The position numbers and the translations under genes are program-made. Shown here in pieces: positions 1-49,639 of a stretch of DNA of 49,639 nucleotides. Below the pieces are notes generated by a model. That model ran no database searches. It was not told where the DNA came from and saw nothing but the letters and a program-made list of their open reading frames with translations. Every line of letters begins with the position of its first letter. The first letter of the stretch is position 1. Source of the DNA: Paludibacter sp. (GTDB taxonomy: Bacteria; Bacteroidota; Bacteroidia; Bacteroidales; Paludibacteraceae); contig JAUSNQ010000107.1 of the NCBI GenBank assembly GCA_030655595.1, positions 1-49,639 of the forward strand, in the 5' to 3' direction.

Positions 1-5
1 GCGCC

Positions 6-1601
6 CTATTGTTTTTTTGTTGCTTTTTTAGTTGTTTGAGTGGCAGCTGGTGCAATGTCCATTTCTGCTTTTTTCAATTCCCTTTTCAGCCTTCTTTTTT
101 CCAAATCTTTTTCCGACAACTCTTTACCTTCTTTGCCAGATGATTCTCGCTTCTGTACCCGCAGTTCCTGTGCGTTTTTTGAAGCTTCTTCATACGACAC
201 CCCGCCATAATTTTCGTTGTGTTCTTCTTTCAATGATTTTAGCAATGTTTGTTTTTTGTTTTCGACAAACAAGGTAAACTCATCACGAAGATCTTTCGAA
301 ATATCGGGTGTAGGCAAAGTTGCCAGATAGCCTTCGAAACGTTTTTTGGCAGCTTGTGCTTCTTTGTTGTTTTTATAATCTGTAATCAACTGATATCCCA
401 GCCCGCTTTTCTTGTCACCGCAATAATATAAATCACCGAAATTATCTACAGAATTAGCTTCAAGCAACCATTTTTCTTCACGCAAGATTTTATACTGACC
501 ATAATAGCTCATGGCATAATCGCGATGTTTCTTCGATTTACCAGTCAGCATTGGCATCAGGCTTATTCCATCAAGGTCTTTGTGATTCTTAGGCTTTACA
601 TTGGCATAATCCAAAGCAGTTACTGTCACATCCGTAATTTCAACAGGCTGATTATATACAGCCGGTTTGATTGTGCCCGGACAACTTACGATTAGTGGTG
701 TTCGTGGTCCCCATTCGGTTACACTTGACTTCCCAACACCCTGTGTGCCATTATCGCCAAGGAAGAAAACAATTGTATTTTCTCTGATTCCCAAATCATC
801 TAATTTTTTGAGTAGTTTTCCGACCATTTTATCCGTGTATTCAGCATTGGCTTTTCTTGCTTCAGGTGAATTCAATTTTAGATTGGGATGATCAGGCGTT
901 CCAATCCAGGGGGTATGCATCAAGACCATGGGATAATATGCAAAGAAAGGCTTCTTATCTTTTACACTTTTTTCCATGAACTGAGCCAGAAAATCGGAAA
1001 ACATATCCGGACCATAATCCGTTGGTTTGGTGGCAATGTGTTTGCCATTAACTGCGATACCCGGTTGCCAGAAACGCGATGTTGATTTACTTCCCTCCGG
1101 ATAAAAACCACCCAAGTACTTCTCTCCTTTCGGTAAATAGCCTGTATAAATCCACGACATATACTGATCGAAACCACACTCAGTAATCATTGTAGGCAAA
1201 CTTCCTGTCAACTGCCATTTTCCTGCAAAAGCAGTTCCGTAACCTGCATCTTTAAAAATCTGACCAAAGGTATATTCATCTTTTGCAAGATCACTATCGC
1301 GACCTGCGCCTCCTGCATCGCGGCCTTTCATGTTTAGCCAGCCGGTTTTAAAACCACGCTTTCCGGTCATCAATGCAACACGCGACGGACTGCTAACTGG
1401 TGTAGCGAGGAAAGAATTGAACATGGCGCCCTGTTCAGCCATTTTGTTTAAGAATGGAGTATCGTTTACTTTGCCGCCATAGCATCCTAATTCCATGGCT
1501 CCCATATCATCGGCCATAATAATCACTACATTTTTCTGTTGTTGTGCAGTAACAGTAGCTACCGAAGCTGTTGCCAGCATGGAATACAAAAGTCTTTTCA
1601 T
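6..1601 (-). CDS. Sulfatase, serine-type (formylglycine-dependent), exported
   Basis: This 531-residue protein belongs to the alkaline-phosphatase-like sulfatase superfamily and should hydrolyse sulfate esters on glycans. A signal peptide covers about residues 1-19. The metal-binding DD pair is at 31-32, and the activation motif SSPSR places the residue converted to formylglycine at Ser70, followed by the usual ALMTG. A second metal motif (FFLGDNGTQ) lies near residue 280. A Ser in this position needs an anaerobic radical-SAM maturase (anSME); none is encoded in the window. The last 70 or so residues are an unusual Lys/Glu-rich charged tail ending in KKATKKQ, outside the catalytic fold. It is the last gene of the susC transcription unit visible here, 21 bp after the GxGYxYP gene. 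The sulfated sugar cannot be assigned. Confidence 0.93.
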   Translation of the reverse strand: MKRLLYSMLATASVATVTAQQQKNVVIIMADDMGAMELGCYGGKVNDTPFLNKMAEQGAMFNSFLATPVSSPSRVALMTGKRGFKTGWLNMKGRDAGGAGRDSDLAKDEYTFGQIFKDAGYGTAFAGKWQLTGSLPTMITECGFDQYMSWIYTGYLPKGEKYLGGFYPEGSKSTSRFWQPGIAVNGKHIATKPTDYGPDMFSDFLAQFMEKSVKDKKPFFAYYPMVLMHTPWIGTPDHPNLKLNSPEARKANAEYTDKMVGKLLKKLDDLGIRENTIVFFLGDNGTQGVGKSSVTEWGPRTPLIVSCPGTIKPAVYNQPVEITDVTVTALDYANVKPKNHKDLDGISLMPMLTGKSKKHRDYAMSYYGQYKILREEKWLLEANSVDNFGDLYYCGDKKSGLGYQLITDYKNNKEAQAAKKRFEGYLATLPTPDISKDLRDEFTLFVENKKQTLLKSLKEEHNENYGGVSYEEASKNAQELRVQKRESSGKEGKELSEKDLEKRRLKRELKKAEMDIAPAATQTTKKATKKQ

Positions 1602-1622
1602 TTCAAATATTGTTTATTAAGA

Positions 1623-3122
1623 TTAATTTTTGATATTGTCTTTTACAAGTTGCATCAGTTGTTCGGCATTAACCAGCTCTACATCAGAATTCAGCATCTT
1701 GATAAATCTTTCTACTTCACCAATGTCGTAACTCCAGGCATGCACTACAACCGCCGAATATCCATCTTTCGAATAGGGATTTCTGGGTGCCTTGTTGATT
1801 GCTTCAGCAATTTTTTCAAGTGGATCCATGGGTATCCAAAGTCTGTATTTCAGCGAAATTACCGGTTTGTCTCCGATGAAATAAATATCACCATTCCATT
1901 TTGCATAATTCCCATAATCCATATAATAGAGCCCTTTTACATCGGGCATCTTTTGCATCATGTCGGTCAACAAAACCTTTTGTTCTTTTCTGAAATCAAG
2001 AAAATCCATGATCACAAGATAATCCATACCACAAGCCTTCATATACTGATTGGTGAGAGTCGAAAACTCACCGATATTTTTGTGTTTAGAAGGAAATGTA
2101 TAGCCGACACCACTGACTCCCCCCACAAAAGCATGCGACGCTGGCAATGAACGCATATAATAATCGTGTACTACCGGTGAAATATCTTTTAATCTTGGTG
2201 GATACATCCAACTGATGGGGTATTTATTCGCAGCAGGGTGGTCTTTGTATTTCCCTTTGGCTACCAGTCCCGAATAATGCCAGTTAATATTATCTCCGTC
2301 ACTGATTAGAATCATGGCATAATGCTTTTTCGCATCTGTCTTTGGAGTTTTAACTATTCTCTTCTGTAACACTGTTGACTTCCAATTTTTCACTGACTCA
2401 AAAAAAGACAAATTCATGGTATTTCCCGTAGGCAAAGTATACAATCCGTACTCAGCTGCCAACCCTACATCCCTTTTTTCATCTCCGTAAGGACTCGCCC
2501 AGCCCAGACGTGGTGAATTGGGCTCGATAAGCGAATAAAAACGCTTTGTCTGTTCAGGTTTGCCCTTTTCATTGATGACAATCAATTTATTGGAGATGGC
2601 ATAATCAGCCATCGAATAAGGTTTTTTACCGGTAGGCTGAACAATGCCGTTGCGGTTATAGTGAACCAAATGGCGATTGACATATTCCCACAGCCATGCT
2701 TCATCTTTCCCTCTGACATCCAGTTTACATTTCAAGCCTCTTGCTTGAACAAATTGTTCAGTCTCACCTGTTACCACCACCGCTTGATGCGGAATAGACG
2801 CGGCAATTCCAACAACAATGTTATCGGAATCACACAAAACATAGCCGTTGGCATATTTCATGTAATGATCGAGTGTTTCCTCAAAACTGCTTTGTTTAAA
2901 CTTCAAATCATTAGCCAACAGATTTTTCAACCATATTTCATAACTGCCGATCTCAAGAAAGAAAGGCTGTTGTGCTCTGGCAGCGAGTCCTTGCAGAGTA
3001 GTTAAAAGCGTAATCTGAGCATCTGAAAGTTTTTTACAACTCACATAATCAATTGGTGCTGAAGGAGATATTTTGCCTACACCAATAAATAAAAGCATCA
3101 ACAAGAAGATTAATTTTCGCAT
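1623..3122 (-). CDS. GxGYxYP-family putative glycoside hydrolase, exported
   Basis: The protein carries the signature GVGYTFP near residue 330, which defines the GxGYxYP putative glycoside hydrolase family; here the second tyrosine is Phe. The family is common in Bacteroidota polysaccharide loci and its biochemical activity is not established. An in-frame ATG 24 bases upstream (3146) would overlap the preceding gene. I prefer 3122 because it begins MRKLIFLLMLLFIGVG, a compact signal peptide, and leaves a 17-bp spacer. Conserved-looking blocks include ISDGDNINWHYSG (possible acidic active-site cluster) and YYMDYGNYAKW. Its place between a phosphoesterase and a sulfatase in the unit suggests trimming of a decorated glycan; the exact role is inference. 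Confidence 0.85.
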   Translation of the reverse strand: MRKLIFLLMLLFIGVGKISPSAPIDYVSCKKLSDAQITLLTTLQGLAARAQQPFFLEIGSYEIWLKNLLANDLKFKQSSFEETLDHYMKYANGYVLCDSDNIVVGIAASIPHQAVVVTGETEQFVQARGLKCKLDVRGKDEAWLWEYVNRHLVHYNRNGIVQPTGKKPYSMADYAISNKLIVINEKGKPEQTKRFYSLIEPNSPRLGWASPYGDEKRDVGLAAEYGLYTLPTGNTMNLSFFESVKNWKSTVLQKRIVKTPKTDAKKHYAMILISDGDNINWHYSGLVAKGKYKDHPAANKYPISWMYPPRLKDISPVVHDYYMRSLPASHAFVGGVSGVGYTFPSKHKNIGEFSTLTNQYMKACGMDYLVIMDFLDFRKEQKVLLTDMMQKMPDVKGLYYMDYGNYAKWNGDIYFIGDKPVISLKYRLWIPMDPLEKIAEAINKAPRNPYSKDGYSAVVVHAWSYDIGEVERFIKMLNSDVELVNAEQLMQLVKDNIKN

Positions 3123-3139
3123 TATATGAAAGTATCTGA

Positions 3140-5362
3140 TTACCATATTATTTTATATTTGCTGTTTCTATCAACTTTCATGGTCAATCTTTCGTTTTTG
3201 AAATTGAAAGTTTTAGTACCAATGACTTGTTGAGGTTTTTCTTTGCAAACGATCTCAATTTCACCAAAACCATGTGACCATAAATGCGAAGTAGTAAATT
3301 CAATTTCTTTTTTATTTGGGGTAGCCTCTGTGATTGTTACAGATTTAATGTGTCGTACCCGGTGTACATAGGGCAAATCGGTTTTCTGCATCGGAACTAT
3401 CACAATCTCTTCACGTGGTGAAAAGTGATTCCTGAGGGGTCCGACTGTCAATTTTCCGTTTTCGTAAATCGATGCTGCATTTCTGACCTGATATTTCGGT
3501 GCGACTTGCTTTTCAATCCACGTTACACGACTGTTTCCTTTTACATCAAACTCATAACAGCTTTTGTAAGGCGCATGATCACTCAGTTTAAAACTATGAA
3601 TTGTGCCGACAGGCAAGGCTCCTTTGAAATCAAAACTGCGATTGTCAACTGTAATTTTTGGAGAAAGCGTAACCGAAGCATTTTCTGCATCCGACAGCAT
3701 CAACTTGAATGAGTGGATATCAACATCAGTTTTCAGTGCCGAAAAAGAAATGCCAACCGTCAACATAAATTCATTATCGACTTCCCTATCGGTATAAATC
3801 GTTTTAATTTGTTCCAAAGATGGTATTTCGAATGTCCAGCTTAGTTTTTGATTGCCACCCTTTAGTTTTTGCGTCTTTCCTTCCAGTTCGAAAACCTGCA
3901 CAAAATGTTTTTCGTACACACGGCAAATCAACCTGGCTGTCTGACCTCCCTGCTTTGTCAGCATATCACTGGTCAAAGTGTATTTATTCCCCGGAGCACA
4001 TTTGTAATAGCTTCGTTGCGAAAGCGTTGCATTTGGGGCAAAAATGGCTTTCGACTCAGCAAGATTGCCGCGTTTTAAAATTCGAACGCCCGGATCAAGC
4101 CATTTCCAGGTTTCATCACTTTTCACTTTATTCTCTTCGTTCGGTTCAAAAGAGTAGCCCGAAAGATGTTTTGTTTGCCAATCCGATGCCGTACGTTGGG
4201 TATACACTTTAAAATCAGGATTTTCGTTGATGACCGGACTGTTTGCTCCTGTGATAAACAATTGCCGCTGACCACCTGCATGATGATGAAAAGCATGCAG
4301 TTTCTGACCATGTGGTGAACCTCCAAAACCATAATTCACGGCAACAGGTTCTGCTGCGTTAAATGAAGTAGCTCTGTTTAACCGATAACTAAGATGATTA
4401 AAACCTCCCATCTCGTCGAAGAACTTATTCTGCGTTGCACTGAAACATCTTATCTCCACGTAGTCATTGCTGACTTCGAAAAATATTCCGCCCAAATTGC
4501 CACCGCCATAATAATTAGTTGCTTTGTATTCGTGCCAGGTACCCGGGTCAAAACCACCGATGCGTCCATTCGAAACATATACAGTTCCGGCGATAGGCAC
4601 AACTTCATAGGTATGATTATGACCGTGCATCCAGGCAACAATATTCGGATAAAGTTTAAATAAGGTCAGCAACACTTCACTATTTGTCGTTTGACGATAA
4701 CCAATGTCGGTAAAGTACTCAGTAGTTCCTTTCAGTGAGTTGTGACTTAAAATGATGGTCGTTTTATCCTTGTGGACATCGAGGTCTAATTTAAGCCACG
4801 CCACCTCAGCATCACTGATGTAGCCCTGATCCATGACCTGTGGAAGTGAAACGAAATGAATTCCTTTGATATCAAAACTATAATAAGGCTGACATTCAAC
4901 ACTTCCAAGCACATTCGACTTAAATTCAGCATCATAATCATAATACGGATCATCCAAGGTCAGCGAATTGTTGTTTTCATGATTTCCTACGACAAAGAAA
5001 AAAGGAGTCGTCCTGCAACCACCCTGAATCACATCCGTCCAATCGCCCCGCGCCACATCTTTCGCATAATCGTGGTGCGCATCACCGGTATCGACAAAAA
5101 CATCCAAATCCGGAAATTTGTCCATGATGACATCCATGATCAATTCCTGCTCTTTCGGTGTTGGCTGGGATTTACTCAACCAACCAAAATGCGCATCTGA
5201 CACAATAAATCCCTGCAGCACCTCATCTGATGATTTTGCGTACGCATTTTTGATATTATTGGGAGCTGCTTTTGCACTGTTGCCATTGGCAATATTTTCA
5301 ATAATAGGCGCTGATGCTAATGCTATTGAATGTTTCAGAAAACTTCTTCGACTAACTTTCAT
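3140..5362 (-). CDS. Tat-exported calcineurin-like metallophosphoesterase (copy 1)
   Basis: This 740-residue protein has a complete calcineurin-like metallophosphoesterase core: SDAHFG (Asp56, His58), TGDAHHD (Asp94), GNHE (126-129), SHN (His207) and GHNH (247-250). The N-terminus contains a twin-arginine motif, SRRSFLK, before a hydrophobic stretch, so export in folded form through Tat is likely, consistent with metal loading in the cytoplasm. About 430 residues follow the catalytic domain and look beta-rich, possibly a substrate-binding module. It is a paralogue of the next gene upstream (5381-7519), with the same architecture. The neighbouring GH92 mannosidase makes phosphorylated glycan a plausible substrate, but the family also includes phosphodiesterases and nucleotidases. 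Confidence 0.9.
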   Translation of the reverse strand: MKVSRRSFLKHSIALASAPIIENIANGNSAKAAPNNIKNAYAKSSDEVLQGFIVSDAHFGWLSKSQPTPKEQELIMDVIMDKFPDLDVFVDTGDAHHDYAKDVARGDWTDVIQGGCRTTPFFFVVGNHENNNSLTLDDPYYDYDAEFKSNVLGSVECQPYYSFDIKGIHFVSLPQVMDQGYISDAEVAWLKLDLDVHKDKTTIILSHNSLKGTTEYFTDIGYRQTTNSEVLLTLFKLYPNIVAWMHGHNHTYEVVPIAGTVYVSNGRIGGFDPGTWHEYKATNYYGGGNLGGIFFEVSNDYVEIRCFSATQNKFFDEMGGFNHLSYRLNRATSFNAAEPVAVNYGFGGSPHGQKLHAFHHHAGGQRQLFITGANSPVINENPDFKVYTQRTASDWQTKHLSGYSFEPNEENKVKSDETWKWLDPGVRILKRGNLAESKAIFAPNATLSQRSYYKCAPGNKYTLTSDMLTKQGGQTARLICRVYEKHFVQVFELEGKTQKLKGGNQKLSWTFEIPSLEQIKTIYTDREVDNEFMLTVGISFSALKTDVDIHSFKLMLSDAENASVTLSPKITVDNRSFDFKGALPVGTIHSFKLSDHAPYKSCYEFDVKGNSRVTWIEKQVAPKYQVRNAASIYENGKLTVGPLRNHFSPREEIVIVPMQKTDLPYVHRVRHIKSVTITEATPNKKEIEFTTSHLWSHGFGEIEIVCKEKPQQVIGTKTFNFKNERLTMKVDRNSKYKIIW

Positions 5363-5380
5363 GTTTGTAAAATTGTTGTT

Positions 5381-7519
5381 TTAAGCAATAACTATTTCAC
5401 TTCCCGATTTAACCTGAATAATATACTTGTTCCCATTTTTCGCCCACGATACAGCACCAGTAACTTTCAAATCTGGACTTGTAGAATAAATTTCAATCTC
5501 ACTTCTTTCCGACAGTGTTTCAAGCACTTTCACTTTTATTTTTGCATTTCCTTTCTCTAATGGGAAAATCTCTGCTTTATTCACATTCCGCATCCTATAT
5601 ACAAATGTTTTTCCTGTAAAATCAAAAAACGGATGAATGACTACCTCTTTTTTATGTGAAAAAAGATTTCTCATCGGACCCACCATAATAGAAGTCGGAC
5701 GATCTTCGCACTGCGCTCCCAAAACCTGCCATTGCAGATTATTCACTTTCATCAACCACGTAGCCATGCCATTTCCAGCGGCACCGACAGTGATTACCGA
5801 ACGGTTTCCTTTGCGCGCATTCACTGCGTATTTCTCAAATTGATTTGCCTGCAGATTTTTTTTCACCGCAAAAAGCTGATCGTTCACTTTTACTGATGGA
5901 TTTTTGGTAATCATTTCTGCATTTGCAAATTCCAACGCAACTTGATGCACCATGATTGGTTTATGAATTGCTGAAAACTCAATATCAACAGAAATATTAA
6001 AAACAGTATCTGAATTTTCATCGGTATAAATCGACAAGTGTTTCTTTTCTTCGGGAAACTTGGCAATATGTGTGAAAGTCTGTCTCTTTCCGGATAAAGT
6101 AAATTCATTACTGGAAAAAGCCCGCACTTCATTTCCTGAGCTATCGTGCATTTTAGTGATAATCGTCAATTGCTGACCACCTCCTTCATTGCCCTGCACA
6201 TCTAAGGACACTTTATAATCCTGACCAGCCGCAACCCTGTAATAGGTGTACTTATTGTGCGATGAACGTGGAAGTGTCATCGTGGCCTTTTTACCTGTTG
6301 CCAACATCAACACACCCGGGTCAGTCCATTCGTACGACGATTTATTATTTGAGATACTACAACCCATCAACTGGCGGTCGTTTGATGGCTTTCGGTTCAT
6401 AAAATACAGAAAATCGGGATCTTCATTGATGATGGGACCATCAACCCCTGCAATAAACAAATCCATGGATTTGGAACCTGAAATATGATGGTGGAAAAGA
6501 GGAGCTTTAGCGCCATTCCTGACACGACCGGCACCTATGGCGTATGCAGCCGGCTCAGTCATATTAAAACTGGTTTTTATATCCAATGTCCCTCTGTATA
6601 ATTCGCTTTGATCAAACTCGTCCACGTATTTATCAAATTCAGCACTGTAACAACGAATATCAACTTTATTTTTCGACACCTCGAAATAGATTCCTCCCAA
6701 TCCATGTTTTCCTTTACTCGGATCAAAACCACCGATTCGGCCGTTTGAAATAAATAGTTTATTGAATTTATCGACCACTTCATAATTGTGATTGTGTCCG
6801 TACATCCAGGCAATACAATTGGGGTATTGATTCATCAAATCAATAATTTCCTGACTGTTAACCACACCTCTGTAGCCTGGTTCATAATTTTTGGATAAAC
6901 CAATCAAACTATTGTGCGACAATAGAATTGTAGTCCTATCTTTATTCAATTCCAAATCCAGCTTCAGCCAATCCAGCAATTCTTTGGGGATATACACAGC
7001 CCTGATTAGTTCAGGTACCGAGACAAAATGAATACCTTTTAAATCGAAACTGAAATACGGGCGAAACTCATGACTTCCCAGCTGACCGCAGACCATTTCT
7101 GCGTCATTTTTTTTCGGATGCGTAATCTCATGATTTCCTGGAACGTAAAAAAACGGTGCAGGCTCATCCTGATACATGATGATATCAGACCAATCACCCC
7201 TTTCTTTATCCCTATCGTCGCCATTGTGGTGTGCATCACCTGTATCCAAAAACACATCTAATTTAGGGAACTTCCTGCGGATAGCATTGATCATGACTTT
7301 CTGCTTTTCTATTGCAGGTTGTTGTGTATTTTCCCATCCGAAATGTGCATCCGAAACAATAAATCCTCTCAATACTTCGGTACTTGAAGATGCAGCTTGA
7401 CTTTTGCCTGCGGTTTGAGTAACTGCAGATGCTGATAATGCAAAAAGTTTATTGCTGAGTAAAAGGCTCATCGACAAAGTCGCAGATTGTTTTAAAAATT
7501 CTCTTCTGTTATTTTTCAT
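5381..7519 (-). CDS. Tat-exported calcineurin-like metallophosphoesterase (copy 2)
   Basis: This 712-residue protein is a paralogue of the adjacent 740-residue gene. It starts with a twin-arginine motif, NRREFLKQS, then repeats the metallophosphoesterase motifs: VSDAHFGW, DTGDAHHNGD, PGNHE, LLSHNS and YGHNHNYEV. The sequence following the core (for example SNGRIGGFDPS and the histidine-rich LFHHHISG) matches blocks in the partner, so the duplication covers the whole protein rather than one domain. The genes are 18 bp apart and co-directional with GH92 upstream. Two diverged full-length copies suggest two related phosphate linkages or positions, which is an inference. Confidence 0.9.
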   Translation of the reverse strand: MKNNRREFLKQSATLSMSLLLSNKLFALSASAVTQTAGKSQAASSSTEVLRGFIVSDAHFGWENTQQPAIEKQKVMINAIRRKFPKLDVFLDTGDAHHNGDDRDKERGDWSDIIMYQDEPAPFFYVPGNHEITHPKKNDAEMVCGQLGSHEFRPYFSFDLKGIHFVSVPELIRAVYIPKELLDWLKLDLELNKDRTTILLSHNSLIGLSKNYEPGYRGVVNSQEIIDLMNQYPNCIAWMYGHNHNYEVVDKFNKLFISNGRIGGFDPSKGKHGLGGIYFEVSKNKVDIRCYSAEFDKYVDEFDQSELYRGTLDIKTSFNMTEPAAYAIGAGRVRNGAKAPLFHHHISGSKSMDLFIAGVDGPIINEDPDFLYFMNRKPSNDRQLMGCSISNNKSSYEWTDPGVLMLATGKKATMTLPRSSHNKYTYYRVAAGQDYKVSLDVQGNEGGGQQLTIITKMHDSSGNEVRAFSSNEFTLSGKRQTFTHIAKFPEEKKHLSIYTDENSDTVFNISVDIEFSAIHKPIMVHQVALEFANAEMITKNPSVKVNDQLFAVKKNLQANQFEKYAVNARKGNRSVITVGAAGNGMATWLMKVNNLQWQVLGAQCEDRPTSIMVGPMRNLFSHKKEVVIHPFFDFTGKTFVYRMRNVNKAEIFPLEKGNAKIKVKVLETLSERSEIEIYSTSPDLKVTGAVSWAKNGNKYIIQVKSGSEIVIA

Positions 7520-7604
7520 ATCTTGATGATTTCTTTCTAATAATTTATACGCCAGACAATCAGACTCTTTCTTGCTGGAATCGTTTACTCCGGATGTTCT
7601 TAAT

Positions 7605-9899
7605 TTAATTTTTTTTACCGTTTGACATTGAAAACGGACTTGAGTTTGCGGCCCATTTATAATTAGGTTTGTTGCTCATTATAAATTCCAACTCTCCCCC
7701 ATCCATAATTTCCTGGTGGGTAATGAATGAGTTATTGAATTTTTTTCCATTGAGTTTTGCCGATTGAATGTAAATATTCTCAGGGCTATTGTTTTGAGTA
7801 ATGACGGTAAACTGATTCCCATTCTCCAAATGAATGGTTGCTTTATCGAAAAGCGGAGATCCAATTACATACTCTCTACTTCCGGGACAAACAGGATAAA
7901 AGCCCAGCGCAGAAAACACATACCAAGCCGAAGTTTGCCCATTATCTTCATCACCGCACAATCCCGACTCCGATGAATCATACAACTTACTCATCACTTC
8001 TCTTACCCTTTGTTGGGTCTTATAAGGCTGTCCTGCATAGTTATATAAATAAATTGCATGTTGAATAGGTTGATTTCCGTGCGCATACTGACCCATTTCG
8101 CACAACACCATTTCGGTCATCTCATGAATTACTTTCTTATAATTTGTATAATCGAATGTTGGCTCTGCAACGAATAAAGAGTCCATTCTTTCAATAAAAC
8201 GCTTTTTGCCGCCCATTAGTTGTATCAGGCCGGCAGGGTCGTGCATGACTGTAAAACTCCAGTGCCAGGACGAACCTTCCGTAAATGAGCCACCCCATGC
8301 ATCCGGACGGAACGGTGTCAACCATTTCCCTTTATCATCTTTCGGACGAACAAAATTTATGTTGCTATCGAACACGTTCTTATAATTCATGGCTCTTTTT
8401 GCGTATAAATCAACAACTTCTTGCGGTTTACCCAAAGCTTTAGCCATGATGCTGATGCAATAATCGTTATAAGCATATTCGAGCGTTTTCGAAACACTTT
8501 CAGTCTTACCAACATTATAAGGGATATATCCCATTTTATTGTACCATTTCACACCATCTCTTCCGACCGCTTCAATCGGTCCTTCATTATTAGCTCCCTT
8601 AACCATTGCTTCAAAAGCCATTTCGGCATCGAAACCTCTGATCCCTTTGATATAAGCATCAGCAACGAGCGAAACAGAGTTTTGTCCTATCATACAATCT
8701 TTGTAACCCGGGCTACACCATTCGGGAAACCAACCTCCTTCTTTGTAATAATTATTCAGAGATGAAATGATTTCACTGCTTATCGAAGGATAAACCATGG
8801 TAAAGAAAGGATGTACAGCCCTGAAAGTATCCCAAAAACCATTATCGGTATAATAGAACCCATCTTCTATTTTACCATTCAACGGACTGTAATGTTTTAT
8901 TTTTCCGTCAGCAGTTGTTTCATGTAGTCTCCGTGGAAAGAGTAAAGTGCGGTATAGTGCAGTATAAAAAGTTTTTCTTTCTTCCAGAGTGCCGCCTTCA
9001 ACCTGTATCTTATCCATCAAAACAGTCCATGCTTTTTTATTTTTTGCTGTCAGTTCATCGAAACCGGCATTATTGATTTCACGTTTCAGATTTACCTTTG
9101 CCTGTTCTAATCCGATAAAAGAAGAACCTATTCTCACCAATGCCTGATTAGCAGGAGTTAATTTGAGTCTGACATACATGCCCACATTCACACCTTTAAT
9201 CGAAGTTTGATTTGGAACAGGAGCATTTTTATTGAAAACACCGTATTCTAATATTTCTTGATCGAAAGCAATTACAAAATGTGTTGCGAAATTAGCAGGC
9301 AAATTGGCTTTGTTATTGGGCGCATACCATTTTGAATAGCCTGTGAGTTTGCCGTTTTTCACATCCAAATCAAGTTTGCCCTCTCCATGAAATCCATCGA
9401 TAATCAAATAAGCATTCTCGCGATCAGCATAATGCAAACGGAAAACGGAACCGCTGTTGGTTGCAGTTAACTCTGTTTTAATCTTTTCTTTGTGGAATAA
9501 AACACTGTAATAATAAGGTCGTGCAACTTCATTTTCATGTTTAAAAGCCAATCCTCTCTGTTTTGATGCAAATACCTTTTTATTGTTAGTCGGGAACACT
9601 GAAAAACATCCGTAGTCATTGATCCATGGGCTGGGTTGATGTGTTTGCTTAAATCCTCTGATGATCGAATCGTTGTAGACATACTGCCAACCATTGCCGT
9701 TTACACCGGTTTGAGGAGTCCAAAAATTGGTTCCCCACGGAACAGCAACGGCGGGATAGGTATTGCCGGTCGAAATTTCAAATGAAGAATCTGTCCCTTG
9801 TAGCGGGTTCACCAAATCCACTGACTCTATGGCATTGGCGCTAAGAATCAGTATCGAGCACATCCCGACTAACGAATTTTTACAAAATTTTATCATCAC
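7605..9899 (-). CDS. Glycoside hydrolase family 92 exo-alpha-mannosidase
   Basis: This is a full-length GH92 enzyme (764 residues; the family usually runs near 750). GH92 members are calcium-dependent exo-acting alpha-mannosidases that invert configuration. The N-terminal NPLQGTDSSFEISTGNTYPA and VPWGTNFWTPQTG are typical of the family. The general-acid region TEGSSWHWSF is near residue 540, and the acidic block GDEDNGQTSAWY is near residue 650. A signal peptide covers about residues 1-23. Usual family sequence in the acid region is closer to EGNAWQY, so WHW is a local variant that could alter the +1 subsite. Linkage preference (1,2, 1,3, or phosphodiester) cannot be read from sequence alone. 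It lies between susD and the two phosphoesterases. Confidence 0.95.
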   Translation of the reverse strand: MMIKFCKNSLVGMCSILILSANAIESVDLVNPLQGTDSSFEISTGNTYPAVAVPWGTNFWTPQTGVNGNGWQYVYNDSIIRGFKQTHQPSPWINDYGCFSVFPTNNKKVFASKQRGLAFKHENEVARPYYYSVLFHKEKIKTELTATNSGSVFRLHYADRENAYLIIDGFHGEGKLDLDVKNGKLTGYSKWYAPNNKANLPANFATHFVIAFDQEILEYGVFNKNAPVPNQTSIKGVNVGMYVRLKLTPANQALVRIGSSFIGLEQAKVNLKREINNAGFDELTAKNKKAWTVLMDKIQVEGGTLEERKTFYTALYRTLLFPRRLHETTADGKIKHYSPLNGKIEDGFYYTDNGFWDTFRAVHPFFTMVYPSISSEIISSLNNYYKEGGWFPEWCSPGYKDCMIGQNSVSLVADAYIKGIRGFDAEMAFEAMVKGANNEGPIEAVGRDGVKWYNKMGYIPYNVGKTESVSKTLEYAYNDYCISIMAKALGKPQEVVDLYAKRAMNYKNVFDSNINFVRPKDDKGKWLTPFRPDAWGGSFTEGSSWHWSFTVMHDPAGLIQLMGGKKRFIERMDSLFVAEPTFDYTNYKKVIHEMTEMVLCEMGQYAHGNQPIQHAIYLYNYAGQPYKTQQRVREVMSKLYDSSESGLCGDEDNGQTSAWYVFSALGFYPVCPGSREYVIGSPLFDKATIHLENGNQFTVITQNNSPENIYIQSAKLNGKKFNNSFITHQEIMDGGELEFIMSNKPNYKWAANSSPFSMSNGKKN

Positions 9900-9944
9900 T
9901 ATACTTCTTTATAATTTATACAATCTTTTTTATACCTAAATAAA

Positions 9945-11735
9945 CTATTCTGTGGAAACGTCATCATCAATTGCAGCATCAGCGTATCCCGGATTCTGAA
10001 ATAAACCCTCTTTATTCAGAGATAGATTTCTTTCTCTTTGAGGTATCGGGAACAAATAATGTTTCGATTCATCAAATTTATTGACATTGTATGAAACACC
10101 TCCATCTGACTCTGCTGTATTATAAACGCGGTTAGCCAACCTTTGCTTCAACTTACCGAATCTGGCCAAATCATTCCAACGTTGAAATTCAAAGCAAAAT
10201 TCTCTGCCACGTTCATCAACCAAATCGTCTAATTTAAAGTTGGACGCTGTAAAATTAGGATATGCAGAAGTTGGAAGTTTATTTCCCCGGGCACGGAAAA
10301 TGATTTTCGCATTCAGATAGGTTAATGCGGTTGTTGATAAACCATTATCCATATCTCCATCTTCGCCCATATCAGCTTCAATAAACATCAATAACACGTC
10401 GGCATAACGCAGAACAATAACATTGTTCGGACAAAGTTCGACAGGATAGCGCATTGGTTGTTTCCAGTAATCATCCGGATTATCTCCTTCACCCCAACGA
10501 TACTTACTGATACCTATACGTGCTAATAAAGTTTTATCAATTAAATGCAGATCGTTTGTCATGTCAATATTGACAGACGTACCATCTGGCAACGTTGTTT
10601 TCTGAGTAGAAAAATAAGTTCTGGTTGTCGGCATAACGGTTGCATTATTTAAAAACTGAATCCAATAATCTGCAATAGACCAGCTTCGTCTGACGTCATT
10701 AGCCCTGTAAATTTTCCAAAAACTTGGAACAACTTTTACTGAGGTTATCCCACACATAGCATTGATTTGTTGTGAATTGGCATAACTTCTGCCAAACACC
10801 CCCATTTCTTTCGACCAGCTTGCTCCAAATCCTGCTAGACTAACAAATTGAATTTCGAAGATGGATTCTTTATTGATGTTTTTATTTTTAATCAAAAACA
10901 AATCACCATAATTACTTTCTAAATCATAAAGTCCACTGTTTATTACTTCATTCAAATGGATTTTAGCTTCTTTGTATAAATCTCCTACACTCATTTCTAC
11001 ATCCTGATATCCCTTTACCTTACCAGCATATTTTGCCGAAGCCATGGTACAGTAAACTTTGCCTAATAAAGCTCTTGCAGCCCAATGATTCGCTCCAACG
11101 ACACCTTTATCTTTGGATAAGTAATTTTCTTGAATTGCATACTTCAAATCGTCGATGATAAATTGATATACCAACGGAATGGAATCTCGTCCTATCGAAT
11201 AATCGAAACTTGTCAACTCATCTTTCATAATCGGCACTTCGCCAAAAAACTGCACCAGCCGAAAATAAGCAAATGCACGTAAAAATTTGGCTTCTGCTAT
11301 GACTCTGTTGAGCGTTACCTCTGTTACTTTTGGTGTTGTGGGCGCACGGCTAATCACCAAATTCGCATTTAAAACCAACCTGTAGTATTTTTCCCATGTT
11401 TCCTGAATAGATCTTTCGGCAGCAGTATACTCATATTGATCTAAAATTCCACGGTAATTGGTCAGACGGGTTGACATAGATTCATCCGTACCCATTTGTC
11501 CGACGCCATGCATGTTGCCGTTATATAAATTTTGCAATCGCGAATAAACCCCTGTTAAAGCTCCCTGCAAGGCAACCTCATCAGTAAAATAATTATCGAT
11601 AGTGAACGCCGACTTATTATCTTCCTCTAACCATGTATCGCAGGATTGAGTTAAAACGGAAACAATCAAAACTGCTAGAAACTTAATATATATGGGCCTC
11701 ATCATGTTGTTATTTTTTAAGATGTTCGTTTTCAT
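9945..11735 (-). CDS. susD: SusD/RagB-family outer-membrane glycan-binding lipoprotein
   Basis: This 596-residue SusD-like protein is the surface lid that captures oligosaccharide and hands it to its SusC partner. A type II signal peptide ends with LTQSC, giving lipidated Cys32. The mature start DTWLEEDNKSAFTIDNYFTDE and the C-terminal KHYLFPIPQRERNLS block are typical SusD features. It begins 6 bp after the susC stop. The chosen start gives a long N-region; the ATGs at 11705 and 11702 give a more compact lipoprotein signal and are plausible alternatives. The symbol is a family label, not a claim of starch specificity. Confidence 0.95.
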   Translation of the reverse strand: MKTNILKNNNMMRPIYIKFLAVLIVSVLTQSCDTWLEEDNKSAFTIDNYFTDEVALQGALTGVYSRLQNLYNGNMHGVGQMGTDESMSTRLTNYRGILDQYEYTAAERSIQETWEKYYRLVLNANLVISRAPTTPKVTEVTLNRVIAEAKFLRAFAYFRLVQFFGEVPIMKDELTSFDYSIGRDSIPLVYQFIIDDLKYAIQENYLSKDKGVVGANHWAARALLGKVYCTMASAKYAGKVKGYQDVEMSVGDLYKEAKIHLNEVINSGLYDLESNYGDLFLIKNKNINKESIFEIQFVSLAGFGASWSKEMGVFGRSYANSQQINAMCGITSVKVVPSFWKIYRANDVRRSWSIADYWIQFLNNATVMPTTRTYFSTQKTTLPDGTSVNIDMTNDLHLIDKTLLARIGISKYRWGEGDNPDDYWKQPMRYPVELCPNNVIVLRYADVLLMFIEADMGEDGDMDNGLSTTALTYLNAKIIFRARGNKLPTSAYPNFTASNFKLDDLVDERGREFCFEFQRWNDLARFGKLKQRLANRVYNTAESDGGVSYNVNKFDESKHYLFPIPQRERNLSLNKEGLFQNPGYADAAIDDDVSTE

Positions 11736-11741
11736 GGTAAT

Positions 11742-14700
11742 TTAAAATGTAACGTTAAGTCCTATAGAATATACCCTTGCCTTTGGATAAGAACCATAAT
11801 CCAATCCTGGCAATAAATTAGACAAAGTTCCTCTTGCTACGCTTACATCCGGATCATATCCGAGGTAATTCGTGAGAATGAACGCGTTTTTCACTGTTGC
11901 ATATACTTTGAAAGCCGACAAGAATGAAACCTTCCTGAGCGTTTTCGAATTAATATCATAAGATAATGTTATATCTGAAAGTCTTATAAATGAGCCGTCC
12001 TCAAGATAACGATCTGTCAGATAAGGCTCAGGATTTCCTCCTGCTCGTCTTAACAAAGTATTTTCATTGCCCTCAACAAGCATGACCAGCTCTCCTGTTG
12101 TTTCATAAATTGCTTTATCGTACAAATTTGGGCGGAATCGCTCTTTGATTGTTGCATACTGGTTGTTGACTGTACGCATTTCTTCCAACACTTCACGGGT
12201 AGCATTAAATAAGGTCGCACCATAAGAAAACTGCAGGGCAAAACTCAAACTGAATTCTTTGTATTTTAAATTATTAATCAATCCACCAGTAAAGACAGGG
12301 GCTCCACTTCCCAAAATAACCCGGTCATTTTCATCAATAAAACCATCTCCGTTTTGATCTACAAATTTGGTATCGCCTGGTATAATTGGATTGGTGAATT
12401 GCGATTTCATGGGAGAGTTTGTGATTTCCGATTGCGTTTTCCACACTCCTAAAGTTTGATATCCATACCATAAACCGATAGACTCGCCTTCACGCAACAA
12501 CCCAAAATCTCTTAATGTTGCATGAATGCCCGGATTCAGAATTTCTTCGCCACGTTCCCCAATTTCCAAGACTTTTGAACGATTGAAAGCCATATTATAA
12601 GACACATTCCAGCTTATCTTCTTATTCCTGAAAAAGTCAGCACCCAAAACCAGCTCAATACCGCTGTTGCTGATATTGCCAATATTAAATAATCGGGTGT
12701 TTAATCCACTATATTGAGGAACATCAACTGAATAAAGTAAATCCTGTGTGAATCGGTAATAATAATCTACCGAAATCGTATATCTGTTCTTAATGACTCC
12801 GAAATCAATTCCGTAATTTTGCTGCCAGGTTGTTTCCCATTTCAAATTAGGATTATCAATTCGGGAAACCATCACCCCGTAATTTAAATTATAACCGTCC
12901 AATGGATAAGAAGAAACATCCAAAGCCGATAATGACTGATATTGACGAATGGCTGTGTTACCACTCGCACCAACACTTGCTCTGAATTTGGCGTTGCTAA
13001 TCCAATCTTTTTCTTTCATAAAAGCTTCTTCGGAGGCTCTCCACGCAAATGAACCAGAAGGGAAATACCCCCATTTATTGCCGGCACCGAATCTGGAAGA
13101 TCCATCAGCTCGCATCGATGCAGAACCATAGTATCTACCAGCATAATTGTAACTTACTCTGCCCAAAAAAGAAGCCATCCTGTCGGTAATTATTCCGGAA
13201 CTTGGAATTTTAGGTGAAATGCCCTGGCCGATGTTGTTGATAGTTAAAGACTCAATTTCAAAATTGGTATTTTCGACATCTAAGTCACGACGGTTATTTT
13301 CCTCAAGCGTAGCACCGACCACAGCATCAATGTTATGATTACTATCAAAAGTTCGTTTATAAACAAGGGTATTTTCATTTAGAAAGGAATTAAGAAAAGT
13401 TGTGTTGATGATGGATCTACCTCTGTCGGTTCTACCCTGCCCCGTTTCTTTTGGATAAAAAATAAAACTCTGACGATATCCCAAGTTTGTATTCACACTT
13501 GTTTTAAATGAAAAATACTTATTAATATCCCAATCGTAAATAATATTTCCTGAAAGATTATACCGATGATAATCTTTAATTATTCTTTGAGCTTGCAAAT
13601 ACGGATTGTTGTTTGTGAAAATATCTTCACCATCAAATGCAACCCATTCATTGTCGGAAAATTGCTTTGTTGGCTGTTGAGCAAGCATATTCATAGTCAC
13701 GCCGGATGTTTCATTACTTGCCAATCCGTTTTGGTATGAATATGATCCTGAAAAATTAGCAGTCAGTTTGGTTGATTTAGTCAGGTTATAACGATTGTTT
13801 GCCCTGAAATTAAATCTCTCAAAACCACTATTAACAATGATTCCTTCTTGTTTTAAATAACTGGCCATCACATTGTAGGAATGGGCATCACTACCACCGG
13901 AAAAACTCAAACGATAATCCTGAATCAACGCCTCTTGCATCATAATATCCTGCCAGTTGGTATTGATTGAATCCGGAGAATTGTACGCACCCCAGTTATA
14001 ATTCGGACTGTTAAGATTCCATGTATAAAAATTCCCTTCAGAGTCTACATAATGTTGCCTGTCTGCTGCGGGATTATAAGTGGTCGACGTTTTATTAAAA
14101 TAAGTAGTATTGGCCCTGTCGAATTGAAAGTGAAGATAATCCGCCGAATTCAACATGTCAATTCTCGAAGAGGCCATCTGAATACCTGTTGAAGAAGAGA
14201 AATTAATCCTCGATTTGCCCTTTTGACCTTTTTTAGTTGTAATCATGATGATACCATTGGCACCTTTTGAACCATAGATAGCAGTTGAAGAAGCATCTTT
14301 CAAGACTTCAATGCTTTCAATTTCGGATGAGTTGATGATTGGATTATCTGTGGGAACTCCATCTACAACATACAAAGGAGTATTGCTGGCATTGATTGAC
14401 CCAACACCACGAATGACTATATTTTCATCAGCCCCGGGAGCTCCATCAGTAGATGTGATATTCATCCCGGCAACTCTTCCCTTCAACGCATCTTCAAGTG
14501 ATGTCACTACCCTGCTTTCCAGTTCTTCCGATCTGATGGTCGTGATAGCTCCTGTCAGGTCACTCCTCTTACTGGTACCATAGCCTATGGCGACAATTTC
14601 ATCAATCAGATTGATCATCTCTTCCATTTGTACGTCAATCACAGTTCTTTTTCCAACTTTTTCTTCACGGCTTATCATACCGACATAAGAAAAGGCCAGT

Positions 14701-14933
14701 ACGCTATTTTCATCCCTTACCCTGATTGTGTAAACCCCATTCAAATCGGTTAACACGCCACGATTTGTGCCTTTTTCCAGGATATTAACAAACGGTATCG
14801 GCTCGTTATCCTGATCTACTACTTTTCCCGTAATAGCTAGTCGCCGGCCTTCCCGTTGATCCTGAGCTTCAACAGTTAAGACATTCAATCCAACTAAAAA
14901 AATCAAAAATGTTACAATCAATTGTGTTTTCAT
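11742..14933 (-). CDS. susC: SusC/RagA-family TonB-dependent outer-membrane glycan transporter
   Basis: This 1063-residue protein is a SusC-type transporter. A signal peptide covers about residues 1-23, followed by a carboxypeptidase-regulatory-like domain (about 33-110, ITGKVVDQDNEPIPFVNI), a plug domain (about 115-225, with VAIGYGTSKRSDLTGAI, IRGVGSINASNTPLYVVDGV and STAIYGSKGANGII), and a 22-strand beta-barrel ending in an aromatic residue (LNVTF). It imports oligosaccharides using TonB energy together with the downstream SusD. It is the first gene of unit A, and the promoter and operator repeats lie directly upstream (14974-15041). Confidence 0.97.
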   Translation of the reverse strand: MKTQLIVTFLIFLVGLNVLTVEAQDQREGRRLAITGKVVDQDNEPIPFVNILEKGTNRGVLTDLNGVYTIRVRDENSVLAFSYVGMISREEKVGKRTVIDVQMEEMINLIDEIVAIGYGTSKRSDLTGAITTIRSEELESRVVTSLEDALKGRVAGMNITSTDGAPGADENIVIRGVGSINASNTPLYVVDGVPTDNPIINSSEIESIEVLKDASSTAIYGSKGANGIIMITTKKGQKGKSRINFSSSTGIQMASSRIDMLNSADYLHFQFDRANTTYFNKTSTTYNPAADRQHYVDSEGNFYTWNLNSPNYNWGAYNSPDSINTNWQDIMMQEALIQDYRLSFSGGSDAHSYNVMASYLKQEGIIVNSGFERFNFRANNRYNLTKSTKLTANFSGSYSYQNGLASNETSGVTMNMLAQQPTKQFSDNEWVAFDGEDIFTNNNPYLQAQRIIKDYHRYNLSGNIIYDWDINKYFSFKTSVNTNLGYRQSFIFYPKETGQGRTDRGRSIINTTFLNSFLNENTLVYKRTFDSNHNIDAVVGATLEENNRRDLDVENTNFEIESLTINNIGQGISPKIPSSGIITDRMASFLGRVSYNYAGRYYGSASMRADGSSRFGAGNKWGYFPSGSFAWRASEEAFMKEKDWISNAKFRASVGASGNTAIRQYQSLSALDVSSYPLDGYNLNYGVMVSRIDNPNLKWETTWQQNYGIDFGVIKNRYTISVDYYYRFTQDLLYSVDVPQYSGLNTRLFNIGNISNSGIELVLGADFFRNKKISWNVSYNMAFNRSKVLEIGERGEEILNPGIHATLRDFGLLREGESIGLWYGYQTLGVWKTQSEITNSPMKSQFTNPIIPGDTKFVDQNGDGFIDENDRVILGSGAPVFTGGLINNLKYKEFSLSFALQFSYGATLFNATREVLEEMRTVNNQYATIKERFRPNLYDKAIYETTGELVMLVEGNENTLLRRAGGNPEPYLTDRYLEDGSFIRLSDITLSYDINSKTLRKVSFLSAFKVYATVKNAFILTNYLGYDPDVSVARGTLSNLLPGLDYGSYPKARVYSIGLNVTF

Positions 14934-14973
14934 ATTGTATTAAAATATTTAAGATGCGATATAATCGATGGTG

Positions 14974-15041
14974 CAAATCTAAGTAATGAACCATTAATAA
15001 TTACATTAACCAATGTATTAATCTACAAGAATGTCATTAAT
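14974..15041 (-). promoter_or_regulatory. Promoter and triple-heptamer operator of the susC unit (site A)
   Basis: On the minus strand, TAGATTTG (14981-14974) matches the Bacteroidota -7 box TAnnTTTG. Upstream of it are three direct heptamers on the same strand: ATTAATG (14998-14992), GTTAATG (15010-15004) and ATTAATA (15022-15016). Their period is exactly 12 bp, and the proximal one is 10 bp from the -7 box. A fourth ATTAATG sits at 15041-15035. There is no clear -33 TTTG element, which fits an activator-dependent promoter. The same layout recurs at sites B and C. Binding by the nearby SARP-like regulator is inferred. Confidence 0.78.
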
Positions 15042-15064
15042 ATTCTGGATATTTTATCCCAGAA
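15042..15064 (-). other. Weak stem-loop at the end of unit B
   Basis: TTCTGGATA pairs with TATCCCAGAA with one bulged base. It lies 13 bp past the stop codon of the third phosphoesterase. On the minus strand it is not followed by a T-run, so termination here is uncertain and unit B could read into unit A. Confidence 0.35.
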
Positions 15065-15077
15065 CACGATAAAACCA

Positions 15078-16811
15078 TTAATTCTGTGATTCTTGTTTCA
15101 AACGATTCGATTTTACTCGTGCATCAAGTTCCTGTCCAAAACCGGTTGAAAAAATATTGTTGTAATCAACCGGATAATGTAGTCTGAAACAACCAGGAGA
15201 TTCGCTTTTAGAAAGTATATGAATATTGTCAAAATTTGCTTCCGAAACCGAACCCTTTTCCTTATTGACCCAAGTGCCCAATCCGACATACATTTTGCTT
15301 ACCTGCAATTCTGCAAAAGCACCTGCCTGTGAGATTGCCGTATCGTATATCATTCCCAGATTAACTTCTACAGACTGAAAACCAGTCATTTTTTCATGAG
15401 GAATCCTTACAAATAAAGCCTGTTGCTTCTGCCCCATATCATACAAATAATTCCATCCTGCTGAACGTCCCTGCAGTTCAAATCCAAAGCAACGTGGCAG
15501 ATAACTTGCTCTTTCTTCATTTTCTCCCCATAAGAAGAAAAACAACAAAGGATTATTTTTTTTATCAAAAGCTGTCACCCTGGCAAAACCTCCCCCATTG
15601 TTAGCTGATATGATTTGATAATCAAAGGTGAATGAAATATCTTCACCAGGAGGAACATCAACCACTCTAAACACTTCTGTGTGCTCATCTTCGGCCCAAC
15701 TTTCGGGAGGCGTGGAGCTGGTACGTACTTTCAAAATTGAATTACTGCCCGATTTTATTACTTCTGAAACAAAAGCCGGGTCATGATCACGCTTATATCT
15801 GTATTTGACATACCAATGATTCAACCCTTCTTCAAAACCTGTGTTTTTTGACCTGTCTGAAGTCGGGAGTTCAGCGATTGTTTTTGTCCAGCGTGGTTCT
15901 GTTTCATCTGTAAGTATTGGAAAAGATGATGGATACTGAAATACTTCTTTTGAACCTGCCAATCTTCCTTGCAGTTTTATCGCTTCGTTTTTTACCGAAA
16001 CTGTCATGTAGTATCCACCACGTTCGCTTCCTTTGACAAATGTAGGGAATTCTTCTCCAAACGGGCGGGTATGGATGATGGTTGGGACGGTAATGAAGTT
16101 GATTCCACGATAATTCCTGCTCATTTTCAGAGATGCCTGAATACCGTTGTGCACATGTCCGTTGAAGTAGTATTTAACATTGCCGTGCTTTGTCAATAAG
16201 TCGAGCAGGTGCTTTCTTGTAGTCAAATCAAAACCGTAAAACTCAAGTTGACTCAGACCCAATGGAATCAGGTGCAAATGTTCAAATACGATGGTGGGCT
16301 TATTCCTCGCTTCGAAGAGGTCCTGTTCCAACCACCGCAACTCGTCGGCTTTCAATTTAAAATCGCAACTCAATACCACGAAATGCCACTTACCCCAATC
16401 AAATGAGTAGTAGGCTTTTTCATAGTTGTTGTATTTTTTATGTAAATCAATAAAACCCTGATACGGATATTTGGTATCATGATTTCCATGCACTAAAAAA
16501 AATTTCGATTGCAGCGATGAAATGCTTGTCTCGAAATTCTGAACCGACTTTGGCTCAAAAACATTGACCAAATCACCCAGAAAGATTGTGAAATCTACCC
16601 TTGGGTTCAATTTATTAATTTCATCACACGCTTGTCTGAGGGTTTGCATGGCATCGCTGGCAACCTGATTCTTAGAATCTTCGGCACTTAACTGAGGGTC
16701 AGCAATAATTGCGAAGCTGAAATCATTTTTCTGCTGTGCAAAAACTGCTGCATTTAAAAGCAAGAAGAAGAAGAAGAAGAAGAAGATGATATAGATATGA
16801 CTTTTAATCAT
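15078..16811 (-). CDS. Exported calcineurin-like metallophosphoesterase (third, divergent type)
   Basis: This 577-residue protein differs from the two Tat-exported phosphoesterases. It has a Sec-type signal peptide whose core is seven consecutive Phe residues (10-16), encoded by a triplet repeat. The metallophosphoesterase motifs are present but altered at the first site: ADPQLS (Asp38, with Gln40 in place of the usual His), LGD (79-80), GNHD (109-112), FEHLH and NGHVHNG. A DxQ first motif is known in some branches of the superfamily, so activity is not excluded. The C-terminal 280 or so residues look like a beta-sandwich (jelly-roll) carbohydrate-binding region. It is the last gene of unit B, after a sulfatase. 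Confidence 0.87.
   Translation of the reverse strand: MIKSHIYIIFFFFFFFLLLNAAVFAQQKNDFSFAIIADPQLSAEDSKNQVASDAMQTLRQACDEINKLNPRVDFTIFLGDLVNVFEPKSVQNFETSISSLQSKFFLVHGNHDTKYPYQGFIDLHKKYNNYEKAYYSFDWGKWHFVVLSCDFKLKADELRWLEQDLFEARNKPTIVFEHLHLIPLGLSQLEFYGFDLTTRKHLLDLLTKHGNVKYYFNGHVHNGIQASLKMSRNYRGINFITVPTIIHTRPFGEEFPTFVKGSERGGYYMTVSVKNEAIKLQGRLAGSKEVFQYPSSFPILTDETEPRWTKTIAELPTSDRSKNTGFEEGLNHWYVKYRYKRDHDPAFVSEVIKSGSNSILKVRTSSTPPESWAEDEHTEVFRVVDVPPGEDISFTFDYQIISANNGGGFARVTAFDKKNNPLLFFFLWGENEERASYLPRCFGFELQGRSAGWNYLYDMGQKQQALFVRIPHEKMTGFQSVEVNLGMIYDTAISQAGAFAELQVSKMYVGLGTWVNKEKGSVSEANFDNIHILSKSESPGCFRLHYPVDYNNIFSTGFGQELDARVKSNRLKQESQN
16762..16785. repeat. (AAG)8 trinucleotide microsatellite inside a signal peptide
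   Basis: Eight uninterrupted AAG triplets on the plus strand read as TTC/CTT on the coding strand and form the poly-Phe core of the signal peptide of the third phosphoesterase. Slippage by whole triplets would lengthen or shorten the hydrophobic core without a frameshift. Confidence 0.9.
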
Positions 16812-16843
16812 GGCTTAATGTTGTTGAGAAAATTTCAAACGAC

Positions 16844-18424
16844 TTATTCTTTGATATTTATTTCTTTGCGTTTTGCTTCCAGTCTGATCTGCATATCCTT
16901 TAAAACAGCAGCATAAGCGGGATTTGCATATACGTTATTCACTTCAAATTTATCATTTTTCAGATCGTACAATTCCCAATAATCAACATCTTTACCGGCA
17001 TCTTTTCCTAAACCCTTGCCGTAAAAACGAATTAATTTATATCTGTCAGTACGGATGCCGTAATGTTTTCTTACTGAATGAACGGCCGGATAGTCATAAT
17101 AATGGTAATAAATTTCTTTGCGCCAATCCTTGGGAACCTTCCCCTGAAACAGATTGCTCCAGGACACACCCGCCATATCTTCCGGGACAGGGATATTCGC
17201 CAAATCAAGATAAGTCGGAGCAAAATCGATGTTTTGAACCAATGCATGACAATGTGAAGCTGGCTTTACCATCTTAGGGTAACGAACGATCAGAGGCATC
17301 CTGAATGACTCTTCGTACATGAATCGTTTATCATACCAGCCATGTTCACCCAGATAAAATCCCTGATCAGAGGTATATACAATGATTGTATTGTCTAGCA
17401 TCTTTTCTTTCTCAAGCCATTGAATCACACGTCCAACCTGCTCGTCGACCGATTTGATGCAGCGCAGATAATCTTTCACATAACGTTGATATTTCCATTT
17501 GAGGAGTTCTTCTCCTTCGAGTTTCGCTGCAACAAATGCTTCATTTTCTTCATCATATGCGGCATTCCATATAGCTAACTGCTCAGGGGTCATCCTGGCC
17601 ATTGCAATTTCCCAATCTCTTTTTATCCAGGGAGTTTTTTCTTTATCTTTGAGTTGATCAACTTTTAAATCATAAGCAAGCGACATATCATACATGATAC
17701 TCATTTCCTGTGTCCGCGAAGCATCCCCCCGGGTCGCATAATCATCAAACAAGGTCGCAGGATACGGAAATTCAACATCTTTAAAAGCATTTAAATATTT
17801 GAGTTCAGGCATCCAGTTGCGGTGAGGCGCCTTGTGATGCAACAACAAACAGAAAGGTTTTTGTTTGTCTAACGATTTCATCCATGCAAGCGCATGGTCG
17901 GTTGTCAGTGTGGTTGCATAACCTTCCTCCCGCATGTACTTTCCATCAGTTTCTTTGGTCCTGAACTCAGGATTGTAATAATCACCCTGATCGTCGAGTA
18001 TCTTGTAAAAATCGAACCCTTTGGGGTCATTTTTCAAGTGCCATTTACCTACTACAGCTGTTTGATAACCTGCCTGCTGAAGCAATTCCGGAAAAACGTT
18101 TATTTCGTCTTTCAAACCCTTTCCCAATCGTTGCTGACCGTGCACATGGCTGTATTTTCCGGTAAGCAAAGTAGCACGACTTGGAGCTGATATAGAATTT
18201 TCAACATAAGCACGGTGAAACAACATCCCTTCTTTTGCCAAGCGGTCCAGATTGGGAGTCGGTGCCAATTTCGATAACGGATGACCGTATGCGCTGATTG
18301 CCTGAAAAGCGTGATCATCGGTCATGATGTGAATGATATTGGGACGCATGTCCTTTCCTTGTGCTACCATGCCTGCGACTATTGTCAGTCCGCCCAAAAG
18401 CAAAGAAGCTGGTTTTTTGTTCAT
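16844..18424 (-). CDS. Sulfatase, serine-type, exported
   Basis: This 526-residue sulfatase has its activation motif SAPSR with the formylglycine precursor at Ser79, followed by ATLLTGKYSHVHGQ. The metal-binding residues include DD at 36-37. The block SDQGFYLGEHGWYDKR with MYEESFRMPLIVRYP resembles GlcNAc-6-O-sulfatase-type and mucin-desulfating enzymes of the S1 family, so an amino-sugar 6-sulfate is a possible substrate; I would not assign it firmly. A signal peptide covers about residues 1-23. It follows the TonB-dependent transporter in unit B and needs anSME activation encoded elsewhere. Confidence 0.93.
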   Translation of the reverse strand: MNKKPASLLLGGLTIVAGMVAQGKDMRPNIIHIMTDDHAFQAISAYGHPLSKLAPTPNLDRLAKEGMLFHRAYVENSISAPSRATLLTGKYSHVHGQQRLGKGLKDEINVFPELLQQAGYQTAVVGKWHLKNDPKGFDFYKILDDQGDYYNPEFRTKETDGKYMREEGYATTLTTDHALAWMKSLDKQKPFCLLLHHKAPHRNWMPELKYLNAFKDVEFPYPATLFDDYATRGDASRTQEMSIMYDMSLAYDLKVDQLKDKEKTPWIKRDWEIAMARMTPEQLAIWNAAYDEENEAFVAAKLEGEELLKWKYQRYVKDYLRCIKSVDEQVGRVIQWLEKEKMLDNTIIVYTSDQGFYLGEHGWYDKRFMYEESFRMPLIVRYPKMVKPASHCHALVQNIDFAPTYLDLANIPVPEDMAGVSWSNLFQGKVPKDWRKEIYYHYYDYPAVHSVRKHYGIRTDRYKLIRFYGKGLGKDAGKDVDYWELYDLKNDKFEVNNVYANPAYAAVLKDMQIRLEAKRKEINIKE

Positions 18425-18457
18425 GATAATGTGTTTTTGAATATAAGATTAAACTAT

Positions 18458-21286
18458 TTATTTTTTTCCTCCCATTGATTGTTTATTGTCACTTTTATTT
18501 TGTTTTCCCTTTTTGCCCAGGGTATTAAACCGATATACTAAATAAAGCATTGCATAAGCCGAAAGCGTGTTATATTCCTGATCTTCAACAAAATTATTTG
18601 TTACATTTCTTACGATATTCAATTGCTGACCCAGCACATCATTCACACGCAATCTGATTGTGGCAGCTTTACCAAGGAACATTTTGCTAACTTCAAAACT
18701 CCAAAGCGTTTCACTTTTGTTATATCCCTCTGAAAAACCAGCATATCCGCGGTAGCGCAAATCAGTAGAAAACGCCCATGCATCGGGCAATGACAACTGA
18801 GTGGAAAAATTAAAACCGTAGGCCGATGTTAGTTGCGATTCCCTACCTTCAATTGAATGTGCGGTTTTACTTCTGGTATAATTTCCTTTGAGCTGAGCAA
18901 AAATTATATCTTTTCGAAAAGATACTCCGATGTTTTGAATCAAAGATGTGGTTGTAGAAATATTCTTTTCGCTTCCATACCGCGGCATATAAGAATAGCC
19001 AATATCATTTCTCATGTTAAACTGGCTGTAGTTATTTATTTGAAACATCGAACCGACAGGCTGGTTAAACATCATCACTCCCTGAATATTCCACGAGCCA
19101 GACTCATTCAGATATTCAGTCGTGCGTATGCCGGTACCAATGTGCTCCTCCTTTTCTTCGAAAATTGTTTTGCTAATGATATCATTATACAGATACTGAC
19201 CGGAAAAAGTAGTTATGAAAGAACGTTGATTTTTTTTGTCGAAATCACTGTATCTCATCCTCAGGGTATTGACAAATGTAGGGATGAGGTTTGGGTTTCC
19301 CCTCCTGATGTTGTTGGGGTTGGTAATATCGTCAGTCGGGTCGAGTTGAAAAATTGTCGGCGATTCAGTTCGTGCTTTGTAATCAATTTTGAGCATGCTA
19401 ATTTTCGAGAAATTATAGGTATAACTGAGATTCGGGGCGAAATTCCAAACAGTCAGACCGGGATAGACATACACGGTCGAATCACTTCCATCGTAACTCC
19501 CACCATGGATAAATCTTCTGCTGGAGGTATAAGATGGATTTATATCAATCCCCAACAAATAATTATATTTATCCCTTACAGCACGGAAACTCAATGCCAG
19601 CTGCTGGGTGATGGTTATATTATCCAGACTTTTGCTGTATTTTGGATCAATGACAGTATATGCATCCTGATCATCCTTCACATAACTGTTTTTTATCGAC
19701 TCCCTGTCGTTGTATCTGAACCAGTAAGTAGTCTGAAAAAAGTTATTTTTACCTATCGGCTCAACATAAGCTGAATAAAAGCGCGTATTCATGGTTGAAT
19801 TCGAAGTTTTAACCTGCTGGTCAATACGTTCGCGTTCTTTGCCTGTTTTGTAAATAAAAAACCTTGAGAAATTCTCGCCTTGTCCGTCTGTGTCGGCATA
19901 CCGGGAATCAATATTGAAAGACAGTTTCCGTCCCTTTTTGTCGAAATCCTTTACTACGGTCAGCAACCCACCTACGCTGATTGCTTCTTTCGTGTCGGCA
20001 TTCATTTTATAACTGCGGTTGATTTTTGTGCTGTCGGCAGCCGACAAAACACCAAATCCCTTCGACTCAGCAACAGACTTTGAAAAGGTGCCACTTGGAG
20101 CAAACTGGATGGTCCATCCTCCGGCAGGTTTGTATTCCAGTTGGTAATTAAATTGAATTTCGTGACTTCTATTGATGGTGTGGGTGGTATCTTTCAAAAA
20201 AGTAACACTGTCGATCAGCATGTTTTGTCGCGCACTCCATCGACTGATATCTTTATTCGAGAATCCATAGGTAATATCTCCCGTCATTTTTAAATTGGGT
20301 GATTTTTCGGCAGCATAATTAACCCCGGTTGAGAATGTTGTATTGATGCCGGGATTAATTGCTTTTCTGGTGGTGAGCAATGAGGTTTGTTCTGCCCTTG
20401 TTGAAAATTTCTGGTTGTTGATGTTATTTCCGTTTACAACAAATCCGAATTGTGACTCATCTTTAAAACGCATGGCTACTGTATTTAAATCATAGCGGAC
20501 TTCATCAAAAAGGGTTGCATCCAACTCGCTCCCGATTCCTCCGTTCGCATTGAGCATGACACCCTGTTTCATCCCTTTTTTGATTGTAATATTGATTATA
20601 ATCTCATCTTCACCATCATCAATGCCCGTCAACTGCGCTAATTCTGATTTTTCATTGATAATTTGCAGTTTATCCATGATTTCGACTGGAATATTTTTAG
20701 AAGAAATCGTCGCATCTCCCTTGAAGAAATTTTTTCCGTTGACCATGATTTTTTTTATCTCTTTTCCCTGTACTGTAATTTTCCCGGTTTCCGACACCTC
20801 TACCCCCGGCAACCGTTTCAATAAATCTTCTACAACTGCGCTTTCCGGTAGTTTAAAGGCTTCGGTATTGAATTCAACGGTGTCCCCTTTCACGACCATT
20901 TCGGTTAACTGAGCTGTAACAACGGCCTCTCTCAGCGCAATTACATTCTCGTCGATATTTATTTTTCCCAAATCCAGCACTGATGATTTATCATTTACAA
21001 GCAGCAATTGATACGTGTTTTTATATCCTATAGAGCTAACCACCAAAATATATTTTCCCGGATTAACCCGAAGCAACTCGAAGTTTCCATTATTGTCAGT
21101 GCTTACTCCTTTAAACAAAGAACTGTCCTTTGCGTGTAGCAACCTTACCGTAGCAAATGGCAACGGTTTGTTTGCCGGCTGTTCTACAACTAGCCCTTTA
21201 ATATTTAAAGTATGAATAGAAACGGCTAATGATGGTTGTATGTTAAGACAAAACAACATGATTATAAGAAAGAAATTAAATTTCAT
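18458..21286 (-). CDS. TonB-dependent outer-membrane receptor (non-SusC type)
   Basis: This 942-residue protein has a signal peptide (1-21), a carboxypeptidase-regulatory-like domain (about 28-105, LNIKGLVVEQPANKPLPFATVRL), a plug-like region with LLKRLPGVEVSETGKITVQG and VNGKNFFKGD, and a long beta-barrel of the outer-membrane-protein 'OMP_b-brl' kind. It lacks the SusC signature blocks and has no SusD partner beside it, so it is a separate transporter, perhaps for a released monomer, a small oligosaccharide or a metal. The last residues are basic and Lys/Gly rich (QNKSDNKQSMGGKK) rather than an aromatic barrel terminus. It sits between two sulfatase genes in unit B. Confidence 0.9.
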   Translation of the reverse strand: MKFNFFLIIMLFCLNIQPSLAVSIHTLNIKGLVVEQPANKPLPFATVRLLHAKDSSLFKGVSTDNNGNFELLRVNPGKYILVVSSIGYKNTYQLLLVNDKSSVLDLGKINIDENVIALREAVVTAQLTEMVVKGDTVEFNTEAFKLPESAVVEDLLKRLPGVEVSETGKITVQGKEIKKIMVNGKNFFKGDATISSKNIPVEIMDKLQIINEKSELAQLTGIDDGEDEIIINITIKKGMKQGVMLNANGGIGSELDATLFDEVRYDLNTVAMRFKDESQFGFVVNGNNINNQKFSTRAEQTSLLTTRKAINPGINTTFSTGVNYAAEKSPNLKMTGDITYGFSNKDISRWSARQNMLIDSVTFLKDTTHTINRSHEIQFNYQLEYKPAGGWTIQFAPSGTFSKSVAESKGFGVLSAADSTKINRSYKMNADTKEAISVGGLLTVVKDFDKKGRKLSFNIDSRYADTDGQGENFSRFFIYKTGKERERIDQQVKTSNSTMNTRFYSAYVEPIGKNNFFQTTYWFRYNDRESIKNSYVKDDQDAYTVIDPKYSKSLDNITITQQLALSFRAVRDKYNYLLGIDINPSYTSSRRFIHGGSYDGSDSTVYVYPGLTVWNFAPNLSYTYNFSKISMLKIDYKARTESPTIFQLDPTDDITNPNNIRRGNPNLIPTFVNTLRMRYSDFDKKNQRSFITTFSGQYLYNDIISKTIFEEKEEHIGTGIRTTEYLNESGSWNIQGVMMFNQPVGSMFQINNYSQFNMRNDIGYSYMPRYGSEKNISTTTSLIQNIGVSFRKDIIFAQLKGNYTRSKTAHSIEGRESQLTSAYGFNFSTQLSLPDAWAFSTDLRYRGYAGFSEGYNKSETLWSFEVSKMFLGKAATIRLRVNDVLGQQLNIVRNVTNNFVEDQEYNTLSAYAMLYLVYRFNTLGKKGKQNKSDNKQSMGGKK

Positions 21287-21340
21287 GGAACGATGCTATG
21301 CAAATGATTACGATAATTACAAAAATTAATAAATTCCAGT

Positions 21341-22780
21341 TCAGAATAAATCTTTCAGGTCTGCCAAACTATTTAAAAGCGGATCATCTTGCTGTTTTGC
21401 TTCTATTAGCAGATTCCGAAAAAGAAGATTGGCTGTTTTTGTGTACTTCTTATTGCCGAAGAGATTGTTCATTTCCAAAGGGTCGCTATGAAGATCAAAA
21501 AGATAAATCTGCTTCGCTGCTGGAATTATATAAAGCTTGTACCGATCATTTCTTAGCATGCGCTGACTTTGCATGAATGCTCCATAAACAAACTGTCTGC
21601 CTTTTTCATTTTTTCTCACTAAAACATCAGTAAGCGATTTGAAATCGATTGAAATATCCTCCTTTACCCCTGCTACTTCATACATCACAGGCACAATATC
21701 CTGCATATACACAAGTTGAGTTCGTGTTTGACCTTTCTCTACCGCGTATCCCGAGATGATTAAAGGAACTTTGATGCTGTGTTCATAAAGGTTTTGCTTG
21801 CCCAGAAAGCCATGTTGTCCAACCGCTAGTCCATTGTCAGAAGTAAGTATAATTAAAGTGTTTTTATCCATTCCCTCATTCTTGAGTACGGATATAATTC
21901 TTCCGATTTGTTCATCGAGGTGTGAGATGATGGCATAATACTCTTGCCGGTGTTTTCTGACCGCATAAGGCGTACGTGGAAATGGAGCCAAACGCTCATC
22001 TCTGAGGTTTCTTCCTGCATCCATAAGCTTATTCAAAGGATGTTCTGGTAGAAAATTTTCGGGCAATTGAATGGATGCGAGTGGATATTGATCAACAAAA
22101 GAACGCGGTGCCTGACGCGGATCGTGTGGGGCATTGAAAGCGCAATACATGAAATGAGGGTTGTTCGACCGGGCATTGTTCCTAATATATTCGATGATGA
22201 CATCAGCTTGTTCTTCAGACCAGTGTTTTACTCCTGTCCAAAACCCCTTTTGAGCTTTGTCCCACGGTAACCACAACGAGTCATTTTCATTTTGTGGACG
22301 GTTGTAACTTGCCGGTGTATCAGCAGGCATACCACCCGTCCTCATCAACTCCACCTGATCAAAAACCTGATTGGGGGTGATGTGTGCAACATGCCATTTG
22401 CCGGTCATGAATGTGCTATATCCGGCATTTTTCATGATTTGAGGCAACAGCATTTCAGACTCAAACTCTTTTTTGTAACGTAATTTTTCGGCCTGATTTG
22501 CACGCCAGATGTATCGACCGGTGAGCAATTGCGACCGACTGGCAATGCTGACAGCTCCGTTCCAACCTCCCATGTTGTATGCATTTTCGAACAAAACACC
22601 CTGATGTGCCAAAGCATCTAAATTTGGGGTTTTAATTACTTTGTTACCATATGCTCCAACCGCATCATACGAAAGATCATCCAGATAGATAAACAAGATA
22701 TTTGGCTTGGATGGCTTTTCAGCATACAGTCCGAGCGAAGCAGCAAAAGGAAACAGCAAATGAAAAAATTTGAGTTGCAT
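21341..22780 (-). CDS. Sulfatase, serine-type with SxASR motif, exported
   Basis: This 479-residue sulfatase is the first gene of unit B. The activation motif is SIASR (Ser78), where the usual Pro is Ala; this variant is seen in active sulfatases. Supporting motifs are DD at 34-35, SQLLTGRYIWR after the active site, and LTSDNGLAVGQHGFLGKQNLYEH for the second metal site. A signal peptide covers about residues 1-20. The gene starts 34 bp downstream of a perfect -7 box and the ATTAATG operator of site B. The substrate is unassigned. Confidence 0.93.
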   Translation of the reverse strand: MQLKFFHLLFPFAASLGLYAEKPSKPNILFIYLDDLSYDAVGAYGNKVIKTPNLDALAHQGVLFENAYNMGGWNGAVSIASRSQLLTGRYIWRANQAEKLRYKKEFESEMLLPQIMKNAGYSTFMTGKWHVAHITPNQVFDQVELMRTGGMPADTPASYNRPQNENDSLWLPWDKAQKGFWTGVKHWSEEQADVIIEYIRNNARSNNPHFMYCAFNAPHDPRQAPRSFVDQYPLASIQLPENFLPEHPLNKLMDAGRNLRDERLAPFPRTPYAVRKHRQEYYAIISHLDEQIGRIISVLKNEGMDKNTLIILTSDNGLAVGQHGFLGKQNLYEHSIKVPLIISGYAVEKGQTRTQLVYMQDIVPVMYEVAGVKEDISIDFKSLTDVLVRKNEKGRQFVYGAFMQSQRMLRNDRYKLYIIPAAKQIYLFDLHSDPLEMNNLFGNKKYTKTANLLFRNLLIEAKQQDDPLLNSLADLKDLF

Positions 22781-22813
22781 GGTGTTTTATAGACTAAAGT
22801 ATGATTGCTTAGA

Positions 22814-22881
22814 CAAAGATAGCCGGTGATACTTAATGAAAACATTAATGGTCACATTAATGTAAAATAAAATACATTAAG
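22814..22881 (-). promoter_or_regulatory. Promoter and triple-heptamer operator of the sulfatase unit (site B)
   Basis: On the minus strand, TATCTTTG (22821-22814) is a perfect TAnnTTTG box. Direct heptamers lie upstream: ATTAAGT (22837-22831), ATTAATG (22849-22843) and ATTAATG (22861-22855), at 12-bp period, with the proximal one 9 bp from the box. A distal CTTAATG lies at 22881-22875. The design matches sites A and C almost base for base, including the distal copy 20 bp beyond the third repeat. Confidence 0.8.
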
Positions 22882-22909
22882 ATGGACCAAAACTGCTTTT
22901 GATAAATAC

Positions 22910-22947
22910 AAAAAGCGATCTCCATTATAAACAGGAGAACGCTTTTT
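22910..22947. terminator. Bidirectional rho-independent terminator after the regulator gene
   Basis: AAAAAGCGATCTCC (22910-22923) pairs with GGAGAACGCTTTTT (22934-22947) with one mismatch and a 10-nt loop, flanked by A and T runs. It lies about 80 bp past the regulator stop codon and upstream of the site B promoter, so it insulates the regulator from unit B. Confidence 0.85.
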
Positions 22948-23025
22948 CATACAGGAATAATTTTTTGAACCTTTTACGACCCGACTTGATTACAACACCC
23001 AGAACATAACTTGTGAAAAAGAAAA

Positions 23026-25563
23026 TCATTTCACGGCATAACGTTCGATATAACTTTTCATATCAAGTGTTATTGGATTACCATAAGATTGTTTATAGTC
23101 ATTTTTATAAGATTCGAAGTTCTGTTTCGCAGCAATTGTTTTTCCTAATTTCAGCAGTGCAGATAATTTGGCAGCAAAAAATTCATCGTTCAAGGGCTCC
23201 AGAGCAAGTAGCACATTGGTCAGTTTCACGACAGTGGCAAACTCCAATTTTTCCATCAAAGGATTAATTTCTTTTGGTAAAATCTCCAGCAACAAAGCTT
23301 CAAAAGTCGATTTGAATTTATCAATCCAAGGTGTTTGTATATGAGGAAAGAACATGCCGTTGGACAATGTCGAAATCAGGGTTGAAATTTCAAATGGTTT
23401 TTTCTGTGCCAGCATCATGAATATTTGAACATAATCACAATGAGCGGGCTCATCAACTTGTATAACCCATTTGCCGTTTTCGGCTTTATCGAGTGTAATT
23501 CCATCAATATCTTTCAAAATTGCCCTGAGCTGATTCGCAGTAACACCTCTCAGATTTTGAGCAGATGCCGCGTCTTTATCAGGCCATAATGCAGTACAAA
23601 GATCCAATGAAGTTAAACCACCCCGTTCTGAATAACTGTTCAATAAAACCAAAGCGAAAAAATGCTTTAATCTTACGCTAAAGCGATAAGTAATGTCTTT
23701 CCCTTTATTATCGAAAACAGCAAAGCCTCCAAAAGTATACACAGAATTAGGACTAGGGATGTAAATCAGCGAATTAATAGCATGATGTTCCTCTATTATA
23801 TCAGTTGAATCATCATAAACTTCGGTATCATCGTGTTTGTATTTGCGTTTAATTAACCAAAAAACTAAAAAGCCGGCAATCAGCAATGTCAGTAAAACCA
23901 ATAGAATATTCAGAAATGTCTTTACCTGGTAGGATTGACCGTACAATTCAAGTTCATTCTGAGGAGGCGAAGCAAGCGAATAAATCCTCAAACTTGCCTG
24001 CAATTCTTTCGACCACTCTTTGACCACACACAAAAGCTGCGAACTCTTTTCGTCATGAAACAAAAAGGCATTCGATTGAATTTTTTCCGACATCATCGCA
24101 ATTGTATCTGCAACTCTTACGATTGTTTTCTCATTTAAAGAGATACGATAAAGCTGAAGGGTAGCATTCACTTGTTGATGAGTAAAACCAAGCACATAAA
24201 TTTCATTGCTTTTTTCGATATAAACCAATTGATTTAACGGAACAAAATTTTCTTCAATTTGATTTTTGAAATCTGCAATTTTCTTACTCTCACCCGTTGA
24301 GAGATTCACTAAGAAAAGATCATAGAAATGAAAACCGCCCATTTCCTGTTTGCCACTCGGGTTACCAAACCCACCAAAAACAAACACCTCTTCAGGACTG
24401 TAAGCTTCACCCATTGTTGTGAAAAATCTGGGCTTAATGCTGTCTCCCTTGAGTGGTATATCTACCCACAAGGACTCAGAAATATCTAATTTCGTTAACT
24501 TGTTGTAGTAACTGAAACTCCCGTACCCTCCAAAAACATACAACGCAGTGTCTGTCGGATTAAAGTAAGAACCGTGGTGATGCCTCTTGCCGATTGAATT
24601 AATTATTTCGTAATACTTCTCCGATGAATCTGCTTTGCTGACTGACAACATGTTATCACCAATTTCGCGATTACCGTAATGATACACGAAGATATTGTCC
24701 TGAATCGGATTGTAGACAGCCTCTCTGTAGTATTTACTCAGGTCAATCAACTTTTCGAAAGGCTTAGCCGAGAAAATCTCATCGCGTGAAGAAAATGTAA
24801 ATACTGAATCATCTGATAGTACGTGTACTTCCTGACGTATGCTATCGAAAGCAATCCCGCTGTTGTAATGACAGGTTGCAAAACCTATTTGAGACCAATG
24901 CAGGTGGTCAGATATCAGCCAGCAAGGATTTTCAACTACGCCTACAATTCTTTTTCTAACATCGTGAATTTCCGTTCCCTCTTTTTGAGTAAGTGGAATA
25001 AAGATCTCCTTGTTGTTACTTTTTGAAGTAATGTGCAAATTTCGGATTGCCATCCGCACTACTTCAATATATTGAGTTGAACGGCCAAATACAAATTCTC
25101 CTTTAGAACAATCATTTTCCAGTTCTGTTTCTAAAACCAGCTGCTTATCCTTACATGTAATTGAAACTTCATTCTTTTCAGCATCAAAACTAACAATTAT
25201 TGGAATCCAGTGACTCCTGCCCAATTGATTTTTTGGGACACTGATGATAGCAGCTTTATTCTCTGCCGGAATGGTCAATTCAAAATGAGAGTTGGCACTG
25301 TTGCGGTAATGTACGTGTACAAAATTCACGACCTTTTGAGAGGGTAATTTGAAACTGAAAATATAACCAAACTTGTCAGCATTCCAGATTGAGACATCAA
25401 ATTCAATTTGAAAAGAACCTGAAACCCCCATTTTCGAGAGATTTAGCTGCGCTGATGTTCTTTGATTAATCAGCTCATCAGATGATTTAAAAGCCAGACC
25501 ACCAATATTGGCATATGCAGTTACAACAACAAATAGCAAGGTAAGCAGCAATTTAGCTTTCAT
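23026..25563 (-). CDS. Membrane-spanning one-component regulator: LamG/Kelch-like sensor, one TM, SARP/BTAD-like DNA-binding domain
   Basis: The protein (845 residues from this start) begins with a signal peptide, MKAKLLLTLLFVVVTAYA. An in-frame ATG at 25626 would add 21 residues before it and is less likely. Residues about 25-195 look like a LamG/concanavalin-like beta-sandwich. Residues about 250-530 contain Kelch-like repeats (ALYVFGGYGSF, EVFVFGGFGN). One transmembrane helix lies at about 549-571 (LLVLLTLLIAGFLVFWLI), followed by the basic KRKYKH, giving an outside sensor and cytoplasmic C-terminus. Residues about 609-704 resemble an OmpR-like winged helix of the SARP type (TYRFSVRLKHFFALVLL, LCTALWPDKD, NLRGVTANQLRAIL). 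The rest is helical, like a BTAD/TPR domain. No kinase, receiver or AraC domain is present. It lies between the three operator-bearing promoters and is the best candidate for their activator. Confidence 0.82.
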   Translation of the reverse strand: MKAKLLLTLLFVVVTAYANIGGLAFKSSDELINQRTSAQLNLSKMGVSGSFQIEFDVSIWNADKFGYIFSFKLPSQKVVNFVHVHYRNSANSHFELTIPAENKAAIISVPKNQLGRSHWIPIIVSFDAEKNEVSITCKDKQLVLETELENDCSKGEFVFGRSTQYIEVVRMAIRNLHITSKSNNKEIFIPLTQKEGTEIHDVRKRIVGVVENPCWLISDHLHWSQIGFATCHYNSGIAFDSIRQEVHVLSDDSVFTFSSRDEIFSAKPFEKLIDLSKYYREAVYNPIQDNIFVYHYGNREIGDNMLSVSKADSSEKYYEIINSIGKRHHHGSYFNPTDTALYVFGGYGSFSYYNKLTKLDISESLWVDIPLKGDSIKPRFFTTMGEAYSPEEVFVFGGFGNPSGKQEMGGFHFYDLFLVNLSTGESKKIADFKNQIEENFVPLNQLVYIEKSNEIYVLGFTHQQVNATLQLYRISLNEKTIVRVADTIAMMSEKIQSNAFLFHDEKSSQLLCVVKEWSKELQASLRIYSLASPPQNELELYGQSYQVKTFLNILLVLLTLLIAGFLVFWLIKRKYKHDDTEVYDDSTDIIEEHHAINSLIYIPSPNSVYTFGGFAVFDNKGKDITYRFSVRLKHFFALVLLNSYSERGGLTSLDLCTALWPDKDAASAQNLRGVTANQLRAILKDIDGITLDKAENGKWVIQVDEPAHCDYVQIFMMLAQKKPFEISTLISTLSNGMFFPHIQTPWIDKFKSTFEALLLEILPKEINPLMEKLEFATVVKLTNVLLALEPLNDEFFAAKLSALLKLGKTIAAKQNFESYKNDYKQSYGNPITLDMKSYIERYAVK

Positions 25564-25669
25564 TGTTGTTATTTTAGTATGTAAGAATTTCTTGATATAA
25601 CGGGACATATATGAATGCATTTCCAAATAAAAATTGGTATCAATAGTTGATGTGCTACTAATTTTTGCA

Positions 25670-25677
25670 CAAATTTA
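25670..25677 (-). promoter_or_regulatory. Probable -7 box of the regulator gene
   Basis: On the minus strand this reads TAAATTTG, a match to TAnnTTTG. It lies about 107 bp upstream of the preferred regulator start and 44 bp upstream of the longer one. No clear -33 element and no ATTAATG triplet are present, so the regulator does not appear to share its targets' operator. Confidence 0.5.
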
Positions 25678-25863
25678 TAAAAAACTTTCAATATAAAATA
25701 ATCATGCACCTAATTGGCGTGTAATTGTTAATACCGGGAATCTTTCAATACCGATTTCAATTACTAAACAATAAAATAAGCTAACTGGTTCATTTCAAAA
25801 ATCAACCGCGTGAAAACAAATGGAAACTACTCAAAACGCTTTAATCAAAAAAGAAATAATGGT

Positions 25864-25932
25864 ATTAATAATTTTTTCATTGCGTTAATGATTTTATTAA
25901 TGGTTATATTAAGGTGGTGATTTGTACTTTTG
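25864..25932 (+). promoter_or_regulatory. Promoter and triple-heptamer operator of the T9SS unit (site C)
   Basis: TACTTTTG (25925-25932) is a perfect -7 box. Upstream on the same strand are GTTAATG (25884-25890), ATTAATG (25896-25902) and ATTAAGG (25908-25914), at exact 12-bp period, with the proximal one 10 bp from the box. A distal ATTAATA is at 25864-25870, 20 bp before the first of the three. The orientation relative to transcription is the same as at sites A and B although this unit is on the opposite strand. Confidence 0.8.
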
Positions 25933-25992
25933 AGCATTGAAGGCAAAGACCTGTCTGAAATTAATTGTTAAACCATAAAAAATATTCTAATC

Positions 25993-27609
25993 ATGAAAAG
26001 AAAAATTACTTCAATTATTATTGCAACATTATTATTTGCTGCAACGAGTTCAGCCCAAGAAGTGCTTCTCGGTCAATATCATTTTAACGATGCAACCACT
26101 TATTCTGAAGTTGGAGTGGATGATGCGATTGTATTGAATCCAACTGAAGTGATTTCTACAACTGGCCAATGGGTTGTTACTATCAATGACGCCGGAAATG
26201 GTGTTTACAAGGCGTACAATACTGCAACACGAAATTTAAATCAATTCCCGTTAGGAGTAAGTCTTACCCCAAAAACGGGTTTTATCATCAAAATAAATAA
26301 AGTTGAGGTTTACCACAAAACATCCGCGACAACAACAGCTGCAACACAGAAATTTTCTTATTATGTGGGCACCGCTTCAACTGTCGCTAGTTCAACCGAT
26401 TTAACTACAGAAACTAACCTTCCAACTTCTGCAAACTTCACCCTTTTCTCGCACACATTTTCAACACCTGTTGAAGTTAGTGGTAGTAATAAATTTTGGA
26501 TATACCACCGAACTAAAAACACAACTTTTCCTCCAACAGTCACCACCGAAGTTGATTACATCAAATTTTACGGCACCTATTTAGATCCAAATGCACCCGT
26601 CATCAATGCGGCATTAGGAACTCACAACATCAAAGCGGCAAAAGTTGGTGGTAGTATTTCAAAAGTTATTGACATCACGCATTCAAATTTAACCCAGGGA
26701 ATTTCGACTAGTTCATCCAACTCAACTTTCACCGCTGCTTTTGACGATGGTGGCGAAAGTGGCACCTACAATTTACTTCGGGTAACGTATACGCCAACTA
26801 CCGAAGGATACGAAACAGCAACCATCACATTAACTTCTGGCTCTGCTACGAAAGACATACCAGTAAAAGCCTGGGGTTTGCCCGAAAATGCCATTGCTGC
26901 GTGGAACTTCGACGAACAAACCATTACGCCAGATTACCATGCTTATGTTACAGCGCCATCCATCGAAATGTTGGGAGGTTCAGTTGGAAGCTTTAATCTG
27001 CAGGATACTTACATGTATGAAATCAACAACCTGTATACGGTCGTTGAAGAAGTAGAAGTACCCGAAATTGCCGGCATGAAATTCAAAGATCTCGGATATA
27101 ACGGAAGGGTGAATGTCAGATTCGATATCAATGCAAGAAACGCTTCGCCCAATACCCTGAAATTAGGCAGCGAGTACTGGAAAAACCCGAGAACAAGCGT
27201 AGGTACTGAAGCAAATGTGAATATAGAAGTTTCTGTATCAGATGGCGAACTTTCACTCGTAAGCGCATTTGATCAAGAAGTTGAACCGAAAATATTTAAA
27301 TCCATCTCGGGTACTGCATTTAATAATTCCAACGGTTGGAGATTTGACAACATCATCATCATGTCGTTGATGGGTACTTCAATGCAGGAAAAAGCTATTA
27401 ACAACATGCGTATCTATACACACAACAATAACCTGTACATCGGCAACAATACCCAAGAAGGTAAACTGGATATCATTTCCATGAATGGCATTGTCGTAAA
27501 ATCCTGTAAAATCTCAGGCAACCAGAGCATACAAACTGATTTGAAAGGAATTTACTTAGTACGCATTGCTTTAGAAAAAGAAATAATCATGCAAAAAGTT
27601 GTTTTTTAA
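25993..27609 (+). CDS. T9SS-exported beta-rich protein of unknown function (paralogue 1)
   Basis: This 538-residue protein has a signal peptide (about 1-21) and a C-terminal T9SS-type sorting domain (last 70 residues, with KLDIISMNGIVVKS and LKGIYLVRIALEKE). In between I see an N-terminal beta-sandwich (LLGQYHFNDATTYSEVGVDD to TEVDYIKFYGTYLDPNAP, about 22-200), a middle module ending in VKAWGLPENAIAAWNF, and a third module (about 300-465) ending in GWRFDNIIIMS. No catalytic motif is recognisable. It is the first gene of unit C, directly behind operator site C, and has a full-length paralogue next to it. A surface glycan-binding role is a reasonable guess, because SusE/F-type lipoproteins are missing from the locus. 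Confidence 0.8.
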   Translation: MKRKITSIIIATLLFAATSSAQEVLLGQYHFNDATTYSEVGVDDAIVLNPTEVISTTGQWVVTINDAGNGVYKAYNTATRNLNQFPLGVSLTPKTGFIIKINKVEVYHKTSATTTAATQKFSYYVGTASTVASSTDLTTETNLPTSANFTLFSHTFSTPVEVSGSNKFWIYHRTKNTTFPPTVTTEVDYIKFYGTYLDPNAPVINAALGTHNIKAAKVGGSISKVIDITHSNLTQGISTSSSNSTFTAAFDDGGESGTYNLLRVTYTPTTEGYETATITLTSGSATKDIPVKAWGLPENAIAAWNFDEQTITPDYHAYVTAPSIEMLGGSVGSFNLQDTYMYEINNLYTVVEEVEVPEIAGMKFKDLGYNGRVNVRFDINARNASPNTLKLGSEYWKNPRTSVGTEANVNIEVSVSDGELSLVSAFDQEVEPKIFKSISGTAFNNSNGWRFDNIIIMSLMGTSMQEKAINNMRIYTHNNNLYIGNNTQEGKLDIISMNGIVVKSCKISGNQSIQTDLKGIYLVRIALEKEIIMQKVVF

Positions 27610-27640
27610 TCGTTTAATTTCAATAATTCATTATTTTTGT

Positions 27641-27682
27641 CCCATCCTCCGGTATCCTGACACAGATATCCGGATGATGGGG
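27641..27682. repeat. Imperfect inverted repeat between the two paralogues
   Basis: CCCATCCTCCGGTATC pairs with GATATCCGGATGATGGG across an 8-nt loop with one bulge. No T-run follows, so it may be an mRNA processing or stability hairpin that sets the ratio of the two tandem genes rather than a terminator. Confidence 0.6.
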
Positions 27683-27721
27683 TAAATAATTCTACAATTA
27701 ACTTCTAAAATAAATACCACC

Positions 27722-29377
27722 ATGAATCAAAAAATCTACATCATTTTATTTGCAATTTTTGCTTTAATATGGAATTCCAATGCACAAGAAGAATTGTTGG
27801 GTCAATATCATTTCAATGATGCAGAAAACTATAGCGAAGTAGGCGTTTCTGATGCCATTGTTATGAATGCTACAGAAGCAATTGCCCAATGGACCTTCAG
27901 CATCAATCCAGAAGGAAGTGGTGTTTATAGAGCTGTAAACACCTCAAACCGCAATTACAACCAGTTTCCGATGGCTGTGAGTATTCAACCCAAACCGGGA
28001 TTCATCATCAAAATCACAAAAATTGAGATATCCCACAAAACCGTTACAACTGGGGCAGGTCCGACTCAAAAGTTTTCATACTATGTGGGCACTGCCCAAA
28101 CAGTTGCTTCTTCAATTGATATTTCTGAAATTTATAATGTCGCTGTTTCAGCAGAATCATTTACAACATTAACACTCACACCTGCCAATCCGATCGAAAT
28201 CAACGAAAATAAAATGTGGTTTTACAACCGGATTCACCTAAACAATTCGAATCAATTCACCACAACCGAAGTAGATTTCATCAAGTTCTACGGCACCTAC
28301 CTCGACCCCAACGCACCCTTTATTAATGTTCCCACTACAGAACAAAATATCAAAGGAGCACCCATCGGGGCAAACGCCTCACGGGTTTTCAATGTCACCC
28401 ATAAAAACTTGTCTGACATTATCACTACAAGTTCTTCAAAAACAAACTTTACAGCTGTATTTGACGATGCTGAAGACGGAACCTATCAGAAACTTCGTGT
28501 AACATTCCAACCAACTGCTGAAGGATACGAAAGCGCAGTAATTACACTTGCATCCGAATCAACCACCGCAACATTAAAAGTAAGAGGTTGGGGACTACCG
28601 GAAAACACCCTCGCAGCGTGGAGCTTTGAAGATCAAACCATTATTCCTGACTACTTTAAAAATCAAGTTGATACCCCAACAATAGCATTAATTGGTGGAA
28701 GTGGTGCTGCTTTTTTCTTTAAGGATTCGTGGATGTATGAAATTAATAATTTATATACTAAAATCGATGGCATTGAGATTCCGGAAATTGCAGGAATAAA
28801 ATTCAACAATCTGGGGTACAACGGAAGAGTAAAATTCAAATTTGACATTCAAGCCAGAAACGGGTCTCCTAATACAATGAAAGTAGGCTCCTACAACGAA
28901 TTGACTTCTGAGTGGTTGTCAGGAAAGTATTGGAGGAACCCGCGAATAGCATTAGGGATAGAATTGGGTGTCATGATTGAATTTGAATTGTCAGATGGTG
29001 CATACTCTGTGGTTAGTGCTTTTGATCAGACAGTTGATCCAAAAACATTCGTAAAAATCAATCCTACTACTGTCGATTTTGGAAACACAACCGGCTGGGC
29101 ATTCGATAATATCATCATCACTTCTGAAGCTCCGCAGGGATTGAAGCATAACGACAATGGAAATAGCAAAATAGTATTGTATCCTCATCAGGGCAATTTG
29201 GTCATCAAAAATGCTGAAACCAAATCAAAGATAGAGATCATTTCGCTGCATGGATGTATTTTGAAATCATATAGTATTACATCCGACACGCAAATTCCCG
29301 TAGATTTAAAAGGAATTTATCTTGTACGTATTACAGCAGGTCATCATGTGACAACCAGAAAAGTAGCATTTCAATAA
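27722..29377 (+). CDS. T9SS-exported beta-rich protein of unknown function (paralogue 2)
   Basis: This 551-residue protein aligns along its full length with the preceding gene: signal peptide (about 1-22), ELLGQYHFNDAENYSEVGVSDAIV, FIKFYGTYLDPNAPF, VRGWGLPENTLAAWSFEDQ, GWAFDNIIIT and a T9SS C-terminal domain (IEIISLHGCILKS, LKGIYLVRIT). It carries a small insertion around ELTSEWLSGKYW relative to its partner. No enzymatic motif is seen. A strong terminator follows 38 bp after its stop. Confidence 0.8.
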   Translation: MNQKIYIILFAIFALIWNSNAQEELLGQYHFNDAENYSEVGVSDAIVMNATEAIAQWTFSINPEGSGVYRAVNTSNRNYNQFPMAVSIQPKPGFIIKITKIEISHKTVTTGAGPTQKFSYYVGTAQTVASSIDISEIYNVAVSAESFTTLTLTPANPIEINENKMWFYNRIHLNNSNQFTTTEVDFIKFYGTYLDPNAPFINVPTTEQNIKGAPIGANASRVFNVTHKNLSDIITTSSSKTNFTAVFDDAEDGTYQKLRVTFQPTAEGYESAVITLASESTTATLKVRGWGLPENTLAAWSFEDQTIIPDYFKNQVDTPTIALIGGSGAAFFFKDSWMYEINNLYTKIDGIEIPEIAGIKFNNLGYNGRVKFKFDIQARNGSPNTMKVGSYNELTSEWLSGKYWRNPRIALGIELGVMIEFELSDGAYSVVSAFDQTVDPKTFVKINPTTVDFGNTTGWAFDNIIITSEAPQGLKHNDNGNSKIVLYPHQGNLVIKNAETKSKIEIISLHGCILKSYSITSDTQIPVDLKGIYLVRITAGHHVTTRKVAFQ

Positions 29378-29414
29378 TCAAATAATCTAACTCAAAATTC
29401 CGGAATTTTTTCAT

Positions 29415-29459
29415 AAAAAAGCACAGGCACTAAAAATCAAGCCGTGTCTGGCTTTTTTA
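29415..29459. terminator. Rho-independent terminator after the paralogue pair
   Basis: AAAAAAGCACAGGCAC and GTGTCTGGCTTTTTT form a stem with small mismatches and a T-tract; the A-tract makes it work in both directions. It would lower read-through into the esterase genes, which have no obvious operator of their own. Confidence 0.78.
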
Positions 29460-29496
29460 TGCTCTTATTTGCACAATCATTTTAATAATTCATTTT

Positions 29497-32475
29497 GTGG
29501 TTTTATATATTTTGACAAAAACTAATCTACATATTGCTTTTTATCTGACGATTCTCACTTTGTTTTTTGTCAATGAATCCAAAGCTGAACTTTCGTTTGC
29601 TGATTGTTTTACCAACGGCATGGTTTTACAACGAAATCAGGCCGTATGTTTTTGGGGGAAAGCCAACCCCAACGAAACGGTGACGGTAAACATTCAGGCA
29701 AAAGCATATATAACTACAGCCGACAATACTGGTAACTGGAAATTATTTTCCGAATCACTTCAATCGGGAGGACCGTATGTTTTATCATTGAAAAATCAAC
29801 AAACTGAAATTATTTTTAATGAAATTTATGTAGGTGAAGTCTGGATTGCCGGTGGACAATCGAACATGGAACTCGCACTATCACGAACCGAAACAGGTGC
29901 AACGGACATACAAACAGCACAAAACACCAATATTCGTTTCATGATGGTACCGCGACCCGATTTAACTACTGCAGACACCATCATTCAATGGAAAACGGCA
30001 ACTTCAGCCAATGTTGGAGTCATGTCGGGGGTGGCCTATTATTTTGCGGCCAAACTACAACCTGAAATTGGCGTTCCCGTAGGCATCGTTTGTTGCTACA
30101 GAGGAGGTAGCAGTGCCGAGTCGTGGGTTTCAGTCCCTGATCTTGCAGCACACCCTTCTTTGCATACCATCCTGGATTTCGACCCTGCACTCAAAGATCC
30201 TGAATCGAATCAACGTAAAAGAATTCCTTTGTATGAAGATATGCTTACACGTATCATTCCATTTACGGCAAAAGGTGTGATCTGGTATCAGGGGGAAGCG
30301 AATGCTTCGCGTGGTGAAGAATACAAAACACTGTTTCCTTTTGTAATTGAACGTTGGAGGAGTTATTTCGAACAACCAGGAATGCCTTTTTATTTTGTGC
30401 AATTACCACAGTTTAATATGAATGGCGCCTTGAACCAACAGTGGGCAGAATTGAGAGAAGCCCAATTGCATACACTGAAAACTGTTCCGAACACAGGCAT
30501 GGTCGTTACACTTGATTGTGGTGATCCGAATGCTTTGCATCCAAAAAAGAAACGTCCTGTTGGAGAACGTTTAGCTGCCGTAGCTCTTAATCAAAGCTAT
30601 CAGAAAGGCAACCCATTCTCAGGTCCGATACTCGATAACTGTCATTTTGCAGGCGGTAAAGCAATTGTCGGTTTTAATTATGCAGCATCCGGATTTTTAC
30701 CCAATCTGGCATCAAGCATCATCGGATTTGAACTATGTGGTGCCGATTCTATATTTGTCAGAGCAAATGTAAAAACAATCAACAACAACACGTTAACCGT
30801 AGAGGCTGCAGGAGTTACATCACCGATAGCAATCAGGTATGCATGGGGAAATAATCCGGAGGGTAACCTTTACAATGCTGATGGTTTCATGGCATCACCG
30901 TTCAGAAGCGACAATTACCCTTACCGCAAGCCAATTAATCATGTGGTGACAGCGATTGCTCAGTACCAATTCTCAAACACATTGAACGGACAAACCATAC
31001 AAAATGGCATCGCTCTTTCGACACCTGTATTTTCAAAAAAAGTTGGATATGCACTTGTAAATGATTCACTCATTATCACTTCCAACACAAATTTCAACGG
31101 CAGTCTGGCTAATTCTCCCATGCAGTTTGACATTTCAGCACCAACAACAAACCGGATCAAAATATCAAAAATTGAAATCGCATACAGAAGTGTTGAAACA
31201 ATATCGATGTACACTTCAGACAATAGCTCTACAGCCCTCATATCAACTTTGATAAGTCCGAGAGAAGATATCCATCCTAGTTGCAAAGGAGCATCTTTTG
31301 ATCTCAATAACAAAATACTGGAGTCGGGACATAGCTTAACTATTATGCTAACAGCGAGAAGTCTGCAAGCTGAGACTGTTTACGTGATTGATTGGATCAA
31401 AATACACGGCATTGTCATTGACCCAAATGCCCCATTGATAGAAGTCCCCCAAACAGAACAGTATGTTGGAGCTATTCCGAAAGGAAAAAATCTTGAGTCA
31501 ATCATCGACATCAACACGCAGAATTTAATTCAAACTCCTGAAATATCAATTTCATCCACAGCCTTTCAAGCCTTTTTTGATGTACATGATGATAAACGCA
31601 TCAAATTGATATTTACTCCTGAAAAAACAGGTATCGAAAGTGCCTGGGTATATATTGACTCTGACGAAACGAGCGCATCATTCAAGATCAAAGGATGGGG
31701 ATTACCAGATGATGCCATTGCAGCCTGGAGTTTTGAAAGCGAAAATAACCTGCCGGATTATTCCGACCCACTACATCAGGATGTAGCTATTAGTTATGCA
31801 AATGGAGCAAAATTCGGAAGTTACTACAACAAAGGGGGTAACTGGGGCAAAATGCTTGAAGTTGCAAATCTTTGTCCTGATCCAAATGCTGCAGAGGGAG
31901 GAGGACTTGACTTTATCAATTTACCGACAGGAAAAAGTCTTACCATCAGTTTTGATTTGCAAGCCAGAAACAGTTCGCCAAACACTTTGAAAATTGGAAG
32001 CTCTTCCGGAACTCAATGGTCTGATATTAATACCGTTAAAAATCCGCTTACCGGATTAGGCATGACGAGCATTACACAATCCATTGCTCTGGATGCCGCA
32101 AATAGAATCAGGGTTGTTGCAGCCCCCGACACTTCTGTGGTTCCAACATCTATGAAATCGATAAATCCTACTGTTGCTTTATCAAATGACCAGACAACCG
32201 GTTGGTCTTTCGATAATATCATCATCTATTCCTTGGGTATCATCAATAATACAGAAAAAGTTATATCCGAAAATTTCGGTTTTATCTCGAATGGTAAATT
32301 GATTTTACAAAATCTGCATCAGGGAGAAATTGTGGAAATGTTTGACATAACAGGGCAAACACTTTTTCGTCAGATTGTGTCTGATGGAATAATGGAAATT
32401 CCCTTGAATAGCCGAAAAACTGTAATCGTTCGTCGCATCACCAACGGATCAGTAAAAGTAAGAAAATTTATGTAG
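29497..32475 (+). CDS. Sialate-O-acetylesterase fused to the T9SS beta module, exported
   Basis: Residues about 30-475 form a sialate-O-acetylesterase (SASA) domain of the SGNH type: AGGQSNMEL with nucleophile Ser122, GVIWYQGEANA, and the DCGDPNALHP block carrying the Asp/His pair. Residues about 480-925 repeat the module of the two preceding genes (IKIHGIVIDPNAP, IKGWGLPDDAIAAWSFES, GWSFDNIIIYS). The last 70 residues resemble a T9SS sorting domain (EMFDITGQTLFRQ). No ATG is available before about residue 41; the reading uses GTG at 29497, and a TTG at 29512 is an alternative. A signal peptide follows (LTILTLFFVNESKA). Acetyl esters on sialic acid or other sugars are the expected substrate. 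Confidence 0.88.
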   Translation: MVLYILTKTNLHIAFYLTILTLFFVNESKAELSFADCFTNGMVLQRNQAVCFWGKANPNETVTVNIQAKAYITTADNTGNWKLFSESLQSGGPYVLSLKNQQTEIIFNEIYVGEVWIAGGQSNMELALSRTETGATDIQTAQNTNIRFMMVPRPDLTTADTIIQWKTATSANVGVMSGVAYYFAAKLQPEIGVPVGIVCCYRGGSSAESWVSVPDLAAHPSLHTILDFDPALKDPESNQRKRIPLYEDMLTRIIPFTAKGVIWYQGEANASRGEEYKTLFPFVIERWRSYFEQPGMPFYFVQLPQFNMNGALNQQWAELREAQLHTLKTVPNTGMVVTLDCGDPNALHPKKKRPVGERLAAVALNQSYQKGNPFSGPILDNCHFAGGKAIVGFNYAASGFLPNLASSIIGFELCGADSIFVRANVKTINNNTLTVEAAGVTSPIAIRYAWGNNPEGNLYNADGFMASPFRSDNYPYRKPINHVVTAIAQYQFSNTLNGQTIQNGIALSTPVFSKKVGYALVNDSLIITSNTNFNGSLANSPMQFDISAPTTNRIKISKIEIAYRSVETISMYTSDNSSTALISTLISPREDIHPSCKGASFDLNNKILESGHSLTIMLTARSLQAETVYVIDWIKIHGIVIDPNAPLIEVPQTEQYVGAIPKGKNLESIIDINTQNLIQTPEISISSTAFQAFFDVHDDKRIKLIFTPEKTGIESAWVYIDSDETSASFKIKGWGLPDDAIAAWSFESENNLPDYSDPLHQDVAISYANGAKFGSYYNKGGNWGKMLEVANLCPDPNAAEGGGLDFINLPTGKSLTISFDLQARNSSPNTLKIGSSSGTQWSDINTVKNPLTGLGMTSITQSIALDAANRIRVVAAPDTSVVPTSMKSINPTVALSNDQTTGWSFDNIIIYSLGIINNTEKVISENFGFISNGKLILQNLHQGEIVEMFDITGQTLFRQIVSDGIMEIPLNSRKTVIVRRITNGSVKVRKFM

Positions 32476-32504
32476 TCAGAAAATAATTACCAATTCAATT
32501 TATC

Positions 32505-33896
32505 ATGAAGATAATCATACTAACATGCGTCTTAATAATCAGCTACACAACTACATCATCGCAGTTGAAATTTGCTGAATGTTTTACGGAACAAATGGTT
32601 TTGCAAAGGGATATGCCTGTCAAGGTATGGGGTAATGCCGAAAAAAACGAAACTGTTCAGGTAGAAATTCAACAAAATGTTTATAAAACAAAAGCCGACA
32701 AAGCTGGATTTTGGAGCATCACAACAAATAACTTGAAAACAGGCGGTCCTTATAAACTTTCTCTGAAAGGTAAAATAAGTAATTATGAAATTCAGGAGGT
32801 TTATGTAGGTGAAGTATGGATTGCTGGAGGACAATCGAACATGGAAATGGAGTTAAGCCGTTCAACTGATGGTAAAAAACACATTGAAAGCGCAACAAAC
32901 GATCAGATACGATTTATCCACATACCCCGTCCCGATAAAGTAAAAACTCCTGAAGATAATTTACTTAAATGGAAACCAGCAACAACTGAAAATGTAGGTG
33001 TTATGTCGGCTGTTGCCTATCACTTTGCAAAAACCATGCAACCGGAAATCAATGTCCCGATAGGAATTATCTGCTGTTACCGCGGTGGAAGTTCGGCCGA
33101 ATCTTGGATTTCTATTGATGATCTGAATGCACACCCGCAACTCAAATCCATCATCGAATTCAAACCAGCCGATCGCGCAGAAGGGTCAAACCAACGGAGA
33201 CGCAACACGCTTTACGAAGATATGCTTGCACGTGTTATCCCTTTCACGGCAAGAGGAGTCATCTGGTATCAGGGAGAAGCAAATGCGTCGAGGGCAGAGC
33301 AATACAAAACATTGTTTCCTTATCTGATTCAATCGTGGAGACAATACTTTGAGCAGCCTGATATGCCATTTTATTTTGTGCAATTGCCGAAATTTGGGGT
33401 CAAAGGTGCAAACAACACAAGCTGGGCAGAACTTCGCGAAGCTCAGTTAGAGACTTTGATAAATATTAAAAACACAGGAATGGCCGTCACGCTCGACTGT
33501 GGTGAAGAAACTCAATTACACCCCAAAAATAAAAAGCCTGTAGGTGAACGTTTGGCCTACATTGCTTTAAATAAAAATTACGCAAAAGATATTACGTTTT
33601 CAGGACCGCTGTTTAAAGAAATGAAAATTAACGGAAATCAAGTGGTTGTTGCCTTCGAGCATGTAGGTAAAGGGTTAACAACCAAAAATAATGATGAAAT
33701 TAAAGGTTTTGAAATTTCCGGGGATGGTAAATCCTTTGTAAAAGGAAATGCACGCATTGAAAAAGATAAAGTCATTGTTCAATCGGATGAAATCAAAAAA
33801 CCTGTTGCCATCAGGTATGGATGGAGCAATTGTCCGGATGCAAATCTATATAACATTGATGGTTTAATGGCATCACCTTTCAGAACTCAACTTTAA
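32505..33896 (+). CDS. Sialate-O-acetylesterase, exported, single domain
   Basis: This 463-residue protein is a paralogue of the N-terminal half of the preceding gene. It has a signal peptide (about 1-20, MKIIILTCVLIISYTTTSSQ), the nucleophile motif AGGQSNMEME with Ser111, GVIWYQGEANASR, and DCGEETQLHPKNKKPVGERLA with the His. It lacks the T9SS module, so it is probably periplasmic while its partner is extracellular. It lies 29 bp after the partner. The duplication looks recent in active-site segments (GVIWYQGEANASR is identical over most of its length). Confidence 0.9.
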   Translation: MKIIILTCVLIISYTTTSSQLKFAECFTEQMVLQRDMPVKVWGNAEKNETVQVEIQQNVYKTKADKAGFWSITTNNLKTGGPYKLSLKGKISNYEIQEVYVGEVWIAGGQSNMEMELSRSTDGKKHIESATNDQIRFIHIPRPDKVKTPEDNLLKWKPATTENVGVMSAVAYHFAKTMQPEINVPIGIICCYRGGSSAESWISIDDLNAHPQLKSIIEFKPADRAEGSNQRRRNTLYEDMLARVIPFTARGVIWYQGEANASRAEQYKTLFPYLIQSWRQYFEQPDMPFYFVQLPKFGVKGANNTSWAELREAQLETLINIKNTGMAVTLDCGEETQLHPKNKKPVGERLAYIALNKNYAKDITFSGPLFKEMKINGNQVVVAFEHVGKGLTTKNNDEIKGFEISGDGKSFVKGNARIEKDKVIVQSDEIKKPVAIRYGWSNCPDANLYNIDGLMASPFRTQL

Positions 33897-33916
33897 TACT
33901 TAAATATTAGAAAATC

Positions 33917-36900
33917 ATGCATTACAAAAAATTATTTGCCACAATAATCTGCATTTTTAGTCTGATTTCATTGCATAGCGCAGACACAGTTCTTTTATTC
34001 GAAGATTTCGTAAAAGCAAACACTTTAACCAGCACAGCTAAAATACCCGACGTTAATACTGTCACATCTACTCCCGGATGGATAGGAGTAGAAATATGCG
34101 GTACGAACGGGAGTGAATATGTGCGCATAGGCAGTAATTCAGTACAAGGATCTCTATCAACCCCTGCACTTGATCTTACCGGAATCATTCGTTTAACTTT
34201 TAAAATCCAACGGGCTCAGAATCTGAATGACTTAGATCAATTTGAGGTACATCTGGACAATGTGCCCATAGCCAGACTCACGATTGACAAAACTTTTCAA
34301 CAGGAAACCATCTATATACTGAACGGTAAAAGCAGCAGCAGGATAAGTTTTGCTGCTATTCAGGCATCTTATAATAAAGCATTCATCGACGATATTAAAA
34401 TTGAAAGGTGCGACCCTTTTACATTACCTATTGTGGATGCATTGCCAGGTTCCAGATATTATTTTGGATCTGCAAAGGTAAACAACACAAAAAGCAAATC
34501 ATTTGAAGTAAAGGGGGTTAACCTGCAAAGCAACGATATGACTTTTACGCTGAGTGGCACAGATGCAGAACATTTTATTGCTCCTGAGGCTATCACACCT
34601 ACATCCGGAGGTATTTCACAAAACGTTTATGTGAGATACAAACCAAAAACGGCCGGTTCACATACGGCTACGCTCACCATCAAAAGTGGCAGTTCAAATA
34701 TCAAAACCTGCATCCTGACCGGAGATGCTGTTACAGGCGACGAAGTAGTCGTTGAATCAATGACTTTTCATGGAAAAAAACTGGGCATCTACAACAATAA
34801 ACTCAGCGATATTCTGGAAGATGGAGGAACAGTTTTCCTTATCCTTAAAAATAATGGTAACCAATCGGTTGAGATTGCAAAAAATCAAATCATGCTGCAA
34901 CAAAGTGGCAATTTAACTGCATTGCCCACATTGGAAAATAGCAGTAGAAACGTCGGATGGAGCAGGATGTGGCCTCAAAATCCGGAAAATAACAATGGCA
35001 TCTTGAATACTGGCGAAAGAATGGCTTTGACCATCAATTTTGCAGGAAAAAACCCGGTTTTTCGAGATGGTTCAATGATGGTGGGAGGCATCCAACTGAC
35101 TCCTGAAATATTCGTAAACTTTCCTGAAGAGCAATTGATTACTCCTGAATTAAGAATCGGGTCGATTGTCCCGGGTAGAGATTGGAGATCTATGACTGTT
35201 TATTTAAGAAATACTTCTAAAAAGAATATTTTTCTTACACAATTATATATCAACGGGGCATTAAGAAGCGATGTACAAATCATTGGAGACAAAATTGTTC
35301 CGGGAGGCGTAGGAATCATGAAAGTCGGCTTTGATAGGGAAATGAAGGCAGAGCAAAATCTTGACATCGTGATAAAAGGCACAATTTCCGGGTCGGAAAT
35401 AAGTGTCGGATATCCGTTGAGGATGATGACAGAAGCATGGATTCCAATTGGAACATGGGAATCAAATTTGGCGGAACAAGACAACGCAACCATCTTAGAA
35501 ATGCGTAACCTGTTAATTGATGTTTATTGGAAAGCTCCTTTTTCTGATTTGCAAAGGTCGTTGTATGATAGATTTCACATCGCTACATCTGCTTCAGTTA
35601 ATTTACCAAACAGGGCAGTGAATCAACAAGAAAACCCAAGTTTCTGTGTTTGGCAATGTGGAGAAGAACCTGAATTGTCTGGTCTTAGAGGATTGGACGT
35701 CTTGAACACCACCTATATCCATACTGTTGAGAAAAAGCACCCGACTTACTTAAATCTTTGTGAAAACAGGCGATTCTCTAATTTCGCTCACATCAACGAA
35801 ATCATATGCATGGACCATTACGGTATTGGTGCATCAACCAATTTTACAAGTGGCTGGGATCCTGACAATTCATCAGTCAATGGTTTACATGCAGTTATGG
35901 ACCTATGTGATCAACTAAAAGACAATTCTGAACCGCAACGTATGTGGATTTGGTCTCAACTTGCTTTTGACTCGTGGACGGCCAGACCGTTTGGCAATTA
36001 TTGGCAGGCATGGGCTGAAATCGGATCGGGTGCTAAAGGCTTGCTTTGGTTTGTCATGAAAAAAGGTTATACGTCATCAAACAGTTCATTGGTAGCAGCT
36101 GCTAAAAGATTTACCCAGGAATTTTCTTCGGTAAGAGGTCTGTGTACATACAGTGAAACAATGAAACAAACTGATACATACGCCTGTGGATCAGGAACTT
36201 CAGCAGTTTCATTCTCTGTAAAAACACCTTTACAGGTATTGTCTCCTGTCCCCGTATCCAACAAAGCAAATCGCAAACTATTAGCAAAAGCATTGGTCAA
36301 TGAAGAAGCTGTGTTATTGATTATTTTAAACAATAACATGACATCCTCCACAGCAATCTCTACTCAATCAGGATCTGTTGAAATAACAATTCCGGATTGG
36401 ATTCCAATAGAGGATATTTGGGAAGTCTCACCAACAGGGAAAAAGGCAATAAGCAACTATACCATCAACGAACGTACTTTGACTTTTAATGTCAGCATTG
36501 GTTCCGACTGGCCGGTATTGACTTATGTGATAGGCAAAACAGATACTACAGTTCCTGAAACACCTGAAGCTCCGGTTATTGTGGATAATGGAGGCAATTC
36601 GATTATTCTTTCGTGGAAAGATGTTTTTGATAATTACGGAGTAAGAGGATATAAGGTTTTTTATAACGACAGCCAGATTGCCAATGTGGATGTGCCGTAT
36701 TTTGAAATTGCCAACATCAACGACTACACCGGGGATTTGAAAAAATTCTCCATCAGGGCCTATGATGCCAACGGGAATCACAGTGTGATGAGTCCTTATG
36801 CTATCATTAATAACACAACAACCATTAACGAATTGCAGGAATCTTCTTCCATTAACGTCATTGTAAACAGAGAAAAACAAATGATATTAATTTCCAATGT

Positions 36901-37072
36901 TGAAAATTATGCACAGGTTCAGCTAATAAATTTCACGGGACAAATATATCAATCAGCTCAAGTGTCAAAAGACTCTGAAACACAAATTGATATATCGGGA
37001 TTACCGAAAGGAGCTTACCTGATTCGATTAAAACACGAAAAAGGCGAAGAAGTGATGAAAATTCTTATTTAA
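33917..37072 (+). CDS. Large T9SS-exported protein with glycosidase-like domain
   Basis: This 1051-residue protein has a signal peptide (about 1-22). An N-terminal beta-sandwich follows (about 24-170), then an immunoglobulin-like domain of the SPD-2/Hydin kind (about 175-275, with KPKTAGSHTATLTIKSGSS). A beta-rich region covers about 280-520. A probable TIM-barrel-like domain spans about 520-860 (VWQCGEEPELSGL, ICMDHYGIGAS, RMWIWSQLAFDSW, GAKGLLWFVMKKG), then a fibronectin type III-like domain (about 880-970) and a T9SS sorting domain (PKGAYLIRLKHEKGEE). The Glu in CGEEPE near residue 580 could be a catalytic acid, but I do not recognise a CAZy family. It closes unit C, 20 bp after the esterase. 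Confidence 0.75.
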   Translation: MHYKKLFATIICIFSLISLHSADTVLLFEDFVKANTLTSTAKIPDVNTVTSTPGWIGVEICGTNGSEYVRIGSNSVQGSLSTPALDLTGIIRLTFKIQRAQNLNDLDQFEVHLDNVPIARLTIDKTFQQETIYILNGKSSSRISFAAIQASYNKAFIDDIKIERCDPFTLPIVDALPGSRYYFGSAKVNNTKSKSFEVKGVNLQSNDMTFTLSGTDAEHFIAPEAITPTSGGISQNVYVRYKPKTAGSHTATLTIKSGSSNIKTCILTGDAVTGDEVVVESMTFHGKKLGIYNNKLSDILEDGGTVFLILKNNGNQSVEIAKNQIMLQQSGNLTALPTLENSSRNVGWSRMWPQNPENNNGILNTGERMALTINFAGKNPVFRDGSMMVGGIQLTPEIFVNFPEEQLITPELRIGSIVPGRDWRSMTVYLRNTSKKNIFLTQLYINGALRSDVQIIGDKIVPGGVGIMKVGFDREMKAEQNLDIVIKGTISGSEISVGYPLRMMTEAWIPIGTWESNLAEQDNATILEMRNLLIDVYWKAPFSDLQRSLYDRFHIATSASVNLPNRAVNQQENPSFCVWQCGEEPELSGLRGLDVLNTTYIHTVEKKHPTYLNLCENRRFSNFAHINEIICMDHYGIGASTNFTSGWDPDNSSVNGLHAVMDLCDQLKDNSEPQRMWIWSQLAFDSWTARPFGNYWQAWAEIGSGAKGLLWFVMKKGYTSSNSSLVAAAKRFTQEFSSVRGLCTYSETMKQTDTYACGSGTSAVSFSVKTPLQVLSPVPVSNKANRKLLAKALVNEEAVLLIILNNNMTSSTAISTQSGSVEITIPDWIPIEDIWEVSPTGKKAISNYTINERTLTFNVSIGSDWPVLTYVIGKTDTTVPETPEAPVIVDNGGNSIILSWKDVFDNYGVRGYKVFYNDSQIANVDVPYFEIANINDYTGDLKKFSIRAYDANGNHSVMSPYAIINNTTTINELQESSSINVIVNREKQMILISNVENYAQVQLINFTGQIYQSAQVSKDSETQIDISGLPKGAYLIRLKHEKGEEVMKILI

Positions 37073-37098
37073 AAAGCATTAAAATATAAATACACATG

Positions 37099-37150
37099 GG
37101 ATTTTTCATAAGTTTTTTTACTTTTGTCTGAAAAAACTTATGAAAAATCC
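37099..37150. repeat. Perfect 20-bp inverted repeat enclosing a -7 box and overlapping a start codon
   Basis: The left arm (37099-37118) and right arm (37131-37150) are exact reverse complements; the right arm reads AAAAAACTTATGAAAAATCC and contains the symporter ATG at 37140. The 12-nt loop holds TACTTTTG (37119-37126), a perfect TAnnTTTG box. It could be a DNA operator around the promoter, or an RNA hairpin that hides the start if transcription begins upstream. No T-run follows the right arm on the plus strand. Confidence 0.85.
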
Positions 37151-38408
37151 ATTCCGCACCATTCCCCTCTACATCAAAATCCTCCTCGCCATGGTTCTCG
37201 GCGTAGGAATAGGTTATATTTTTCTTTGGCTGGGCATGGAACAGGTTGTGAATGACTGGCTCAAACCCTGGGGGACAATCTTCATCCGTTTGTTGAAATT
37301 GATTGCCATCCCGTTGGTTTTCATCTCATTGATCAAGGGCATCAGTCAGATGAAGGATTTTGCAAAACTTTCGCGACTGGGCATTCGAACATTGACGACT
37401 TACATCATCACGACTACTGTGGCTGTCGGTATCGGTATCGGTATGGTCAGCCTGATTCAACCCGGAAAAATTTTTCCTCAGGAAAAAGCGACTGAATACC
37501 AGGATAAATTTGCTGAAAAAATTGCTAGCGGAGTTGAGAATGTCGAAAAAATCAAAGAAACCGGACCGCTCAGTTTCATCGTGGATATGGTACCCGAAAA
37601 TTTACTGGAAGCTGGAAGTGATAATTCAGCGATGTTGCAGGTTATTTTTATTGCCATCCTGATTGGCATTGCCATCGTTATTTTGGGAGAAAAAACATCC
37701 AATGTGCTCTTTCCCATTATAGAAGCATCCAATTCGGTAATTCTGAAAATCATTGATTTTATCATGGATTTTGCACCAGTCGGCGTACTTGCGCTGATGG
37801 CAAGTATGATTGTCGATTTTTCAGGTGATGGGGAAATGTTTGCTTCGCTTGGCTTGTACGCCCTGACAGTCATCCTCACGCTATTTTTAATATCTTTCAT
37901 ACTTTATCCTGTGTTGATAAAACTGCTTGTTAAATATAAAATCAAAGATTTCATCAAAGGGGTATTTCCAATTCAACTGCTTGCCTTTTCAACCAGCTCC
38001 AGTGCTGCTACCCTACCCTTCACCATGGAACATAGCCAAAAGGAATTAGGCGTTTCCGAAGAGATTGCTTCATTCGTATTTCCTGTCGGCACCACCATCA
38101 ACATGGATGGTACCAGTGCTTATCAGGCAGTGGCCATCTTGTTTATCGCTCAGATTTTCGGGATGGATCTTTCTTTAGCACAGATGCTGAGTGTAGTTTT
38201 GCTAACCGTACTTGCTTCTATCGGAACTCCCGGAGTACCGGGTGCAAGCGTGGTTATGACTGTCATGGTGCTGACTTCCGTGGGCATTCCCGTTGAAGGT
38301 TTGGTGTTAATTCTGGGCATCGACCGACCGTTAGATATGTTGCGTACCGTTGTTAACGTGACAGGTGATGTGTTCGTCGCAAAGTTGATGGATAAACAAA
38401 CGAAATGA
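37140..38408 (+). CDS. Dicarboxylate/amino-acid:cation symporter (DAACS/SLC1 family)
   Basis: This 422-residue inner-membrane transporter has the SLC1-family fold. Recognisable elements are the serine-rich hairpin STSSSAATLPFTME, the NMDGTSAY motif of transmembrane segment 7, the second hairpin GTPGVPGAS, and the C-terminal GIDRPLDMLRTVVNVTGD with the substrate-binding Asp/Arg region. Members co-transport glutamate, aspartate or C4-dicarboxylates with sodium or protons. The hairpin 2 and TM8 sequence looks closer to glutamate/aspartate (GltP/GltT-like) carriers than to DctA, but the substrate is not certain. It starts inside a perfect inverted repeat and is not part of the glycan locus. Confidence 0.92.
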   Translation: MKNPFRTIPLYIKILLAMVLGVGIGYIFLWLGMEQVVNDWLKPWGTIFIRLLKLIAIPLVFISLIKGISQMKDFAKLSRLGIRTLTTYIITTTVAVGIGIGMVSLIQPGKIFPQEKATEYQDKFAEKIASGVENVEKIKETGPLSFIVDMVPENLLEAGSDNSAMLQVIFIAILIGIAIVILGEKTSNVLFPIIEASNSVILKIIDFIMDFAPVGVLALMASMIVDFSGDGEMFASLGLYALTVILTLFLISFILYPVLIKLLVKYKIKDFIKGVFPIQLLAFSTSSSAATLPFTMEHSQKELGVSEEIASFVFPVGTTINMDGTSAYQAVAILFIAQIFGMDLSLAQMLSVVLLTVLASIGTPGVPGASVVMTVMVLTSVGIPVEGLVLILGIDRPLDMLRTVVNVTGDVFVAKLMDKQTK

Positions 38409-38420
38409 ATTAAAAAACTA

Positions 38421-38463
38421 TTAAAGAAATAATTCTCTAATAATTACGGAAATATTTCTTTAA
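38421..38463. repeat. Perfect 11-bp inverted repeat upstream of the hydrogenase gene
   Basis: TTAAAGAAATA (38421-38431) and TATTTCTTTAA (38453-38463) are exact reverse complements with a 21-nt spacer. The second arm ends 15 bp before the hydrogenase -7 box, a position suited to an upstream regulator site. It could also act as a weak terminator for the symporter. Confidence 0.6.
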
Positions 38464-38478
38464 TTGAAAATATTGTCG

Positions 38479-38486
38479 TATTTTTG
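38479..38486 (+). promoter_or_regulatory. -7 box of the hydrogenase gene
   Basis: TATTTTTG matches TAnnTTTG and lies 38 bp upstream of the ATG at 38525. No convincing -33 TTTG was seen. Confidence 0.55.
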
Positions 38487-38524
38487 CCGCTTCAAAATCA
38501 AGGTAAGGTAAAAAAGAAAAAACG

Positions 38525-39952
38525 ATGGCGTTTGTTAACAACACAATGATTATCCGCCGTGAGCTCATGGCGAAATTAATTGCTCTTTACAAAGCAGACC
38601 GGTTAATTGAAGATATTGACAGAATACCGGTTGAAATGAAACCTAAAAACACTAAGGCCAGAGGCAGATGTTGCATTTACAAAGAAAGAGCAATCCTGAA
38701 ATACAAGATGTTGCCGATTCTGGGCTATGCCATTCACGAGGAAGATGACGAACTCACACCACTTTCAGCGTATGCAAAAGATGCATTGGAACGCAAAGAA
38801 ACCAAGAAAACCATCCTGACGGTTGTTGATGAATCCTGCACGGCTTGTGTAAAAACCAATTATGTAGTTACAAACCTTTGTAAAGGCTGCGTGGGTCGTT
38901 CCTGCTACATGAACTGTCCGAAGGATGCAATTACATTTATGGAAAACGGACAAGCCCATATAGACCATGTAAAATGTATCAATTGCGGTATTTGTAAAAG
39001 TGCCTGTCCTTATCACTCCATTGTATTTATTCCGGTTCCATGCGAAGAGGCATGTCCTGTAAAAGCCATCCAAAAGGATGAAAATGGGATTGAATATATT
39101 GATGAAGATAAGTGCATTTACTGCGGAAAATGTGTGAATGCCTGTCCGTTTGGTTCTATTTACGAAGTATCGCAATTGTTTGATGTACTTTCTTCCATAA
39201 AAAGTGGCAAACAGGTTGTTGCCATCATGGCACCGTCGATTATGTCGCAGTTCGACCATTCAATCCATGCGATCAAAGCAGCTATTGAGAAAATCGGCTT
39301 CACAGAAGCTATCGAAGTAGCTTATGGAGCAATGGAAACCACCAAAAGAGAAGGTCAAGAGCTACAGGATAAATTAGAATCGGGACAGCAATTCATGACA
39401 ACTTCATGTTGTACGAGCTACGTTGAACTAGTCAACAAGCACGTCCCCGAAATGAAACCTTTCCTTTCACACACGGCTTCGCCCATGTATTATACCGTCG
39501 AAATAGCAAAAGCCAGATATCCGGAAGCAAAAATCGTATTCGTTGGACCTTGTGTCAGCAAACGCAAAGAAGTGATGGATCATCCGGATATTGACTACAC
39601 ACTAACTTATGAAGAAATTGACTGTCTGTTAACCGGACTTGGAATTGAAATTGAGACGGTATCATCCGAGCAGGATACGGCACCACTTGCAGGAAGAGGA
39701 TTTGCCCGTGCCGGCGGTGTGATCGCTGCTGTTCAACAGATGTACCCAAATGTAGCAGTCAAACCGGTTCAGTTATCCGACTTACACAAAAAAAATGTGG
39801 CACTATTACGTGCATACGCAAAAGGTAAAGCTCCGGGCAATTTCATTGAAGTAATGGCTTGTGAAGGGGGTTGTATTTCCGGGCCGTGCGGGAAAATTGA
39901 TTATGCGAAAGCGGCTAGGATATTTAAGAAACAGATGGGGGAAGTGGTGTGA
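38525..39952 (+). CDS. Monomeric [FeFe]-hydrogenase-like iron-sulfur protein
   Basis: This 475-residue soluble protein has a Cys-rich N-terminal segment (CTACVKTNYVVTNLCKGC), two 4Fe-4S ferredoxin motifs (CINCGICKSACP and CIYCGKCVNACPFGS) and a C-terminal H-cluster domain. The H-cluster motifs are TSCCTSY (Cys295 and Cys296), GPCVSKRKE (Cys343) and EVMACEGGCISGPC (Cys446 and Cys450). The four ligand cysteines and the proton-transfer Cys are retained. The classical TSCCPxW and MPCxxK motifs are altered (Pro to Thr, Met to Gly), as in non-prototypical (group B-like) enzymes. It would exchange electrons between ferredoxin and H2, or serve as a sensor. HydEFG maturases are not in the window. Its 3' end overlaps the convergent Nudix gene by 29 bp. 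Confidence 0.87.
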   Translation: MAFVNNTMIIRRELMAKLIALYKADRLIEDIDRIPVEMKPKNTKARGRCCIYKERAILKYKMLPILGYAIHEEDDELTPLSAYAKDALERKETKKTILTVVDESCTACVKTNYVVTNLCKGCVGRSCYMNCPKDAITFMENGQAHIDHVKCINCGICKSACPYHSIVFIPVPCEEACPVKAIQKDENGIEYIDEDKCIYCGKCVNACPFGSIYEVSQLFDVLSSIKSGKQVVAIMAPSIMSQFDHSIHAIKAAIEKIGFTEAIEVAYGAMETTKREGQELQDKLESGQQFMTTSCCTSYVELVNKHVPEMKPFLSHTASPMYYTVEIAKARYPEAKIVFVGPCVSKRKEVMDHPDIDYTLTYEEIDCLLTGLGIEIETVSSEQDTAPLAGRGFARAGGVIAAVQQMYPNVAVKPVQLSDLHKKNVALLRAYAKGKAPGNFIEVMACEGGCISGPCGKIDYAKAARIFKKQMGEVV

Positions 39953-41084
39953 AACCTCCAACCTCATCCCTCAACTGACACTCACACTCGCACCGGCCTG
40001 CTTCAATGAGTCCGCTACGTTTGAGTAACTCATATTCTTTCAGAAAATTTTCGGTGAAAATTCCGGATTCGAGTTCTGTATTGATTTGCTGGATAGTCCA
40101 CCATTTCACCTGACAACTCGCATCTGCATTTATGACGCTATCTGAAAGTCTGCACGAAATAAAGAGATGCACATATTGGTATTCACAGCTGTTTTCAATC
40201 CGGTAATTGGCTAAAAAAACCGGGTTGATATCGGAGATGCCATATTTTTCAGCAGTTGTTCTACTGATACATTCGGTTATACTTTCATGCAACCTGACAT
40301 GGTTACTTAAGGAATTATCCCACCTGTCGGGATTGATATCTTTACAGGAATTTCTCTTCAGGAAAATCCGGTTACCTTCGATTAAGATTACCCTGACGAC
40401 AGGATGCATGTACTTTTTTTGATCGTTGCTGATGCTGGTGTGGTAATTAATGGAACCTATTTCCTGACCGTATTCATTGACTATAGGGAGCCATTCTTCT
40501 TTTAAAAGCCTTCCTCTGATAGCAAAAACACGGATAGTTTCGTAAATACCAAGTAAAATAATTAGTGTTGTATATGCCTGATAGACAAATGTAAGAGCTG
40601 ATTCTGTGTTCTGAATTACCAACAAATACACCAACACGTACGACAAAGAAAAAACGGCAAAGATGACAGCAAAAATATTGGTAGTTCTAATGAGCTCATT
40701 CAGGTTATTTTCCATCGACATCTTTTTATTCGAAATAGAAACAACCAATCTGAAAATTATATTTCTGAAAACCAACAAAAAAACCATGCATGTTAACGCA
40801 ACTAATTCACCAATGATCAGATTATAAGGAGTTGGGATTTCTTTGGAGGAGATATAGGTAACTATCAACCCAATAAAAAAATACACGAAAACAGATACTA
40901 AATACCATTTAAAAATGGATTTATAGCCAACCAAAACATAACCAACCAACAATATTGTTAGTGGTAATGATATCATCCACGCCCGCTCAACCCCGTAAAA
41001 ATCTTCTGCAACCAAAAAAGCCACAATAGGCAAGATATGGAGGATGGGATTAAAAAACGACTCATTAATAAACTTCTTCAACAT
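39924..41084 (-). CDS. Membrane protein with C-terminal degenerate Nudix domain
   Basis: The 386-residue protein has about six transmembrane helices in residues 10-205 (for example YLVSVFVYFFIGLIVTY and TLIILLGIYETIRVF) and a cytoplasmic domain of about 145 residues resembling Nudix proteins (VVRVILIEGNRIFLKR, then SNHVRLHESITECISRTTAEKYGIS). The canonical Nudix box GX5EX7REUXEEXGU is poorly kept: the leading Gly is Asn/Ser, and REUXEE reads RTTAEK. Hydrolase activity is therefore doubtful, and a nucleotide-sensing or regulatory role is possible. The C-terminus (RCECECQLRDEVGG) is encoded by the antisense of the hydrogenase 3' end. It begins right after the ribE terminator. Confidence 0.8.
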   Translation of the reverse strand: MLKKFINESFFNPILHILPIVAFLVAEDFYGVERAWMISLPLTILLVGYVLVGYKSIFKWYLVSVFVYFFIGLIVTYISSKEIPTPYNLIIGELVALTCMVFLLVFRNIIFRLVVSISNKKMSMENNLNELIRTTNIFAVIFAVFSLSYVLVYLLVIQNTESALTFVYQAYTTLIILLGIYETIRVFAIRGRLLKEEWLPIVNEYGQEIGSINYHTSISNDQKKYMHPVVRVILIEGNRIFLKRNSCKDINPDRWDNSLSNHVRLHESITECISRTTAEKYGISDINPVFLANYRIENSCEYQYVHLFISCRLSDSVINADASCQVKWWTIQQINTELESGIFTENFLKEYELLKRSGLIEAGRCECECQLRDEVGGFTPLPPSVS

Positions 41085-41089
41085 CTTTT

Positions 41090-41134
41090 AAAAAAATCAA
41101 TGTGTATTGCTTCATTATTAACAACACACATTGA
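41090..41134 (-). terminator. Rho-independent terminator after riboflavin synthase
   Basis: On the minus strand TCAATGTGT pairs with ACACATTGA across a 20-nt loop, followed by a run of seven T. It ends 5 bp before the ATG of the membrane-Nudix gene, so that gene needs read-through or its own promoter within the hairpin region; no good -7 box was found. Confidence 0.78.
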
Positions 41135-41186
41135 AATAAGTTTGAAATATTGTGATATTTCTTTTTAAGCAAGATTTTGCTTCTTT

Positions 41187-41786
41187 TTAAAATGACATCA
41201 TCCGACTGACATATTTTCCAATAATATCAAATTCGATGTTCACCACCGTGCCCTTTTGTATCTGATGGAAATTGGTATAATCGTAGGTATATGGAATGAT
41301 GGCAACCTGAAAAGTATTATCTGTTGGATTGCATACTGTCAGACTTACACCGTTAACGGTAACTGAGCCTTTATCAACAGTCATATAGCCTCTTTTAGCC
41401 ATTTCTTTGTCGAATTTGTATTCAAAGGTATAATACCAACTTCCGTCGGCTTCTTTGACTTCAGTGCAGATAGCTGTCTGGTCAACATGACCTTGTACAA
41501 TGTGTCCGTCCAACCTACCGTTCATTAGCATGCTGCGCTCTAAGTTCACCTTGCTGCCAATTTCAAGTTGACCGAGATTGGTACGGTCTAAGGTTTCTTT
41601 GATGGCTGTTACCGTATAGGTTTTATCCGTTTTCTCCACCACGGTGAGACAAACGCCGTTGTGTGCCACGCTTTGGTCAATTTTCAACGCATCGACAAAA
41701 GTACATTCCATCGTGATGTGCAGGTTTTCCTGCTCTTTGCGCAAAGATATTACTTTGGCGGCTTCTTCTATGATTCCTGAAAACAT
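41187..41786 (-). CDS. ribE: Riboflavin synthase, alpha subunit
   Basis: This 199-residue protein has two lumazine-binding repeats (about 1-97 and 98-199). It starts MFSGIIEEAAKV, as typical for the family, and repeats DGHIVQGHVDQ and VNGVSLTV. It dismutates two 6,7-dimethyl-8-ribityllumazine molecules to riboflavin and the pyrimidine precursor. The length is normal. It is separated from threonine synthase by 18 bp that include part of a heptad repeat. No riboswitch is visible. The symbol ribE (also called ribC) is used in the alpha-subunit sense. Confidence 0.96.
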   Translation of the reverse strand: MFSGIIEEAAKVISLRKEQENLHITMECTFVDALKIDQSVAHNGVCLTVVEKTDKTYTVTAIKETLDRTNLGQLEIGSKVNLERSMLMNGRLDGHIVQGHVDQTAICTEVKEADGSWYYTFEYKFDKEMAKRGYMTVDKGSVTVNGVSLTVCNPTDNTFQVAIIPYTYDYTNFHQIQKGTVVNIEFDIIGKYVSRMMSF

Positions 41787-41791
41787 GTGAA

Positions 41792-41822
41792 TAGTGGTTT
41801 GTGGTTAGTGGTTAGTGGTTAA
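41792..41822. repeat. TTAGTGG heptad repeat, copy 1, entering the thrC 3' end
   Basis: Four adjacent heptads of the type GTGGTTA (one with TTT) lie between ribE and thrC. The minus-strand reading of the last two encodes the terminal Thr-Thr-Asn-His and the TAA stop of threonine synthase. Related arrays are at 43131-43215 and 48781-48840. Confidence 0.85.
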
Positions 41823-43124
41823 TAAATATGATTTGAATGATTCAAAATCCTTTGACATGGATTCGGATTGTTTTTCGCCTTTCGTGAATTCTTGTAACTT
41901 TTCAGGGATATCGATTTTTTCTCCGATGATGTTTTGGACTGTATCTAAGAACTTCGCAGGATGGGCTGTTTCGAGGAACACGCCAGTTTCTCCGGCTTGT
42001 AATCCATCTTTCAATGCCTGATAACCACAAGCTCCGTGGGGATCAAGCAAATAGCCGGTTTCTATTTTGCAGGTTTTTAAAGTTTCCGATATTTGATTGT
42101 CGGTATATCTGAAACCGCTGACTTCTGCTGCAATGTCCTCGTGTGAATGTCCATACAAGTCAAGTATACGGGCAAAATTACTCGGATCGCCTACGTCCAT
42201 GGCATTGGCCAATGTAGCAACGGATGGTCTTGGATTGTACTTGCCTGTTTTGAGATATTCCAGAAAAATATCATTTGTGTTGTTCGCAGCAATGAAGCGT
42301 TTTATCGGCAAGCCCATTCTCTTCGCAATCAAACCGGCAGTGATGTTTCCAAAATTCCCGCTCGGTACACAAACAACCATATTCTTGGCTGCTTCGTCCG
42401 AAATCTTTTTCAATTGGGCATAAGCATAAAAATAATAAAATGCCTGCGGAACGAAACGGGCAACATTGATGGAATTCGCCGAAGTCAGCCTCATCTTTGC
42501 GTTCAAATCCGGATCCATGAAGGCTGATTTCACAAGCGCCTGACAGTCGTCGAAGGTTCCGTCAACTTCTATCGCCGTGATATTTTGTCCAAGCGTAGTA
42601 AACTGGCACTCCTGAATCGGACTTACCAAACCTTTGGGATACAGCACATACACATGAATGCCTTCCACGCCTAAAAAGCCATTAGCTACGGCACTACCTG
42701 TATCTCCGGAAGTCGCAACGAGTACGTTCACCTGACTCTTGCTATCTTCATTACGCTGTATGAAGTAACTCAACATGCGCGACATAAACCGGGCACCCAC
42801 ATCTTTAAAAGCGAGGGTCGGACCGTGAAACAGTTCCAAGCTGTAGATATCATCCTTGACTTTCACCAAAGGCACATCGAAACTCAGGGTGTCGTTTACA
42901 ATCATTCGGAGCACATTGGCATGCACATCTGCTCCGAAGAGCATGTAAGCCACCGAATATGCCATGTCCTGAAACGACATCTTGTCAATATTCTGAAAGA
43001 ATTTTTCTGGTAACACAGGAATTTCATTGGGCATAAAAAGCCCTTTATCCTCTGCCAATCCTTTGATTACTACATCACTCAGGCTAACTCCTGATACTTT
43101 TTTATTGGTACTGTAATAAAGCAT
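41805..43124 (-). CDS. thrC: Threonine synthase
   Basis: This 439-residue PLP enzyme converts O-phosphohomoserine to threonine. The N-terminal MLYYSTNKKVSGVSLSDVV, the PLP-lysine block HGPTLAFKDVGARF (Lys107), the phosphate-binding ATSGDTGSAV and the SANSINVARFVPQ block are characteristic. The last four residues and the stop are encoded by the heptad repeat element, so the natural C-terminus may have been replaced or extended. In Bacteroidales the gene is usually close to other threonine genes; here a DNA methyltransferase separates it from the proposed homoserine kinase. Confidence 0.97.
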   Translation of the reverse strand: MLYYSTNKKVSGVSLSDVVIKGLAEDKGLFMPNEIPVLPEKFFQNIDKMSFQDMAYSVAYMLFGADVHANVLRMIVNDTLSFDVPLVKVKDDIYSLELFHGPTLAFKDVGARFMSRMLSYFIQRNEDSKSQVNVLVATSGDTGSAVANGFLGVEGIHVYVLYPKGLVSPIQECQFTTLGQNITAIEVDGTFDDCQALVKSAFMDPDLNAKMRLTSANSINVARFVPQAFYYFYAYAQLKKISDEAAKNMVVCVPSGNFGNITAGLIAKRMGLPIKRFIAANNTNDIFLEYLKTGKYNPRPSVATLANAMDVGDPSNFARILDLYGHSHEDIAAEVSGFRYTDNQISETLKTCKIETGYLLDPHGACGYQALKDGLQAGETGVFLETAHPAKFLDTVQNIIGEKIDIPEKLQEFTKGEKQSESMSKDFESFKSYLLTTNH

Positions 43125-43130
43125 ATTTCT

Positions 43131-43215
43131 TTAGTGGTTAATGGTTAGTGGTCAGTGGTTAATTGATTAGTGGCCTGAAAAACTAACCACTATAAACTGA
43201 CCACTAAGCACTAAA
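43131..43215. repeat. TTAGTGG heptad repeat, copy 2, inverted
   Basis: The left half carries TTAGTGG-type heptads in plus orientation and the right half carries CCACTAA-type heptads. The longest perfect pairing is TTAGTGGTCAG (43145-43155) with CTGACCACTAA (43197-43207). It fills the whole spacer between thrC and the methyltransferase, so a transcript can fold into a long hairpin. Confidence 0.85.
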
Positions 43216-43216
43216 T

Positions 43217-44305
43217 TCATCCTTTTTTCATTAAAAATAAATATTCATGATGTTTTCCGTCGCTATTGACCCATTCGTTGGTCCAGCGCATATTTCCCAT
43301 CACATTTTTTTTATAATCTATCTCGATTGCTTTGATAAGCTTACCCGAAGTAGTGATGATCTCCGACAATTCTTCTTTGGTGGCTTTGCCCCCCGAACTA
43401 TAAGACAACAACACATAACGCGCCTGTGTTATATCAATCAGCTTCTTTAACGCTTCAAGTGCAATAAACTTATCTTGTTCATCTTTTTTAAATTCCTCGA
43501 ACACCGAAACCGACTTTCGGTCGCGTGTATCTTCTCTCCTATTTGCCTTTCCAAACAATTCCGCCTGATCATTTTGAATCACCGACGTCCATAAATGGTA
43601 ATACGACTGATACCTCACGCGGCTCGAAGGCATTTTCCCATTATTGGAGCCATAGGGCGGATCGAAATACACAAAATCGTAGGTATCCTGTTTGATAGCA
43701 TCAAATACATCTCCCTGCATAACGATGTTTTTTCCAGTCAGTTCATAACGTTCAGGAACTTTCAGCAACAAGTCTTTGTAAGATCGGGGCGACCAATCCG
43801 ACAAATAAGAAACATAATGACCCATCGTACTGTCAACCTTATCCAGCGCAAGAATCAGACTTGTCAACATCACACATCGATCTTCCCATGAAAGCTGCAA
43901 TTGATCAATTGCGCACCTGATTGCATCTAATTTTTGGGTGTTTTTTCGTTGGAATGGTTTCTTGGATTTGGCTTCATCTCCACCGTAATTTTCTGTAAAC
44001 CAACCGTCAACACCTTTTAACGCATTCAACTCATCAATGATTTCCTGATAATACGCAACCGGTTTGTCTGCTTTTAGATAACACGTAGCAAACACCTCCG
44101 ACCAGACAGCCAAATCGTTTGAAGTTGTATCATAACCTAATTGAGCAAATGCCTGCGATACCCTCGTTGTTCCGCTGAACCCATCAAGCACGCTTTTTAC
44201 TCCTTTTAATGAGGAAACTATCTGAACGATATACGGAATAATTTTCAACTTGGAACCGGCGTATTTGATTCCTTGCGTTGTGATTTTTCCGTTTTCATTA
44301 ATCAT
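43217..44305 (-). CDS. D12-class N6-adenine DNA methyltransferase
   Basis: This 362-residue enzyme has the class order of D12 (alpha) methyltransferases. GIKYAGSKLKIIPYI is near residue 13, the S-adenosylmethionine-binding block LDGFSGTTRVSQAF follows near residue 40, and the catalytic DPPYGS is near residue 217. The region between is the likely target-recognition part. No restriction endonuclease gene lies beside it, so it is an orphan here. It interrupts the threonine gene pair, and repeat elements flank it on both sides (43131-43215 and 44324-44369), which suggests acquisition by insertion. The methylated sequence cannot be predicted. Confidence 0.87.
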   Translation of the reverse strand: MINENGKITTQGIKYAGSKLKIIPYIVQIVSSLKGVKSVLDGFSGTTRVSQAFAQLGYDTTSNDLAVWSEVFATCYLKADKPVAYYQEIIDELNALKGVDGWFTENYGGDEAKSKKPFQRKNTQKLDAIRCAIDQLQLSWEDRCVMLTSLILALDKVDSTMGHYVSYLSDWSPRSYKDLLLKVPERYELTGKNIVMQGDVFDAIKQDTYDFVYFDPPYGSNNGKMPSSRVRYQSYYHLWTSVIQNDQAELFGKANRREDTRDRKSVSVFEEFKKDEQDKFIALEALKKLIDITQARYVLLSYSSGGKATKEELSEIITTSGKLIKAIEIDYKKNVMGNMRWTNEWVNSDGKHHEYLFLMKKG

Positions 44306-44323
44306 TTACATTCATTTTTATCA

Positions 44324-44369
44324 GACAGGATTTTCATGATTAACAAGATTTTTTTAAGTAAATCCTGTC
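44324..44369. repeat. AATCCTGTC-type inverted repeat
   Basis: GACAGGATTT (44324-44333) and AAATCCTGTC (44360-44369) are exact reverse complements. A nested ATTAACAAG and its complement CTTGTTAAT lie just inside and after. Elements with this core are familiar intergenic repeats in Bacteroidota. It fills the spacer between the methyltransferase and the ApgM-like gene. Confidence 0.7.
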
Positions 44370-44414
44370 TTGTTAATTTGTTCGTATTTGTGAAATAAAA
44401 TTAATAGCAAGAAG

Positions 44415-45617
44415 TCAAATGAAAGTCTGCATAAATTCCATTTCACGCAATTCACCATAACTACCTTTCCGACAAGCAAATTCATCATAAACCTGCACAT
44501 CATCCCCTTTTTCACCCGGACGATAAATGATAAATGGCACCGGCTCCATCGTGTGTGTACGCAGGGCACAAGGCGTGGGATGATCGGGCAGAATCGCTAT
44601 TGTCACGGGCTCTTCCCATTTTGAAATTTCTTCAAAGATGGTTTTTACAATCCGATAATCCAAATACTCTATGGTTTTGATTTTCAAATCCACATCTCCT
44701 TCATGACCGGCTTCATCACTGGCTTCGATGTGCAGATACACAAAATCATCGGTTTTCAGCGCTTCGATGGCAGCCTGCGCTTTGCCTTCGTAATTTGTGT
44801 TATACAATCCGGTTGCTCCTTCAACCAGAACGACTTTCAGTCCGGCATAAACACCGATACCCCTTATTAAATCGACAGCTGAGATGACTGTTCCGCTTTT
44901 GAGTCCATACAATTCCTGCAAGGTTTTCATGGCCGGTTTATAGCCCGGCGACCACGGCCAGATGCTGTTGGCTTTGTCTTTTCCTTCGGCAGCGCGTTTC
45001 AGGTTCACCGGATGATTTTCAAGCAAAGACTGAGAGCGCAAAATCAAATCATTCAGTAAATCAGCCGTTTCAGCAGCTTCTATTTCAGCAGCCTTAATCA
45101 TCACTTCGGCGAAAGGCGTACCCGGCACATCATGCGGCGGGGTACATGTCAGCATTTTATTACCTTTTTTCACCTTCAACAGATGACGGTATGAAACGCC
45201 CGGGTAAAAGCTAACGACATCATTTCCCAGTTCCCTTTGCAAAAAAAGAATCAATTCTTCGGCTTCTTCATTACTGATATGACCTGCAGAATGATTCTTT
45301 ATGATACCTTCTTCTATACAGATAAGATTGCAGCGCATGGCCATTTCGCCCAGCGCTATGGCGACACCCATGCTCGCTGCCTCCAGCGACCCGCGTCCCT
45401 CGAATACATCAGGCACGTGATAGCCCATCACGCTCATATTTGCAATCTCACTTCCGGGAGCATATCCTACTGGAATTGTATGCAGCATACCGCACCGTCC
45501 CAGCGATGCAATTTTATCTATGTTTGGTTTGTTGGCAACCTGCAACGGTGTTTTATTACCCAGTGCCGGAATTGGTTCATCCGACATGCCGTCGCCAAGA
45601 ATGATGATGTATTTCAT
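44415..45617 (-). CDS. ApgM-like phosphoglycerate-mutase family enzyme, proposed homoserine kinase
   Basis: This 400-residue member of the alkaline-phosphatase superfamily starts MKYIIILGDGMSDEP (metal-binding Asp9). The PGSEIANMS block carries the Ser56 phospho-site position, and HIEASDEAGHEGD and ILPDHPTPC carry further metal ligands. The archaeal-type cofactor-independent phosphoglycerate mutase family has a Bacteroidales branch proposed to act as homoserine kinase, based on neighbourhood with threonine genes. Here threonine synthase is one gene away and no classical ThrB is seen, which supports that idea. It starts 10 bp after the NrnA-type gene and is probably co-transcribed with it. A plain mutase remains the alternative. 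Confidence 0.88.
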   Translation of the reverse strand: MKYIIILGDGMSDEPIPALGNKTPLQVANKPNIDKIASLGRCGMLHTIPVGYAPGSEIANMSVMGYHVPDVFEGRGSLEAASMGVAIALGEMAMRCNLICIEEGIIKNHSAGHISNEEAEELILFLQRELGNDVVSFYPGVSYRHLLKVKKGNKMLTCTPPHDVPGTPFAEVMIKAAEIEAAETADLLNDLILRSQSLLENHPVNLKRAAEGKDKANSIWPWSPGYKPAMKTLQELYGLKSGTVISAVDLIRGIGVYAGLKVVLVEGATGLYNTNYEGKAQAAIEALKTDDFVYLHIEASDEAGHEGDVDLKIKTIEYLDYRIVKTIFEEISKWEEPVTIAILPDHPTPCALRTHTMEPVPFIIYRPGEKGDDVQVYDEFACRKGSYGELREMEFMQTFI

Positions 45618-45627
45618 TTAATTTAAT

Positions 45628-46650
45628 TTACAAAAAATCCTTAAACCCCGGCAGCCCTTCTTCAAACAATTTAACAGCCTCCTCCATGGAACCGTAAAAC
45701 TCACCACCTGAAGCATTCAGGTGACCACCACCATTGAATACATCGCCTGCAAATTTATTGGCAGGAAAAGTACCCTGTGAGCGTAGTGAAATTTTGACTT
45801 TATCCAAATCTTCCCGCATAAATACAGAAAAATCGACACCGGCTATTGAAAGCGGAATGTTCACAAAACCTTCCGAATCTCCGTTAATAAAACTGAACTG
45901 CTGCATTTCGGTTGCAGTCAGCGTAATCAGCGCAGCTTTGTATTCCGGGTAGACTTTCATCTTCTGATACAAGCAATAACCCATCAATCGCAAACGATGC
46001 TCGGAATAAGTATTAAAGACTTTGCGGTATATATCATCTTTATCAACGCCTATTTTAATCAGTTCCGCTATAATGATGTAAATCTCCTGATCGTTTGAAT
46101 TATATGTAAAACCGCCAGTATCCGACATCATGCCGGTATAAATACATTCTGCACAAGCCTGATTGATTTTGGAAAAATGCCCCATCCTGCATATCAGTCT
46201 GAATACCAGTTCGCTCGTTGAGGAAATCTCCGGATAAGAAATCACGATTTCCGCAAAATCTCCGGGATGCAAATGGTGATCGATGATAATTTTCTTTGCC
46301 ATTGAATTAATCACTACCTCTGACATATCACCCATGCGCTTGGGCACATTGAAATCGAGGGCAAGAATCAACTCAGCATCCTGCAGTTGCTCCGTCGCTT
46401 TTTCCGGCTCATTTTCAAACACAAGCACCTTTTCTGCTCCTGGCATCCAAGCATAAAAATCCGGAAAAGCAGTCGGCACAACCACAACAGGTGTTTTCCC
46501 CTGAGTCATCAGGTAGTGCCACATCGCGAGTGACGCACCCATGGCATCTCCATCCGGTCCGACATGCACCACGATGGCAATTTTGTCTGCTTCGTCAATC
46601 GCCATTTTGGCTTTGTGAACCAGTTCTTCTGCGATAATTTTTGATATCAT
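45628..46650 (-). CDS. nrnA: DHH/DHHA1 phosphoesterase, NrnA-like nanoRNase/pAp phosphatase
   Basis: This 340-residue DHH family protein shows the expected metal-ligand motifs: HVGPDGDAMGAS, ALDF, the signature IIIDHHLHPG near residue 124 and SDTGGFTY. The C-terminal DHHA1 domain contains GGGHLNASGG. NrnA proteins degrade short oligoribonucleotides and dephosphorylate 3'-phosphoadenosine 5'-phosphate. The length fits (usually 310-345 residues). It precedes the ApgM-like gene by 10 bp. Confidence 0.92.
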   Translation of the reverse strand: MISKIIAEELVHKAKMAIDEADKIAIVVHVGPDGDAMGASLAMWHYLMTQGKTPVVVVPTAFPDFYAWMPGAEKVLVFENEPEKATEQLQDAELILALDFNVPKRMGDMSEVVINSMAKKIIIDHHLHPGDFAEIVISYPEISSTSELVFRLICRMGHFSKINQACAECIYTGMMSDTGGFTYNSNDQEIYIIIAELIKIGVDKDDIYRKVFNTYSEHRLRLMGYCLYQKMKVYPEYKAALITLTATEMQQFSFINGDSEGFVNIPLSIAGVDFSVFMREDLDKVKISLRSQGTFPANKFAGDVFNGGGHLNASGGEFYGSMEEAVKLFEEGLPGFKDFL

Positions 46651-46672
46651 TTGCTGAGTATTATAACGGGGA

Positions 46673-46680
46673 CAAAAATA
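46673..46680 (-). promoter_or_regulatory. -7 box for the nrnA unit
   Basis: On the minus strand this reads TATTTTTG, matching TAnnTTTG, 22 bp upstream of the nrnA start. It lies in the 51-bp spacer after comEC, so nrnA can be expressed independently. Confidence 0.55.
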
Positions 46681-46701
46681 ACAAAAAAATATGATATAGT
46701 T

Positions 46702-48768
46702 TCAGGGATTTTGTTGATTAAAGTCATATATAAAAGCGCCCTGTTCAGATACAGAATAAAATGCTATCCCTTTCTCCTTACAACTTGCTTTGAGTTTGTC
46801 GATATACCAGGATGAAATAGTTTGGTCTGCGATACAAATTTTCGGTCTCACACAATTCAGCAATTCACTTGCACGTGGCCTTAATCCATTCCCAATGATC
46901 AAGAAATCAGTATTAAAAGGCTTGTCAGTCATTTTGCGATGAAGTAAATCATCTTTTAAAATCAAAATTTTTTTCCCGTTGATAATTCTGAAAGTGGTTG
47001 ATTCCTGCACTTTAAATTCAGGATAATTTAACTTTTTGCTTTTCCAATAATTTGTAGCTGCTTTGACTGCTACCAGACTGTCAGTCGTATACAACTCATG
47101 ATTGTACGTTGTGATAAAATTTACATGTGTATGTTTTCGGTCGGCATAAACTACCAATTGATTCAACTGAAGTGTTTGAACATGAACATAAACATGACTT
47201 AACACAAAAACCAGCAAGGTGATTAAGGTTGAAGCAATTGACCAGTATCTTTTTATTTCCAGATGGAAAGAAAAAAAGAATATTACCCCAAAAAGCAGAG
47301 AAACCTGAAAGAAACTCAGGTAACATACTGAAATTGCATGTGGTAAATCGCGGATAAAACCAACTGAAAAATTCAGCAAATAAAGCAATTTCTTCAATAT
47401 AAAAACCGGCACGACCTCCAGCCAGAAAATCGGAGATAGTACTAAAAACGCTACAGCGAAGTAGATTATCAGCGTTGCCAGCGGGATGGCGATATAGTTG
47501 GTCAGCAGAAAATAATTCGGAAACTGATGAAAATAATACAATGCTAAGGGTAGTGTTGCAATTTGTGCCGCCATCGAAACGGAGGTTAAATCCCACCACC
47601 ATTTCAGCAATTTATGTTTTACATACCACAGGGAAGCAATTTTCGGCTGAAAATAAACAATGCCAATCACGGCACAATAACTCAATTGAAACCCTACATC
47701 AAACAACAAATTCGGGTCATACAGCAAAATTACAAACGCTGAAACTGAAATCGTATTGTAAATCTGCGATTTACGTTCGAGTACAGTGCCTATTGCAACC
47801 AGTGAAAACATCGTAGTTGCGCGCACCACCGAAGGAGGCAATCCGGTAATAAAAGCATACATCCAGAGTGCGCAAATCGTAAAAACGGCACTCGCAAACT
47901 TCCATTTCGACTTTTTGAATACCAACGAAAAGAGCGCTTGCAGTATCATGTAAATTACGCCTACGTGTAGTCCGCTCACAGCCAGGATGTGCATGGCGCC
48001 GGAGTGACTGAAGTCCTCCCGCAATTCGGGATCAAGTGCATCTTTATAACCAAGTGTCAAGGCTGCTAATACTGCAAACTGATCCTTTGGCAGGTCCAAA
48101 CTTTCATATAAACGCAGCAAGTTGTTCCTGCATTTTTCAGCCAAAGAAGCAATTGAAAACGCATGTTGATGTGTCAACACCTGCCAATCCCCTCCCCGTA
48201 CAAAAGCAGTTGCAGTTATGCCTTTATTTGCAAGATAAGCCGCATAATCAAATCCTTCCGGATTCAATGCTTTGGATGGTCGCTGAAATGTTGTTCTCAT
48301 CAGTAGCACATCACCTTTCTTCAATGAAAGAGCGGCACTGTCCTTTGCTACATAAGCCAATGCATGAGAACTGAATTTTACGAATTGCACACTGTCATAT
48401 ATGCCTTCAACACCTACCTTACAAGCCATCGAATTAGTCTTTTCAGCAGGAGATTCGAGCAAACGAGCAACAAATATCGCCTGCTCATCTACATGTAAAA
48501 AAGTAGCATGCTGCTGTTTTCTTTCTGAAATTAAATACCCCAATAAAAACAAAAACAACACAATACCCACCCCAAACAACCAGCGAAGTTTATAAGCATA
48601 TCGCGATTGCTGCAGAAAAAAAGAAACAAGCATGAAGATGACCGCGCTGATCAGGCATATCAAACGCATAAGGATGAAAAGTTCCAGGTATCGAAATGCG
48701 ACAATGCCACACACCAATGGAACCAACAACCTGAAAAACGGAGTACGTTGCAGGAAGTCCATAAACAA
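46702..48768 (-). CDS. comEC: ComEC/Rec2-family DNA-uptake channel protein
   Basis: This 688-residue membrane protein has an N-terminal domain with two or three helices and an OB-like region (about 90-190, LLMRTTFQRPSKALNPEGFDYAAYL). The core competence domain follows, with the signature HILAVSGLHVGVIYM near residue 260 and about eight further helices. The C-terminal soluble part (about 520-688) lies where ComEC proteins carry a metallo-beta-lactamase domain. The HxHxDH metal motif is not recognisable here, as is usual for Bacteroidota homologues. The role is transport of single-stranded DNA across the inner membrane. Confidence 0.92.
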   Translation of the reverse strand: MFMDFLQRTPFFRLLVPLVCGIVAFRYLELFILMRLICLISAVIFMLVSFFLQQSRYAYKLRWLFGVGIVLFLFLLGYLISERKQQHATFLHVDEQAIFVARLLESPAEKTNSMACKVGVEGIYDSVQFVKFSSHALAYVAKDSAALSLKKGDVLLMRTTFQRPSKALNPEGFDYAAYLANKGITATAFVRGGDWQVLTHQHAFSIASLAEKCRNNLLRLYESLDLPKDQFAVLAALTLGYKDALDPELREDFSHSGAMHILAVSGLHVGVIYMILQALFSLVFKKSKWKFASAVFTICALWMYAFITGLPPSVVRATTMFSLVAIGTVLERKSQIYNTISVSAFVILLYDPNLLFDVGFQLSYCAVIGIVYFQPKIASLWYVKHKLLKWWWDLTSVSMAAQIATLPLALYYFHQFPNYFLLTNYIAIPLATLIIYFAVAFLVLSPIFWLEVVPVFILKKLLYLLNFSVGFIRDLPHAISVCYLSFFQVSLLFGVIFFFSFHLEIKRYWSIASTLITLLVFVLSHVYVHVQTLQLNQLVVYADRKHTHVNFITTYNHELYTTDSLVAVKAATNYWKSKKLNYPEFKVQESTTFRIINGKKILILKDDLLHRKMTDKPFNTDFLIIGNGLRPRASELLNCVRPKICIADQTISSWYIDKLKASCKEKGIAFYSVSEQGAFIYDFNQQNP

Positions 48769-48780
48769 ACAGAATTTAAA

Positions 48781-48840
48781 TAGTGGTTAGTGGTTAATTA
48801 TTTAAATTCGCAAACCATTAACCACTAACCACTAATCACT
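48781..48840. repeat. TTAGTGG heptad repeat, copy 3, perfect inverted
   Basis: TAGTGGTTAGTGGTTAAT (48781-48798) and ATTAACCACTAACCACTA (48817-48834) are exact reverse complements over 18 bp with an 18-nt loop. The element fills the spacer between rpe and comEC, and its edge runs into the rpe stop codon (48839-48841). Confidence 0.9.
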
Positions 48841-49486
48841 ATAATAACATTTCCCTAATCATTCCTTCCGGATCAGGAGCGTTGAAAACGGCGCTACCCG
48901 CAACCAAAACATCCGCACCGTGATCAAAAAGCTTTTTTGCATTATTAATCGAAACCCCGCCATCAACCTGAATCATGCAGTCAGGATTCAACTCATCAAT
49001 CAGACCTTTCAATTCTTTCAGGCGATCATAACTTTCCTCGATAAATTTTTGTCCACCATAGCCCGCGAAAACACTCATCAGCAACACCATATCAACTTTG
49101 TCAATATAAGGTCTTAATTTAGCCACCGGCACATCGGGGTTGATGGTAATGCCAACTTGAATGCCCTGCTGACGAATCAGATCAATCACCTCTCCCGGAT
49201 TTTCAGTTGCTTCATAGTGGAAAGTCAGCATTTCGGCACCAGCTTCGGCAAATTGCTTCACGTATCTTTCCGGATGCACAATCATGATGTGTACATCGAC
49301 AAGTTTCTTACAATGTTTTTTCACCACCTCAACAATGGGAAAACCGAAGGAAATATTTGGGACAAACACGCCGTCCATCACATCAATATGGAACCATTCA
49401 GCTTCACTGCGGTTAATCATTTCACACACAGCCTGTAGATTACTGAAATCAGCGGCTAAAATAGAAGGAGAGATTATTCTTTGCAT
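48839..49486 (-). CDS. rpe: Ribulose-phosphate 3-epimerase
   Basis: This TIM-barrel enzyme interconverts ribulose 5-phosphate and xylulose 5-phosphate in the pentose phosphate pathway. Family blocks are ISPSILAADFSNL, WFHIDVMDGVFVPNISFG (metal-binding His/Asp), HIMIVHPERY, VLLMSVFAGYGGQKF and QVDGGVS with the second catalytic Asp. An upstream ATG (49510) would add eight residues, but it overlaps the -7 box, so I use the ATG at 49486, giving 215 residues, a normal length. It starts a probable unit with comEC, separated by the inverted heptad repeat. Confidence 0.96.
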   Translation of the reverse strand: MQRIISPSILAADFSNLQAVCEMINRSEAEWFHIDVMDGVFVPNISFGFPIVEVVKKHCKKLVDVHIMIVHPERYVKQFAEAGAEMLTFHYEATENPGEVIDLIRQQGIQVGITINPDVPVAKLRPYIDKVDMVLLMSVFAGYGGQKFIEESYDRLKELKGLIDELNPDCMIQVDGGVSINNAKKLFDHGADVLVAGSAVFNAPDPEGMIREMLL

Positions 49487-49507
49487 AAATTTTAAATTAA
49501 AGTCACG

Positions 49508-49515
49508 CAAAAATA
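49508..49515 (-). promoter_or_regulatory. -7 box of rpe
   Basis: On the minus strand this reads TATTTTTG (TAnnTTTG), 21 bp upstream of the rpe ATG at 49486. It rules against the longer start at 49510. Confidence 0.6.
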
Positions 49516-49519
49516 ATAA

Positions 49520-49553
49520 AAAAAGACTCCCGATTATCCGGAAGTCTCATTTT
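49520..49553. terminator. Rho-independent terminator between rpe and the gene upstream
   Basis: GACTCCCG pairs with CCGGAAGTC around a short loop with one mismatch, and both sides carry A/T tracts. On the minus strand it ends in a T-run, directly after the stop of the partial gene at 49555. Confidence 0.78.
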
Positions 49554-49554
49554 T

Positions 49555-49639
49555 TAACTAAGATTCATTTCGATGTACTGATTTTCATTGATCTTCTGCA
49601 CCCTGTAATTGGCAGCGAACTGCAATATCTTTTGAATGG
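49555..49639 (-). CDS. 3' end of an unidentified gene (partial)
   Basis: The last 85 bp of the window hold an open minus-strand frame ending in TAA at 49557-49555, followed at once by a terminator. The visible C-terminus reads ANYRVQKINENQYIEMNLS. This is too short to identify. The position upstream of rpe is often occupied by fmt in Bacteroidales, but the residues seen do not clearly match that family. Confidence 0.5.

Follow-up and report, generated by a model that had tools for sequence, protein, structure and literature searches.

Glycan loci of Bacteroides are controlled by SusR and by hybrid two-component regulators, which are membrane-spanning glycan sensors encoded beside susC and susD. 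Their sensor and DNA-binding domains are other than those of the Kelch-SARP protein described here. Regulators of the CadC/ToxR type likewise have, within one protein, a winged helix joined through one transmembrane helix to a periplasmic sensor, but their winged helix is N-terminal and they are not known to have a BTAD domain, unlike the Kelch-SARP protein. SARPs have been described in actinomycetes, where they activate antibiotic genes (PMC10936776). The Streptomyces SARPs AfsR, ActII-ORF4, DnrI and PimR and the mycobacterial EmbR share with the present regulator, as predicted, the order of a winged helix followed by a BTAD. SARP sites are heptameric direct repeats that have spacers of 4-15 nt and overlap the -35 region, and PimR also binds 10-bp units (PMC10972967). 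Triplets of heptamers are already known for SARPs (PMC10972967, PMC3367932). Distances of 11 or 22 bp between repeats are common, with 8 bp between the final repeat and the -10 element, and for AfsR two neighbouring protomers occupy direct repeats that overlap -35 and engage sigma region 4 (PMC10936776).

The window, which is the whole stretch of 49,639 nucleotides of Paludibacter sp. DNA that was analysed, encodes a regulator (Table 1) with a hydrophobic N-terminus, a beta-sandwich, a Kelch propeller, a transmembrane helix, a winged helix and a BTAD-like helical domain. Its predicted structure has an OmpR-type winged helix and then an all-helical BTAD, which would place it in the SARP family. 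The model of the C-terminal part is closest to AfsR and EmbR, with TM-scores to AfsR that are moderate (0.53-0.58), and the BTAD match of the sequence is 13.7 bits, under the Pfam cut-off of 22.1. The closest homologs, P0003 and P0004, are 57% identical to the regulator. Unlike in the Streptomyces SARPs and EmbR, the SARP part forms the C-terminal end and is preceded by a Kelch sensor and a transmembrane helix, and the putative sites have a 12-bp period (11 in some relatives), a distal half-site, glycan-locus targets and a Bacteroidota promoter box. A search of open PMC papers found no published case of a Kelch-sensor SARP that is anchored in the membrane and belongs to glycan loci. The hairpin with a T-run behind the regulator gene (-18.4 kcal/mol, z -4.13, none of 200 shuffles as good) is probably the terminator of that gene; the simple hairpin scan does not list it.

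Three promoters in the window carry triplets of heptamers, and these are likely activator operators of the transmembrane SARP-type regulator, a probable glycan sensor. The analysis shows how the sites are built, that they go with the gene in relatives, and which fold the protein is predicted to have; we infer that it binds and activates at them, as well as its topology, its ligand and what a distal element does. A sequence-only reading had proposed three ATTAATG heptamers at an exact 12-bp period, with 9-10 bp between the proximal heptamer and a perfect -7 box. Direct reading of all three sites bore out the period, the number of repeats and the distance to the box (10, 9 and 10 bp). The literal ATTAATG did not hold, as it is present in only four of the nine heptamers; the invariant core is TTAA. 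All three sites are intergenic relative to the long ORFs of the window, and each box ends 33-60 nt ahead of a predicted start codon (14933, SusC-like; 22780, sulfatase; 25993, a borderline T9SS-tail protein). The boxes match TAnnTTTG perfectly by sequence, and those of relatives differ (for example TATACTTG, TAATATTG and TATCTTTA). A TTG was sought 16-24 bp upstream of the boxes and was found at none of the three.

Table 1. Features of the window and positions of the zinc-ribbon ORFs of distant loci
Feature	Position	Strand	Remarks
Proposed operon A	6..14933	-	SusC-like, SusD-like, GH92, two metallophosphoesterases, GxGYxYP protein, sulfatase
Proposed operon B	15078..22780	-	two sulfatases, outer-membrane beta-barrel protein, metallophosphoesterase
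Proposed operon C	25993..29377	+	two T9SS-tail proteins
Kelch-SARP regulator	23026..25563	-	845 aa from ATG 25563; ORF opens at TTG 25626
Hairpin with T-run	22892..22955	-	between regulator gene and operator B
Putative operator A	14992..15022	-	three heptamers, 12-bp period; upstream of SusC-like gene 11742-14933
Site A heptamers	15022-15016, 15010-15004, 14998-14992	-	ATTAATA, GTTAATG, ATTAATG; direct reading
Promoter A box TAGATTTG	14974..14981	-	10 bp from proximal heptamer; 40 nt before start codon 14933
Site A distal TTAA	15037..15040	-	-43 from proximal TTAA
Putative operator B	22831..22861	-	three heptamers, 12-bp period; between regulator stop codon and sulfatase gene 21341-22780
Site B heptamers	22861-22855, 22849-22843, 22837-22831	-	ATTAATG, ATTAATG, ATTAAGT; direct reading
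Promoter B box TATCTTTG	22814..22821	-	9 bp from proximal heptamer; 33 nt before start codon 22780
Site B distal TTAA	22877..22880	-	-44 from proximal TTAA
Putative operator C	25884..25914	+	three heptamers, 12-bp period; upstream of gene 25993-27609
Site C heptamers	25884-25890, 25896-25902, 25908-25914	+	GTTAATG, ATTAATG, ATTAAGG; direct reading
Promoter C box TACTTTTG	25925..25932	+	10 bp from proximal heptamer; 60 nt before start codon 25993
Site C distal TTAA	25865..25868	+	-44 from proximal TTAA
Zinc-ribbon ORF, five distant loci	L059:11887; L061:11480; L067:11615; L095:4098; L060, 10418		L060 position is a minus-strand reading

The sites resemble those of SARPs. By sequence they fit the heptameric pattern, with 5-nt spacers and coverage of the -33 region, and they are likewise triplets, as at several SARP sites near or over -35 (PMC10972967 and PMC3367932). 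The last repeat stands 9-10 bp from the -7 box, compared with 8 bp from the -10 element in SARPs; the spacing is a weaker point of the earlier comparison with SARPs, the period being 12 and not 11 or 22 bp (PMC10936776). Period 12 prevails in the window and most relatives, and 11 bp is seen in locus L058 and in one step each of L059 and L067. The period of 11 that classical SARPs would predict was rejected for the window, where it is absent; it occurs in L058, mixed with 12 in L059 and L067, and partly in a second set of loci. The repeats had also been claimed to lie in the transcribed orientation. Since CATTAATG is its own reverse complement and the pattern matches on both strands at sites A-C, the window alone leaves the orientation open. 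The heptamer of relatives is mostly TTAACCC, which is asymmetric and reads toward the box, and this settles the orientation in the sense that had been claimed.

Triplets of this kind are rare by chance in the window. There are three TTAA triplets at period 12, compared with a mean of 0.01 and a maximum of 1 in 100 order-2 Markov sequences, and three triplets with a box, compared with none in the same sequences. A regular expression derived from sites A-C matches the window only at 12 among periods 8-20. When the heptamers were scored upstream of all 52 TAnnTTTG boxes in the window, sites A-C reached 21, 20 and 20 of 21; the next best box reached 13, in agreement with the claim that other promoters of the window have no such triplet.

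Genome contigs were scanned with four regulator sequences, yielding 21 loci, mostly from Mucilaginibacter, with two from Chitinophagaceae and one from a MAG. A period-12 TTAA triplet, mostly of TTAACCC repeats, lies downstream of the regulator and on its strand in 20 of the 21, and a TAnnnTTG box follows 12 nt after the last TTAA in 18, which upholds the proposed tie between operator and Kelch-SARP gene. The triplet was sought downstream of the regulator in L013 and is absent; L016 and L018 have it without the TAnnnTTG box. Operator B holds the same position as the arrays of relatives, between the regulator stop codon and the next gene. That next gene encodes a protein of about 1050 aa in 14 loci, and likewise in L002, where the contig end cuts it. 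A 360-aa protein precedes the one of about 1050 aa in L016 and L018, and the array is about 900 bp downstream in L008, L009 and L012. Pfam searches in two loci identified a TonB plug and SusD in the next genes of L006, and LamG and a TonB plug in L016. In the 634 kb made up of the window and 56 loci, a period of 12 gave 32 matches compared with 0, 0 and 1 in controls. Of these 32, five repeat counted loci (L022-L025, L028), one (L026) falls within the coding sequence of a paralog, and the four-copy array of L036 accounts for two that overlap. Periods 8-11 and 13-16 gave 0-5 matches compared with 0-3 in controls. A TTAATG-like match in L103 of the background set was dropped, as it is inside an open reading frame.

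The genome-wide scan covered the genomes of 20 of the 21 loci, that of L013 being left out. The full pattern has 22 matches in 18 of the 20 genomes, compared with 2 for the reversed control, and the two genomes without a match are those of L016 and L018. Eighteen matches are downstream of the regulator, two precede a GH76-type gene (assigned by Pfam in G002; the G411 site is the matching one), and the remaining two are G408:C260 and G400:C321. In nine other homolog-bearing genomes, in whose lineages the boxes differ, the strict pattern with a box has two matches, both in G389 and away from its regulator, compared with 4 for the reversed control. In a sample of 198 Bacteroidota from across the phylum, 12 matches, including one known site, fall in 11 genomes, compared with 9 matches for the reversed control, so elsewhere the pattern is near chance. 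Two Mucilaginibacter genomes have a second, unlinked putative operator with the same distal element (L094:9042 and L081:1501), in front of a gene for a 375-aa GH76-type lipoprotein.

The operators extend further upstream. A TTAA stands at exactly -44 from the proximal TTAA in 22 of 27 aligned sites; the exceptions are window site A at -43, L016 and L018, which have GGTTAGCG, and L061 and L066, where it is absent. At the Mucilaginibacter sites the distal element has the sequence GGTTAAt.AA, which inverts the heptamer. By local first-order shuffles, a TTAA at -45 to -43 in all three window sites has a probability of about 1e-4. The spans given in the sequence-only reading also take in the distal TTAA, which its text does not mention. 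At Mucilaginibacter-type sites, an additional TTAA recurs upstream of the distal element, at -58 in 13, at -59 in 6 and at -70 in 10 of the 27 aligned sites, and these may be more half-sites.

Arrays are also found beside distant homologs. By reading, the array directly follows the regulator in L059, L060, L061, L062, L066, L067 and L095, and is about 120 bp further on in L096. These arrays have three or four copies at 12 bp, with one 11-bp step each in L059 and L067, both read by eye, and L058 is at 11 bp. A regular expression that includes the box confirms five distant loci (L060, L062, L066, L095, L096). No array was found at the regions read in the homologs L063, L064, L065, L068, L069, L097 and L098. 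On a tree that we labelled by array presence, 4 changes are needed; shuffled labels need 8.2, and none of 500 shuffles comes as low, a result that near-copies favour. In five distant loci the array is followed by a small zinc-ribbon ORF (39-53 aa, CPxC...CKxC), placed like a first target of the regulator there. The regulator gene of G136 (L067:8947-11453) is in two frames with a stop and perhaps broken, and the array behind it persists with steps of 11, 12 and 12 bp.

In the second set, which was drawn separately, a strict array within 700 bp downstream is present in 3 of 25 rows (L115, L116, L129; control 0) and absent from that interval in the other 22. Leaving out L134 and L137, whose genes are those of L128 and L133, and L126, where the downstream DNA is missing, gives 22 loci, among which the near-copies L118/L120 and L130/L135 were retained. 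An 11-12 bp array, a pattern loosened after inspection of this set, is present in the flanks of 13 of the 22 (control mean 0.60, maximum 2), and in 5 together with a box (control 0). Among other step ranges, 10-11 and 12-13 each yield 5, 9-10 yields one, and none comes from 8-9, 13-14 or 14-15. Gene and array are thus paired widely but not universally, with a period of 11 or 12.

In the proposed mechanism, the cytoplasmic winged helix and BTAD of the membrane-anchored Kelch protein would bind the triplets. A glycan is probably sensed by the beta-sandwich and Kelch part, which would lie in the periplasm, and the signal would pass one transmembrane helix so that the cytoplasmic domains align on three direct TTAA-core heptamers at a 12-bp period. 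The proximal heptamer would sit within the promoter spacer, and the bound protomers may take the role of the absent -33 element, keeping RNA polymerase at the TAnnTTTG box. In its position, with 9-10 bp from the last repeat to the box and a -33 element lacking, the arrangement fits the mode of AfsR with three protomers, which the Kelch sensor would feed through the membrane. The distal half-site, inverted in relatives and 20 bp further upstream, probably takes an extra protomer. By our own arithmetic at 10.5 bp per turn, a 12-bp step would rotate the next protomer about 50 degrees past a full turn, compared with about 17 for 11 bp, so the contacts between protomers would have to differ from those of AfsR. 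The 12-bp period raises a question of packing for SARP protomers on sites that rotate about the helix from one to the next.

Three other explanations were weighed. That the arrays are chance TTAA repeats in AT-rich intergenic DNA is hardly credible, even with TTAA at 286 places in the window: the full pattern is found in 0 of 100 Markov controls and relatives conserve both period and distance, and we rejected it on the Markov controls, the relatives' loci and genomes and the 198-genome scan. A repressor acting through the same operator and protein, in which protomers bound in the spacer would block polymerase until a glycan signal frees them, is improbable. The proximal heptamer does lie downstream of the -33 region and upstream of the -7 region, a place at which bound protein could also obstruct polymerase, but the predicted fold is that of SARP activators, whose repeats hold an equal position relative to -10 (PMC10936776), and the boxes have no -33 element, like activator-dependent promoters.

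Slightly less probable still is that another regulator, encoded elsewhere, binds the arrays and that the Kelch-SARP gene is linked to them by gene order only. Some homologs do have no array, and we infer the binding of array by regulator. Against this, the array stays with the regulator though the next gene varies (a SusC-like protein of about 1050 aa, a 360-aa LamG protein, a zinc-ribbon ORF or a sulfatase). Activator operators of the Kelch-SARP protein are thus the reading we prefer. Its extension to a class of transmembrane SARPs that is wide in Bacteroidota and their relatives is an evenly balanced proposal: these would be one-component glycan-sensing activators that control polysaccharide loci straight from the membrane, on three or four direct heptamers at 11-12 bp, with more than two protomers recruiting polymerase, and the branches of the window and Mucilaginibacter would add the inverted half-site.

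The sites delimit a candidate regulon. Operon A was proposed from gaps of at most 85 bp and operon B from gaps of at most 54 bp, and operon C probably extends to 29377. Beyond it, from 29377 to 37072, are genes for two SASA esterases and a T9SS-tail protein. The 119-bp gap after 29377 holds a terminator-like hairpin with a T-run (29439-29454), ahead of the SASA gene at 29497, which makes a reach of operon C to 37072 uncertain; the scan that lists this hairpin finds 17 of its kind, compared with 15.2 in shuffles. The regulon that had been drawn from 6 to 37072 is therefore retained as a proposal for operons A, B and C up to 29377, and its remainder is doubtful. The locus has the composition of a polysaccharide utilization locus, with the SusC-like gene (11742-14933) adjoining SusD (9945-11735) and with GH92 and sulfatases. 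The window and L001 both have GH92, and the extra putative operators stand before GH76-type genes, a gene content that suggests alpha-mannose-containing glycans as the ligand. If the reading is true, a transmembrane Kelch-SARP protein that switches glycan-use loci adds a class of regulator beside those known. Regulator and operator can be recognised jointly from sequence, and targets such as the GH76 site in two genomes thereby become predictable.

A triplet with a box directed toward the regulator gene was sought as a sign of self-regulation and none was found, a TAAATTTG box alone lying upstream on its strand. Operator C occupies the gap upstream of the regulator gene and is nearly palindromic, a caveat for self-regulation. 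At L064 and L065, two regulator-like genes (853 and 646 aa) overlap head to tail with no gap or array between them; the oriented regulator positions are 8045-10606 and 8083-10644. In the phylum sample, other proteins in L040, L044 and L047 carry a related winged-helix/BTAD-like part at their end, which hints at further fusions of the SARP type.
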